Of a stretch of DNA of 64,000 bases, positions 1 to 64,000 are shown in pieces. The position numbers and the translations under genes were made by a program. The notes under the pieces were generated by a model. The model did not search any database, was not told where the DNA came from, and worked only from the letters and a program-made list of their open reading frames with translations. Each line of letters opens with the position of its first letter. Positions within the stretch are counted from its first letter, which is position 1. This DNA comes from Hygrophila difformis (lineage: Eukaryota; Streptophyta; Magnoliopsida; Lamiales; Acanthaceae): contig JAOANR010000003.1 in NCBI GenBank assembly GCA_030278955.1, positions 28,597,227 to 28,661,226 on the forward strand, read 5' to 3'.

Positions 1-153
1 GTATCCTCCATGAGGAACTAAGTGTCTGTCTTCTCCGTTAGGGGAAATTATGTTTAAATAATATTTTTAATATTTCTTCAGTAAAATCCAGGCTTCCAAA
101 TATCCCAAATATCCCGATAATATAATTAAAACTCTTTATTCATATCTTGATAG

Positions 154-738
154 GTCCTAAGGTAGGAAACGAAATAGGACTGTGCTGTTTGTTGCTGAAG
201 GAGCCAAGAATCGGTGAACCATCGATCGCGGCTGCGTGGTTGGAGGAAGTTCGTAAAATCCCGGAGCTTAGGAAACCCGGCAGCAAGGCGGTCAAAGCCA
301 AGGTATGAAGTTTAGTGCTTAATTTAATTATCGGAAGCATGATGGGCTGATATTGGACTAATGATAATGAAGAAATTAAAATCTGGGGTCAAAATGAAAT
401 AAAGTAAAAGTTGGTAGGGTTAATTGAAGTTTGAAAAAGTCAAAATAGTCTAAATGGCCTTAATTTGGTCAAAAATGGTTTCTAATGGCCTAAAATTGGA
501 AATTGATTTCATAATGGCCCAAATGTGGAAATGGTGCCTTGTAATGGCCTAAAAAATTCATTTCCTCCATTAATAAATAATTAATCTCAATCCAAACTTG
601 TGGTCGCTTATCGTTTTGTAATTTTCAGATTTTCTTTTTTATTCATTAATCAAACTTGAATATTTATAGTTCATGAAATTACACGTCAGAGGAAGCTTTA
701 TTGTTGATAGACATATGGTGAGTTCCCCGAGGCTGTAG
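154..738 (+). CDS. Possible last two exons of an unrecognised host gene
   Basis: A clean reading frame from 156 to 302 follows a 3' splice-like site (TTGATAG at 147-153) and ends at a GTATGA donor at 303. It encodes a peptide containing AAAWLEEVRKIPELRKPGS. A possible terminal exon starts after ATTTATAG at 670 and reads 22 codons in the same phase to a TAG at 736-738. The 5' part would lie left of the window. I do not recognise the protein. The MULE insertion at 787 would fall just after this stop, in the 3' untranslated region. Codon composition and splice signals are reasonable, but the exon pair is short and could be chance. Confidence 0.33.
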
Positions 739-786
739 TATTCAGCTTGTTGGTTGGAATTTGGAATGCTATATAGGGTGCTGATG

Positions 787-906
787 GGGAAAAAGGCAAG
801 GTAGTCCTTTTTATTTTTCATTTATCCAAATTGGTCCTATACAAATTTTTAGAACTATAGTTCTCTACCTTTTTTTAATTATATTCAAGGGGGATTTTAT
901 GAAAGT
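787..906 (+). repeat. Outer part of left inverted arm of the MULE
   Basis: Outer end of the left arm. It pairs with 10145-10265 on the opposite strand; the shared blocks are CATTTATCCAAATT and flanking T-rich sequence. The arm resumes after the LINE fragment at about 2405, where TTAATTACAATAAATTAG matches the right arm. Confidence 0.65.
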
Positions 907-1086
907 TTGGTATTGATACATCCTTTTTCTTCTTTTTTTGGTGAAAGTAACGCCAAGCGTCGGCAAAGGGAAGAACCAAAACTAAAAAAGCTACAGAACA
1001 GAGACGAAGAAAGGAAAAAAAAAACCGAAGATACAGAGCAATCAAGAATCAAAACCGCGGGAATCAAACACCTGCTCTATCTGCAG

Positions 1087-2395
1087 CTAGCGCCGATGCC
1101 ACCTCATCCGGGGGAAAGCCCAAGAGGTAAAGAACTTCTCCACCCTTGCACCATACTTGGCTAAAGAGTCTGCTACCGCATTCCCTTCGCGCAATATATG
1201 GTACCAACGGATCCCATGAAGTTGAGAGCAATATTCAGCAATCTTAAGAGCCAACGGATGCAACCAATGCACACTAGACGTACCATTTGAAGAATTCTCA
1301 TGGCCTCCATGGAATCGGAATAGCAAATAACATCTTCAATCCCCAAGGCTGAAGACGTTGTAGACTATTCATAATACCATGAAGTTCAACGACTAGGTTG
1401 GAGGCAACACCCACCGAACCCGCAAAACCTTCAATCCACCTACCATCATCATCCCAAATAACTCCACCGAAGCCGGTAGCCCCTGGATTACCCAACGAGC
1501 TACCATCCACATGGAGTACATAACGCCAAGCTCCCAATGGATTCCAAGACACCCACCTGGGAGAAACAACCTGAGGCAGCTTCGCAAAAACCCTACTATA
1601 TGACTCTCCCAAATAGTGAGCCGCATGGACAGTGCCCTCAACATCCACGACCTCACCATTCATGACCACTGCATTTCGCCCTTTCCACACTTCCCACAGA
1701 ATAGCCCAATGCAAGCCTGTCCATCCCCGACAAATCATCATAAAGCTACTAGCAATATCCCCAACATCCTTCTGCCACCAATTTGTCTTAAATAACTCAA
1801 ACCTCTTCCACACCGCCACGGCCCAGGAGCAATGGAAGAATAAATGGTGGGTAGATTCTTGGTGCAGCCCACATACCTCACACAGGTCTGAATTCGCAAG
1901 GCCTCTATGGCACCGAACCACATTGGTAGGAAGGGCATTATGGACGATTAACCACAGAAGAAAATGAATCATCTCCGGCGCTTGAATACGCCACACTCAA
2001 CTGCGATTTGCATCCCTCAACAGCCCTCTTTGCTTCAGCAACCAATCATATCCATCTTTAACCTTATAACGCCCATCAACCGAACCACTCCCGCATATAG
2101 TGTCCGGTAAAGCGTCAATCTGAATTAGCGGTCCAAAAGCTCTCAACTCTGATTTAATGGCTTCCGGCAACAGTGTTGAAAAACTGTCCCAACACCATCG
2201 GTTATTAACAAAAACATCCCTAACCTTCAAATTTATATCAGGGACATGGACAGAAGGAATTCGAGGTGCAATGGCACCTGCATTGAGCCACTCCGAATAC
2301 CAAAAACTACAATCTCCCGCCCCAAGTCGCATACGTAATCCCGAAGCAAGCATCGGACCAACCTTCACCAAAGCTCTATAGAACGTGGATGCCAC
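1087..2395 (-). pseudogene. LINE (non-LTR retrotransposon) ORF2 C-terminal fragment
   Basis: Read right to left, the fragment gives the end of a plant L1-type ORF2. The first block (2395-1997) has the pre-zinc region ending in VDGRYKVKDGYDWLL. The second (1996-1298) has the zf-RVT motif CEVCGLHQESTHHLFFHC and an RNase H start HVDGSSLGNPGATGFGG. The last (1326-1087), in another frame, has REGNAVADSLAKYG, the end of the RNase H domain. Two frame breaks (near 1997 and 1310) and the missing reverse transcriptase make it dead. It interrupts the left arm of the MULE, so it entered after the MULE arm existed. Confidence 0.85.
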
Positions 2396-2404
2396 CGACC
2401 TTCT

Positions 2405-2790
2405 TCTTAATTACAATAAATTAGATGAGAAGAAAATATCAAACTTTTCTTGATGCCACATCGTATTGTTTTGTGCAAAATAAGTCCAACTCATTCGGGT
2501 GATCTTATATTTGGATCTGGGTTTGACTCCAAAACCGTTGCCTTCTCCCAGATTTCCACTCTACACATTTGCACGCCATTTCCGACATCTATTTCGCACG
2601 CTGCTCCAAGTCTCCAACACCCCAGACCTCCATTTCGCATGCCGGAGACCTCCATTCCAGTGAAGACTTCATTTTCGCCCTCGAATTCACACTCCATTCC
2701 CGTGAAGCCTTCAAGTTCGCCCTCGTATTACAGTGAAGCCCTCAAATTCGAACGCCATTCCCCAACCCGCACGCCGCTAGGATAATCCTC
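2405..2790 (+). repeat. Inner part of left inverted arm of the MULE
   Basis: Contains repeated phrases such as CCTCCATTTCGCATGCC and CCAGTGAAG that reappear, inverted, at 9725-9960 (CTCCATTTCGCACGCC on the minus strand). This marks the inner half of the long terminal inverted repeat, itself internally repetitive. Confidence 0.6.
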
Positions 2791-2928
2791 CAGTCCTTAT
2801 CCAGAGTTACATGTTTCTGTGGCTTGCCACATTTTCTGTATAGATTGGAATACCTAGATGAATTTATTGTTTTGGTTGTCTTGAAATAAGTAGCATCGAT
2901 TCTCTGTATAACCCAACTTTATGGGTTA

Positions 2929-3118
2929 TGTTGGGACTGCGACCGCCACCCTAACTCCGACATTAGTATGATATTGTCCGCTTTGGGCCAAGCCCGCACG
3001 GTTTTGTTTTTGGGCTCCTCCCAAAAGGCCTCATACTAATGGAGTTAGGTGGACTTCTTATATTTAGGGATACTTTTTCCTTATTCTTCCGATGTGGGAC
3101 TGGGTTTGATACCCAACA
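2929..3118 (-). repeat. 3' LTR of the TRIM-like element
   Basis: 190 bp, begins TGTTGGGACTGC and ends TACCCAACA on the plus strand, so it is bounded by TG and CA. It differs from the copy at 9268 at three positions. A purine-rich tract (TTTGAGGGGATGAT on the minus strand, 3119-3132) precedes it, as expected for a 3' LTR. Confidence 0.9.
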
Positions 3119-3381
3119 ATCATCCCCTCAAACCAAGGACCACAGACCTCATGGTCTCCCCTCGAACGATTATCAACTTGATCCGCCAAATCATCTTGCA
3201 CCGCCGCACCAACCAGCGGGACTCGCCGCCTGACTACCACAATATCAGGAAGACTTTCGACACAGGGCACCAAACACGGATCCAATCGCGAGGGCACAAA
3301 CTGAGGGTCTCCCACCCACACACGCAGTCCATTGCTGAGTCTGCTGATGGCTCGATCCCCGAACCTGGGCTCTGATACCAC
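3119..3381 (-). other. Short non-coding interior of the TRIM-like element with its PBS side
   Basis: On the minus strand it starts with TGGTATCAGAGC (3369-3380), complementary to the 3' end of initiator tRNA-Met, then about 240 bp without convincing coding sequence, and ends in a purine tract next to the outer LTR. Short LTRs, short interior, PBS and polypurine tract without genes are the hallmarks of TRIM-type elements. The base upstream of this PBS belongs to the Copia LTR, not to the TRIM LTR. Confidence 0.75.
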
Positions 3382-3659
3382 TGAAATGAGATCCACACGA
3401 TCGAGTAATTAACCCACTGGCTCAGAGTCGGCCTAGATCCCCGTTGTCCGGCTACAATGATCAAAGGCTTCCTTGAATCTACTCAACACGAAAGGAGGAT
3501 TTTCAACTCACACACAAGGAGAATATCTCACACCAAGGAAGAACTGTTTTTAGCTCACACACCAGGCAGATTGAATAAAATAAGGGCTCTCAACACTTGG
3601 GCCAAAATAAACCGAGCCCACTAGGTATTGGGTTGGCCCATAATAACCCAATACCAACA
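3382..3659 (-). repeat. Inner Copia LTR, copy next to the second PBS
   Basis: 278 bp, TGAAATGAG...AATACCAACA on the plus strand. About six differences (roughly 2%) from the neighbouring copy at 3663-3940. On the minus strand it ends ATTTCA, then G, then the PBS, the organisation of a 5' LTR. Confidence 0.9.
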
Positions 3660-3662
3660 TTC

Positions 3663-3940
3663 TGAAATGAGATCCACACGATTGAGTAATTAACCCACTG
3701 GCTCAGAGTCGACCTAGATCCCCGTTGTCCGGCTACAATGATCAAAGGCTTCCTTGAATCTACTCAACACGAAAGGAGGATTTTCAACTCACACACAAGG
3801 AGAATATCTCACGGCAAGGAAGAACTGTTTTTAGCTCACACACCAGGCAGATTGAATAAAATAAGGGCTCTCAACACTTGGGCCAAAATAAACCGAGCCC
3901 ATTAGGTATTGGGTCGGCCCATAATAACCCAATACCAACA
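3663..3940 (-). repeat. Inner Copia LTR, copy next to the polypurine tract
   Basis: 278 bp. On the minus strand it is preceded by CCAAGGTGGAGAA, a typical Copia polypurine tract, so it is a 3' LTR. It lies head to tail with the other copy, with only GAA (plus strand TTC, 3660-3662) between them. Confidence 0.9.
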
Positions 3941-4118
3941 TTCTCCACCTTGGACCAAGTAATGAGACGGGACTAGCACGGACAGGGATCATCCCGGGTC
4001 GACATTACAATCATCGCCAAGGGTCTTCACACGAACAATCCTGTGAAGAAATAAAATAGAAGGCAAACAGAGAGGAAAAAGAAAAATAAACCAAGTTAGT
4101 AGTTATATCCAAATAACA

Positions 4119-7100
4119 CTAACCAAAATCAAAATGAAGTACTCCCTGAAAGAATTTCAACTTTTTAGTTGTCAGACATTTAGTCCCCATGTCTGCTGGA
4201 TTCTTCTCTGATGCGATTTTCTCAAGCAAAACGTCCCCTCTTTCAACAACATCACGAATATAATGGAATCTAACTTCAATGTGCTTAGTTCTATCATGAA
4301 ATACAGGATTCTTACAAAGTTGAATGGCGGACTGACTATCAGAAAATATAACAGCCCGTTTACAGAAACCAATTTCACTCAATAAGCCCTTAAGCCAAAT
4401 GGCTTCTTTTGCTGAATCAGAGAGTGCTACATACTCTGCCTCTGTCGTGGAAGTAGCAACAACGGATTGCAACTGTGATTTCCAACTTACGCAAGAACCA
4501 CAAACAGTAAACACATAGCAAGAAGTAGATTTCCAATTATCTCGGTCATTCGCAAAGTTCGAATCAGCATAACCACATAATTCAACATCCCTATCAGATT
4601 TCCCAAAAGATAATCCATAACCATATGAGAATTTCAGATATCTGAGAATCCACTTCAGTGCCTCCCAATGAGGTTTACCAGGATTCGACATAAACCTGCT
4701 CAAGCAACTCACAGCATAAGCAATATCAGGACGAGTGCTAACCATCAGATACATAATTGAGCCAATTGCATTAGAATAAGGAGTACTTTCCATTTCTTTA
4801 ATCTCATCATGTGAAGTGGGGCATTGATCTATAGACAAAGAGAAGTGAGATGCTAAAGGTAATCGAACACACTTAGCAGAATTCATACCAAATTTACTCA
4901 AAACTTTCTGAACATAATCAGACTGATTCAATATCAAAACATGCTTAGACCGATCACGAAAAATATCCATGCCTAATATATGTTTTGCATCCCCTAAGTC
5001 CTTCATCTCAAAGCTACGACTTAGGCATTTCATGTATGCACATCATTGAAGTGGAAATCGAAAGCATATCATCAACATAAAGTAATAGAAATATAGGATT
5101 GCCTTTAATAACCTGGTAGTACATACAATGATCATGCTTGCTCCGTGTAAATCCCATAGATTTCATACATGTATCAAATTTCAAATTCCACTGCCTGGGC
5201 GACTGTTTTAAACCATATAATGCTCTTTTCAACAAACAAACATGATTAGGCTTAGATTTATCAATAAAACCTTCAGGCTGACGCATATAAATGTCACGAT
5301 CTATATCACCATGCAAGAAAGCTGTTTTAACATCCATCTGGACTAATTCCCAATCAAATTGTGCAACAAGAGCAAGCATAACACGCACAGTAGTGAATTT
5401 GACAACAGGAGCAAATATTTCAGAATAATTAATCCCTTCCTTTTGAGTAAATCCCTTAGCAACTAGTCTTGCCTTATACCTAGTTGAATTGTTCTCACTT
5501 TTTACTTTATACACACACTTACAATCAACGACTGAGGCACTGCTAGGTTTAGGCACTAGAACCCAAGTCTTATTTGCATATAAAGATGTCATCTCCTCAT
5601 TCATAGCTCCCAACCAGTGATCTGCAAATCTAGACTTCATAGCTTCATTAAAGCTTTTAGGTTCATTACCAGAAATAGATTCAAAATCACTACGGGCTAA
5701 TGCTAACAAATCTTCGTCACTAAACCTAGCCGGTGGCCTAATAACACGTCTAGTCCTGTCTCTAGCCAACATATAATCACTAAGATCATCACCTCCAGAA
5801 ACAACAGGACTATCAGAATCAATCACTGGATTTTCATAATGTGTGACATCAACAGAATTATCAATCTCATGTTCGACTGCATTATCATTCAAATCAACAG
5901 AATCACCATTACTGCTAGAATTACCAGAATTACCCGAGTTACCAGAATTACCCGAGCTTCCAGGCACATCATTATCATGCTCATCATCATCAGACATGTT
6001 AGGCATATAAACAGTAGGAAAAGTAGGAAAAGAACCAGAATTACCATCAGACTGCTCCACCTCAGAAGAAGTGGTGGACTGTTCAGATTTACAAGGAAAC
6101 TCAGATTCATTGAAAAACACATTCCTGCTTACCACTGTTTTAAATCCAGGATTACTCATATCCCATAGCCTATAACCTTTCACACCATCTGGATAGCCAA
6201 GAAAGACACACTTCCTAGTTCGAGAATCCAGCTTATCACCTGTCTGATGAACATATGCTGCACAGCCGAAAACACGTAAGTGATCATAAGGAACGGACTT
6301 ATTCAAGAATACAGATTCAGGACATTTACCACCAAGAGGTATACTGGGTGATCAATTAATCAAATATATAGCAGTAATGAGAGCTTCACCCCAGTTACTT
6401 TTGGAAAGCCCTGTAGGAGCAACCATACTCCTAACCATTTCCAAAAGAGTTCTATTCATCCTCTCGGCTACCCCATTCTGCTGAGGAGTATAAGGTACAG
6501 TTTTGTGTCTCTCCCATGCTGTATACAATAAGTGTCAAATAAAGAATTACAAAACTCCAATCCATTATCTGTCCGTAAAACCAGAAGTCTTTTATCTGTC
6601 TGTTTTTCTACCAAAATTCTCCAATTTTTAAATTTCTCAAAAACTTCAGATTTATGTTTTAGTAAGAAAACCCAAACTTTTCTTGAATAATCATCAATTA
6701 TTGATAAGAAATAATGGCACCCACCCCATGTGGGCATGCGTGTCGGTCCCCAAACATCGGCATGCACATACTCAAGAACACGTGTACACTTAGAAGCATT
6801 CTTAAAAACAGATACTGGAAACTGAACTCGACACTGTTTACCAGATAAGCAGTGCTCACAGAAAGGAACATGAGATATACTGTCATCACCAAAAACTCCA
6901 CCTTGTTTCAGAATTCCCATGCCCCTGTTACTCATATGCCCCAAACGATTATGCCATAAAACAGTTTTATCATTAACAACAGGAACAATATCACTATCAA
7001 CAGGCACAACAGGCACAGAATCACATACATCAGAGGCACTGCTCTCAACAGAATTCATAGAAATATTATCAGAATTTCTCCTCAAGGTGGTACACACATA

Positions 7101-8309
7101 GAAATTATTCCTGCAAAAAGCTTTGAAATTGACCAGAGAACCTTTAAAAATCTTCATAACTCCCTTACCATATTTACCTTCAAAACCATCTCTATCTAAT
7201 GCCGAGCAGGACATCAGATTCAAAGAAAGATCAGGGACATGTCTCACCTCTTTCAATACAATCGAGGTACCAGATGTGAAACTCAAAATCACATCACCAA
7301 CACCTGCAACTTTGCATTTCTTGTTATTTGCAAGCGACACAAAACCATTATCAATAGGTTTATAACAAGAAAAAAGCCATCTCGAAGGACACATATGATA
7401 TGTACAACCAGAATCCAACAACCAAACAAGATCATTCAAATTCACATAAGATGCATTACAGTCAGTCAATGCATGCGAACCTGAAACCATGTACAAATCA
7501 CCCAGGGAATTATCATCTTTAACAGTGTTCGCATTCTCATTCTGTTTATCCTTTTTAGGATGCCTACAGTTCTTTATAAAATGCCCTGTTTCCCCACAAT
7601 TGTAGCATCTTTTAGAACCCTTTTGTTTACTCCTAGATCCACTCCGAGATCTATTTTTCTGCTTATTACCCTTTCCATTAGATTTCCCATTTTCTCTCTT
7701 TTTCGATCTACCCCTCACATGCATCACTTTCTCATCTGAATTCTTTTCCTGCAAATGATATCTCAAATCCAATTCTTTGCTTTTCAAGCCATTAACAACA
7801 GTATTTAGAGTGATCTCATCTCTAGCATATTTTATGGCAGATTTAACATCAGCATAGGAGTCAGGAATTGCATTCAACAACACGATAGGAACATAATCGT
7901 CAATATGCTTATCACCAGTTTCCTTAATCAATTGGATCAATTTAGTAAAATCATCAAGATTATCATCTATATCTTTACTCATGTCCAATCTGTATCTGAA
8001 AAAACGTTCTAACAGAAACATACGGGAAGGCAAAGATGTCTCAGTGTAAGTCTTCTCTAAGGCTTTCCACAAATCACGAGCATTCTCAAAAGTACCAATC
8101 TTCCTTATAACAGAATCAGACAAATGCAAGGTGATAGAAGACAAGGCCAAATCATTCATCTCAGAAGTTTTGTCATCAAGAACAAAAGCAGATTCAATAG
8201 CTTTATTCGCATGTTGTTGCACCAGAACACATTTCATTTTCCTTTTCCAAATACTGAAATCAATTTTCCCATCAAAAACCGCAATATTACTTATCATATT
8301 GCTAGCCAT
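4119..8309 (-). pseudogene. Copia gag-pol polyprotein, broken by two frameshifts and a stop codon
   Basis: The start is most likely the ATG at 8309 (MASNMISNIAVFDG); upstream codons lack an ATG. Frame 1 (8309-6468) gives gag with zinc knuckle CYNCGETGHFIKNC, protease WLLDSGCTYHMCP, the integrase zinc region WHNRLGHMSNRGM and part of the integrase core (HADVWGPT, LRTDNGLEF). It shifts frame near 6525. The second part has an in-frame TGA at 6352-6354, then the integrase end and reverse transcriptase with LLYVDDMLSIS. A second shift near 5035 returns to frame 1, giving the end of the reverse transcriptase and RNase H (TTEAEYVALS, KEAIWLKGLL) to 4119. The domain order protease-integrase-RT-RNase H is that of Copia. 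It cannot make a full polyprotein. Confidence 0.92.
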
Positions 8310-9253
8310 TTTAACAGAAAAATTCCACAGCAAAGAATACCAGATAATACCAGAAAACTAGCAGGAAAAATCCACTAAATTCAGAAAAAAACACAGATTT
8401 CAAATATGCTCTACACAGCCACAAATCAAGAAATCCACCAATATTCACTAAGAATTTCCACCAAACAGTATACCAAAAAATTCACCAAATCACAGAATAT
8501 TCCAAGAATCACCCAAAAAACAGCGATACCTAAGCGAAATCCCGGCCGGAGATTTCATCTTACCCAAAGGACCGGAATACTTTCTTTGATTCCCACAAGA
8601 ATCCAGCAACACAATGCTTCCACAGAAAGAATTCCAAGATCCAATCGACAAACCTTGCAACCAAAAAACAACAGACCCAAAGTTAAATTTGGAAGCAAAA
8701 GTACACTGCAATTTCAACAAAACACAAAAGATTGAAGAAAAATAGCAGAATGTCGAATTTGTTTTTGTTCTTATTCTGGAATGCTCTGTAGATGGAGAAA
8801 AAACAACGCAGAAGGCTTATGAAAGCCTTCTCAGTGGTGGGGGACTTCAACGCCAAACAGCAAAGGAGGCGGTGGTGGCTGGAGCGACGCCGGCAGGGAG
8901 AGCCGCCGGTGGTTTTGCTTTGAGCAGAGAGAGAGAGCCGCCCGCAGAGAGTTCGCCGGAGGGGGACGTGCTCGCAGTCGAGAGCGGCGCTGAACCAGGG
9001 GACGGCGGCTCCGGTTCACAGGCGGAAGGCAGCGCTGAACTTGAGGCGGCGGCGCCGGATTCGCGAGGCGAAGGACGGCGCGCAGGCGAGCGGACAGGCA
9101 GAGGAAAGAGCGACGATCGGCAGTTACAGTGAGGTGAATGGTTTCGCAGGTAGGGGAGCGGCGGTCGACGGCGCAAAGGGCGGTTATTATTCGATCTGTG
9201 TTTGTATTTCCAAACAAACCCTCACAACCCAAAAATCTCAATCTCGATTCATT
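8310..9253 (-). other. Untranslated leader of the nested Copia element
   Basis: Lies between the PBS and gag. The upstream half (8830-9180) is unusually GC-rich and full of CCGCCG-type repeats, giving several overlapping open frames on both strands with no recognisable protein; I treat these as compositional. The rest is A-rich. Confidence 0.6.
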
Positions 9254-9265
9254 GCTCTGATACCA
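9254..9265 (-). promoter_or_regulatory. tRNA-iMet primer binding site after the outer 5' LTR
   Basis: Minus-strand TGGTATCAGAGC, two bases (AG) after the outer LTR end. The sequence after it (AATGAATCGAG) belongs to the Copia leader, not to the TRIM interior seen at 3119-3368. Confidence 0.85.
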
Positions 9266-9267
9266 CT

Positions 9268-9457
9268 TGTTGGGACTGCGACCTCCACCCTAACTCCGAC
9301 ATTAGTATGATATTGTCCGCTTTGGGCCAAGCCCGCACGGTTTTGTTTTTGGGCTCCTCCCAAAAGACCTCATACTAATGGAGTTAGGTGGACTTCTTAT
9401 ATTTAGGGATACTTTTTACTTATTCTTCCGATGTGGGACTGGGTTTGATACCCAACA
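9268..9457 (-). repeat. 5' LTR of the TRIM-like element
   Basis: 190 bp, same ends as the copy at 2929 and followed by the GGTTA duplication at 9458-9462. Only three substitutions separate the copies, so the composite is fairly recent. Confidence 0.9.
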
Positions 9458-9462
9458 GGTTA

Positions 9463-9714
9463 CACATACAAGAACTTCCAGGTCGTGAATGTATACCAAA
9501 TGCCCTGAAGGGGTTATTACAAGCTGTCTTCTTGTGTCTATCTGTTAGCAAACATTTACGGGAGCTATTCATTATAATGTGAGAATTTCATTAGAGCTAT
9601 CCATGGTGGTTATTTACTGTTGTAAATGTAATTTATTGAAATACATTTGTGCAGGCGTTGAATGAGGATCCTTATCTGTTAATCCGTATTCTGGAAAAAG
9701 CCCTTCTTTCATGA
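9463..9714. other. Interior of the MULE, possible captured sequence
   Basis: Together with 2790-2928 this is the original MULE interior, split by the composite element. After removing the insert the frame continues through LHIQELPGRECIPNALKG and on to a stop near 9580. That is protein-like but not a domain I recognise. It could be a captured host-gene piece, or chance. Confidence 0.3.
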
Positions 9715-10265
9715 AGCGAGAATGAACTCCAGTGAAGGATTGATGCAATCCACAGCAAGAATTGGAGCACTTTTTTCCGCTGATTGCGAGGCTTGCGAAT
9801 TGGAGGCCCTTTTCGGGAAAGAAAGGTTGTTTTCAGCGAAAGGCTTCCGAAATGGAGGGCTTCACTGGAAGAGAGCCGTGTGGCGTGCGAACTGGAGACC
9901 TTCAATAGAATAGAGGCGTGCGAAATGGAGGTCTCAATTGGAATGGAGCGCGAAGCTCTCCACTGAAAATGGCCAATTGGAGAGGGTTGTGGAGTGAAAA
10001 TGATGCGGATTGAAGGCATCAGAGGGATGGAGTCAGGTTTAATAACCGATGAATTAGATCATGGATTTGATTTTCTTGAAGAGAATGCAACGCATGCTTT
10101 CAAAAATAGATTAAAAATGCTAATTTATGTAATTAAGTTTGATCATTGTGAAAAGATGTATTTGGATTTAATTAGAATAGATAAAGGACTATAAGGGGCT
10201 AACAATTAGTAAAGGATGAATTTGGATAAATAAAAAAGAAAAATGACTATATTGGCAATTTTACC
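9715..10265 (-). repeat. Right inverted arm of the MULE
   Basis: Inverse of 787-906 plus 2405-2790. It contains several imperfect direct repeats built on GGCTTCCGAAATGGAGGGCT-like phrases. It ends at TTTTACC just before the GTGCTGATG duplication. Confidence 0.65.
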
Positions 10266-10275
10266 GTGCTGATGG

Positions 10276-11231
10276 CTAAATTTGCAGCCATAATGCCTTA
10301 GACCAGAGAAATGAATGGATGTGCAGGGAGTGATCAGCACGTTGTATTCATTATTTTCAATATCTGTCGAAGTCCTGAAATTTCAGGTTTCGGAACACCT
10401 CGAAACAAAATTTATCGAAATTTCATCCGAAACTCGATATTTCCCGAAATTTGACTGAAATTTTAATTTATTTTTTTAAAATTTTTTCCTAAATTGCAAA
10501 AATATATTTTCTAAAAAAAATAAAAACAATTAAAATTTATGTTTCGACACATATTGATTAAGTCATCCAATTAACTTGTTTTCATCGATTTTATGTCAAA
10601 ATCTTCTCAATCAACATGATGCATAATATCAATAATATTATTAGCATAGTATATCATTGAATGAGTATTGTTAGCATATTATTAATTTATATAGCAACAG
10701 AGAGGATGAAATTTGGAATATCTTCATTTTTATTCTCTCAGAAACTCGATGTGGTTTTCTCAAAAAATTGCAAATATCTCCGAAATTTCCCCCCAAATTT
10801 CAAATATCTTCAAGATTTTCGTAAATTTATATGTCTGATATCGACACCGATACCAATATTTAATACCTTGGCTGTATTAAGTGATGGGACCATCAAATCC
10901 ATTATTTTGGCAAATTTTTTTCTAATAAATATTTCCGATGTTTCGACGTTTCTCTAAAATCCATAAATTTTCGGTTGTAATTATTATTTAGAATTTTAAT
11001 TATCAATTAAAATATCAAATTTGAAGGCGGTTTTTAAGATGCAATTATCCCCAAATTTTTTCCAAAATCTAGAATCTCTCCCCCCTACCCAACACCCGCA
11101 AGCTTCTCTCATCACTTTATCGAAACCGACTCTCATCACTTTTATTTTGCTATGTTTAATTGTATATTAACAAATTACTTTACAATATCAACAATGCATC
11201 AACATTGTTACCAAGAAACAATGGATCGGCA
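10276..11231. other. Intergenic, AT-rich with a repeat built on GAAATTT/CGATAT motifs
   Basis: No gene found. From about 10370 to 10890 the sequence is rich in phrases like CCGAAATTT and TCGATATTTCCCG, and the other half repeats them in looser form (ATCTCCGAAATTTCC, GATATCGACACCGATACC). It looks like a degenerate foldback-type repeat, but I could not fix its ends. Confidence 0.35.
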
Positions 11232-11241
11232 TTTTAACATA

Positions 11242-12255
11242 GGAAAAAAAGATTTTTTTAGTCCGTTTTCTTTTCAAAAAATTCAAATCGGTCCGTTAGT
11301 AAATTTTTTCCCCCTATAATCTGCTAAGTTTGCTAATTTTTTCAATTTGGTCCTAATTACGTAATTAGTCTGAGGTTGCTGATGTGGCCGAAATAAATCA
11401 TATTTTACATCCACCTTGACCAATCTGGAGTCCTCACACATAATACATCACTACTCTAAAAAAATGCTTCCAGCGGGTCAATTGAGCCCTTCTTCACTGG
11501 GTTTAGGGATATAGTCTCCACTTGGTTTCTATTGAGCCCTCATTGGGGTTACACAACCCACAAAAGAAACAACAACCATTTATTTGGACATATTATATAT
11601 TACAATTGATCTTCATTTTCTTGAGAAACACAAAAAACCACCAAGATCTAAGAAGATCCATTGCAGTAGCTGCTGACCAGAACTCCGATGTCATCCAGTG
11701 AAGGTACTGCCCAACCCAATGCGAGAATGGGCTTCGCACAGATGAGTTGAGTTGCTTTACCTATGTTTTCCAAAAACATCATTTTTCTGGATGTGGTGAA
11801 AGGGCTGAGATAAGGTTTGTTGAATCTATTCGGAATGGAATTGAAGATAAGCTCTATTGTTATTGTAAATGGTTTTTGTTTCTTTGTGGGTTGGTTAACC
11901 TCAATGAGGATTTAATACGAACTAAGTGGAAACTATATCTATCATCCCAGTGAAGAATGACTCAATTGACCAGCTGGATACATTTTCTAGAGTAGTGATG
12001 TCTTATGGAGCCTTCAAACATTTACTTTAAACATTTATTAAACTGTTGTGTTATAGGTGGAGACTCCAGATTGACCACAGTGGATGTAAAATATGATTTA
12101 TTTCGGCCACATCAGCAACCTCATGCTAATTATGTAAATAGAACCGAATTTTAAAAAAATAGCAAATCTAGCGGACTATATGGGACAAAAATTTACTAAA
12201 TGACCGATTTGGATTTTTTGGAAAGAAAATGGACTAAAAAATCTTTTATTTTTCC
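11242..12255. mobile_element. Second MULE-like element, about 1.0 kb
   Basis: Long inverted arms (11242 to about 11560 and about 11890 to 12255). Both start GGAAAAA when read inward and share TTGCTGATGTGGCCGAAATA and the following ATCATATTTTACATCCAC. Flanking 10-mers TTTTAACATA (11232-11241) and ATTTAACATA (12256-12265) are a near-perfect direct duplication. The 330-bp interior has one 68-codon frame (11747-11953) of no recognised family. Non-autonomous. Confidence 0.75.
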
Positions 12256-12265
12256 ATTTAACATA

Positions 12266-13230
12266 TATATATCATTAATACATACGTACCCACCACTTAA
12301 TGGGTACCCAACTATCTCATCATTGAAATTTTAAATTTGTATTGACTTTTTTCCCTCCATGACTATTCATTCAATGGCGACCATTCGTGCCATATTTTTT
12401 TGTTGTTTATATTTGTTTCATTCCATTTATTTTGCGATGTTAAATTCAATATCACCCAAACTACATCAAACTATTAGTAGTGAAATTTTTTTGGCTATGT
12501 TTAATTGAATATCAAACAATCACTTTAATTGAAAATCAAACCATCACACAATAGAAAAAAGAAGATTTGGATTAAACCAAAAAGTTATTGGGCTAGGAAC
12601 CAAAAAGTTCTTGGGCTAGGGTTAGGGCTGATCAATCCAATGAAGTAAGGTAACAAAAAATTCATCGAACTTGGGCTCGGGGCTTGGTGAATGGCCACAT
12701 TTTCCTACACTTTTTAATAGTTATCTTGATCCCTAATTATCGAAGTCCACCTCCTATTTCATATGTCACCACATCACACACTCTCAAGTGAGTATCACGG
12801 ACTGCTATAAATGGGAGCAGGGTTCCCAATTGTTGATTTTGGGTTTGGATACGGTGTTGAATGGGTGACATTAAGAAGGTACTGGCGTGCTGACCTGATA
12901 AAGTGTGTGTTGAGTGTTAATGATGTGTGTGCTGGATATTTAATGATGTATGAATTCGATAAAAATATGCAGCACATACGAAAACTCTTTCAGCATATAA
13001 AAACAATGCTCCAACACTCCAGCACATACTGATTCAGCTCCCAAATCAAGTACTTTGATTTTGCCACCATTTAGAGCTTAATGCAAAACCATCCTTCAAG
13101 AGTGTGTTTGGATAAGTTGCAACAAAAGTGATTATCTGATTATTGTTTTTTTAAAGCGCAAATAATCAGTCTAATCGCTCAAAAATGGTGCTTAAATGAG
13201 GAAGAATCTTTTATTAATAATCTTAAGAAT
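12266..13230. other. Intergenic, no feature found
   Basis: AT-rich sequence without a convincing gene. A short open frame around 12811-13032 has no recognisable domain and no upstream signals. Confidence 0.5.
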
Positions 13231-13234
13231 GTTG

Positions 13235-13790
13235 GGCTAATTGATTCCAAGAAGGCAGAAGGGAAAGGTTAGGCTGTATAAATTCTTTCTGAGTCAGCTT
13301 AACCCAAGGCTTTCATGGCGTGTGGGTCATTCCCCATACAAGTTTTCCGAGAAGAGATATATTCATTAGCTGAGCTTTCCTCAACCCCAATCTACCAACA
13401 GCTTGGCATAGCAATTCTATCCCAACTTACAAGATAAAGCCCTTTCCCATTGTTATCTTTCCCCAGCAACCGGCTTATCTTCTGGTCAATGGCATTGCAA
13501 GTGGCTTTCCGGAAAACCAATGAAGTTGTATAAAATAAGCAACAATAGCTGCCATTACCGACCTACATAGAGTGAGTCTCCCGGTCTTGTTAAATAATTT
13601 AGATGCCCAACCCTCCAAACGCTTGTCCATTTTTTTCCCAAAATGAAACTGAAAAATCTTGCTTCTTTTGGCGTCCCATTGTGATTTGAGATAGTAGCCA
13701 TTCAAATAATGTAGTATATCAAGTAATGTAAAACAAAATTTGTGCAAGAGCGGATGAGTACCTCCCTAAAAGGTGGAAGCATTGCAATAA
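13235..13790 (-). pseudogene. LINE reverse transcriptase C-terminal fragment
   Basis: Minus-strand translation gives MDKRLEGWASKLFNKTGR, LTLCRSVMAAIVAYFIQ and, in another frame further on, KGLYLVSWDRIAMP and QLMNISLLGKLVWGM. This is the thumb/connector region after the reverse transcriptase palm in plant L1-type LINEs. Frames are broken by shifts and a stop. No poly(A) tail is seen, so it is a fragment. Confidence 0.75.
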
Positions 13791-13799
13791 AACTGCTGC

Positions 13800-15188
13800 A
13801 CCGCTGAATTTGTAAATAATAATTTGTGGCCACCAAATGGGAGGCTGAACACGGAACAAAAGGATACCATAAATCAAGCTATCAAATTTATTTCATTCTT
13901 ATCTTTATTTCTGCACTTAATTTTAATTATCTACTCACAATTCTTCAATTACTCGAGCATTTTGTGAAGATAATCTTTTATTATGTTATAATAATTAAAA
14001 TTTGATTATATTTTTCTTTTCTCATAATAGAAGTAAATCATCTACCCACATATATATACTTTTCATGAACATTAGTTAATGAATTTTACTGGCAACTCAA
14101 AATACAAAAAGTGAGATTAAAACGAACACGAAATTCAAAATTGACTCAAATCAAATGAACCTTCTGGTGACCCACGTATGAGTCACTACATGACTTCAAA
14201 TTATGATTGATATCATAAAATGAATAAACATAAATAAATAAAAAATAAAATAAAATAATTCCAATTTGGGTTGCTTTCACATCCTTTCATTTTCTTGAAA
14301 TTGATGTTCCCATAAATGATGCCTCCATGAAGCTGCAACCTTGTTGGCAGCTGCATAATGCATTAAACAGATGTTTAAAATTTACTAATATTAATAATAG
14401 TACCCAAAAAGATGGCCTTGGAAATATGTTTAAATAAATGTAGATAACACTTAAATAATCCAGAAAACTTTGCAAAGTTGTTAAAGTTAAAATTTTGGCA
14501 TGGACACGTCACTCTTTTCACTACCTGGATTCACTGAATCCCCCTATTTATTTTTCTATTTTTCATATATGGAAGTAAAGACTAAAGTGTAAAGCAGCCG
14601 GGATTGGGTGAGCTTCTATAGTTTTTCAGTGGGTAAATCCTTTTTCTTATTAATACTCTTTCCAAGCCAAATGAGTGATAAGAATTTATGTCAATCAAAT
14701 TACAACCGAATAAAGGAAATGGATAATGGGTCATATGGGGAATTACACACCAACAATAATGTTAGAAACAAGAGTTTGACCGCTTGGTCAAGTCCTCATC
14801 TCTTTCACTCTTTGGTATTAGATTTGAATGTAATATGGATTTGTTTTAGATACTTTCGTTATCTATCCCTTCCCAACATGAAACAAAAAAGGTATTGAGT
14901 TCAAGCCTTTGTGTATGCAGAATTCTACTTTGGGAGAGGCAACCCTTCAATACCCATCAGATCTTCGAGTGATTAATTTTAGGCTCAATGTGACCAGTGG
15001 ATACCCACTACATGCCAAAGAAAAATGGTACAAAAACGTCCATTTTTCATCCAAATTTGATATAATAAGTCAAAAAGTGAAAATTTTTATTAGCTTGAGT
15101 TCGCATATGTACAAAATACAGTCCGATTAGCATGCTAAAATGAATTATTCGTTTGCCATATTGTGATTATTGTTTTACAAACAAATGT
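13800..15188. other. Intergenic, AT-rich, no gene found
   Basis: Several short open frames (for example 14608-14898) lack codon structure, domains or splice context. The left flank of the large Tat element ends here. Confidence 0.5.
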
Positions 15189-15193
15189 GATAC

Positions 15194-15861
15194 TGTTAAC
15201 TACAAATATTTTTGGCCCGTAAAATTAAATTCGTTAGGCCCATTAAATTTGGCCCAGTCCATTTTTAGAGGCCCGCCCCAGTGCAAAATTTATCCGGATA
15301 ATGATCCAGTAGGAAAACCGGCACCATAATGCAGGGGCAACAGTGACTTGTCACAGCCGCCAGCCAGCCGTATCCTCAAGCCGCCACACCTCCTAGGTGC
15401 ATGTGGTGTAACCAGAAGTCAGCCTCCTAGGTGCAGGTCGCGCCTCCTAGGTGCAGGTGGTGTAACCAGAAGTCTTGCATCTCATGAATGCAGACGGCGA
15501 CAGGACGGCGCAAGAAGAAGACGCGTGTGCCTCCACCAATCCTCTACCAGCCGCCATGTCTCATCAAGCCGCCAGCGCCCGTAGTGTCACCAGAAGTCAA
15601 GCATCTCATTAACGCATGGCGGTACACACTCTCTATAAAAGGATGAAGAGGGCATGGAAGCAGATCAGATCCACACACCCTAAGAGGACGCACTTTTCAT
15701 ATTTTTCATTCCTGCACTTTTTCATTCTGCAAGTTCAATTCTTGTTTTTACATTCCTGCAAATTTTCCATTCCTTTACAGCTTTGCTTAAATTCTTGTAA
15801 TTCCCTTAGTAATCCTTGTAATCCTCTTCAAACATTGTTCAATCAAAATTCTTGGTTAACA
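15194..15861 (+). repeat. 5' LTR of the Tat element
   Basis: 668 bp. Contains four AGCCGCC motifs (15355, 15379, 15549, 15567), three copies of CTCCTAGGTGCA (about 15390, 15424, 15444), repeated GTAACCAGAAGTC, and a TATA box at 15634. TTGGCACGCCCAGTTGGAC (15864-15882), the likely PBS, follows two bases later. Confidence 0.93.
15634..15640 (+). promoter_or_regulatory. TATA box of the Tat 5' LTR, with upstream GCC boxes
   Basis: TATAAAA in a CTCTCTATAAAAGG context. Exact GCC-box sequences (AGCCGCC, the known binding site of plant ERF factors) lie 61 to 279 bp upstream. Duplicated at the same place in the 3' LTR (about 29855). Confidence 0.7.
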
Positions 15862-15863
15862 AA

Positions 15864-15882
15864 TTGGCACGCCCAGTTGGAC
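15864..15882 (+). promoter_or_regulatory. Primer binding site of the Tat element
   Basis: TTGGCACGCCCAGTTGGAC lies two bases after the LTR. It has the form of a Gypsy primer site; I did not identify the tRNA. Confidence 0.6.
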
Positions 15883-15912
15883 GCGAGTGGAAACCATATC
15901 CGCTTAGAGTGT

Positions 15913-18380
15913 ATGCTACTTAGATCTGGACGAGTAGTAAGAGACTTAACACAAAAATTTGAAGAAATGGCGCTCCATGAAGAAACTCCAGTAAGAACAC
16001 CATCTGAGAACGCCGATGATGCGGCGACTACTTCCCAACCACCGCAAGGGATAATGCAAGTCCCAACCCTTTCGGAACAGATGCGGCTATCGATGACTGA
16101 ATCCATGGCCGAGTTCATGCCTCTACTTACCAGGCATGTTATGGACGTGTTGCGGCCTGCTATGGCCGATCAAACTGACAAGATTTGTGGATCCCTGCGC
16201 ACTTCGCAAGAGGGCTCCATCTCAGTGAATGACACGAATGTGTCACCAAGCATCCCAGGGCCGTATGGCGGCCCACAGAGGACTTGGGGGACAACCTTTG
16301 GCCAGCAACCACTCTCTGAGTGCGGAGGTATAGCTAGTCTGCCTCCGTTTCCTTCTTCTCATACTTTCGTTCCTGCGACAGGTAATATGCCGAACGGTTG
16401 TTATACAGCGCCTCTCATAATGTATGCTTCATCTGGATACTTAATGGGCGTTGTACCAACCATTCCTGGCATGGCACTACGCCAGGTGACGGCACAGCCA
16501 TTTGGAGTGGCGGCGCCTATGCCACCGGCCGACATCCCTACTTTAGGCACTGGAGGAGGATACATGCAACATCAGGCCGCCAACATGAGTCATCCGGCCG
16601 CCAACATGAGTCATCCGGCCGCCAGCATGCCTCATCCGGCCGCCAACTTGGCTTCGGCCGCCAACATGGCCCAGGCCGCCATGCCTCAGGCCGCCATGGC
16701 TCATCCGGCCGCCAACATGAGTCATCTGGCCGCCAGCATGCCTCATCCGGCCGCCAACTTGGCTTCGGCCGCCAACATGGCCCAGGCCGCCATGCCTCAG
16801 GCCGCCATGGCTCATCCGGCCGCCATGTATCAACAAGCTGCCATGCCTCCTACACAGGCGCCTGTGGTGTCGCCCGAGTTGTTGGCAGATATGATGCAAC
16901 AACATTTCGGCATTCAATTAAGGCCGATGGAACGGCCCACCTATAGGAAACCATACCCGGATTGGGTAGACACAATGCAGCCTTACCTAAAGGCTTCAAA
17001 ATGCCCGAGTTCACCACGTTCTCGGGAGACGACGGCAAATCAACCATAGAACACGTGGGCAGGTTTACTGCTCAATGTGGCGAAGCAGCGGCCAACGATT
17101 GGCTGAGACTAAGGTTGTTCAGCTCCTCACTGACTGGACCTGCCTTTGCCTGGTTTGCGTCATTGCGACCTAATTCTATTCAAAATTGGGCCGATCTCGA
17201 GCGGGCGTTTCATGACAGATTCTATACTCCTCTGTCACAGGTTAGTCTTGCAGATCTCACTAACGCCAAACAATTTGCCGATGAGGCGGCGAGTTCTTTT
17301 ATTAACAGATTGCAGCGCCTAAAAGGCCGATGTACTATAGCAATACCAGATAAAGAAATAGCCAATATAGCCGTGGCTAACATGTTACCGAGATTAAAAG
17401 AACATTTAATTGTGCAGGATGCAACTGACCTCGCCCAGCTGGCCGAGAGAGCGGCCCGCGTGGAAAAATTCCTGGGAGAACAGGAACAGAGACGTCCTAT
17501 ACGTCGAGTCCACTTTGAGGATGTGAGACTCAGTAATGAGGAGGACGAGGCTGTGGAAGTGGTTGTTGCAGAACTAGTGCACACAGCCAAACCGCATACG
17601 TGTGCGGCTCTCAAGCTGGCAAAACAAAGAGAGGCTAGGTATAAGCCTGAAGAAGACCTCTTTGACATGGGCAAGGCGGATCAAGTATTCGATGCCCTAC
17701 TCAAAGACGGTGTGATCAAATTGCCTGAAGGGCAAAAATTACCAGCGGCCGAGGAAATTCGGGGCCGAGCATTTTGTAAGTGGCATAACTCATTTACTTA
17801 CAGCATTACTAAATGCAGGAGTTTTAGAACTGCCATACAGAACAAAATAAAAGAGGGTCTTTTGAAAATTGCAGGTATGAAGGTGGATTTAGATCCATTT
17901 CCTCAGCTTCCAATTGGTGTTTCTGGACTCATCCCAAATCCAGAAGATGGCGGCTCCAGTAGCCGGACTAATAAAGGAAAGGAACACATTGAAATCGATG
18001 AAGAGGATATGGACTTATTATCTGATGAGTCTGATCATGAAAGAAAAGAGTTTTGCAGTAAACAACCAAGGTTTAAGAGCATGTCGAAAGAGGACTTCAA
18101 GAAGGTCCTGGAAGCTGAAGAAAGAGAGCACCACAAGAAGAAGAACCCTCCTTTGAGGGTGGAGATCCCTAAGCAGGCGGTAGAGATCCATGAAAATGGA
18201 AGACACCAGACTGTTACTCGTGATTATAGGCATGGTGTACAGGTGGTTCCAACCTTGATGAGGCGACCAGAACATCCAGTTGAGGCTGATAGTTGGATGA
18301 GGAACCGGGCACATAGTAAAGCTGCTCAAAAGAAGCCGCCACCCATGACTAGAAGTCAATTTAGGCGGGCTCAGAGATGA
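15913..18380 (+). pseudogene. Tat gag, frameshifted
   Basis: The first ATG after the LTR (15913, MLLRSGRVVRDL) opens a frame to 17049. Residues encoded at 16560-16850 are tandem units of the type HPAANMSHPAASMPHPAANL, with QAAMPQAAMAHPA between, from a GGCCGCCAACATG-like DNA repeat. The frame must shift near 16970-17040 to continue in a second frame with the capsid domain (FTTFSGDDGKSTIEHV, WLRLRLFSSSLTGPAFAWF), typical of Retrotrans_gag. That frame ends at a TGA (18378-18380), after which the same frame goes on for 320 codons. Gag forms the virus-like particle. Confidence 0.85.
16560..16850 (+). repeat. GGCCGCC-rich tandem repeat inside gag
   Basis: Units of about 15-30 bp such as GGCCGCCAACATGAGTCATC are repeated, and a larger block of about 120 bp (starting near 16590 and 16710) is duplicated. 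The translation is an Ala/Asn/Met/His/Pro-rich low-complexity stretch. The same GCCGCCA word recurs in the LTR and in the antisense gene. Confidence 0.85.
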
Positions 18381-18392
18381 TACGCCGAGGAA

Positions 18393-19352
18393 ATGCGGCA
18401 ATGGGAAGCTCAGATCCACAAGTTGGAGTCTTCCAGGCCTCGGAAGCCCATACAGCCGACTTACTTCAGAGGAGAAACCTCCGAACAGCGGAGGCCTAAC
18501 TCGTCCATAACACCCCATCAAAGAAAGATGCATGAAGCCTCAAGAAGGTCACCACAGCCGTCATCACCCAGGAGGCCAACCCGGGAGAGGCTGCAGCCGC
18601 CATCACCCTCCACCAGGAGGCCGATGAAGGAGAGGTTGCAACCGCCATCATCTTCTACTACCAGGAGGCCAGTACGAGAGAGACTGCAATGGACGGAAAG
18701 AAGACCTCAGCCACCATCGCCTCAACCTAAGGCAACACAAATGGAGTCTCCTCAAGTTAACATTCAACCATCGGTGTCTAAAGACAAAGGTAAAGCTATT
18801 GTTACCGAGTCTGATGATAAAGGGAGTAAGGTTAAATCTGTAGGACAGAAGTTCATCGAGAAGCTAGACAAAATGGACATGACTCCTTCAAACATGGCTA
18901 TGGCTAGTGTGCTAATGAAATACATGGCATATTTGGCGGCCCATGAAGCCGGTGAATTTGGAAATGAACCACATAGTTTTGAAGGATTCACGGCTTATTG
19001 CAAGACTGTAGAAACCCAGAAGAAGTCACAGATACAAGTTGAAACGAAATCAACTAGTGAAACACTTCAAGCGACCAATAAGGCACCACAAGTGAATTTT
19101 GGTGTTATTACACCTACAGAAGTGGAGGTTGCTGTGGAGGCCAATCTCGATGAACCTAAAGTTAGGATTGGTGCCCTAGGCATCATGACTGATGAATGTG
19201 GCACGATCGATGATATGAATATTGACGAAGGATATGAAGATGATGTGTGGGGTAATGTGAACCTCAATATTGATGAGGAGTATCATGTTGAATTAGAAGG
19301 CATGGATCTTGAAGATGAGGTTTTCTGGAAAAAAATTGGACAAAGAGCTTAA
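18393..19352 (+). pseudogene. Tat gag-protease linker region
   Basis: In-frame continuation of gag after the TGA at 18378. Rich in Arg/Pro/Ser repeats (ERLQPPSPSTRRPMKERL) and then acidic. No zinc knuckle is visible. It stops at 19352 and the protease begins in another frame from 19309, so an indel lies in the overlap. Confidence 0.6.
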
Positions 19353-20193
19353 AGAAGCAGACGATAGGGAAGAAGAAGGGCCGAATGACCCATCCGTGCC
19401 TATGCGGGTCATTGGATTGGCGGCTGAGGAAGAGGTAAGTGATGCCGAATCCGAGATATGGGATGAGGAAGAGCCATCGTTCGCGAGGCTTATTGAAAAA
19501 ATGGATGAAATGATAGCCGAATTGTCCCATCCAACCAGGGATGCACCTCCTATACAAGAACTTGGCGGCCAACATGATGCTTCAAATTCGGCTGTGGCAC
19601 AGTTTGCCAAACCTGAGGTTGCTCAGACAAGGCATCTGAAGCTCTTGTATGTCAAGGCTCACATCGATGGGCGTCCTGTGAGCAGGGTATTTGTTGATAA
19701 TGGGGCGGCAGCCAATGTGATGCCGATGTCAACTCTAATGAAGATTGGGAAGAGTGAAAAAGATCTGATCCCCACAAGGGTTAGAATGTGCAGCTTCGTA
19801 GGGGAAGCAACCCAACCTGCCGGATTCATAACGGCGGACGTCACTATTGGATCCAAGACCATCAAGGTCGCCTTCTTTGTGGTGAAATCAAAGACGTGTT
19901 ACTCGGCATTGCTTGGGCGCGACTGGATTCACATGGCGCAGTGTGTGCCATCCACCCTCCACCAGCAGTTGTTAATTTGGGATGGTGACCGGATAGAATT
20001 GGTGGAGGCGGATCCTCAACCCTTTGCAGGACCGGACGCCAACAATGATGAGGCGATCTTCTACATCGAAGACATCCAACCTGCATCAGCTTTAATTGGT
20101 ATGGACATGGATCTGGAATCCATTGACTTCACAACAAGCGGCTTCAAGTTACATCTTGCAGATAGCCGACATGAAGCATCAAACTCTTCATGA
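19309..20193 (+). CDS. Tat aspartic protease region
   Basis: Encodes RVFVDNGAAANVMPMSTL, a retropepsin active-site motif (Asp-Asn-Gly-Ala in place of Asp-Ser/Thr-Gly), and SALLGRDWIH, the second conserved protease element. It would process the polyprotein. The frame ends at a stop overlapping by four bases the next frame (20190), so in this copy it is separated from the reverse transcriptase. Confidence 0.8.
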   Translation: MKMRFSGKKLDKELKEADDREEEGPNDPSVPMRVIGLAAEEEVSDAESEIWDEEEPSFARLIEKMDEMIAELSHPTRDAPPIQELGGQHDASNSAVAQFAKPEVAQTRHLKLLYVKAHIDGRPVSRVFVDNGAAANVMPMSTLMKIGKSEKDLIPTRVRMCSFVGEATQPAGFITADVTIGSKTIKVAFFVVKSKTCYSALLGRDWIHMAQCVPSTLHQQLLIWDGDRIELVEADPQPFAGPDANNDEAIFYIEDIQPASALIGMDMDLESIDFTTSGFKLHLADSRHEASNSS

Positions 20194-22397
20194 TAAGCAG
20201 CTATGACATTTATAAAGACTTGTTGCAGCGGCTCGCCAACACTGAAATAATGATGGGTGCCGAAATCAAGTCCAAAAACCCAGCTGACATTCGGCCATCT
20301 GAGTGGCCATCTCCTGTGAAGCAGACGTTGCCTAGTCCGGAAGCCAAGGAACCACTTGTAGACATCAACCTCGGGACGGATGAAGAGCCAAAGCTGACCA
20401 AGATAAGTGCATCATTGCCTAAGGAGAAGCGACACCAGCTAGTGGAGTTGATTCATAAGTATAAAGATTGCTTTGCGTGGCAATACACAGAAATGCCAGG
20501 ACTATCAAGGGAGCTAGTGGAACACAAGTTGCCAACTCATCCAGAATTCAGACCTCATAAGCAGCCACCAAGACGGTTCGATCCAGACACCATCCCAAAA
20601 ATAAAGGCCGAGATTGAGAAGCTTCTTAAAGCAGGTTACATTAGAACTTGTCGTTATGTAGAATGGCTTGCAAATATTGTACCTGTTGTAAAGAAGAATG
20701 GTAAACTGAGAGTCTGTATAGACTTTAGGAACTTAAACTTGGCAACGCCCAAGGATGAATATGTAATGCCTATGGCTGATATGCTTGTTGATGCGGCCGC
20801 CGGCCACAAGTTTTTATCTTTAATGGATGGTTATTCTGGATACAACCAAATCTTCATTTCTGAAAATGATGTACATAAAACAGCTTTTCGTTGCCCAGGG
20901 CCAGTCGGCATTTTTGAATGGGTATTCATGCCCTTTGGATTAAAAAACGCGGGGGCAACATACCAAAGAGCCATGAACATGATTTTTCATGATTTAATCG
21001 GTCACACACTTGAAGTATATATTGATGACATAGTGGTAAAATCATGTGAATTTGGCCAACACTTGGCTCACCTTGAAGGTTCCTTCATCCGAATGAGGCA
21101 GCATAGATTGAAAATTAATCCAGCTAAGTGTGCCTTTGGAGTGGCAGCAGGGAACTTCTTAGGTTTCCTGGTGCATGAGAGGGGCATTGAGGTAGACCAG
21201 AACAAAGCTAAGGCCATCCTGGAGGCTCGTGCACCAACCAATCTCAAAGAACTGCAGTCATTGATGGGCAAAATCAATTTCATAAGGAGATTCATTGCCA
21301 ATGCTACCGGCAAGATGAAAGCGTTCACTACCTTACTTAAAGGAAGAAAGAACGAGAAGTTCGTATGGACGACTGAGCATCAAGCAGCCTTCGAAGAAAT
21401 AAAAAGAGCATTGGTCAATCCTCCAGTATTAGTGCCGCCAAGACCTGGAATACCTTTGAAACTATATGTATCGGCCGCTGATGAGTCTATCGGGTGCTTG
21501 CTTGCACAGGACGATGAAGGCGGCAAGGAGAGGGCTATCTATTACCTTAGCAAGACTCTGCAAGGGCCAGAGGTAAGATATACTGCATTAGAAAAGTTGT
21601 GCTACGCCCTCGTATACTCCTGCAACAAGTTAGAACACTACATGCTGCCAAGAACAGTTCATGTAGTGGCTCCCTTCGACTTGGTGAAGACCCTTTTGCA
21701 CAAACCAGCATTAAAGGGTAGACAAGCTAAGTGGGCTATGAAGATCAATCCTTTTACCCTTGTACACGTTCCTCAAAAGGCAGTCAAGGGGCAAGCTTTA
21801 GCTGACTTCTTAGCTCAACACCCTTCGTTGGTTCTGTCAGAAGATCCCAAAGAAGTGTCCTTTATGGGATTCGAACCTTGGGAGCTAACCTTTGATGGGT
21901 CTTGTGCAAGCAGCGGCTCGGGGGCCGGCATTACAATCACTAGTCCTCTTGGGGAATATTGGAAGCTTGCTCGGGAGTTAGAGCCTGGCACCACCAACAA
22001 TCAAGCAGAGTACGAAGCTTTGATATTTGGCCTCGAAACTGCATTGCTTAAGGGTGCGAAATCAATTACAATTTTTGGAGACTCCCAAATCATCCTGAAG
22101 CGGTTAACCAGAGAATATGAATGCAAGAGTCCCAGATTGATTAAGTGCTATGAGACAGCACTAGAACTATTGGGCAAGTTTTCGGACGCTACCATCACAC
22201 ATGTGCCTAGAAGCCAAAATCAAGAGGCCAACGAGGCTGCTCAACTTGCTTCAGGCTGGCAGTCTTGTCGCCCTAGGGGGCACCACACATTGCCGCCATC
22301 ACAAGTGAACCTGAGGACCAACAAGAGAGTGGTGATTGGAGGACCGAGATCATATAGTACCTCGAGAACCCGTCATCTGGAGGAAATAACTCGCTAA
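20190..22397 (+). CDS. Tat reverse transcriptase with two RNase H domains
   Basis: Reverse transcriptase: [46 protein letters not shown] and the catalytic YIDDIVVKS. The connecting RNase H follows (LYVSAADESIGCLLAQ). A second RNase H follows at about residues 565-700: LTFDGSCASSGSGAGI, NNQAEYEALIFGLETAL, FGDSQIILKRL. This second, plant/archaeal-type RNase H marks the Tat lineage. The catalytic Asp, Glu and Asp residues are visible. The frame ends at 22397 and the integrase is in a different frame. Confidence 0.92.
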   Translation: MISSYDIYKDLLQRLANTEIMMGAEIKSKNPADIRPSEWPSPVKQTLPSPEAKEPLVDINLGTDEEPKLTKISASLPKEKRHQLVELIHKYKDCFAWQYTEMPGLSRELVEHKLPTHPEFRPHKQPPRRFDPDTIPKIKAEIEKLLKAGYIRTCRYVEWLANIVPVVKKNGKLRVCIDFRNLNLATPKDEYVMPMADMLVDAAAGHKFLSLMDGYSGYNQIFISENDVHKTAFRCPGPVGIFEWVFMPFGLKNAGATYQRAMNMIFHDLIGHTLEVYIDDIVVKSCEFGQHLAHLEGSFIRMRQHRLKINPAKCAFGVAAGNFLGFLVHERGIEVDQNKAKAILEARAPTNLKELQSLMGKINFIRRFIANATGKMKAFTTLLKGRKNEKFVWTTEHQAAFEEIKRALVNPPVLVPPRPGIPLKLYVSAADESIGCLLAQDDEGGKERAIYYLSKTLQGPEVRYTALEKLCYALVYSCNKLEHYMLPRTVHVVAPFDLVKTLLHKPALKGRQAKWAMKINPFTLVHVPQKAVKGQALADFLAQHPSLVLSEDPKEVSFMGFEPWELTFDGSCASSGSGAGITITSPLGEYWKLARELEPGTTNNQAEYEALIFGLETALLKGAKSITIFGDSQIILKRLTREYECKSPRLIKCYETALELLGKFSDATITHVPRSQNQEANEAAQLASGWQSCRPRGHHTLPPSQVNLRTNKRVVIGGPRSYSTSRTRHLEEITR

Positions 22398-22408
22398 AGG
22401 TAAAAGCT

Positions 22409-23590
22409 TTGCGGTACGTGCTGGTCAATGGTGAACTATTCCGAAGGGCGGTTGATGGATTGTTGCTCAAGTGTATAGGCCCCGAGGACGCTAAGTTGGT
22501 GATGGGAGAAGTCCATGAGGGGATATGCGGCTCTCATCGGGCAGGGCCGAGCATGAGGTGGAGCATCCACCGTTATGGGTACTTCTGGCCAACCATCATG
22601 GAGGACTGTATCACGTATGCTCGCGGGTGTGAGGCTTGCCAAAAGCACGGCCCAATTCAAAGGGTACCAGCGGAAGAATTACACACAGTCATTAAGCCTT
22701 GGCCATTCCGTGGCTGGGGGATGGACATTATTGGGAAGATTCATCCGCCATCATCTAAGAATCATTCATTTATACTTGTGGCCACTGATTACTTTACTAA
22801 ATGGGTGGAAGCATGGCCAATGAAGAAAATCGATCAAGGCGATGTAATTAAATTTGTGACTGAGTTAATACATCGGTTTGGAATCCCTCAAACAATCACT
22901 GCCGATCAATGTACAGTGTTCACTGGTGAAAAGTTTATAGCTTTCGCCAAACAGTTTGGGATCCGCATCTATCACTCTACTCCATACTATCCTCAAGCAA
23001 ACGGTCAGGCTGAAGCCACCAATAAGACCCTAATAAGTATGATCAAAAAGGCGGTAGGCGAAAAACCTAGAAAATGGCATGAGACCTTATTAGAGGTTCT
23101 ATGGGCTTACAGAAACTCTAAATCCACAGCTACAGGGTTTACACCATACTACTTGACATATGGTCATGACGCTGTTTTGCCTTTGGAAATAACAGTTCCT
23201 TCTCTAAGGGTGGCTCAGCTGCATCACTTAGACTTATCTAAGTATGAAGAAGCCATGTTGCAAGAGTTAGAGACAGCTGATGGTGACAAGCTTATGGCCT
23301 TGGAAAGCATCCGTCGTCAAAAAGCTAGAATGGCAAAGCATTATGATAAGAAGGTTCGAAGCAAGACCTTCAGCGAAGGGGATCTAGTGTGGAAAGTGAT
23401 CCTACCGTTAGGAGTGCATGCTAATGAGACTGGGAAGTGGTCCCCAAATTGGGAAAGACCATTCATTGTAACACAAAGACTACTCAATGGTGCATACAAG
23501 TTAATGGACATCGATGGTCAAGAACACAAACAGAGTATAAATGCAAAATATCTCAAAATGTTCTATCCATCAGTCTGGGAGTCAGAATAA
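22409..23590 (+). CDS. Tat integrase
   Basis: Has the zinc-binding pattern HEGICGSH...CEACQK, the catalytic core with ATDYFTKWVEAW (first Asp), TADQCTVFTGEKF (second Asp; usual form is DQGT) and PQANGQAEATNKT (Glu), and a C-terminal region ending KYLKMFYPSVWESE. It inserts the cDNA into the host genome. The start is arbitrary because it is the downstream part of a polyprotein separated from the RT by a frameshift near 22400. Confidence 0.92.
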   Translation: MRYVLVNGELFRRAVDGLLLKCIGPEDAKLVMGEVHEGICGSHRAGPSMRWSIHRYGYFWPTIMEDCITYARGCEACQKHGPIQRVPAEELHTVIKPWPFRGWGMDIIGKIHPPSSKNHSFILVATDYFTKWVEAWPMKKIDQGDVIKFVTELIHRFGIPQTITADQCTVFTGEKFIAFAKQFGIRIYHSTPYYPQANGQAEATNKTLISMIKKAVGEKPRKWHETLLEVLWAYRNSKSTATGFTPYYLTYGHDAVLPLEITVPSLRVAQLHHLDLSKYEEAMLQELETADGDKLMALESIRRQKARMAKHYDKKVRSKTFSEGDLVWKVILPLGVHANETGKWSPNWERPFIVTQRLLNGAYKLMDIDGQEHKQSINAKYLKMFYPSVWESE

Positions 23591-23741
23591 GCAGCATAAG
23601 TGCATCATGAGTGGCCAATCACATGGTTGGCCAAAGAAGTATAAAAAACGGCAAACATGATTACTGAAATGCTCATCACAAGGTCGATGAGCTGACCCAA
23701 AATAGAGTACTGAATAAAAAATCACAAAAGCAAAAGCAGTG

Positions 23742-24527
23742 CTAACTACTCGGGGGAGATAGCGTCTCATCACCTAGTAGGCGACAACGCATGACGGCCC
23801 ACTGATCACGGGCACGCCCAAGGGTGTCTGTAAGGCGACGAAGTGCTGCGGCAGAAACTCGGGCACGAGCTGATAGAAGAGGTCGACGGGCTCTCGATAA
23901 CTCAACTGATAAATCACGATCATCTGCAGCTAAACGATCATGATCAGCGTACAAAGCGGTAACTCGATCAGACAACTTGAGCAGCTCAGCCTCAAGTATA
24001 ACAAGCTCAACGGTAGCTCCATCTGCGATGCAGCTCTGCTCTCTGATAATACGCTCCGCCTCCGCAATAACCTCTTTCTGCTTCTCTATCTTGCGCTTCG
24101 CCTGGGCAACAGTACTCTCTAACTGTGACTGCCTACTCTCCTCACTCCTAAGAACCATAGACGCATGATCGTGCTGGGGACATATAACCTCTAACTGGGA
24201 ACGAACCTCGCGGTGCCGCACCTCGAGATCATCAATAAGTGTCAAGTCCTGAGCAGACTGATCTGCTGAACTGCTATAGAGAGGATAAGCAAGGGACAAG
24301 TCAGAAATGAGCTCCGAGAAATCCGAGAAGCCGGCGTCCTCAATGAAGGCAGGGACTGAGCTAACATCATCAACAAGGTCATAGAGTCCAGAGACCATCT
24401 CGGCTGATAGTGGACCGGTCTGGGTGGAAAAAAGACGATCAAACGCCTCACATGATGAGGCTATGGCAGCGCGAGTGCCCGAGTCTGGAAGAGAGGCCAC
24501 GAGGCCTGCATGAGGGTCCTTAGGTGC
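23742..24527 (-). CDS. Exon 9 of the antisense gene: coiled coil C-terminus
   Basis: 262 codons including the stop, intact. Starts after TTTGCCCCCAG. The middle (ESRQSQLESTVAQAKRKIEK, QKEVIAEAERIIREQ, ELLKLSDRVTALYADHDRL) has the heptad pattern of a coiled coil, suggesting oligomerisation. Ends GDETLSPPSS. Confidence 0.7.
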   Translation of the reverse strand, partial: APKDPHAGLVASLPDSGTRAAIASSCEAFDRLFSTQTGPLSAEMVSGLYDLVDDVSSVPAFIEDAGFSDFSELISDLSLAYPLYSSSADQSAQDLTLIDDLEVRHREVRSQLEVICPQHDHASMVLRSEESRQSQLESTVAQAKRKIEKQKEVIAEAERIIREQSCIADGATVELVILEAELLKLSDRVTALYADHDRLAADDRDLSVELSRARRPLLSARARVSAAALRRLTDTLGRARDQWAVMRCRLLGDETLSPPSS

Positions 24528-25112
24528 CTGGGGGCAAACTATGTTAGAATACTACAAAAGTTTTATTACGACAAGAGATGAAAGGAAGTATACCTGAAGA
24601 GGTGGAGCAGTCAAATCAGCTGAGAGAGCTGAAATGTCAGTCACAGAGCGGTCTGTCTGAGTAGGCGGTACAGTCAAATCGACTGAAGCATCAGCAGTGG
24701 AGTGATCTGCCTGATCCGTAGGAGTTTAGAGGAAGACAACACTTAGAACGTATCTTGAAAGATAAGAGCAAGAAAAAACAACTAAAGGGATACCTGAGAG
24801 GTCGCCAAAGGATCAGCAGTGCTGATCATGGAGGCGCAATCTGCAGCCTGAGTGGTAAGAGAAGAGCCTATCCGATCTCCAGGGGCCTAGAGGATAGATG
24901 TCTTCAGAATCATTTTGCATAATAGTAAGAGGCAAAAGAAAATGAGGACGTAACTAAAAGTGTACCTGAGAAGTCAGCTCGGGAGTAACGGAGCCAACCG
25001 TAGAGACATGGTCGCCAGCATGAAAAGATGATGGATCCTAAGCAGAAAGGAGAGATGTTGATGCTTAGCCAATACAAGAGTTGAACAAAGAGTCCAAAGT
25101 GGTGAAATGTAC

Positions 25113-25490
25113 CTGATCAATGGAAGTAGGGTGAGTAGCATCCATCACCATGGCTTTAGTCTGGTGCGTAGGATCATCCCCATGGAGGATGATATAGTCA
25201 GCACGAGCCAACTCCTCATCATATGGATCCCTCCTAGCAATGACACTATTCATATGCTGATCAACAATAGTCGTCGCCTCGTGAAGGTCCGCCACCATAA
25301 CATCACCATCATCATCTACAAGATCCTCATCATCATCACCTGAACCCGACTCCTCCTCACTAGGAAGTCCCATCCTCATCAGAATGAGCAGTGTAATCCT
25401 CATCAGTAGACTCCTCAGAGCTCGCAGACTCCTCCTCATGCTGGTCATCTGGGGCATCACCCTCATCATCCTCACTATCATGGTCATCAG
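25113..25490 (-). pseudogene. Exon 5 of the antisense gene: acidic segment
   Basis: Starts after TTTTCTTCAG and encodes DDHDSEDDEGDAPDDQHEEE and further Glu/Asp/Ser-rich sequence. One base too many near 25365 shifts the frame, which then continues as SEEESGSGDDDEDLVDDDGD and ends TSIDQ at the donor. With that base ignored, the phases on both sides match. Confidence 0.65.
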
Positions 25491-25557
25491 CTGAAGAAAA
25501 GAGAATATTAAAAGACCAGGAAAACAATAAAAAGACATGTTAACAAAGGAGACATAC

Positions 25558-27202
25558 CTCTTCGGCGTTTGCGAGATGAGGAGGCTGCAACAGATTTTGA
25601 CTTCGGGGTGCGACTAGAAACAAGAGTAGCTGCCGACCGAACAGCGGCACTATGAACGCTAGGCTGCTTCGAAGAGGCCGAGCTACGCCGCACGTCCCCA
25701 AAACGAGCTGTAATCTGCGCATAGGATGGCAAGATGGAGGTGATGAATGGCGTCCACCATGCCATAAAATCAGCAGCAAGCGTCCCTGTCGGAGTGAATG
25801 GAAGATAACTAGATAACGTCAGACGGGACGAGAAATCAACCACTGCCTGGATGTCAGCGACCGTCATCCTCTTACTCCTAATAGATACCGGCCACTTCAC
25901 ACAGCGAGGAAGTCCGAGATGACAACCGAACTGACGAGCGAGCAAATGAGGGCAATATGGCTCAGCTACGATCGGATTATACTGATCCCTCCTCTTTAGC
26001 CCACTCAGAAGCATATGAGGCTTCATACTAACGTTCCAGGTGGACTCTCCATGTAGACCACGTGGCTGATCAGGCTTGCACACAAGCTGGGACAGCAACC
26101 ATCCTATAGAGGCATACACATATAAGTCCTGATAAGAGGGCCTGTGGTGAAGAAAAAATCGAATAATATCTAGACTGTCCCGCTGCAAGAGACCATCCCT
26201 GCCAATCTTCACCGAAGCAGCAGCTAGTATCAGGCCTAACGGGTCACCATCAGCAACATTCTGCGGACCAGGACGAGGCACACCAGTAAAAAGCCGAGGA
26301 AAGTATAGCTGAATCCAGAGCTACAGAAACCATAACGGCCCACAGGCCGAATTAGTGGGATCTCGCCCACTAGCCAGCATACCAGAAATCTTGGCCATAC
26401 CACTGAATAGGGTGCCAAGAAAATAAGAACCAGTGGCCGGAGAAGGATCATTCATAATAGCCCGTACAAGAGGAAGAGCGGAACGCAAGACGGTCCGAGC
26501 CCTCGAACAGATAATAAACCGGCTAAACCATAGCAATAGAAAGGCCACGTGCTCATCCAAGGTGCAAGGAGAACTCTCGGACGTCATATTGTTATCAATG
26601 AATGCCGCGTACTGCTTAGTCTCTTTGCCCGGAGGGCAAATAGTATCACCAAGAGCTCGATCATCAGAAGCCGACTGTGTCAACTCTGAACCATCCACTC
26701 GGAGTCCTGTGATCATGACCACATCAAGAAGCGTGGGACCCACGAAACCACAAGGAAACTGAAAGGCGTTAACACTAGAGTTCCAGAAGCCCAAGATGTA
26801 ATAGATGAGACGATGATCTATCACTACAAGCCTAGTAGAGAGAATAATGGCATCTTCAATACCCCAGTTACGCCAGTCAGCTGTGCGTCCTCCCCTCTGC
26901 ATCCGGCGAACCCATGAGACATATTTTTCCAAAATACTCTGATCCTCATTCTCTTCGGTTCGGGGAGCCTTAGCCTTTTTAGATCTAGGAGCAGCGGTGC
27001 CAGACTGATGAGACCGGATAGACCTCGTCTGCAAAAAAAAGGCTCCAGTAAATGCAGCCTGAGTGATCGGACATATGCAATCCCGGGTCTCATCTGCATG
27101 CGCAGTCGTGCGATGAAACGGGCGTAAAAAAGGCTCGGACTCCCGGCGATCAAAATCATAAGCCTCATCATCAGACTCCGGAATGAGTAGTCCCTCAGCA
27201 AT
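25558..27202 (-). pseudogene. Exon 4 of the antisense gene: plant mobile domain
   Basis: The largest exon, 1,645 bp. From the 5' side: an acidic segment (IPESDDEAYDFDRRES), KKAKAPRTEENEDQSILEKY, then the mobile domain through ITGLRVDGSE and HVAFLLLWFSRFI, GSYFLGTLFSGMAKI, and GPLWFL followed by an in-frame TAG where a Gln codon (CAG) would be expected. The same frame continues (LWIQLYFPRLFTG) to SSRKRRR at the donor site (GAG|GTATGT). Domain identity is inferred from motif order. Confidence 0.75.
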
Positions 27203-27515
27203 CTGCATTATTATGATACACATATCAAGCAAAGGCAAGGTAGGATGAATTAACATATCACCAAGTAAGTTGAGCAAACCTGAGTAGAGGACCCGACAGC
27301 CTGAACGAATGAGGATGGCGGCTGAGACCCGGCATGAGTGGCGGCCTGAACAGGAGTGGCGGCCTGGGTACCCAGAATGGCGGCCTGAGGAGTCCTCGCG
27401 ACAATGTCCTATTGCAAATTTGAACAAATCGGTTAAAAAAAAAAAAAAGAAGCTCACAACTAGAAGAGTGAACATACAAGCAGGCAAAGAGATGGAACAA
27501 AGAGATGGAACAAAC

Positions 27516-27893
27516 CTGAAAGGCCATAGCACCAGACGACAAGGCAGCAAAGCCTGGCAAGGGGATGGCCTGTCCCTATGAAGGTGGTGGCTGGCGGCCT
27601 ATGGCATCCTCAGCAGATGAAGATGGCGGCCCAACGCTGGTGACCGAAGAAGGAGTTGGCGGCCTCAAGATGGCGGCCGGAGAGGAGGCTGGCGGCCTGG
27701 AGCTGGTGGCCTGAGATGGAGCTGGCGGCCTGGAAGTAGAGCTGGCGGCCGGAGAAAACTTGGACCTGGAGCTGGCGGCCCGAGCTGATGTTGGCGGCTG
27801 GGACGTGGTTGGCGGCCGGTTCAAGGTGGCGGCTGGGCTGATGGATGGCGGCCCAGTGTGAGTGGCGGCCGGCGTGTCTTCTTTTGGTAAGTC
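27516..27893 (-). pseudogene. Exon 2 of the antisense gene: Pro/Ala-rich, GCCGCC-repeat derived
   Basis: 126 codons between AATATAG and CAG|GTTTGT. Encodes repeats such as RPPTTSQPPTSARAASSRS from a GCCGCCA word. A TAG at 27578-27576 interrupts the frame; after it the frame continues GQAIPLPGFAALSSGAMAFQ to the donor. Confidence 0.6.
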
Positions 27894-28480
27894 CTATATT
27901 TTCAGTTCAAAACAGATATAGAATGCTAAAGATTATGTGATATGATAGGGGTTTCTAAAACCTGTCATAAATTCGAGACAGAGTGTTCTCGTCAAAACAA
28001 AAAGATCACTTGGATCAAAGTATACAAGGAGACACAGATCAAGAGGCTTATTTGGTTACACAAAATCCATACAGATACAGATAGGACTGACAAGAAGAAA
28101 TATCTTATCTAACACGCATGCAAATTAGGATACTGGATGCAGATCAAGATCAGAAACAACCACAGCATGTAATTCCAAGTTCGTCTAATGCGTGTAATTC
28201 CAAATTAGCCTAACATCCACAGAATGATGCATAGATTCATGTACAACTACTGATGAGAAACAAGACAGCCAGCATACCATTCAAAGTCTCGATGCAATTC
28301 AAGGTATCAAATGAAAGGAAACGCCATGCCCAACGTACAATTCAAGATTCATGTAAAATCTACAGAGGCATACACTTCGACTCCGTAGTCTCTAGTCATA
28401 GCATGTTCACAAGTCTCAGCCAACAAAACCATAAACAAGAACAAGATAACTGAAGGAGATAACAAGCTAACCTGATCCAT

Positions 28481-29290
28481 AAGTCGAGCCGACGGACGAC
28501 ACTTGGCGGCGACTCCGGCTGGCGGCGCTCCCCCGATCAAGGTTGGCGGCGCTCTCCCGATCAAAACTGGCAGCGGGAGTTGGCGGCCTGCAAGGGGTTG
28601 GCGGCGGCCGGGCTTGGCGGCGAAGAATCTGGAGCTCGTGGGATGCTGGCGGCGATCGAAGGGATGCTGGCGGCCGAGTGAGGTTGGCGGCCCGTGAAGG
28701 AGATGGCAGCGAAGTTGTTGGCGGCGCTTGATGAGGTTGGCGGCGCAGCCTGGGTTGGCGGCTGGCAAGGCTGGCGGCGAGACGACGAAGGCGGCGTTTG
28801 ACTCGAGCTGGCGGCGTCCTCAAGGCTGGCGGTAGGCGTTGGCGGTGCAGCAGGGGCTGGCGGCACCAAGGCTGCTGGCGGCCGGGCGAGCTCAAACCGG
28901 CGGCGGATTTCCTCGAGCTGGCGGCGAGATGACTTGGCGGCGTTTTCCTCAACCTGGCGGCAGAGGCGCTGAAGTCTGGCGGCTGGTGGCTGGAGCTGGC
29001 GGCGGGCGATGGAAGCCTGGCGGCGGGCGCTGAAGGCTGGCGGCGGGCGCTGAACGCTGGCGACGGGTGGCGGCGATGGCGGCTCCCCAGGCGACCCACG
29101 GCGACGATGGCGGCTCGACAAACGGGGCGCTCGGCGATTGAAGACTCGATGGCGGCGCAGCAACAGCGGCCTAGCAGCGTTCGAATAACGGCGATAAAAA
29201 TTCCTAGGGTGGTGGCCGGCGTTTCTAACAAAAGAAGAAGAAAGAGGAGGAAAAGAAGAAAAATTTCAAAGAAATGGCCAAAAGTTTTAA
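28481..29290 (-). repeat. GCCGCCA repeat tract, presumed 5' leader of the antisense gene
   Basis: On the plus strand CTGGCGGC and related words occur dozens of times in 800 bp. All three minus frames are partly open because of composition. I place the start codon at 28480 (ATGGATCAG) because it is the first ATG in phase with exon 2; an upstream start in the repeat cannot be excluded. Confidence 0.55.
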
Positions 29291-29310
29291 CTTAATGAGA
29301 GGTGGTGGCT

Positions 29311-29317
29311 TTTTATA
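29311..29317 (-). promoter_or_regulatory. TATA box for antisense transcription
   Basis: Minus-strand TATAAAA in CTTCTATAAAAAGCC, followed about 30-70 bp later by a pyrimidine-rich leader (TTTCTTCTTTTCCTCC). It points at the antisense gene, away from the 3' LTR. Confidence 0.5.
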
Positions 29318-29401
29318 GAAGTCATGAAATTAGGATTTTTAAACGGGCCTATTGGGCCAGAACGCGCATATCTGTCTTTTAATACTAATCACACAAATTG
29401 C

Positions 29402-29410
29402 GCGAGGGGG
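29402..29410 (+). other. Polypurine tract of the Tat element
   Basis: GCGAGGGGG four bases before the 3' LTR, the expected plus-strand primer. Confidence 0.7.
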
Positions 29411-29414
29411 CATC

Positions 29415-30082
29415 TGTTAACTACAAATATTTTTGGCCCGTAAAATTAAATTCGTTAGGCCCATTAAATTTGGCCCAGTCCATTTTTAGAGGCCCGCCCC
29501 AGTGCAAAATTTATCCGGATAATGATCCAGTAGGAAAACCGGCACCATAATGCAGGGGCAACAGTGACTTGTCACAGCCGCCAGCCAGCCGTATCCTCAA
29601 GCCGCCACGCCTCCTAGGTGCATGTGGTGTAACCAGAAGTCAACCTCCTAGGTGCAGGTCGCGCCTCCTAGGTGCAGGTGGTGTAACCAGAAGTCTTGCA
29701 TCTCATTAATGCAGGCGGCGACAGGACGGCGCAAGAAGAAGACGCGTGCGCCTCCACCAATCCTCTACCAGCCGCCATGTCTCATCAAGCCGCCAGCGCC
29801 CGTGGTGTCACCAGAAGTCAAGCATCTCATTAACGCAGGGCGGTACACACTCTCTATAAAAGGATGAAGAGGGCATGGAAGCAGATCAGATCCACACACC
29901 CTAAGAGGACGCACTTTTCATATTTTTCATTCCTGCACTTTTTCATTCTGCAAGTTCAATTCCTGTTTTTACATTCCTGCAAATTTTCCATTCCTTTACA
30001 GCTTTGCTTAAATTCTTGTAATTCCCTTAGTAATCCTTGTAATTCTCTTCAAACATTGTTCAATCAAAATTCTTGGTTAACA
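29415..30082 (+). repeat. 3' LTR of the Tat element
   Basis: 668 bp, same ends as the 5' LTR, about 9 substitutions (1.3%). Keeps the four GCC boxes and the TATA box. Followed by the GATAC duplication. Confidence 0.93.
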
Positions 30083-30387
30083 GATACATCCAGCACGTGT
30101 TGTGAGTTATTTTATAAATGTAATATTTTAAAATTTAGAGAAAGAATCTAAGGTGATACATCCATCACATGTAATATTTACTTGTATTTCGTTATGAACT
30201 TGTGGGACTACGATCCTATATTATTGTTTCAGAAGTATATGATAATTATTTTTCGTAATGTATGTATGATTTATATTTTTATGAGTATTATCCCATACAA
30301 CTTTTAAAATAATGAAGCACATAATAAAATATTTTATATTATAAGATTATTTGATCAAACTAGCTACATAAAATGTTCATTTATGCT

Positions 30388-30966
30388 TAATTACAGACTG
30401 GATAAAGTGTGTGTGCCAGGGCGACTTGCAATCAATGGGCATTATGGAAGGCTACATCGATGCCAAGAACCATTAACCAAACACAAGTAAAATGGATATG
30501 GTATGGAGCAACATATTCGAGGGCTTGCAAGAAATTAGGCCAAAGTGTGATTTCAAGGAAGCACAACCCAAGGTGGATCACCAGAGGTGTAGATGCATGA
30601 TGGGAACATCTCCCATCGGGATGGGTTAAAGCCAACTGCAAACCATCGGGATGGGTTAAAGCCAACTGCAACGCGAGGAAAGGAACCGGGATGGAATAGC
30701 AAGGGGACTGATACTAGAACTGGGGGACTACTGGAACTGGGATGTCCAAGTAAATCATGTGAAATATGGACCATGCACGTCCATCTTGAGATAAATAGAG
30801 CAGCGGACGCTTTGGTTAGGACTAAATCCTCTAACGGGCCAAACAATCAGATTTGCAAACCTCTGCGTGATGAGAATACTTGATGATGATGCAAATAACC
30901 TTGTTGTAAACCGATATATATTGGTATAAAATCGGCTCTGGCCCCCTTTTTTCAAAAAAAAAATAA
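30388..30966 (+). mobile_element. 5'-truncated LINE with 17-bp target duplication
   Basis: The 17-mers at 30371-30387 and 30967-30983 (AAATGTTCATTTATGCT and AAATGCTCATTTATGCT) differ at one base. The element ends in an A-rich tail. Translation gives GWVKANCNA (start of RNase H, degraded) and HLEINRAADALVRTKSS (its end). A 28-bp unit around CCATCGGGATGGGTTAAAGC is tandemly duplicated at 30610-30670. Confidence 0.8.
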
Positions 30967-30983
30967 AAATGCTCATTTATGCT

Positions 30984-31662
30984 AAGACCCTAAATAATTT
31001 TAAAATTATTGAACTTGTAAAGTAGTCACTACAAGAATTTTGCACCTAAAACAATGGAAAAATTATAAATTAAGTCATCTGCCTTCCAACTTTAATTAAT
31101 GGTTGAGGTTTGATTCTTCATCCCACCCCATATCTCCCTTTTATCCCTTTTTAGTTTATATCTAGTAATATGTACTTCCACCATTTTTTCGGCTGGCCAA
31201 TGGTTTCAAAATAAATAAATAAAGGACCAACACAAGAACCGGGTTGATGATACCTATATAATGTAGGAAATCATTGTTGTGCACTTGTGCTTGTGCAATT
31301 CTATTGGTAAATGGAGAAATATGTAAAGTGTAATAAATGTGAGAGGGTGTATGTAGACATATTATGATATTATTATAGTGGTTGAAAGGAAATGCTCCAC
31401 TTGCTCCAATGGATTGGGACACTCATTCACACTCTTATATGCCCCCATGGAATGATCCATAATTCCATTCCATAATCATCCCATCCTAATTCGCATATCC
31501 CTTGTCGACACTTTTTATACTACTAGTATTTTACTATTTTTATTTTTTATGATAGATGAATTGATTTGTTGATCAATTAGAAAATAGCTTAGTAAATTTG
31601 TATTCAAAATATTTTGGAACTACAAATATGCCTTATAAGAGTATATATCAAACTCACATTAA

Positions 31663-31693
<31 letters not shown>

Positions 31694-31810
31694 ACTCAAA
31701 TTTAAGCTCACTTCAATCCATAATAAACTCGCTTGAAATAGTACGAGTGGCTCACGGAAAGAGGACGAGCTTGTGGGGCTTGTTTGATATTGTAGAAAGG
31801 TAAGCCCTTC
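30984..31810. other. Intergenic, no feature found
   Basis: AT-rich sequence between the LINE and the next LTR element. No domain-bearing frame. An AATA microsatellite lies near 31660-31692. Confidence 0.5.
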
Positions 31811-31815
31811 CTTAG

Positions 31816-32063
31816 TGTCACAGGGCGCCGGGTCCGTATCGGGACTGCGGCGCACCGTGTGGCTAATAGACTGATTCCCAGCACTATTCCACCAAACGGT
31901 CCATCCGAAGGGTCGGGTTGGACAACATCATAGAGCTAATTCAGGAAACTATGGGATACTTCAATTTATATTTCAACGGCAGACGAGCCTTACAGCAACC
32001 ATAAGCTTCGGGACTGCGGGCCAAGGGCGACCACCAAGCGGAGCCTTTGGCCATCGGTCAACA
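31816..32063 (-). repeat. 3' LTR of the deleted Gypsy element
   Basis: 248 bp; on the minus strand preceded by GGGGGGAGAA, a polypurine tract. A few substitutions separate it from the other LTR (for example GGGACTGCGG versus GGAACTGCGG). Confidence 0.9.
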
Positions 32064-32323
32064 TTCTCCCCCCGCTAAATTGGCGATGCCCTCATCGCCG
32101 TGGCTCTCCAAAAGTCTTCGACGAGAGGTTTGAGAGCATTCTTCTCCGTGGCTCGCTCCCAAGTGGTCTCCTCCATCGAACATCCCGCCCACTTCACTAG
32201 ATACTCATTGTATCTCCTCTTTTTAGTTTGAGCTACCCGGTGTTCCAGAATGGCTTCTGGTCTCTTCTTTGGGATCTGCCCGAACTCCTTAGCAAAATTT
32301 ACCGCCCGGGAGGAACTCCAACC

Positions 32324-32770
32324 TCATGTTGCGTCCAAAGTGTGGGGAAGGAGGGGTTGCTGTCCAGTCACCACTTCGAACGGGCTACGGTTCGTCGTGG
32401 GGCACTTTTGGGAGTAAAAGCATAGCTGGGCCGCATCCAACAACTTCACCCAGTCCTTTTGGTAATCGCTCACAAAGTGTCGAAGGTACTCCTCGGGCAT
32501 CGAATTGAATCCCTCCGTTTGCCCATCGGATTGTGGGTGGTAACTCGAGTACATACTGAGGTTTGATCCCCTCAGTTTTGAATAATTCCGACCAAAAAAA
32601 AGGCTCGTGAATTTTTTATCCCTGTCACCGACGATATCTTTGGGTAGTCCCCAGTACTTCACCACATGGCTGAAAAAGAGATGAGCCATCGCCTCGGCCG
32701 TAACATGTTGCGGAGCCGCCATGAATGTGGCATATTTGGGGAATCGGTCCACTACGACGATGATGCTCCC
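32324..32770 (-). pseudogene. Integrase core fragment of the deleted Gypsy element
   Basis: Encodes VVVDRFPKYATFMAAP, HLFFSHVVKYWGLPKDIVGD, RDKKFTSLFF, SSYHPQSDGQTEGFN and NRSPFEVVTGQQP: the core domain with two Asp and the Glu-containing TEGFN. The N-terminal zinc region is missing. Just upstream the sequence QFWIDEGLLMTKG joins a short pre-integrase piece to it out of frame, marking a deletion junction near 32770. Confidence 0.85.
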
Positions 32771-32779
32771 AAGGTCTCC

Positions 32780-34198
32780 CTTTAGTCATCAATAGTCCCT
32801 CATCAATCCAGAATTGTCGTGTGGAACCTGTTGCCATTAGTTGCTTCAATTGCTTGGCCACATGGCCCGACTCCAATTCACTCCCTTCTTTCTGTTGCAT
32901 ACTGGCCGAGGGCCCTTGACGATCCCTTCGGCCATCATAATAATCCATAAGCCTTTCTGCTGCCGCCATCGCAGAGTTGAGGTCATTCACTCGCTGCCTC
33001 TGCAGCTCCAATCGCGTTCCTGGACGGAGGCCCTCCATGAAGGCGAACAACTTGTCCGTTTCGGACATGTCCTTGACGTCGAGCATCAGTGCCGAGAAAG
33101 TTTTAACATATACTCAGATATTTCCTGTGTGCCTCAAATCTCTCAGAGCTTTCTGAGCATGATATCCCACATTTTCCGAGAGGAACTGACTCCGAATCGC
33201 TTCTCTCAGTTCCGCCCAGGTATCAATTGCCATTCTACCTTGCTGAATCTCAGCATATTTTCCACACCATCATAACTTGCCGTCTCCCGCCAGATACATC
33301 GTGGCCGTAGAAACCCTTCTTGTTTCATTTTCAATACCCAAATTCTCAAGGTACTGATTCATATCAAAGAGGAAGTTCTCGACTTCCTTAGCATCGTGGT
33401 TGCCAGTGTAAGGCTGAGGTTCCGGGACACGCACTCTTGGGCCGGAACTCGGAGCAACTTCTTGCTCTCTTACTTACAGCTCTCTGTAGTAGTCATATTT
33501 GGATGGACATCTCTTCCATCCTCGCCTGGGCCTCTGCCTGTTCGAGTTTAGCTCTCTCAGCTAACTCTTGTGCCTGGGTCATCGCCATCTGCGAGCCCTA
33601 CTCTTGTGCCTGGGTCATCGCCATCTGCGAGCCCTCAGTATTACTCATCATGGGCCTCTGCCCGTTCGAGTTTAGCTCTCTCAGCTAACTCTTGTGCCTG
33701 GGTCATCGCCATCTGCGAGCCCTCGGCATTACTCATCCTGGGCCTCTGCCCGTTCGAGTTTAGCTCTCTCAGCTAACTCTTGTGCCTGGGTCATCGCCAT
33801 CTGCGAGCCCTCGACATTACTCATCCTGGGCCTCTGCCCATTCATTCGAGTTTAGCACCACTCACACGCCATTTCGTACACAATGCCCGGCCACACCAGT
33901 CGTCCATCGCACCCCGCAACACCCATTGGGAATCACGAGGTTGCAACAACAACCGGCGCGTCCGGACAGCCCCGACAGGCATGGACATTACTCATAAGTG
34001 ATCGACAGAGCTCCTGGCACTCACTCAGGATGGCTCTTGTCTCTGCATTCTCCGTCTCAAGTTCTTCAACTTTCGACCGGAGCCTTGCCTCTGCAAGCTC
34101 CAAGTCAACCAGCCTCGATGTCGTAGTCATGGTCTGCTACGCCGGGGTGTGCCCGCCTGCCGTTTCCGAATCCGATCCTGATGCACTCTCGCTCATGA
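32780..34198 (-). pseudogene. Gag remnant of the deleted Gypsy element
   Basis: Likely start ATG at 34198 (MSESASGSDSETAGG), with an in-frame TAG after HTPA, then a Leu/Glu-rich coiled coil (LVDLELAEARLRSKVEELE). After a repeat tract and several breaks, the capsid end appears at 33086-32800 (LFAFMEGLRPGTRLELQRQR, NSAMAAAERLMDYYDG). No zinc knuckle remains before the deletion. Confidence 0.7.
33541..33860. repeat. Tandem repeat with 88-bp period
   Basis: CTCTTGTGCCTGGGTCATCG starts at 33565, 33601, 33689 and 33777: one partial 36-bp unit and two full 88-bp units, nearly identical. On the minus strand each unit codes QMAMTQAQELAERAKLE, part of a gag coiled coil. 88 is not a multiple of three, so each extra unit changes frame. 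Confidence 0.9.
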
Positions 34199-34237
34199 TG
34201 CCACCACCCGTTCCGGAAGGCCGGCTCTGATACCAAC

Positions 34238-34485
34238 TGTCACAGGGCGCTGGGTCCGTATCGGAACTGCGGCGCACCGTGTGGCTAATAGACTGATTCC
34301 CAGCACTATTCCGCCAAACGGTCCATCTGAAGGGTCGGGTTGGACAACATCATAGAGCTAATTCCGGAAACTATGGGATACTTCAATTTATATTTCAACG
34401 GCAGACGAGCCTTACAGCAACCATAAGCTTCGGGACTGCGGGCCAAGGGCGACCACCAAGCAGAGTCTTTGGCCATCGGACAACA
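34238..34485 (-). repeat. 5' LTR of the deleted Gypsy element
   Basis: 248 bp, next to the PBS and the CTTAG duplication. Confidence 0.9.
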
Positions 34486-34490
34486 CTTAG

Positions 34491-35820
34491 GTTCACCTAA
34501 GGTGGCCGAGCCATGTCCTCTTTTTCGGAGGCAAACTCAACCCAAATTAGTCTTTTAACAAATTAGTTATTGTTCAAATTATTAATGGTTAGCAATGTTG
34601 ATCGGCCAAAAGATCCGATTTTTTTGCAATGACATTCAAAATGCGAGAACAAGACTACACTCTACACCATTATTATCACTATATTTAGAGATTATAATGC
34701 ATTGTTTGGTCATATGAAATACTTGAAGATTTTAATTTTGAAATAAGATTATAGTATCTGTGTTGAAATACATATGAGACATCCAGCAGCCAACACTATA
34801 TTCAAATCCATTTTACAGCAAATGTCACATCAAACAGTAACTATCTCCAACCATTTATACTAAACTCAAATTTAAAAGAATATTCTCTATATGTTCTTTC
34901 CTATACAAACTTATTTATCTTTTCAATCATACCCATCGTTTCTTATAAATTATACATTAACCCACACAGATTCAATACTCATTAAATTAGTTATCTTTAT
35001 GTTTAAAATTTATTTTATAAAATAAAATTATTAAAAACCAAAAAAAAAACTTAAAATCTTTACTTTAATTAGATATAAAGTAAATTTAATACAAAAATAT
35101 TGTATAAATTATAAAATTATTGTCCATAATACAAAATTAGAATAAAAATTTATTTTCTATTTTTAAATTAATATGTTATTCAATTTGCAACAATTGGAGG
35201 GATGAAATTGCAATTAATTTAATTTCAAAAAGTGATATAGGTTTATGATGAATAGTAAATACTCAATTTGAGTAAATACTCTATTCATCAAACTCAAAAA
35301 ACTTAAAATAGATTTGGCTTTAGGGTATTGTTGGAGAGAAGATGCCAATCCATTTTAAATTTTATTGTACTATTGGAGATGGTCTAAAGGGGTATGTGAA
35401 AATTTTATAGTACGGGTGGAATCATGTGTTGAATGAACTTGGGATGGGAGTGGTTTATATGGCATTCTCCTTTTAAACTATCGACTTTTTTCTATTTTTA
35501 TTTATGTATAATTTGAGTTATAAGTTGAAAAAAATAGATAAATTATGTTTTGGATTATTTTGTACCACCTTACGAATCTATAGAAAACCAAAAATTCCAT
35601 ACTTCCATCTCCTACCAAAAGTTCCTGCTCACAAGAACTAATTCATTTAAGTGTCTTTATACTCAATCAAACTCGTATCAAAAAATATTTTAATTTGATG
35701 TTAATATTTCGAGGAAAGGAAAAACAGAGTGTATGATAATATTTTCAAGTATATACCACTAAAAGTTTAGTACATAAATGGTATGGAAGTCGATGTAAGT
35801 TTAGTACATAAATAGGATTT
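34491..35820. other. AT-rich intergenic, one possible MITE
   Basis: No gene. Around 34845 ATCTCCAACCATTTATACTA and near 35370 TTGGAGATGGTCTAAAGG form inverted ends like those of common plant MITEs, with an AT-rich interior. I could not identify a target duplication. Confidence 0.35.
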
Positions 35821-35825
35821 GAACT

Positions 35826-35975
35826 TGACCTAGTAGTCATGTCCTCTAACTTTCAATCTTATGGTTGGGTGTTTGATTCTAATCCGGCCTCCTTTATTCC
35901 TTTTTATAATTTGTAAGGCTTGGACTCCCACATAAATTTGCCGACACGTGAGTGTCACAATTTAAAAAAAAATGG
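35826..35975 (+). repeat. Possible SINE-like repeat
   Basis: Resembles the better copy at 36886 in its middle (TTGGGTGTTTGATTCTAATCCGGCCTCC) and in TTTTATAATTTGTAAGGCTTGGACTCCCA, and ends in an A-run. The tRNA-like head is poorly conserved and no target duplication was found. Confidence 0.4.
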
Positions 35976-36885
35976 TCGTAAGTACAAATTCGATTACTTT
36001 GGCATTTATAATTATCATAAATTGCCATACTAAATTTTTAATAGGGCACTCATATTATTTCCAAATATTCTATAGGATCATATGAGAACCTAAAATTATG
36101 CAAAATCGCACATACGAAACATCTCCCTCTCGTTGTCTGTATAGTCTCCGGTGCCCTTCACCGCGGCCACCACTGGGTGATGTTGTCTAATTATGAAGTA
36201 ATTAAATTAGTTTGGCAACAATTTATCTTATTATATATAATTTTTTAAAAAAAAAACTTAAAATTGAATATAATTGACAACACCAAAATATCAAATATCA
36301 AATGTACCATAACTTAAAAAATGGAGGAAGTATTAGATATGAGTAGGAATACCGAATACAATCTGAAATACTAGCATGGTAGATTATTTAACTAATAATG
36401 CAAGTTGCTAAATGCTGCGCACTTCCCTCAACCCATTTTACCCAATTGGACATGATAAGGCCTTCCACATACCTTCTTGCTATTCTCGTCGGCCGAACTG
36501 TCCCCATTTTTTTTTTTCCTTCAATAATTATAATTATATATACTTCTCCTACTTTATTAAATAAATAAATTGTATTTTACTTCATTTCATATTAATTGTC
36601 TATGTCTAGCAACTGGCCCATTTTAAATACCAGTGCGCTCTTTGTATAACTTTTTCTACAAGTCCCTTGTTTTAATTAGTACATCATTTTGGCACTACAT
36701 AAATCCCACTGTTTAAATTCGCTACCAATATTATCATCAAAGTTAATATACTCACAATGTGCAATATTTAAATTTCAACTTTCGGTTAGTGGATCAAGAT
36801 AATATTCCATAAAAAAAATTTAAAAAAAAATTGATGAAATAAACATAGCTCGCCATTTGCCAAAATGTTAAATGTGCAGTAGTAG

Positions 36886-37055
36886 GGTCATGGGCTTAGT
36901 CCAAGTGGTTAAGTCCCTGGGCTTCCAATAGAAGATTGGAGGTTTGATCCCCACCGGCCCCCTATCCCTCCCTTTTATTCCCTATATAATTATATAGCAT
37001 GGGCTCCCACCACCCCTTTCCAGGCCTTCAACGACTCTAAAAAAAAAAAAAAAAA
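36886..37055 (+). mobile_element. tRNA-derived SINE with target duplication
   Basis: Head GGGCTTAGTCCAAGTGGTTAAG resembles a pol III A box and GGTTTGATCCCC a B box, followed by a tRNA-unrelated body (GCATGGGCTCCCACC) and an A-tail. Flanks GTGCAGTAGTAG (36874-36885) and GTGCAGTCGTAG (37056-37067) are a 12-bp duplication with one mismatch. Two further relatives lie in the window. Confidence 0.82.
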
Positions 37056-37203
37056 GTGCAGTCGTAGTGTCTTATAGTGCTCGTATGAAAATTAATTTAA
37101 ATATTTATATTTTTTTTAAAGGCTAAAACAAATCCTAGCCTATCCAAACTGGGACCCAGTAATCCTCCCTTCCATCTACCTTCCGCCCACTCAGTACCAG
37201 TCA

Positions 37204-37209
37204 CACGTG
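37204..37209 (+). promoter_or_regulatory. G-box in the kinase promoter
   Basis: CACGTG, the core site of plant bZIP and bHLH factors, 23 bp before the TATA-like box. Its use is inferred. Confidence 0.45.
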
Positions 37210-37231
37210 CCAATTTCCATCCCCTGCCATC

Positions 37232-37239
37232 TTTATATA
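37232..37239 (+). promoter_or_regulatory. TATA box of the MKK gene
   Basis: TTTATATA about 98 bp before the start codon, followed by a pyrimidine-rich leader with CCAGT repeats (37299-37315). Confidence 0.6.
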
Positions 37240-37336
37240 CTTCTCACTGCATCTTTCCATAGCTCCCGATCTCATCCTACACACATACAGCGCACATTAG
37301 TCCAGTCCAGTCCAGTCTTGAGGCGCACGTTAGCCC

Positions 37337-38305
37337 ATGGCAGTTATCCGCGACCGTCGACAGCACAACCTCCGCCTCCCTCTCCCTGAGCCCTCCGATC
37401 GCCGCCCCCGCTTCCCGCTCCCTCTTCCGCCATCCGCCTCCTCCGCCGCCGCCACAGCTGCAGCTTCAGCCGCCGGAACCGGAACCATCTCCCTCGCCGA
37501 CCTCGAGAAGCTCCAGGTGCTCGGCCACGGCAACGGCGGAACCGTCTACAAAGTCCGCCACAAGCTCACCTCCGCGATCTACGCCCTAAAAGTCGTCCAC
37601 GCCGACAGCGACCCCTCCTCGCGGCGGCTAGTCCTCCGCGAGGTGTCGATCCTCCGCCGCACCGACTCGCCGCAGGTCATCCGATGCCACGGCGTGTTCG
37701 ACCTCCCCGGCGGGGACATCGCCATCTGTATGGAGTACATGGACGCCGGCACGCTCGAGACCGTCCTCAAGAGCGGCGTCGTCTTCACCGAATCGCTCCT
37801 GGCCAAAATCTGTCGGCAGGTCCTGTGCGGCCTCGAGTACCTCCACGCGCACAAGATCATCCACCGCGATCTGAAACCGTCCAATATATTGGTGAACGAG
37901 AAAATGGAGGTGAAGATCTCCGATTTCGGCGTCAGTAAGATTATGCAGCGGACGCTCGACCCGTGCAATTCGTACGTCGGCACGTGCGCCTACATGAGCC
38001 CGGAGCGGTTCGACCCGGATACGTACGGGTTGAATTACGACGGGTACGCGGGCGACATCTGGAGCCTCGGGTTGACCCTATTGGAGCTGCAGATGGGGCA
38101 TTTTCCATACCTGGCGCCGGGACAGCGGCCGGATTGGGCGACGCTGATGTGCGCGATTTGCTTCGGGGAGCCGCCGCGGCTGCCGGAGAGTACGTCGGAG
38201 AATTTCCGGAGCTTTATTGAGTGTTGTTTGCAGAAGGATTCGAGTAAGAGGTGGAGCGCCAAGCAGCTTCTCACCCACCCGTTTGTCTGTAACGTTGAAA
38301 TGTGA
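37337..38305 (+). CDS. Group-D MAP kinase kinase (MKK9/MKK7-like)
   Basis: Single-exon gene, 322 residues, normal for plant group-D MKKs, which lack introns. It phosphorylates MAP kinases on Thr and Tyr in stress, ethylene and defence signalling. The N-terminus carries a basic-hydrophobic MAPK docking motif (RRQHNLRLPLP, residues 7-17). Kinase landmarks: Gly loop GHGNGG (63-68), catalytic Lys85 in YALKVV, HRDLKPSN with Asp178, DFG 196-198, and the plant MKK activation-loop pattern S/T-x5-S/T as TLDPCNS (Thr206, Ser212), then SPERF. All catalytic residues are present. The ATG at 37337 gives the expected N-terminus. The coding region is much more GC-rich than its surroundings. A Copia element starts 193 bp after the stop. 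MKK9 versus MKK7 cannot be settled here. Confidence 0.95.
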   Translation: MAVIRDRRQHNLRLPLPEPSDRRPRFPLPLPPSASSAAATAAASAAGTGTISLADLEKLQVLGHGNGGTVYKVRHKLTSAIYALKVVHADSDPSSRRLVLREVSILRRTDSPQVIRCHGVFDLPGGDIAICMEYMDAGTLETVLKSGVVFTESLLAKICRQVLCGLEYLHAHKIIHRDLKPSNILVNEKMEVKISDFGVSKIMQRTLDPCNSYVGTCAYMSPERFDPDTYGLNYDGYAGDIWSLGLTLLELQMGHFPYLAPGQRPDWATLMCAICFGEPPRLPESTSENFRSFIECCLQKDSSKRWSAKQLLTHPFVCNVEM

Positions 38306-38497
38306 TGCTCCGGCGACGGAAATTTTGAAATCGCGGTGGCGCGACGGCGGCTGGGTGGATTTTGGGGGATGTGTATATAATGAAATCCGTTTTTGGGATT
38401 TTGTAATGTAAATTCTGTGGCACAAAAATTGCAAATCGAGTAAAGTTAGCACTGTTTTACTGATAATCAATTTATTGCAATCACTAAATTACATTTG

Positions 38498-38888
38498 TGT
38501 TATAGAAATAACTATCTTTATTTATGTATGTGTACAATAAAATGGTATATGGCTTATTAGCTTGTGTTTATAGTGGAAGTATTGTAATGGAAATTGGGAT
38601 TAAATGGTGAAAGAAAGGAAGTTTAAAAGTGGGATAATAAAATGGATAAAGTGTAATAATTATGGCTATGAAATGAAACAAGTATTAAGCTTGCATAAAA
38701 TTTTTCTAACTTAACTTCTCAATACATTACATAGGCTATTTATAAACTTTTTTATCCTCTCACTATTTACTAACCTCATAATCAAGGCTTATACATTTCA
38801 AGACTTTCACATGTCTAACCTTATGATCAAGGCATGAATATGGATGTTGAACACTAGACATTCACATGTTTTGTTTACATGCATAATA
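38498..38888 (-). repeat. 3' LTR of the young Copia element
   Basis: 391 bp, 193 bp after the MKK stop codon. Its promoter, if used, would read leftward into the antisense strand of the kinase gene. Confidence 0.92.
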
Positions 38889-39024
38889 CTCCCCCTTGAA
38901 TGTCGTCAATACGAAGAATATGCATCGTTAAAACCTTACTTGGAAAAAACCCAGTGGGAAAAAATCCAAGTGAAGGAAAAAGAGTACAGTATTCTTGTAT
39001 CAGATGCTCCCCCTGATTTGGACA

Positions 39025-42000
39025 TCATTTTAAATCTCGAAGCCGCCGCATTCCAATTTTCTTCACGAGCTTCTCGAATGTTGCAGTCGGCAATGCCTTG
39101 GTAAATAGATCCGCTAAATTATTTTCTGATCGAATTTGTTGCACATCGACTTCACCATTCTTTTGAAGATCATGAGTGTAGAAGAATTTTGGTGAAATAT
39201 GCTTCGTTCTATCTCCTTTGATATAACCCCCTTTCAACTGGGCTACACAAGCCGAATTATCTACAAATAAAATTGTTGGGGGCATTTGTGGTTCAATGAT
39301 TAAACCACAACTCTTCAATATATGTTGAGTCATTGACCTCAACCAAACACATTCTCGACTTGCTTCATGGATTGCTAATATTTCGGCATGATTAGAAGAA
39401 GTAGCAGTTAGAGTCTGCTTCATTGACCTCCAAGAGATAGCAGTTCCACCACACGTGAAGATATAGCCTGTTTGAGATTTGGCTTTGTGTGGGTCTGATA
39501 AATAACCTGCATCGGCATAGCCAATTAACTCATGTCGAGAGTCTTTTGGGTAAAATAACCCAAGATCAATTGTTCCTTGGAGATAGCGAAAAACATGCTT
39601 TATGCCTTTCCAATGTCGTTGAGTAGGGCAAGAGCTGAATCTTGCGAGTAGATTGACTGCAAACGCGATATCAGGTCGCGTGCTGTTTGCAAGATACATC
39701 AACGCACCAATTGCGCTTAAATATGGGATTTCTGGGCCAAGTTGCTCTTCATTATCTTCTTTTGGCCTAAATGGATCCTTTGCAGGATCAAGTGTCCGAA
39801 CGACCATTGGATTATTTAGCGGATGAGCATAATCCATTCGAAATTGCTTTAATACATTTTGGGTATAAGCTGATTGATGAACAAATATGCCCATTTCCAA
39901 ATGCTCAATTTGTAGGCCAAGGCAAAATTTCGTTTTCCCGAAATCTTTGATTTCAAACTCCTTTTTCAGATATTCGACTGCCTTTTTCAACTCTTCAGGA
40001 GTTCCAATTAGATTTAAATCGTCAACATAGACTGCGACGATCACAAATTCTGACCCATTTTTCTTTATAAATACACAAGGGCTGATCGGGTCATTTGTAT
40101 AGCATTCCTTTATCAAACTTTCACTGAGGCGGTTGTACCACATTCGGCCAGATTGCTTGAGCCCATACAACGATTTTTGCAATTTGATGGAATAATTTTC
40201 TCTGGGTTTTGAGTTGCAAGACTCAGGTAATTTAAACCCTTCAGGTATTTTCATATAAATATCATTTTCCAATGAGCCATATAAATATGCAGTAACAACA
40301 TCCATCAGCCTCATTTCGAGATTTTCTCGTACTGCTAGACTCATTAGATACCTGAATGTTATTCCATCCATAACTGGGGAATATGTTTCCTCAAAATCAA
40401 TTCCCGGTCGTTGTGAAAAACCTTGGGCTACAAGCCTTGCCTTATATTTGGCAATTTCATTATTTTCATTTCTTTTTCTCACAAACACCCATCTGTAGCC
40501 AACAGGCTTCACATTTTTTGGTGTTTGGACAATTGGGCCGAATACTTTTCGTTTATTCAGTGAATCTAGTTCAGACTGAATCGCATCTTTCCATTTTGGC
40601 CAATCATTTCTTTTCCGACATTCTTCAACTGATCTTGGTTCAGGATCCTCGTTATTTTCCATCAAATCAAGTGCAACGTTGTATGCAAAGGCATTATCAA
40701 CGTTTGTTTCTTTCCGGTTCCAACATTTCCCAGTATTGATATAATTGAAAGAAGTTTCAATTTCATTTTCTTCTGGGTGAATATTTTCAGGTTCAACCTT
40801 TTCGGGGGTTGAATCAATTTCTCCTTCGGGAGTATCATCTGTGATTGATTTATCACCCATATGGATAATTTTCTTCTTTCGTGGATTTTTATCCTTGGAA
40901 CCCAAAGGCCTACCACGCTTCAGGCGTGCAGTAGGTTCATTTGCACTTGGAATTTGCCCTTCTGGGACATTTATATTGGCTGGTGCATTTGCTGCATCAT
41001 TTATATATGATTTTGTGACTTTAGCAGCATCATTAAAAGCATCGGGTAATTGATTTGCAATTCCCTGCAAATGCACAATTCTTTGAACTTCAAGTTCGCA
41101 TTGCCTTGTACGAGGATCAAGGAAATCAAATGGACTTTGCCAAGATATTTCCTTTTTCAGTTGATCATTTCCTCCCCCTAATGTCGGGAATTGAGTTTCA
41201 TCAAAATGACAGTCTGCAAATCTTGCAGTAAATAAATCACCCGTTTTTGGCTCAAGATATTTAATAATCGAGGGTGATTCATACCCGACATATATGCCCA
41301 ACCTTCTTTGAGGTCCCATTTTTGTGCGTTGTGGTGGCGCAATCGGTACATAAACCGCACACCCAAAAATTCGCAAGTGGGATATATTGGGCTCCTTTCC
41401 AAACACAATTTGTGTAGGGGAGTAGCTATGATAGCTTGTCGGCCTTATTTTCACAAGTGCGGCTGCATGCAATATAGCATGTCCCCAAGCAGAAACAGGG
41501 AGTCTTGATTTCATTAACAAGGGTCTTGCAATTAATTGCAATCGCTTAATAAATGATTCTGCCAGACCATTTTGCGTGTGCACATGAGGCACAGGATGTT
41601 CAACAGTAATTCCAATCGACATGCAGAAATCATCAAATGCATGTGATGTATATTCTCCAGCATTATCAAGGCGTATTTTCTTTATCGGATGATCTGGAAA
41701 CTGTGCTCGCAATTTTATAATTTGTGCAAGTAATCTTGCGAATGCCAAATTGCGAGTTGATAATAAACAAACGTGTGACCAGCGTGATGACGCATCAATT
41801 AATACCATAAGGTACTTGAAAGGTCCACACGGTGGATCAATAGGTCCACATATATCGCCTTGAATTCTTTCTAGGAATGTAGGGGATTCAATTCCCACTT
41901 TTACTGGAGATGGTCTGGTTATCAATTTCCCTTGTGAACAGGCTGCACAATTGAACTCATTTGGGTTCAATATCATTTGCCTTTTCAATGTATGGCCATT

Positions 42001-42516
42001 TGAATTTTCAATAATTCGCCTCAGCATTACAGTGCCAGGATGCCCAAGTCTATCGTGCCAGGTAATAAATTCACTAGTAGCTTTCAAGCCTACTAGGTTA
42101 TGTATTTCTGCGGCACATATTTTTGTATAGTATAAGCCAGAGGAGTAACATGGCAATTTTTCATTCACAAATTTTTTGCCATTTTCAATTCGAGTTATCA
42201 AAAGATACTCGTGATCTGCCTCTTTTGAAGTTTCAATGTGATATCCATTTTTTCGAATATCATTGAAGCTCAGTAAATTTCTTCGAGCTTTGCATGAGAA
42301 CAAGGCATTTTCAATTGCCATTTTTGTCCCTTCAGGGAGAAATATAACAGCTCTACCGGAGCCTTCAATGCATTTTGCATTACCGCTTATAGTTTTCACT
42401 GCGGTCTTTTCCAATTTTAAATTGGAGAAATAGCTTTTGCTTTTCAAAATGCTATGCGTTGTTGCACTGTCAATGAGGCAGATATCATCTCCGACTTTTG
42501 AATTTCCAGCATCCAT
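39025..42516 (-). CDS. Copia pol polyprotein, intact
   Basis: 1,163 residues from an ATG at 42516. Protease DDICLIDSATTHSIL (residues 10-24; Asp-Ser-Ala form). Integrase zinc region WHDRLGHPGTVMLRR...CAACSQGK (about 155-200), core with GDICGPIDPP, RLDNAGEYTSHAFDD and HTQNGLAESFIKRL. A linker with Lys/Arg-rich GRPLGSKDKNPRKKK. Reverse transcriptase with VGYRWVFVRKRN, MDVVTAYLYGSLENDIYMK and catalytic VYVDDLNLIG; RNase H with YADAGYLSDPHKAKSQTGY, SSNHAEILAIHEA and LADLFTKALPTATFEK. All catalytic residues appear in place. It starts after an in-frame TAA and is not continuous with gag. Confidence 0.95.
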   Translation of the reverse strand: MDAGNSKVGDDICLIDSATTHSILKSKSYFSNLKLEKTAVKTISGNAKCIEGSGRAVIFLPEGTKMAIENALFSCKARRNLLSFNDIRKNGYHIETSKEADHEYLLITRIENGKKFVNEKLPCYSSGLYYTKICAAEIHNLVGLKATSEFITWHDRLGHPGTVMLRRIIENSNGHTLKRQMILNPNEFNCAACSQGKLITRPSPVKVGIESPTFLERIQGDICGPIDPPCGPFKYLMVLIDASSRWSHVCLLSTRNLAFARLLAQIIKLRAQFPDHPIKKIRLDNAGEYTSHAFDDFCMSIGITVEHPVPHVHTQNGLAESFIKRLQLIARPLLMKSRLPVSAWGHAILHAAALVKIRPTSYHSYSPTQIVFGKEPNISHLRIFGCAVYVPIAPPQRTKMGPQRRLGIYVGYESPSIIKYLEPKTGDLFTARFADCHFDETQFPTLGGGNDQLKKEISWQSPFDFLDPRTRQCELEVQRIVHLQGIANQLPDAFNDAAKVTKSYINDAANAPANINVPEGQIPSANEPTARLKRGRPLGSKDKNPRKKKIIHMGDKSITDDTPEGEIDSTPEKVEPENIHPEENEIETSFNYINTGKCWNRKETNVDNAFAYNVALDLMENNEDPEPRSVEECRKRNDWPKWKDAIQSELDSLNKRKVFGPIVQTPKNVKPVGYRWVFVRKRNENNEIAKYKARLVAQGFSQRPGIDFEETYSPVMDGITFRYLMSLAVRENLEMRLMDVVTAYLYGSLENDIYMKIPEGFKLPESCNSKPRENYSIKLQKSLYGLKQSGRMWYNRLSESLIKECYTNDPISPCVFIKKNGSEFVIVAVYVDDLNLIGTPEELKKAVEYLKKEFEIKDFGKTKFCLGLQIEHLEMGIFVHQSAYTQNVLKQFRMDYAHPLNNPMVVRTLDPAKDPFRPKEDNEEQLGPEIPYLSAIGALMYLANSTRPDIAFAVNLLARFSSCPTQRHWKGIKHVFRYLQGTIDLGLFYPKDSRHELIGYADAGYLSDPHKAKSQTGYIFTCGGTAISWRSMKQTLTATSSNHAEILAIHEASRECVWLRSMTQHILKSCGLIIEPQMPPTILFVDNSACVAQLKGGYIKGDRTKHISPKFFYTHDLQKNGEVDVQQIRSENNLADLFTKALPTATFEKLVKKIGMRRLRDLK

Positions 42517-42696
42517 TTCTTTACAAGAATATAAGAATGTTAATAAACATCAGCAATATAAATATTATTAATGCAAAAGCATATTTATATTATACATGGA
42601 TAATAAAAGGGAAGTACAAGATATCATTATTTATATTAAACAGGAATTATAAAAGACAAGTAAAATATATATATATATATATAGATATATAATATA
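42517..42696 (-). other. AT-rich spacer between gag and pol
   Basis: 180 bp with stops in all frames, including an AT run at 42670-42690. The pol start is preceded by TTCTTGTAAAG, which resembles a 3' splice site. A clear donor that would fuse gag to pol in frame was not found. Confidence 0.6.
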
Positions 42697-43734
42697 TTAT
42701 TTGGTAACAATATCTGGCTCAACAAAATCATCAGCTTCCAGATGCGTGATATTATCATTTAATATATCATCATAAGTATCATCGTGGGCATTATGGTGTG
42801 CTTCAACACCTGATCTTTCTTTTCGTTTCGAGGCCTGATACAGTTCAGCTAAGTGTTTAGCTGTGTGGCATGTTTGAGCCACATGGCCTTTAATTCCACA
42901 ACGATCACAAATTTCATCATTTTGTTTATGCTTTCTTGCATAATTTCTTTGTTGTGGTTTGTAAGGCCTTCTGGTATCATATCTGCGATTTTGCTCAAAT
43001 CGAGGCTTATTTCGATAATTATTTTGACGAGATGATTCACCTCTGCCTCGATTGTGATACCGATTTTGGCCACGATCATCATTTTGATTTTTAAAGTGCC
43101 CACGATCACGCACATATTTCGATGATTGAGCCGCGTTCACCTCAGGGAACGGTTTTGCACCTGCGGGCCTAGATTCATGATTTCTCAACAACAATAGGCT
43201 GTTTTGTTCAGCCAATAATAAGCAGGTGATAAGATCAGAATATCTCTGAAAACCTTTTTGACGGTATGTCTCACTCAATACTGAGTTTTTAGCATGAAAC
43301 GTAGAATACGTTTTTTCAAGCATTTCTGCTTCAGATATCTTTTGCCCACATAATTGCAATTGGGCCGTAATTTTGAACACAGCGGAATTATATTCCCGGA
43401 CTGTTTTAAAATCCTGAAGTCTCAGGTTTGTCCAGTCATCAAGGGCTTTTGGAAGCACCGTCTTTTTAAGATTATCATATCTTTCTTTCAGCTTTTCCCA
43501 CAATGCCAGTGGGGATTCCACAGTCACGTACTCCATTTTAAGTGCCTCTTCGATATGATGGCACAAGAAAATCATGGCTTTTGCCTGATTTTGATGGCTG
43601 GGATTTTTGCCTTCAGCAATAGTATCTTCCAGACCCATTGAAGTAAGATGCATTTTTACATCTCGGGCCCAGGACATATAATTGCTTCCTTCAACGGTTA
43701 AGAGAGCAAATTCCTGCTTTGCAAGGTTAGCCAT
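42697..43734 (-). CDS. Copia gag, intact
   Basis: 345 residues from ATG (MANLAKQEFALLTVEGSNY). A UBN2-type gag domain is visible (LWEKLKERYDNLKKTVLPKA, LRLQDFKTVREYNSAV), then an Arg/Asn/Gln-rich RNA-binding stretch (about residues 195-270) and one zinc knuckle CDRCGIKGHVAQTC (about 278-291). The stop (TAA) lies just before the spacer. Gag packages the element RNA. Confidence 0.93.
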   Translation of the reverse strand: MANLAKQEFALLTVEGSNYMSWARDVKMHLTSMGLEDTIAEGKNPSHQNQAKAMIFLCHHIEEALKMEYVTVESPLALWEKLKERYDNLKKTVLPKALDDWTNLRLQDFKTVREYNSAVFKITAQLQLCGQKISEAEMLEKTYSTFHAKNSVLSETYRQKGFQRYSDLITCLLLAEQNSLLLLRNHESRPAGAKPFPEVNAAQSSKYVRDRGHFKNQNDDRGQNRYHNRGRGESSRQNNYRNKPRFEQNRRYDTRRPYKPQQRNYARKHKQNDEICDRCGIKGHVAQTCHTAKHLAELYQASKRKERSGVEAHHNAHDDTYDDILNDNITHLEADDFVEPDIVTK

Positions 43735-43795
43735 AATCTTATTGAAAGTTTAGAAATAAGATATTATACCTCAAATGATAATCTGGACAGAGTCT

Positions 43796-43811
43796 CCTCG
43801 TGCTGATAACG
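43796..43811 (-). promoter_or_regulatory. Primer-binding-site-like sequence of the young Copia element
   Basis: Directly after the 5' LTR the minus strand reads CGTTATCAGCACGAGG. It does not match the 3' end of initiator tRNA-Met used by the other elements here. Its complement CGTGCTGATAACG resembles the anticodon arm of eukaryotic tRNA-Ile. Confidence 0.6.
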
Positions 43812-44202
43812 TGTTATAGAAATAACTATCTTTATTTATGTATGTGTACAATAAAATGGTATATGGCTTATTAGCTTGTGTTTATAGTGGAAGTATTGTA
43901 ATGGAAATTGGGATTAAATGGTGAAAGAAAGGAAGTTTAAAAGTGGGATAATAAAATGGATAAAGTGTAATAATTATGGCTATGAAATGAAACAAGTATT
44001 AAGCTTGCATAAAATTTTTCTAATTTAACTTCTCAATACATTACATAGGCTATTTATAAACTTTTTTATCCTCTCACTATTTACTAACCTCATAATCAAG
44101 GCTTATACATTTCAAGACTTTCACATGTCTAACCTTATGATCAAGGCATGAATATGGATGTTGAACACTAGACATTCACATGTTTTGTTTACATGCATAA
44201 TA
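43812..44202 (-). repeat. 5' LTR of the young Copia element
   Basis: 391 bp, differs from the other LTR by one transition (TTTCTAATTTAAC versus TTTCTAACTTAAC). Confidence 0.92.
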
Positions 44203-44207
44203 ATTTG

Positions 44208-45042
44208 TATATACTCCGTATTTTTCTAAAATTTTCAGGTTTAGTTCGCTCCCAGTCTCACAGTACATTACATGAGATGAGCATATAAGCACTTAAGCAA
44301 AGGGCAGTTAATTACTACTCCATCATTTTTTTAATTCATTATTTGCATGCACATTTTTAAACAATAATATCTCAAATTTTATTAAAAAAATTATATATTT
44401 TAATATATAAAACTATATAATTAGACGAATCTAACATCTCATTAAACTATATTTTTTTTGGGTACAACTGAAGCCAAAGAAAAATCACTTGACTATATTT
44501 TATCCTATATAACTATATTAAAATGTTCGAATCAAAATTATTCAATAAATAGTGTTTCTTTGCAAACGTTAGAATTAAAAAATAATGGAGGAAGTGCTAC
44601 ACTAATCTAATTTAATTTAATGATGGAAATTTTTAAATTACAGCAGTATACAAATGATATAAATTACAAAAAAATTTTAAAGGAGTACATAACTTTTTTA
44701 AATTTTTAAAAAAGTTAAATTTAAATAACTTCAGTACATAACTTCCGAGCTTTTTAATGATGGACTTTTTTAAAAAATTACAATTTTTTTTTTAAATTTT
44801 TGCTTATCCAAAAAAAAAATGATATAAATTACAGCAGTACATAACTTCCGAACTTCCTCTGTCCCTTTTAAAGGAGTGAATAACTTTTTTTTTTCTTTTT
44901 CAATTAAAAAGATATGGAGTACATGTTAAGAAATGTGTGGTTGGACCTTATATTATACTACAAATTACAAAATGACAAAGAGATTGATAGGGGTTTGATG
45001 AATCGAACGCCCAATCTCAAACTTGTAAGTACCAAAAAATTA
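44208..45042. other. AT-rich intergenic, degenerate MITE remnants
   Basis: No gene. Phrases such as AACTATATAATTAGACGAAT and AATATCTCAAATTT match the interior of the Stowaway-type element at 45045, suggesting old relatives. Confidence 0.45.
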
Positions 45043-45044
45043 TA

Positions 45045-45497
45045 CTCCCTCCGTCCCATTAAAAGTGGTCACTATTCCTTTTTGGGGTGCCCCATTAAAA
45101 GTGGTCACTTTCCCTTTTAAGTAAATTAGATTAACATAAACATGATTAAAAACCCCACAATAATGACAATGGTACTTTCTGCACAAAGTCCCTATATATG
45201 TTTAACCATTAATATCTCAAAATGGGTATAAATAAAAATTATATAAAATATATATTCTAAAACTATACGATTAGACGATTCCAACAAGATCACACTTGAC
45301 TATTTTTGTCTTTCTACATCATTACGATAACATTAAGTCAAAGTTAAATAATAAATATGGTTAAAAGTAAAATGTAACCATTATAAATTAGATGGATGAA
45401 TTAGTCAAATTTACTCATACCACTTTAACTACTAAATCACACTACCTAAATTCTCGTGCCCAAAAGAAATGGGCCACTTATATTGGGACGGAGGGAG
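45045..45497. mobile_element. Stowaway-type MITE
   Basis: Ends CTCCCTCCGTCCCA and TGGGACGGAGGGAG are perfect inverted repeats, the canonical Stowaway terminus, with TA on both sides. 453 bp, AT-rich, non-coding. Such elements are moved by Tc1/mariner transposases. Confidence 0.92.
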
Positions 45498-45499
45498 TA

Positions 45500-46166
45500 G
45501 TAATATATATTTTTATGCTACCTCTTATTTTTAAATGTACCAAAAACTTATATATAGTCTAATAAAGTATATAATTTTAATTATTGATAATTTAAATTAT
45601 ATACAAATATAGAATCGTACTTGGTTATATTTTTTATATAACTATGATAAAATATTACATTATCAAAAGTTAAAACTATTACATTCTAAAATACGAAGGA
45701 TTTAAGTTTATACATAATTTTAAAATATTTTTTTGACTGAACAGCCTATACAGACTAGACTAGAAAAGAGTGATGGGAGCCATGTCACAAACATAATTTT
45801 AAAATATTACTACTATACACAGAAGGATACTTTAATATTTTAAAATATGAAATGAATAAGAAAGAAAGAAAGGTAAAACCTCACATAATATTATATTCCC
45901 TCTGATTTTATAGGAATGCAACATTTATAACTGGCACGTATACCCATACATATTTTCAATGATTAATAACTTAAATTGTATACAAGTAAAAATTATAAAA
46001 TGTTGATATTTGAAAACTATAAGTTTAGACGAATCTAACAAGATATCACTTGATTATGTCTTTTCTTATATAACTATGACAAAAACTTGAATCAATGTTA
46101 AACAGTGAATAGTGTAAAATAGTGGAGTGGTGCAATCCTAAGAAAAGGATGGAGTAGTTAGGTAAA
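45500..46166. other. AT-rich intergenic with a degenerate MITE-like stretch
   Basis: No gene. From 45896 (CCCTCTGATTTTATAGGAATGC) to about 46155 it resembles an eroded Stowaway-type element; ends are not intact. Confidence 0.4.
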
Positions 46167-46175
46167 GGTTCCACA

Positions 46176-47050
46176 CAAGGTTATTAAAATCTAGATCTAG
46201 ATCTTAGGATCTTACGATCCTACGATCCCACCAAACCAAAACGATCAAGATCTGTATGAGATTTAAATTAGGGTGAGATCTATATAAGATCTATAGGATC
46301 TATTCAAGATCTTAAAATCTTTGAACGATCCGATCCCACCCCCTCTTATTTTTTATCTCATTTTTTTTTAAAATTTTTCAGTCCTCCATTCTTTTCCAAA
46401 ATCCAGATTTAGGAATTTTTAATTGCATATCCATCTTCCTCGCATCCCCTTCATCTTCCTCTTCCAACAGTGGTCGTTGTATCTCCTTCATCTTCCTGTT
46501 GTTGAAGTCGCCTTCGTATCCTCCTTCTCTTCCTATCGTCGCCCCTGCTGATGGAGATCTTAGTCATAAACCCCCTGCCCAGATGGATGATGATGAATCC
46601 GATGAGACAGTGGTTGAGACTGAAGAAAATGGAAAAATCCTAATGACAAATCCAACCCAGCTCAAGCATCATGTCTTAAATGCTAAATTATTATCCTTTT
46701 TTTAGCTAAAAAAATTATTGTCTTTTTTATCAGCCATTGAAGGCCTAGGAAATGGGTGGTAGGAGCCCATGCCACACAATTACAAAGGGGAATAAAAGGG
46801 AGGAATAGGGGGCCGTGGGGAATCAAACCTCCAACATTCCGTTGGAAATTAAGGGACTTAACCACGTGGACTATGACATCATCCCCAATTATTGTCTATT
46901 GATATTGGTTATTGTAATTTGCTAATATGCATTATGAATATATTTTTTTATCCTTATTTCATAGGATCTTAGGATCTGAATACGATCCTACGATCCCGAT
47001 CTTGCAAATGGAAAAACGATCCCACATAATATCTAGATTTTGATAACCTT
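46176..47050. mobile_element. MULE-like element with GATC-rich arms, containing a SINE
   Basis: The 9-bp GGTTCCACA flanks it directly (46167-46175 and 47051-47059). Inverted ends AAGGTTATTAAAATCTAGAT and AAGGTTATCAAAATCTAGAT. The arms are rich in GGATCTTAGGATC and CGATCCTACGATCCC. The interior has a CT-rich stretch and a 68-codon frame (46499-46705) containing MDDDESDETVVETEENGK, possibly a captured exon. A minus-strand SINE sits at 46724. Confidence 0.75.
46724..46886 (-). mobile_element. tRNA-derived SINE nested in the MULE
   Basis: Perfect 11-bp duplication AATTATTGTCT at 46713-46723 and 46887-46897. Read on the minus strand it has GTCCACGTGGTTAAGTCCC and GGAGGTTTGATTCCCC (B box), then GGCATGGGCTCCTACCACCC and a short A-rich end. 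Same family as 36886. Confidence 0.85.
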
Positions 47051-47059
47051 GGTTCCACA

Positions 47060-47790
47060 AAAGCTTTATAATTTCTACAAAACAATTTTTGCATACCCAC
47101 ATGGATTGACTATTGTCAAATACTCCTAATAAGCTAAGTCCAAAGAATTCAAGCCATTCTTGAACAATAGTTTTCCACATAGTCGCAAGAAATTAAAAGT
47201 CTTCAACTTAAAAGTCTTCCAGTTAAAAGAAAGAAAAAAACATAAAACCCTTTCTACGTGGAATTAAAACTCTTCCAGTTATACACGTACTATTTTCGTG
47301 CGTGACGAAATTAAATTAAGTAAAGTATTGTATTTTTACTTGGATGAATTTTTTTCATTTGCTTTTAGCTTTACTTTACTTTTTTTAGTTTCTTAAAAAA
47401 TATGCTTCTAATAATAATTTTAAGTTATTCAAATAAGTCATAATATGGTCGCGTACCTAAAAATAAAATTTAATTTATGTATGATTCAACCGTTTTTAAA
47501 GTTAAGCCAAAAAAACCCGTTTTTAAAAGTTTTTTTTTTTTTTTTTTTTTTCGGGAGATAAAAGTTAATTTTTTTTAAGTTTACACAAAAGTTAAAAACA
47601 GTCCAAAGAGAAACCCATTCATGCTGCGGTGGAGAAAACGTTAGAATTAATCTTTCTAAATTTTATTAAAAATAGTTTTAGATTTTATAATTAATATTTT
47701 AAAACTAAATTATGAATAATATTTTTCAATTTTAATTTTTCAAACTTAAATATTTAAAATATAATTTTAAATGTTGAGATAATAATTTTT
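47060..47790. other. AT-rich intergenic, no feature found
   Basis: No gene. Long T-runs near 47530-47550. Confidence 0.5.
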
Positions 47791-47792
47791 TA

Positions 47793-48526
47793 GGTCATCA
47801 GAATAAACCATTTCCAAATTTTTTGCTATTATTTTTTCATTTACACTTTTGAGCCACTAGAATGAGGTCGGCTAAGAAAATGGGTCAAACGGGCCGCATG
47901 TTGTTCAAATCGCCTCTTTATGGCCTAAAAGTGAAAATTGGGCCTATTTAAGTTTTTTTTTTTAATGTAATTAAAATAAATAATTCATTATCCCATTATT
48001 TATGTCTCACTTTTTTTTGTATTTGTAATAAAAAAAATAACCACTTAATGACAATGCGTCAAATCATATCTCGAGGCCAACTGCTAAAATGATGTTGCTC
48101 AGTGCATTGGTACTACTCTACCACATCAATGCGTGTCTTCCCATCAGAGGCATACATTGATGTGACATATGAATACCGAGGCACCGAGCAACCTCATTTT
48201 AGCGGTTGGCCTCGAAATGTGGTTTGACATGATGTTGATGAGTAGTTTTTTTATTCGGGCGGTCAAAAAACGAAAATTGAACATAAGTAATGAAATTTTT
48301 TTGCATGGACAACATAAGTAATAAAATTGAAAAATATTATTTATTTTAATTATATAAAAAAATTAAAAAGGTCAGGGACGATTTCCACTTTTGAGCCATC
48401 AGGAGGCGATTTGAACAACACTCGGCTCGTTTGGCCCTTTTTCTGGGACACGCATCGTTGTAGCGGCACAAAACTCTAAATGAAAAAATAATGGCCAAAA
48501 TTTGGAAATAACTCATTCTGATGGCC
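47793..48526. repeat. Foldback element with long inverted arms
   Basis: Ends GGTCATCAGAATAAACC and GGCCATCAGAATGAG (read inward) lie in a TA context. Further inward pairs: GGGTCAAACGGGCCG with GGGCCAAACGAGCCG, TGTTGTTCAAATCGCCTC on both, and GAGGCCAACTGCTAAAATGA with GAGGCCAACCGCTAAAATGA. The arms are about 350 bp each. No ORF. Transposase type not assigned. Confidence 0.7.
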
Positions 48527-48670
48527 TAAGCCCAACCTATAGATTGGGGCTTCGATTCCCCACCCGGCCCAACGACCCATATCCATCTCCTTTATACCTT
48601 TATAATTTGTATGACATGGACTTTCACCATCATTTCCCAGTCTGTATAGGTTGTTCAGCAAAAAAAAAAT
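48527..48670 (+). repeat. SINE-related fragment
   Basis: Contains GGGGCTTCGATTCCCCACC (B-box like), CGGCCCAACGACCC, a body resembling the SINE at 36886 and an A-run at the end. The A-box side is cut by the foldback element. Confidence 0.45.
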
Positions 48671-49857
48671 GTATTTTAAATTATTTTTTATCATTAATTT
48701 CAAACTTGAAATTTTAAAAACTCTAATTATTTTGGGGAAGAGGATTTACCCAAGCGGCAAGTCCATGCCTTCCACCCAATGTTTATAGGTTTTATTACCA
48801 ACCCGACCCCCTATCCATCAACTTTATTCACTTCGTGTGGCATGAATTCTCGTCACATTTATATGGTTGATATCATGATATGTGTATATATTGGAATTTT
48901 GTGGCGGCGCGCACGGCCCATTGGGCTGTCCGCGGTGTGGAGCCTCCATTTATCGTCCACGTATGTATCTATCTATTAATTTTATTTTAATTTATGTGAC
49001 CCACGTGCTTAGAAAAAGACTTCATGCTCTCTAATTGGCTGTTGCCTGCCCACTTGTTTCTTTTTTTTAAAAAAATTTAATTATATTATGAATTTTTGTT
49101 AGGAAGTCGTTTTAACGTTCCCACCTGGCCACCCACTTGTCGGGTTCTTTCTTTTGTTTTTTTTTTCCGATAGTGGCTTGGCTTGCTGTCCAAATCTAAC
49201 ACCCATTGTTTCGCAACTCTTCCTTTTGGAAACAATTTGCAATTTGGATTTTGCCTCTCTCAGTTTTTGTGATTCCATTCCAGCTGTTTATAACCAAGTT
49301 TTTTAATTTTCAAAAAGTTTAAGACAACTTTAGAAATGGGCCTGACGAGGAGTAGACAGACCAATGAGCAGTTCGACAAACGGAAGGGGATACCTTGCAA
49401 TTGCATAGAGCCACCCCGCTCGCGAAAAGGCCTCCTCGTGTGGAGCAAAAAAAAAAACTAGGGTTTTTCGATGGCGTGAGACCATCTATGACTATTGTTG
49501 TATCGTGAAATATTTGAGAACAAGATCCCTATTTAAGATTGAATTACGCTAATGAAATTACGAGATAAATAATTGGAAAGAAGACGGGAAATAATTGAAC
49601 TGAAAGATTACAATAAATAAAAATAGAAATGAATTGAAGAAAGCTATAAGAAAATAGTAAATTACAAAAAAAAAAAGTTATGAAAGAAAATAAAATGCAC
49701 CACTTTAAGAGTTGATTTGAGGTGCTGTATTGTATATATAGCAGCCTAACTTCAAAATTTATAAGCATGGAAGACCTAGTAACCGCCATGATGCACGTCC
49801 CACTTCAACCGCCTTCTTTTTGATTGCCAAGGCTTGACCGCTTCGTCAGCTTCTTTT
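48671..49857. other. Intergenic, no gene found
   Basis: 48737-48860 resembles another eroded copy of the SINE family (CAAGCGGCAAGTCCATGCCT). The remainder is AT-rich with poly-T runs. No coding signal. Confidence 0.4.
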
Positions 49858-49867
49858 AATGCTCAAT

Positions 49868-50939
49868 GGAAAAAATGCCAAATATATTCTTTTTGTTTAA
49901 AAAAAAAGCCAAATCTATCTTTTTTCTATTTTATTACCGAATTTATCCTCTACATATGCTAATTATATCCGGAAATATCATAAATTCACTAATCGTGGAA
50001 TGCCTGCTGACGTGGCAATAAATTAATTTAAACCCTACACGCTGGATCGAATTTGAAGTGTGTCTCAATTAGGGCTGGGGAAAAATACCGAATATACTGC
50101 ATACCGCACATACCGTATCGAAAAAATACCGAAAATATCGAAATTTTCGGTATACCGTAATTTTCGGTATGGTATCATACCGTACCGTAAGATTTCGGTA
50201 CGGTAACGGTATAAATTTTTTGATACCGTGGTATATCGCTACCGTACCGAACTTTGGTATATACCACGGTATCGGTATATACCGCGATACCGTTATATAC
50301 CGTAATATCGGTATGTTGGTATATAGCGAAAGTTCGGTATGCCGGTATATACCGCAATACCGGTATGTCGGTATGTAGTGAATGTTCGGTATTTCGGTAT
50401 ATATCGCGATACGGTATGTCGGTATGTACTGAATGTTCGGTATAGCGGTATATACCGAACTTACCGGAATATCAGTATGGAAACGGTATGAAAATATTTC
50501 ATACCGAAACTTTCGGTATACCAAGATCGGTATACCGAAGATCGGTATACCGAAATATTCGGTACGGCAACGGTATGAAATTTTTCATACCGTAAAGTTC
50601 GGTAAGGTATACGGTACGGAGAATTTTTTTCGGTATGATACCGTACCGAAAATTACGGTATACCGAAAATTTCGATATTTCTTTTTTCGATACGGTATGT
50701 GCGGTATGCGGTATACTCGGTATTTTTCCCCAGCCCTAATTGAGAGACACTTCAAATCCCATCCAGCGTGTAGGGTTTAAGTAAATTTATTGCCACGTCA
50801 GCAGCCATTCCACGATTAGTGAATTTAGGATATTTCCGGATATAATTAGCATATGTAGAGAATAAATTCGGTAATAAAATAAAAAAAGGATAGATTTGGT
50901 TTTTTTTTAAATAAAATGGATATATTTGGCCTTTTTTCC
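49868..50939. mobile_element. MULE-like element with a CGGTATA palindrome inside
   Basis: The 10-bp AATGCTCAAT flanks it directly (49858-49867 and 50940-50949). The arms (about 200 bp each) start GGAAAAAATGCCAAATATAT and GGAAAAAAGGCCAAATATAT, and later share TAATTATATCCGGAAATATC and GCTGACGTGGCAATAAAT. The centre is the separate palindromic repeat at 50072-50736. Non-coding. Confidence 0.82.
50072..50736. repeat. CGGTATA-rich palindromic element
   Basis: Perfect inverted ends GGGCTGGGGAAAAATACCGA and TCGGTATTTTTCCCCAGCCC, flanked by TA on each side. The interior is a dense array of GGTATACCG, CGGTATATACCG and relatives, self-complementary throughout. Either a TA-targeting foldback element inserted exactly in the centre of the MULE, or its original core. 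Confidence 0.75.
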
Positions 50940-50949
50940 AATGCTCAAT

Positions 50950-51577
50950 ACTACCTATGCTAGCTCATGAATTTGGCCGATTTAATGTGGATGGGGTTAA
51001 GTATATGAGCCCAGTTATATTTTAAGCTTACAACTACGTGTATAATTAGGCTTAATTATTAAATAATGCAGATAAAATACTACATTCCCAAAATGATACG
51101 AAGTCGCCGGTTGAACAGGCGATCAAAGTAAAATATTTCTAATATATATATATACCAAACCTGTTATTGTTCCAATGAACAGTAATTATGCATCTACTCT
51201 TCCGATTCTGCCCTTCACACTCATTTTTCTTTGTCTTTTTCTGCCTAATACCGAACTCATCTCTCATCTGCCATCTCGGGCAACCAATTCTAAAATTCCG
51301 CAGCATTGCTAAAATCGAAGAGCTCGCTGTGGCGCCGCTTTGCCCTCGCTTCCTTGCCACCGTTCGCACCTCTAGCAGTCCCACGGTGGCGCACATTTTC
51401 CGGATTCCCTTCGCGGTTGCGATGCCTAATTGTGGCTGGTACGGTGAATTTCTACTTCATCGCTTTGTGTTGTCCTCTTTTTCTCTAAAGTTCCCGCTTC
51501 GCGTTTCCATCCTAAAAGTGCAAATCTTTTGGCAAATCTTGAGCCTAATTAGCTAGATTGCAAATCTTTTGCCAAAT

Positions 51578-51579
<2 letters not shown>
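50950..51579. other. Intergenic, no gene supported
   Basis: A 122-codon frame (51188-51556) and its antisense shadow look like weak coding, but have no domain, splice context or relatives I can recognise. Confidence 0.35.

Positions 51580-51628
<49 letters not shown>
51580..51628. repeat. (AT)n microsatellite
   Basis: About 24 AT units without interruption. Confidence 0.95.
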
Positions 51629-51630
<2 letters not shown>

Positions 51631-51665
51631 AAATAAGAACTCGCCTATTGAACAGGTGTGTAGAT

Positions 51666-53702
51666 AAAAAAAATTGGTGAATAGTCGTAATCGCATGTTG
51701 AACAGGCGATTTGCACTATTCATTATGATTTTATTTATTTGATATAATAACTAAAATAAGCCACCAGAAGGAGACCCTTCCACTTTTAGGCCACGATAGT
51801 TTGATTTAGGAAAATTGGTCATTAGAAAGATTTTGGGCTCGAATTTAGGCCTACTCATCACATCACATTAATAAATAAATATATTAAACTTTCAAACCCA
51901 CTACCATTAATAATTCCAATCCAACCTACAAACAAATATCAATAAATCACACATAAATAAATAAATTAAAATTGTAGCTCATTACAATCACATTATAGAT
52001 ATTCTTAAGTTACATTCTTTTAACACATATCCATGTATTTAATACTAATTATCCCTACATAAAGTATCGTGTCCAAAATATTGGGATACTAATAATAAAA
52101 TATGTTTATTTTTTACTTTATAATTTATTTGAATTTATATTTGTTTTACTTATTTTATAATATATTTAAATTAATATTTATTTTATATCTTATGTTACAG
52201 TTACACCCTCTATCCCATTAATAGTGTCTTAAAATTTTTAGGCAGTGTATGAGCAGGTATGTGACTTTACCCATCGGGTCGGGTAAATCGCTGGATAATC
52301 GTGTCCCGAGTATGAATATAATATACATTATCGGGTCGGATCATATATTATCCGAAACCAAAATAAATAATATCGAGTATAGATAAGTTACGAAATTTAT
52401 ACGTGACCCGAGTATAGACCCGACGATTTACCCAAAAAATCCACAATTTTTTTTTTAATTTTAATTGATTAGAATCAAATAGAAATAAAAATGAAGAAGT
52501 ATTATATATAATTGGGTCACATATAAATTTCATAACCTACCTATACTCGATATTATTTATTTTGGTTTCGGCAATACCCGATAATGTATATCTTATCCAT
52601 ACTCGGGACACGATTACCCGACGGTTTACTTGTCCCGATGGGTAAAGTCGACCTGCCTACCTATAACTTGCCTAAAAATTTTGAGATACTATTAATGAGG
52701 GAATAACATAAGAAATAAAATAAATATTAATTCAAATATATTACTCCCTCTGTCCCATTTAAGATGTCTTGTTCCATTTCTGCACACAATCCAATGCACT
52801 TTTTCAATCGTTAATATCTCAAAATATATACAACAAAAAATTATGTAAAATATATATTATAAAACTACATGATTATACGATTCTAACAAGATCCAACTCG
52901 ACTATTTTTTTCAAACATATACTTGGAATAATATTGAGTCAAAGTTAAACAATTAACAGTGCCAAAAAGTCAAACCAGACATCTTGCCTGGGACGGAGGG
53001 ACTATAAAATAAGTAAAACAAATACAAATTCAAATAAATTATAAAGTAAAAAAATAAACATGTTTTACTATTAGTATCCCAAAATTTTTGGGAACGGTAC
53101 TTTATATAGGGATAATTAGTGTTAAATAATGCAGGGATATATTAGTGTTAAAAAAAAGGTAACTTAAGAATTTATACAATGTGATGGTAATGAGTTTAAA
53201 ATTTTAATTTTTATTTATTTGTGTGATTAGTGATATGTGGTTGTTGGTTAGATTCGAATTATTAATGGTAGTGGGTTTGAAAGTTTAATATATTTATTTA
53301 TTAATGTGATGTGATGAGTAGGTTTAGTAATTAATATTTAATTATCTTTTAAAATGGAAATGAAATAAAAATATTGGAACAAGAAAAAAAGAAAGTATGA
53401 CATAAATAATGGCACGAAATGTGTATTATTTATTTTAATTACATAAAATTAAAGAAGAATTAAAAAAAAACTAAAATAAGCCACCAAAATGAGCCATTTG
53501 CACTTTTAGGCCATCGCGGCGAATTTAGATCATTTGGCCTAAATTCGGGCCCGAAATCCTTCTAATGGTCCATTTCCCTAAATCAAAATATCGTGTCCCA
53601 AAAGTGGAATGACCTCCTTCTGGTGGCACATTTTAGTTATTATCTCTATTTATTTTTTACTTACTCGCGTGTTGCGTTTACTACTATTCACCAATTTTTT
53701 TT
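51666..53702. repeat. 2-kb imperfect palindrome (large foldback element)
   Basis: The left arm from AAATTGGTGAATAGT at 51672 pairs with the right arm ending ACTATTCACCAATTT near 53697. Matching blocks on the way in include CCACCAGAAGGAG (51762 and 53619), CTACCATTAATAATT (51901 and 53257), GGGATACTAAT (52083 and 53073), TTTACCCATCGGG (52265 and 52640) and TCGTGTCCCGAGTATG. The centre is near 52450. A Stowaway-type MITE interrupts only the right arm. No coding sequence. Confidence 0.78.
52744..53002. mobile_element. Stowaway-type MITE in the right arm of the palindrome
   Basis: Ends CTCCCTCTGTCCCA and TGGGACGGAGGGAC with TA on each side; 259 bp, AT-rich. The interior resembles the MITE at 45045 (AATATCTCAAAATATATAC, CAAGATCCAACTCGACTA). 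Confidence 0.88.
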
Positions 53703-53703
53703 A

Positions 53704-53834
53704 GGGCCGTTTGGTTCGGGGGCTCTAAGATTCCCATTGGTAATTAAACATGCCCATATTTGGTTCAGGCCATATTTCATGTGGGAATATCATATTTCCA
53801 CTGATAATCTAAGATCCCTCAACCAAACGAACCC
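53704..53834. mobile_element. Short MITE with GGGCCGTTTGGTT ends
   Basis: Inverted ends GGGCCGTTTGGTTCGGGGG and GGGTTCGTTTGGTTGAGGG (read inward), 131 bp. Such ends are common in PIF/Harbinger- and hAT-type plant MITEs. The duplication is unclear (TTA-like context), so the superfamily stays open. Confidence 0.55.
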
Positions 53835-54415
53835 TTTTAGGATTTTGTCGGATAAAATTACAAATCGCCCATTGAACTTACAACCAAATATATCCGACAA
53901 TAAAAATTAGGTCATAAAAGTTAAATTAATAGTATAAAATTATGCAAAGTGGATGTAATTTAAGATTATATGCCCTTCAGTTAAATATCAAAACTTGTAA
54001 TATAATTGAATTAATTAAAGTTGAACAATAAACAATGTAAAAAAAGTAAAAAGAAAAAACATAATAAAGAAGACGAGGGAGCATATAATAAAAATATAAT
54101 TAAGTGGAATATTGTTAGACTATCGTATAATTTTATAATATATTGTACAATTTATATATTTACGCATATGAAGTACTATATTTATGATATTAACCGTTAA
54201 ACATAAAGGCGAAGCTAGGATAAGAGAGTGGGTCCAAAAATACTGACGTCATGGTTTTAGGTTACTGTGTAAATAACACTCTTAAGAACTAAATACAATG
54301 TCATCTTATGTTAATCATTAATATAAAGAAAGTATATATGAAAGAAAGAATTTAAAGTTAAAATTTTCAATTTTTGAAAACAGACCCACTTTGTAATAAC
54401 GAACCAATTGTAAAT
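53835..54415. other. AT-rich intergenic, no feature found
   Basis: No gene or clear repeat. Confidence 0.5.
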
Positions 54416-54419
54416 ATTT

Positions 54420-54750
54420 TTTTTTTTTTGCGGTACAGCCAAGGTAGGCTAGAGAAGAAAATGAAAAAAATATGACAATTTAGATTCGCAGGAACCAAAT
54501 GCCCGTAAAATCTGCCTCTAAGAGATGCACCACATTCTCCGGAGGAAACGCCCAAGTTGTGAAAAAACGCTCCTCATCAGCTCCCATTTTTGCTAGACAG
54601 TCGGCCACATCATTACCTTCTCGGAGGCGATGCTCAAACCTGCACACCCTGAATTGTCTTCGAACCTCATGAATGTGATGTAGGTGAGGCGCAAGCCAAT
54701 GATGATGCTCAGGGGGGGCACTCAACAGCCGAATGGCCTCCTGATGCACC
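54420..54750 (-). pseudogene. 5'-truncated LINE, RNase H C-terminus
   Basis: The minus strand encodes FEHRLREGNDVADCLAKMG and RFFTTWAFPPENVVHLLEAD, then a stop and a tail ending in an A-run (T-run at 54416-54430 on the plus strand). It is the same type of LINE end as at 1087. Its 5' side stops at the Athila LTR. Confidence 0.75.
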
Positions 54751-54751
54751 C

Positions 54752-56649
54752 TGTGAAACCACATTTAAATAAGCTTAAATTGTGTTAAATGAACTTAAAT
54801 TGCATGCATGTGACCCTATTTTAATGCTTTTTAGTTTATATTTCATGTGGTTTGTAAATATTAATAATTATGGTTAAATCGAGCTTGTTTGAGTTCAATT
54901 TACCATGTTTTATGCTTTTTAATAAGACTTTGGCAAATCTAATACATTGCAATGATGTTTCAGGCATTAAAATGACGGAAGAAAGATGTTCGGAGGATAA
55001 AGGATGTCAAATTCAAATTTTTCAACACTGGACTGTGCCCAGGATGCGCCGCATAGCCATGGCGGCGCCGGAAAAGACCCCGGAGCGCCACATCAGGCGC
55101 TGCATCAACACTTAGAAAAATTTCGGATGGAAAAGCTTCAGAATGCGCCGCATAGGCATGGCGGCGCCGAAATCGACCTCCAGGCGCCATTTTAGGCGCC
55201 ACAATCAGGAATTGTGGAAAATCGTCAGGATGCGCTGACTCTTCTTGGTGGTGCCTGAAACCCCTTCCGAGCGCCACTTTATGCGCCACCGTCGCGGTTG
55301 GGCAGTTTTCTAACCTCCCGAACTCGGTTTTTATCACCGTTTCTCGTCATTTTTTCATCATCCAGACTGCATGTTTCGACAGAACACTTACTGTAAACAT
55401 CTAACAATGGGAGAAGAAGGTCGGAAACACAAAATCAAGCCGGAGGAATTGGACAGGATGCCATTCTGATCGAGTTCTTCCTATTCTAGGTGTTGCCTTT
55501 CTTTTTCTTGCTTTGTAATGCTACGAATTTGCTTCTAAAAGTAATATGCTATTATGTTTCAAATTTGTAGACGGATTTCTGTATTGTTCGTGTTAAGAGT
55601 GATCTAGAACGGGAGTTTAGAATCACTTTGAAGTATGGATTTATGTTTTTATGGAAGCAATATAAAAATGTCGATGTTTATTTATGTAATCTGGATTAAT
55701 CTGCTATAATGCTAGAATCTGTATTAGGATTATATGTTAGATCCCTATAAAATGATCGACATTCTGTGTTTTGCTAAATCTGCTATTCAAATTGCTTATC
55801 TGCTAAAACCCTGAATTGATCGATCAATCTATATTTCTCTATTTTTAGTAATCTGGCAATAATTCTAAGCTATCTGCATTTTAATATTATTAATTAAATC
55901 CAGTTTACCATGTTTTATTGTTATTTTTCCATATCTGTTAGATTATTTACACTATTCTGCATATTTAAATGTTAGAGCCTAATTCTGTGATTTCTGCTTT
56001 GTTAAATCGAGAGATAAAAAGTAGAGTTAATATTTTAGTACCGGAATTGGGAATAAATTACATTAAAAATGGGTTCTAGCATGTGCACAATGATTTGGGA
56101 AATGAAATGTGCCTTTTAATTGCTATAGGAAAATTTGTATGCTTTGGAAAGACTCAAATTTAGGCCTAGAATAATGATTGCAGAATGTTAGATAATTTAA
56201 TCAGCTTCCATGAAGTCCGTTTAAGCATAATTTGAACTTTAGAAGATTACTATATTTCTAATCTTTATAAAATAATTAATTTTAAGAAATTGATCTTTTT
56301 AGACATTGGAAAATGCTAAATCAATATGCAATTTCTAATTTATATAAAGGTGGCAATATTTAAAATATTACAAGCATCTCCCATTTATATTTTTATTAAT
56401 TAAAATTTTAACTTGCTTTATTTTTAAATTTAAAGTCATTGTTTTTAATTTAATCATCATTAGAATTAATCAAACTCTTTTAAAATATATAAAATATAAT
56501 TAATGAACTTAAAAATAATTAAAATCTTCTCCGGAATGAAATAATATTCTGAAATTCCCTGTGGTTCGACTCGGTTATTTACCGATTTTTATTACTTGAT
56601 GACAACCATCCGCTTGTGGTAAAATATGAGTAGTGAAAATCACCCATCA
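54752..56649 (+). repeat. Presumed 5' LTR of the Athila-type element
   Basis: The right end is well placed: ACCCATCA just before AGTTTT and the PBS. The left end (TGTGAAACC at 54752) is chosen because the LINE reading frame ends there. Without the 3' LTR it cannot be proven. Contains GGCGCC-bearing stem-loop repeats at 55035-55285. Confidence 0.6.
55035..55285. repeat. GGCGCC stem-loop repeats in the LTR
   Basis: Degenerate units of about 90-100 bp: ATGCGCCGCATAGCCATGGC..., ATGCGCCGCATAGGCATGGC..., ATGCGCTGACTCTTCTTGGT.... Each can form a short hairpin (GCGCC...GGCGC). Similar units occur at 62918-63240. Confidence 0.7.
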
Positions 56650-56655
56650 AGTTTT

Positions 56656-56673
56656 TGGTGCCGTTGCCGGGGA
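56656..56673 (+). promoter_or_regulatory. Primer binding site of the Athila-type element
   Basis: TGGTGCCGTTGCCGGGGA, one base away from the tRNA-Asp site typical of Athila elements (TGGCGCCG...). Confidence 0.85.
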
Positions 56674-56782
56674 ATTTGTTGTGAACTTTTAATTTTTTTT
56701 AGTTTATTAATTAAAATTAATTAAGTTAAATATTAATTTAACTGTTACTTATTTTATTCTCTTTTTATTTTTAATAATTGCA

Positions 56783-58646
56783 GTGCGAAGCAAACATGTA
56801 GTAATAGCTTATGATCCTGAAATTGAGCGTACTCTTAGAGTTATTAGATTAGGAAAACATAGGAGACCAGCTCAGTTGGAAATTTTAATTAATTCATCCT
56901 CCGATGAAGAAGACTATTCTCCAACGACTGGAGTTTCAACAATATAAACTAATCAATTAGTTGCTCAGTTCAATAGGCTAAACATGGCAGCAAATAATGA
57001 AATAATCAGGGTAATAATGGAGGTAACGGTGGTGATTTGGAACACGATGATCAAGCTGAAATGACCATTCAAGAACACTTACAAGGAACTAGTGGAAATC
57101 TGCTTAATAGAACTTCAAGGCCAGATGTAGATGCTTTAAGTTTTACCCTTCAGCCTGCATTAATCACAATGGTTCAAGCTAATCAATATAATGGAGCACC
57201 TACTAATGATGCTGTAGAACACATAAGAAATTTCTTGGATTATTGTGACACAGTGAAAATAAATGGTGTTACTAGTGATGAAATCAAGTTAAGATTGTTC
57301 TCATTTTCACTTAGGGATAAAGCTAAAACTTGGTATAACTCACTTCAATTGAGGGATGTTATTACATGGGATAAAATGTTAGAAGCTTTCTTAGAACAAT
57401 TCTTCCCACCTTCCAAGGTTTTAGAATTGCAAGAAAAAATCAAAGAATTTGTGCAAGATGAGGGTGAAACTTTACTTGAAGCATGGGATAGATATAACAT
57501 GTTATTGGCTAGATGTCCAAATCATGGCTTTGAAGATTGGCAGCAGATGCATTTCTTCTACAATGGATTGATTGATCACTGGAGGAACTTGTTGGATGCA
57601 GCAGCTGGAGATTCTTTTCTATCTATAGAACCTTCTTGAGCTAAGGAAATTATAGAGAAAAAGATTTCTAACATGAAAAAATTTCCTTGTAAGAAAAATG
57701 CTAGAAACAAATCAAAAGGAGGGTTATATGAGGTAAAAAAGACAGTTGCTATAGATTCTAAGTTAGATGCTTTGATGAGGGAGGTTTCTTCACTTAAGAA
57801 AGGTCAAGCTAAAGTTGTGAGATGCGGTATTTGTCATGGACCTCATGATCATCAGCCTGTCACCTGCTCGATCAAGGACTTCAGGAGACTATGCAGTGTG
57901 AGGGGACTGAGGAGCAAGTGGAAGATGTGAATTACATGGGAAATAGGCAGCAAAACTACAACCAAAACCGTCCTCAAAACCAAAACTTCTATCCAAACCA
58001 AAATTCTCAATTTCAACAAAACACCTACCCATAAAACAACCGTCCACCTTACCCACAAAACCAAAATCAAAATTACCCAAATCAAAATCAAAATCAAAAC
58101 TTTCAAAACCAAAATCAGAATCAGAACCAAAACTTTAACCAAAACAGAAATCAAAATCAATCCTTTTACCCTAACCAACAGTCTAGGAACTTCCAACCTC
58201 AACAACAGCTGCAACAAAACCAAGGAGGAGATGAGGTTAATTTAAAAGAATTAATGAATACAATTGTATCTCAACAACAAACAATTCAGCAAATGCAAGC
58301 CTCAATGAGAAATCTAGAAGTTCAAGTTGGTCAAATTGCTAGGGATACTTCAAATAGACAGCAAGGAACACTACCAAGTATGCCTGATCCAAATCCAAAA
58401 GAGCAGTGTAAAGCTATCACTTTAAGGAATAAAAAGGAATTACCCAATCCTTACCCTACCTTAGATGATCCAGAGGTTTTAGCTGATACTGTAGACGATC
58501 AAAGTGAGGATACAGAGGAAGAAAGTCAGCAGAAAAACATTGATGAGCCTAAGGAGAGTGAGAGACTTAGAGTTGACAAGGATAAGGATAAGGAAAAATC
58601 TGTTGTCCCAGTCAAGTCATATCAGCCACCTATTCCATATCCATAG
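56783..58646 (+). pseudogene. Athila gag, broken
   Basis: The N-terminal part (56783-56946) encodes DPEIERTLRVIRLGKHRR and ends in TAA. After a frame change the capsid region is clear (57037-57637): IRNFLDYCDTVKINGVTSDE, LRLFSFSLRDKAKTWYNSL, FPPSKVLELQEKIKEFVQ. A TGA at 57637-57639 interrupts it. Next comes a degenerate knuckle region (RCGICHGPHDHQPVTC), another shift in an Asn/Gln-rich repeat (57940-58210), and then QQTIQQMQASMRNLEVQVGQ to a TAG at 58644. Confidence 0.85.
57940..58215 (+). repeat. AACCAAAA-type repeat coding Asn/Gln-rich linker
   Basis: Imperfect repeats of CAAAATCAAAAC and relatives. A frame change lies within, probably by slippage. Confidence 0.75.
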
Positions 58647-61600
58647 CGTCTTAAAAAGGCAAAAGATGACAAAGATTTTGCTAAATTCTTAGAAGTGTTT
58701 AACAATCTGAGAATTGATATTCCTTTCTCTGATGCTATAGCACAAATGCTTATTTATGCTAAGTTTCTAAAAGAAATCCTATCAAAGAAGAGGAGTGTTG
58801 ATGATGAAGAGAAAGTGACACTGACAGGAGAGTGTAGTGCAATCTTACAAAGAAGGCAACCTATTAAACAAAAAGATCCCGGGAGTTACACTATTCCGTG
58901 CATTATTGGCACTAAAGAATTCAACAAAGCTTTGTGTGATCTTGGGTCTAGTTTTAATCTGATGCCTTTACATGTCTTTAGAGAACTTGGGGTAGGAGTT
59001 GTAAATCCTACTAGGATGCAGCTACAGCTTGCTGATAGATCTATTAGGGCTCCTGATGTTCATGTTCAAGTATAGAGCTTCATCTTCCCTGTTGATTTTG
59101 TTGTTCTTGATATGGAAAAAGACATTGATATTCATCTGATTTTAGGTAGACCATTTCTGCAAACTGGTAGGGCTATGGTTGATATGGATGATGGTAAAAT
59201 TACACTTAAAGTAGGTAATGAACAAATGTCGTTTGACATTTTTAAGACAACTAAAACACAACACGCTAGTTCTGATACCTACCCATGTAATAGAGTAACA
59301 GCCATCTATCAGGAGGATGAGGTGATTGAGAGAGAGTTCTTTGCTAGACATGATCCCTATAGGAAATTTAAGCAGTTAGTGGAGAGTTGTGAGGACTTGG
59401 CTGATAGTAAGTGTGAGGGAGGATTACCTGTGCAAGTAGCATGTGCGATAGAAGAGTCCAAGTTAGTCCCATCTGTTGAAAAGCCACCTACATTGACTTT
59501 GAAAGAGCTACCATCACACTTGAGGTATGTTTTTCTTGGTGAGAATGATACTTTACCTGTTATTGCAAGTAATAAATTAAATGATGATCAATTAAATGCA
59601 TTAACCCAAGTGTTGAGTAAGCATGTGAGAGCAATAGGTTGGACGATAGCTGATATTAAGGGACCGAGTCCAGCATTGTGTAAACACCGGATTTACATAG
59701 AGGAGGATGACAAGCCAGTGAGACAACCCCAAAGGAGACTGAATCCACATCTACAAGAGGCTGTAAGGGCAGAGGTGATTAAACTACTCGATGTAGGTAT
59801 TATCTGTCCTATCTCTGATAGTCAGTGGGTGAGTCCAGTTCAAGTAGTGCCTAAAAAGGGAGGTATGACTGTTGTTAGAAATGAAAATGGGGAATTAGTA
59901 CATACTAGACCTACTACTGGATGGCGTGTATGCATTGATTATAGGAGATTGAATGATAAGACTAGGAAAGATCATTTTCCATTGCCTTTTATTGATCAAA
60001 TGTTAGAACGATTAGCTGGTCATGAATTTTATTGCTTCTTAGATGGTTATTCTGGATATAATCAAGTTCCAATTGCGCTTGAGGATCAAGATAAAACTAC
60101 ATTTACATGTCCATACGGTACATTTGCATATAGGAGAATGCCATTTGGTTTGTGTAATGCACCAGCTACATTTCAGAGATGCATGATGTCTATATTTTCT
60201 GATTTAATTGAGACATGCATTGAGGTATTTATGGATGATTTTTCTGTATTTGGATCTGACTTTGAAAAATGTTTAATTAATCTTGAAAAGTTTCTGATTA
60301 GATGTGAGGAGTCAAATTTAGTTCTTAATTGGGAAAAATATCATTTAATGGTTAATGAAGGCATTGTTTTAGGACATAGAATTTCAAAAAATGGCATTGA
60401 AGTTGATAGGGCTAAAGTAGAAGTAATTGCTAAAATTCCACCTCCTAATAATTTAAAAACTTTGAGAAGTTTTCTGGGACATGCTGGTTTCTATAGAAGG
60501 TTCATAAAAGATTTTTCTAAAATTGCATTGCCTCTATTTAAACTGCTGTGTAAAGATGTTGAATTTGATTTTACTGATGAGTGTGTTGAGGCGTTCAATA
60601 GGATCAAGGAAGCATTGATAACTGCACCAATTATTCAGCCACATGACTGGAGTTTACCATTTGAAATCATGAGTGATGCAAGTGACTTCGCTGTTGGAGC
60701 AGTATTGGGTCAACAAAAGGATAAGAAGCTTCATGTTATTTATTATGCTAGTCAGGCTTTAAATTCTGCACAACGAAATTATGCTACCACTGAAAAAGAA
60801 TTATTATCTGTTTTCTATGCACGTGAAAAATTTAGACCCTATTTGATTGGCTCTAAAACTGTAGTTTACACTGATCATGCTGCTATTAAATATTTGTTTG
60901 CAAAGAAAGATGCTAAACCACGGTTAATTCGATGGGTGTTATTGCTACAGGAATTTGATTTGGAAATTAAAGATAGAAAAGGCGATGAAAATCCTGTAGC
61001 TGATCATCTATCTAGATTGGAACATGCTAAACCACGGTTAATTAATGATACATTTCCTGATGAAAATTTGTATTTAATAAATAATATTTCCTCTGATCCA
61101 TGGTTTGCTGATTTTGTGAATTATTTAGCATGTGGTATAATTCCTGATCATTTAAAATGGCATAGTCAAAAGCAAAAATTTAAAACTGATGCTAAATACT
61201 TTATTTGGGATGAGCCTTATTTGTTTAGACTGTGTGCAGATCAAATCATAAGGAGATGCATCCCTGATGAGGATTTTGAGAAAGTTTTAAAAGCATGCCA
61301 CGAAGGACTTGGAGGAGGACATGTTGGACCCAATAGGACAGCTCATAAGGTACTTGAAGGTGGTTTATATTTGCCTAATATTTATCGTGATGCTAGATCA
61401 TTTGTGCAAAAATGTGATGTATGTCAAAGGGCTGGTAATATCACTAAAAGAGATGAAATGTCATTAAAGGAAATTATGCCTGTTGAGTTGTTTGATCTGT
61501 GGGGAATTGATTTTATGGGTCCATTTCCACTATCTAATGGTAAAGTGTATATTCTAGTTGCTGTAGAATATGTGTCAAAATGGGTAGAAGCTGAAGCGTG

Positions 61601-62387
61601 TGCTTTGAATGACTCTAAACAAGTGATTAAATTTTTGAAAAAGCAAGTTTTTACTCGTTTTGGTGTGCCTAAAGCAATCATTAGTGATGGTGGGTCTCAC
61701 TTTGTTAATAGGGCTGTAAATCAATTGTTATCTATATTTCATGTTCATCATAGGATAACAACGCCCTATCATCCCCAAGCCAATGGTCAAGTAGAAGTCA
61801 CTAATCATGAGATTAAAAAGATTTTGGAAGCCACTGTAGGAAAATCTAGAAAAGATTGGACATTTAAGTTAGATGAAGCACTATGGGCTTATAGGACACC
61901 ATTTAAAACACCTATAGGTATGACCCCTTTTAAATTGGTTTATGGTAAAGCCTGTCATTTGCCTTTTGAACTTGAGTTTAAATCACTTTGGGCAATGAAA
62001 AAATTAAAATTTGAATTTAAAGAGGCTCAAGAAAAAAGGAAGGTAGATCTTACTGAATTAGAAAAAATTAGACGTCAAGCTTATGACAATGCTCTAATTT
62101 ATAAGGAAAGGACAAAGCTTTATCATGATAAATTGCTTAGGCCTAAGGTGTTTGAGGCTGGTCAATTAGTGCTTCTATATAATTCTAGATTAAAAGTATT
62201 TCCTGGTAAATTGAAGACAAAATGGTCAGGGCCTTTTAAGATTGTAAAAGTGTTAGATAATGGTGCTGTTGTCTTAAAAGCTGAAGATGAAAGGGAATTC
62301 ACTGTAAATGGTCAAAGACTTAAATATTATTTTGGAGATGAAGTCAAATTCATCGAACAAATTAATGTTAAGCCTTTGGTTATTTAA
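58647..62387 (+). pseudogene. Athila protease, RT, RNase H and integrase, nearly open
   Basis: One frame from 58647 with a single internal TAG at 59073-59075. Protease: ALCDLGSSFNLMPLHVF (Asp-Leu-Gly at the active site, usual in Athila). Reverse transcriptase: [50 protein letters not shown], catalytic FMDDFSVFG. RNase [17 protein letters not shown] and [11 protein letters not shown]. Integrase: [17 protein letters not shown]...[46 protein letters not shown]. The main open frame (59112-62387) is 1,091 codons with catalytic residues intact. Upstream stops prevent normal expression unless read through. Confidence 0.92.
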
Positions 62388-62900
62388 ATATGCTTAATAA
62401 AATAGTTGCATTGCATTTTAATAATTTATAAGTTCTTAGCTTATTAATTGAAGTTATAAAAATCAATAAAAATTATAAAATGAAAGAAAAGACAAAAAAA
62501 TATATATATTTTTACATTTTATTGTTTATGTGCTTTTTATTTGCTTTACTGCTTTTGTTTTATGTTAGTTTAAATAATGTTTTAGTTTAATTCTGTTATT
62601 TTGAATTTTATGTTATGCTTATTGCATGTGTTTGAATAAATTGAGCAAGACATTGTCAATGAATTAGATTAGTAGCAAAACATTGAGAAATGAAGGAATT
62701 GTGTGTGCTTGGTGATTGATCTTAACATGTGTAAATTGACTTGGTGAAAGAATTAAAGAGGAAGTTATATGTGGCTTGATTGGTTTAATTGAGGAGAATT
62801 ATGACCCGGGAGTATTTAGGGAGGTTATATATGCTAAATCTGACTCGCTAATCTTAGTAAGTGAATTGGCTATCATTTTGGTTGAGTTTGAGCTGAAATT
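62388..62900 (+). other. Start of the Athila 3' region, non-coding
   Basis: AT-rich after the pol stop. I see no envelope-like ORF or membrane segment. Confidence 0.5.
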
Positions 62901-62917
62901 CGAGTGTCACAGACTCA

Positions 62918-63240
62918 GTTCAGGCGCCCCACCTTGTGTGCGGCGCCCAAATGAGCATGTGAGCGTCATCCGGGCACCAAAGGAGCTCGAAAGTGCAGAT
63001 CAGGCGCCACACCTTCTTGGTGGCGCCTAAAATCAAGCTCAGCCGCCACATTATGCGCCGTTTTCGAACTTGGAAAAATTTGGTCAGGTTATGCGCCACA
63101 CATACTGTGCGGCGCATAAAATCGCATCCGAGCGCCAACATAGGCGCCACCTCAGGACTTAGAAAAATTTCATTTGAACCAGGCGCCGCAACACCTGTGC
63201 GGCGCTGAAATCGGCCTCGGAGCGCCGTTTTGGCGCATCG
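62918..63240. repeat. GGCGCC stem-loop repeats in the Athila 3' region
   Basis: Four units with paired words: AGGCGCCCCACCTTGTGTGC/GGCGCC, AGGCGCCACACCTTCTTGGT/GGCGCC, TATGCGCCACACATACTGTG/CGGCGCAT and AGGCGCCGCAACACCTGTGC/GGCGC. They are separated by spacers with AGCGCC words and the shared phrase ACTTAGAAAAATTTC, also present in the LTR repeats. Confidence 0.75.
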
Positions 63241-64000
63241 ACCCGCGGGTCAGGGTCTCTGACCCGGGTCTGGGACGGGATTTTTAATCCCAATTCCTTT
63301 CTTTCCCTTTCATTAGACCGAGAGCTTCTCCTTCTCCATTCTCTTCACTGTCGAGCGCCATTCCACCCGCCACCAAGCGCCACTCCGGGCTCAAGAACCC
63401 TAGTTCTTCCAACTTTGGGGATTTCTCTCAAAAGTGCTCAAATCCTTCAATTTAGGTAAGAATGGCTATCATAATTCAATTATTATCATATTCTAGTGAT
63501 TTGGAATGCATTAGTTTTGGTATTTGAGTTGTTGCTTAAATTTTAGATTTTGTTAGAATGTGGGATTAAATTTGATTTTAATTGTCTAAATCATAGTTTG
63601 AACTTGAACAAAATATTGTAGAACATGGATTGAAAGCATATTATGAAATTTTTGGGTTACAATTAAAAATTTGAATTTTTATTTATTAAAAATCTGAAAA
63701 TTTCTTTTAAGATGGTTAAAATGGCGTTGCTAAATGTGTTAGTTGGTATAAACTTTATTAAACATGCTATTTTAAATTCTATTGGAAGCATATGCTATAT
63801 ATATCATGTTAAAATTACCATGTTCTTCATAATACGAGTTAAGTGGAGCATACTTTTTATAAAACTCTTTTATATAATATAAGTAATTAAAATAGATTAA
63901 TTTATCATCATAAATTTAAATGAGTTTAAATATTAATTTAAACCATTTATGATGAAATAGTTTATTATTTAGGATTATTTTTGTTTTATAAATCTGGAAA
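63241..64000 (+). other. Athila 3' region with a possible 5' splice site
   Basis: A CT-rich stretch (63295-63360) and CAATTTAG|GTAAGAATGG at 63455 look like an untranslated exon with a donor site, followed by AT-rich intron-like sequence to the window end. No protein is visible. Confidence 0.35.

What the first reader, a model, noticed from the sequence alone, without database searches (positions are those of the whole stretch)
3369..9265. Copia 2-LTR circle apparently recombined into a TRIM-like element at the shared primer binding site
Seen: between two identical-type 190-bp outer LTRs with a GGTTA duplication, the PBS word TGGTATCAGAGC occurs twice. The first follows the outer LTR but continues into the Copia leader; the second follows a Copia LTR but continues into the TRIM interior. 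Between them is one complete Copia unit opened at its PBS, with two tandem LTRs. Known: reverse transcription yields linear cDNA that can be ligated into 2-LTR circles. Inference: a 2-LTR circle was joined to the TRIM by recombination or template switching at the PBS. A chimera of this kind would let a coding element travel between LTRs of a non-coding one.
Basis: partly seen in the sequence, partly recalled or inferred. Interest (0 to 1): 0.9.

Follow-up and report, generated by a model that had tools for sequence, protein, structure and literature searches.

The report
Retrotransposons swapping parts at priming site
In this plant genome a tiny non-coding mobile element is fused with other mobile elements exactly at the 12-base site where copying of their RNA into DNA starts, in the window and in at least four further insertions, most likely because their DNA copies were made side by side and exchanged strands there before inserting.

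Summary
The anatomy is confirmed. A minus-strand TRIM-like element (190-bp LTRs, 187/190 identical; TSD GGTTA) holds a Copia unit between two copies of the PBS word. The unit ends in two tandem 278-bp LTRs joined by G+AA, the letters that flank this LTR, as expected from ligated unprocessed cDNA ends.

The host genome answered 2 of 50 search requests. The TRIM exists natively: 23 of 40 loci read are plain LTR-PBS-interior-LTR. At 11 of 40 (window included) a foreign, LTR-like sequence directly precedes PBS plus TRIM interior; nine different partners. One is a Cassandra-type LTR; a native Cassandra elsewhere has the same 22 bases before its PBS but another interior. Both polarities occur: TRIM outside with Copia inside, and the mirror, a foreign element outside with TRIM and its own tandem LTRs inside. 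All five chimeras with two complete outer LTRs have exact 5-bp TSDs.

Best explanation: intermolecular strand transfer at the shared PBS, then end-joining of cDNA. Native copies of this Copia family could not be searched. Rice OsajLTRA10 (Gao 2016) is probably the same kind, read the other way round.

The parts
2924..2928 (.). target-site duplication GGTTA (3' side in sense)
2929..3118 (-). TRIM LTR (LTR_T), 3' copy in sense, 190 bp
   Evidence: 187/190 to 9268-9457; LTR of native TRIM copies
3119..3368 (-). TRIM interior (T_int), 250 bp, ends in a purine tract next to the LTR
   Evidence: 41 matches at 40 loci in the genome; 23 of 40 canonical
3369..3380 (-). second PBS, follows a Copia LTR and continues into the TRIM interior
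3381..3381 (-). 1-nt spacer (G in sense) between Copia LTR and PBS
3382..3659 (-). Copia LTR (LTR_C), second of two tandem copies in sense, 278 bp
   Evidence: 272/278 to 3663-3940
3660..3662 (-). junction of the tandem LTRs, sense G then AA: LTR-G end joined to AA-LTR end
3663..3940 (-). Copia LTR (LTR_C), first of two tandem copies in sense
3941..3953 (-). Copia polypurine tract region, sense CCAAGGTGGAGAA
   Evidence: sequence; role from general knowledge of LTR elements
4119..5042 (-). Copia ORF: end of reverse transcriptase and RNase H region
   Evidence: (RVT_2, below cut-off in this piece)
5014..6351 (-). Copia ORF: SH3-like domain and reverse transcriptase
6468..8357 (-). Copia ORF: gag, zinc knuckle, Pol_BBD, pre-integrase, integrase core
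8311..9253 (-). Copia leader, 943 nt
   Evidence: sequence; by position
9254..9265 (-). first PBS, follows the TRIM LTR and continues into the Copia leader
9266..9267 (-). 2-nt spacer AG between TRIM LTR and PBS, as in native TRIM copies
9268..9457 (-). TRIM LTR (LTR_T), 5' copy in sense
9458..9462 (.). target-site duplication GGTTA (5' side in sense)

Best explanation
The window element is a TRIM whose 5' LTR plus PBS is followed by a Copia leader and body, and whose interior is preceded by two tandem Copia LTRs, a structure that most likely arose when the two elements' cDNAs exchanged partners at their shared PBS. Proposed steps (all inferred): (1) TRIM and Copia RNAs were copied in one particle, both primed at the same tRNA site. 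(2) At the second (plus) strand transfer, which uses PBS complementarity, the TRIM plus-strand strong-stop DNA annealed to the Copia minus strand and the reverse, giving two hybrid linear cDNAs: LTR_T-PBS-Copia-LTR_C and LTR_C-PBS-TRIM interior-LTR_T. (3) Their like ends (LTR_C with LTR_C) were ligated by the host without integrase trimming, which leaves G+AA. (4) The product now had LTR_T at both ends and was inserted by integrase, which made the 5-bp TSD. Joining of the other pair of ends would give the mirror form, TRIM with tandem LTR_T inside a foreign element, which the genome also holds. If the joined ends recombine within the LTR, one inner LTR remains, which is also seen.
For: Junctions lie at the PBS and the inner spacer equals the letters flanking LTR_C. 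Native TRIM at 23 of 40 loci. Foreign LTR-like sequence directly before PBS plus TRIM interior at 11 of 40 loci, window included, nine different partners. TRIM outside: window, L042, L043, and L060 with a cut-short outer LTR. Mirror: C6 with LTR_T-AGATAT-LTR_T inside a 227-bp LTR pair, and C10b with TRIM inside a 654-bp LTR pair that is 100% identical. Five of five with complete outer LTRs have 5-bp TSDs. Cassandra swap: identical 22 nt before the PBS in native L012 and chimeric L045, different interiors after it. L045 continues LTR_T-AG, 8 nt, TTC, inverted Cassandra LTR: two untrimmed LTR ends joined head to head, which needs a linear hybrid. TRIM interiors of L020, L021 and L022 are 100% identical to canonical L019, yet have three different partners. 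Second transfer occurs in the PBS, and an intermolecular one makes a U5/gag breakpoint (PMC5651808, passages).
Against: In HIV the second strand transfer is reported as generally intramolecular (PMC5651808, passages). No native copy of this Copia family was searched successfully. The C6 inner junction has 2 nt more (AGATAT) than simple joining predicts (AGAT). The best single-junction hybrid with two different LTRs (C9, L040) failed my 5-bp TSD test; the letters show a 6-nt direct repeat, AACAAA, and its 5' LTR is not confirmed by a second copy. L045 and L062 are rearranged. Every double-junction form can also come from a circle plus one crossover.
Confidence: 0.6

Rival explanations
1. One reading: a Copia 2-LTR circle recombined with a TRIM cDNA by one crossover at the PBS, probably by microhomology-mediated (alt-EJ) repair, and the product inserted by integrase.
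For: Gives the same double-junction structure and the same G+AA spacer. Alt-EJ at PBS microhomology and NHEJ-made 2-LTR circles are described for LTR elements (PMC12786077, sections 12 and 16 and passages).
Against: Needs two separate molecules to meet over 14 bp, and needs circles of different elements in turn to explain the mirror class. Does not explain the head-to-head LTR join in L045.
Confidence: 0.25
2. Integrase-independent entry of a Copia circle or cDNA into a TRIM already resident in the chromosome, by Rad52/SSA-type recombination at the PBS.
For: Integrase-defective Tf1 inserts at PBS and PPT homology and makes tandems (PMC12786077 section 16).
Against: Outer LTRs should then be older than the inner ones; here outer 3/190 and inner 6/278, no difference (Fisher p 0.74). 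C6 has outer 1/227 and inner 0/193. The homology is 14 bp.
Confidence: 0.08
3. The large element is ancestral and the TRIM is its deletion derivative, as proposed for rice OsajRetroS10 and OsajLTRA10.
For: Published reading of a very similar rice pair with a duplicated PBS-containing 25-mer (PMC4717578 sections 18 and 22).
Against: Here the same TRIM interior sits with nine different partners, the inner LTRs carry cDNA-end letters, and the mirror class exists.
Confidence: 0.03
4. Assembly error at the tandem LTRs or the PBS repeats.
For: No reads could be inspected.
Against: Inner copies differ at six sites, so it is not a duplicated read. Comparable junctions recur at other loci with their own TSDs.
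Confidence: 0.02

Closest known systems
Rice OsajLTRA10 and TRIM OsajRetroS10 (Gao et al. 2016, PMC4717578; sections 18 and 22 read, passages elsewhere)
   Same: TRIM LTRs at the ends, Copia coding inside, and a duplicated 25-bp segment that contains TGGTATCAGAGCC on both sides of the breakpoint.
   Different: Authors infer that the TRIM is a deletion derivative; no inner Copia LTRs are mentioned in the sections read. Here inner LTRs with cDNA-end letters, many partners and the mirror form argue for a chimera. The rice DNA was not inspected.
Template-switching complexes of Triticeae, rice and maize (Sabot and Schulman 2007, PMC1950507; whole text read)
   Same: Complex insertion of two elements with one TSD and like outer LTRs, ascribed to reverse transcription of co-packaged RNAs.
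   Different: Switch proposed between R regions of near-identical elements, three LTRs of one family. Here the exchange is at the PBS between unrelated families.
Onsen recombination during bursts (Sanchez et al. 2017, PMC5668417; passages seen)
   Same: Pairwise recombination of co-packaged transcripts.
   Different: Between members of one family, not between families.
LTR swapping in soybean (Du et al. 2010; seen only as a reference entry, not held)
   Same: Autonomous and non-autonomous elements exchanging LTRs.
   Different: Details not seen.
Tandem LTR arrays of TRIMs, Cassandra and other elements (PMC4717578, PMC7215508, PMC11899658; passages and sections seen)
   Same: Multi-LTR insertions with a TSD; Cassandra uses the same PBS word.
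   Different: Arrays of one element sharing LTRs, not PBS-joined chimeras.

Membership tests
TRIM (terminal-repeat retrotransposon in miniature), outer part | short LTRs, PBS, short non-coding interior, PPT, TSD, several copies | tested here: met
   190-bp LTRs, 250-bp interior, 23 of 40 canonical copies; no protein relative for its longest ORF (12 candidates, none at E 0.01 or better)
Ty1/Copia retrotransposon, inner part | gag, integrase, reverse transcriptase domains in Copia order | tested here: met
   Retrotran_gag_2, Pol_BBD, gag_pre-integrs, rve, SH3, RVT_2 in three ORFs
Ty1/Copia retrotransposon, inner part | native copies with 278-bp LTR, G spacer, PBS and this leader | not tested
   pattern search sent repeatedly, never answered
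2-LTR cDNA junction | complete LTRs joined with the few untrimmed nucleotides of both cDNA ends | tested here: met
   LTR-G|AA-LTR; C6 gives LTR-AG|AT plus 2 extra nt
Sabot-Schulman template-switching complex | single TSD and like outer LTRs around two element bodies | tested here: met
Sabot-Schulman template-switching complex | switch at R, one shared inner LTR of the same family | tested here: not met
   switch at PBS between unrelated LTRs
Cassandra (partner at L045) | box A, box C and PBS in the published order and spacing | tested here: met
   published query of PMC7215508 matches L045:8908-9104 and a native copy in L012
Cassandra (partner at L045) | 5S rRNA domain in the LTR | tested here: inconclusive
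   5S_rRNA best match E 0.078, 19.6 bits against gathering 38; none at gathering

The most novel reading that the evidence does not exclude
The universal tRNA-primer site works as a standing exchange point between LTR elements: TRIMs swap LTRs and interiors with whatever element is copied beside them (coding Copia, Cassandra, other non-coding elements), the chimeras insert and count as new elements, and each one is a fossil that names a partner present during TRIM reverse transcription, so TRIM helpers can be read from genomes.
Probability: 0.45. Interest if true: 0.85.

Novelty: new variant of a known kind. Interest (0 to 1): 0.72.

Why it matters
TRIMs code for nothing and their helpers are largely unknown: Gao 2016 found larger relatives for 11 of 289 subfamilies. 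A TRIM joined at the PBS to a Copia, by a route that would need both cDNAs in one place, makes helper identification a sequence question. It also offers a route by which unrelated families exchange LTRs, and a different reading of the rice 'autonomous TRIM'.

Tried and rejected
Plain nested insertion: rejected, because the TSD lies outside the outer LTRs and the inner breakpoints are the PBS, not LTR ends. Simple 281-bp tandem duplication of the inner LTR: would need breakpoints exactly at both cDNA ends. Protein search with the TRIM ORF: no match at E 0.01. IMG/VR scans: 0 hits for three queries. A bacterial genome scan with a 19-mer of the TRIM LTR gave 7 loci that share only 19-20 bp, i.e. 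chance. Three of the 14 loci without LTR_T before the PBS were not counted as foreign-LTR chimeras: L015 and L059 (pol-like sequence before the PBS) and L055 (inverted LTR_T). Three further loci lack an adjacent 3' LTR_T (L024, L057, L063). The partners at L021 (C9) and L062 (C3) are LTR-like by position and PBS only; L062 is rearranged. L020 and L028 share one partner, and L056 and L060 are one event in a segmental duplication, hence 11 loci and nine partners. Only 40 of 213 candidates were scored by the tool; a 41-mer pattern found 32 places, of which 9 are not among the 40 and were not read.

Full report
Observation. Read on the minus strand, the window holds LTR_T (9457-9268), AG, PBS (9265-9254), a Copia leader and body, a purine tract, LTR_C (3940-3663), G+AA (3662-3660), LTR_C (3659-3382), G (3381), PBS (3380-3369), TRIM interior (3368-3119) and LTR_T (3118-2929), between copies of GGTTA. 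The PBS word is expected 0.01 times per window by chance. The two junctions share exactly AGTGGTATCAGAGC. LTR_C carries one spacer base, G, before its PBS, and AA stands before it after the purine tract; the LTR-LTR spacer is G+AA. This is what ligation of two untrimmed linear cDNA ends would leave. A 3-nt match has a 1 in 64 chance, but together with complete LTR ends it is the expected 2-LTR junction.

Parts and host. The Copia body has gag, zinc knuckle, protease-like Pol_BBD, integrase, SH3 and reverse-transcriptase matches in three ORFs in different frames, so it is not intact. The names among the 120 best of 3,002 protein hits to its last piece are plants, with Sesamum, Rehmannia, Dorcoceras, Striga, Erythranthe and Salvia (all Lamiales, from general knowledge) prominent near the top. 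The host is therefore probably a Lamiales plant; this is an inference. The genome held has 915,113,747 bases in 246 contigs.

TRIM family. A search with the TRIM interior plus PBS gave 41 matches at 40 loci; the tool scored 40 of 213 candidates. I read all 40: 30 loci and 10. Of these, 23 are canonical LTR_T-PBS-interior-LTR_T, 14 have no LTR_T directly before the PBS, and 3 have no adjacent 3' LTR_T. So the TRIM is a real family and the Copia is not its native interior.

Chimeras. Of the 14, three were set aside (L015, L059, L055). The other 11, window included, have a foreign, LTR-like sequence ending next to the PBS, from nine partners. TRIM outside: the window; L042 (C5; Copia gag, one LTR of partner Xa, LTR_T pair 183/190, TSD CTACA); L043 (C11; start of a Copia gag, a deletion, the end of LTR X1, LTR_T pair 188/190, TSD AATAC); and L060 (C1; cut-short 5' LTR_T, RNase H region, one LTR Xb) with its segmental-duplication copy L056. 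Mirror: C6 (L041/L048), a 227-bp LTR pair (226/227), PBS, TRIM interior, LTR_T, AGATAT, LTR_T (193-nt unit 100% identical), AG, PBS, a 474-bp foreign interior, TSD CATTC; and C10b (L044/L052), a 654-bp LTR pair 100% identical, PBS, TRIM interior, an LTR_T of which only both ends remain, AG, a PBS with one mismatch, Copia gag (entered at profile position 53) and pol, TSD AATGG. All five with two complete outer LTRs have exact 5-bp TSDs, so each chimera entered its site as one unit or was built inside a resident element.

Cassandra swap. At L045 the sequence before the PBS matches the published Cassandra query. A native Cassandra in L012 has the identical 22 nt before its PBS but continues into its own interior; its LTR is about 92% identical to that of L045. 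The 5S match is only suggestive (E 0.078, below gathering; none at gathering). L045 then runs LTR_T, AG, eight nt, TTC, and an inverted piece of the Cassandra LTR: the untrimmed ends LTR_T-AG and Cassandra LTR-GAA head to head. A head-to-tail circle does not give this; a linear hybrid cDNA joined to another cDNA does. The locus is rearranged, so this is support, not proof.

Independence. TRIM interiors of L020, L021 and L022, with three different partners, are 100% identical to canonical L019; other chimeras sit elsewhere in the tree. PBS exchange has therefore happened repeatedly, also recently (C10b outer LTRs 0/654, C6 outer 1/227).

Mechanism. Shown: junctions at the PBS, cDNA-end letters, TSDs, both polarities, several partners, one native partner with the same flank. 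Inferred: copying side by side, exchange at the second strand transfer, end-joining. That transfer occurs in the PBS, and an intermolecular one creates a U5/gag breakpoint (PMC5651808, passages); the same passages say it is generally intramolecular in HIV, which counts against frequency. Alt-EJ use of PBS microhomology for this step is reviewed in PMC12786077 (section 12), citing a paper that is not held. One partner exchange yields two hybrids whose two possible like-end joins give exactly the two polarities found. The circle model gives the same double-junction forms and is not excluded. Outer and inner LTR divergence do not differ in the window (3/190 against 6/278, p 0.74), which fits one birth but does not prove it.

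Negative and weak points. Native copies of the window's Copia were not found because the search did not complete. The candidate hybrid with two different LTRs (C9, L040) failed the 5-bp TSD test, where I had also set one end one base short; the letters show a 6-nt direct repeat AACAAA, and its 5' LTR has no second copy in hand. For Xa and Xb the LTR call rests on a purine tract and TG/CA ends; for X1 on two loci; for Xe and Xf on position and PBS. The C6 spacer has two extra letters.

Known work. Gao et al. 2016 (sections 18 and 22 read) describe rice OsajLTRA10, a Copia with TRIM LTRs and a duplicated 25-mer CGATCCTA(C/T)AA(G/T)TGGTATCAGAGCC around the breakpoint, and infer that the TRIM arose by deletion. 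The 25-mer contains the PBS; by the present reading it marks a PBS chimera (inference; the rice DNA was not seen). Sabot and Schulman 2007 (whole text) describe template-switch complexes at R within families. Sanchez 2017 (passages) shows pairwise recombination within a family. In nine full-text searches (open-licence PMC papers only) no listed title or abstract describes reciprocal PBS chimeras between families; this is not proof of absence.

Noticed in passing
window 31811-34490: A 2.67-kb LTR element, minus strand, LTRs 248 bp (97%), TSD CTAAG, same PBS word at 34224-34235 after a 2-nt spacer, internal 88-bp tandem repeats at 33525-33863: a canonical arrangement.
   Followed up: partly
window 38497-44197: LTR pair of 387 bp, 100% identical over the 300 nt compared, around minus-strand ORFs of 1174 and 350 aa: a young LTR element.
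   Followed up: no
window 15193-30078: LTR pair of about 665 bp, 14.2 kb apart, with several ORFs between.
   Followed up: no
window about 4000-4110, minus strand: Downstream of Copia pol: TACTAAC, a pyrimidine-rich tract and TTCACAG, like a plant splice acceptor (motif recalled).
   Followed up: no
L062 and L039: Inverted repeats (190 bp and about 820 bp) flank or precede the PBS-TRIM segment, perhaps also from joined cDNA ends.
   Followed up: partly
L057: A TRIM copy with a 190-nt tandem duplication within its interior.
   Followed up: no
L059 and L015: TRIM PBS/interior joined to Copia pol sequence at short microhomology, with a 77-nt pol copy repeated downstream in L059.
   Followed up: no
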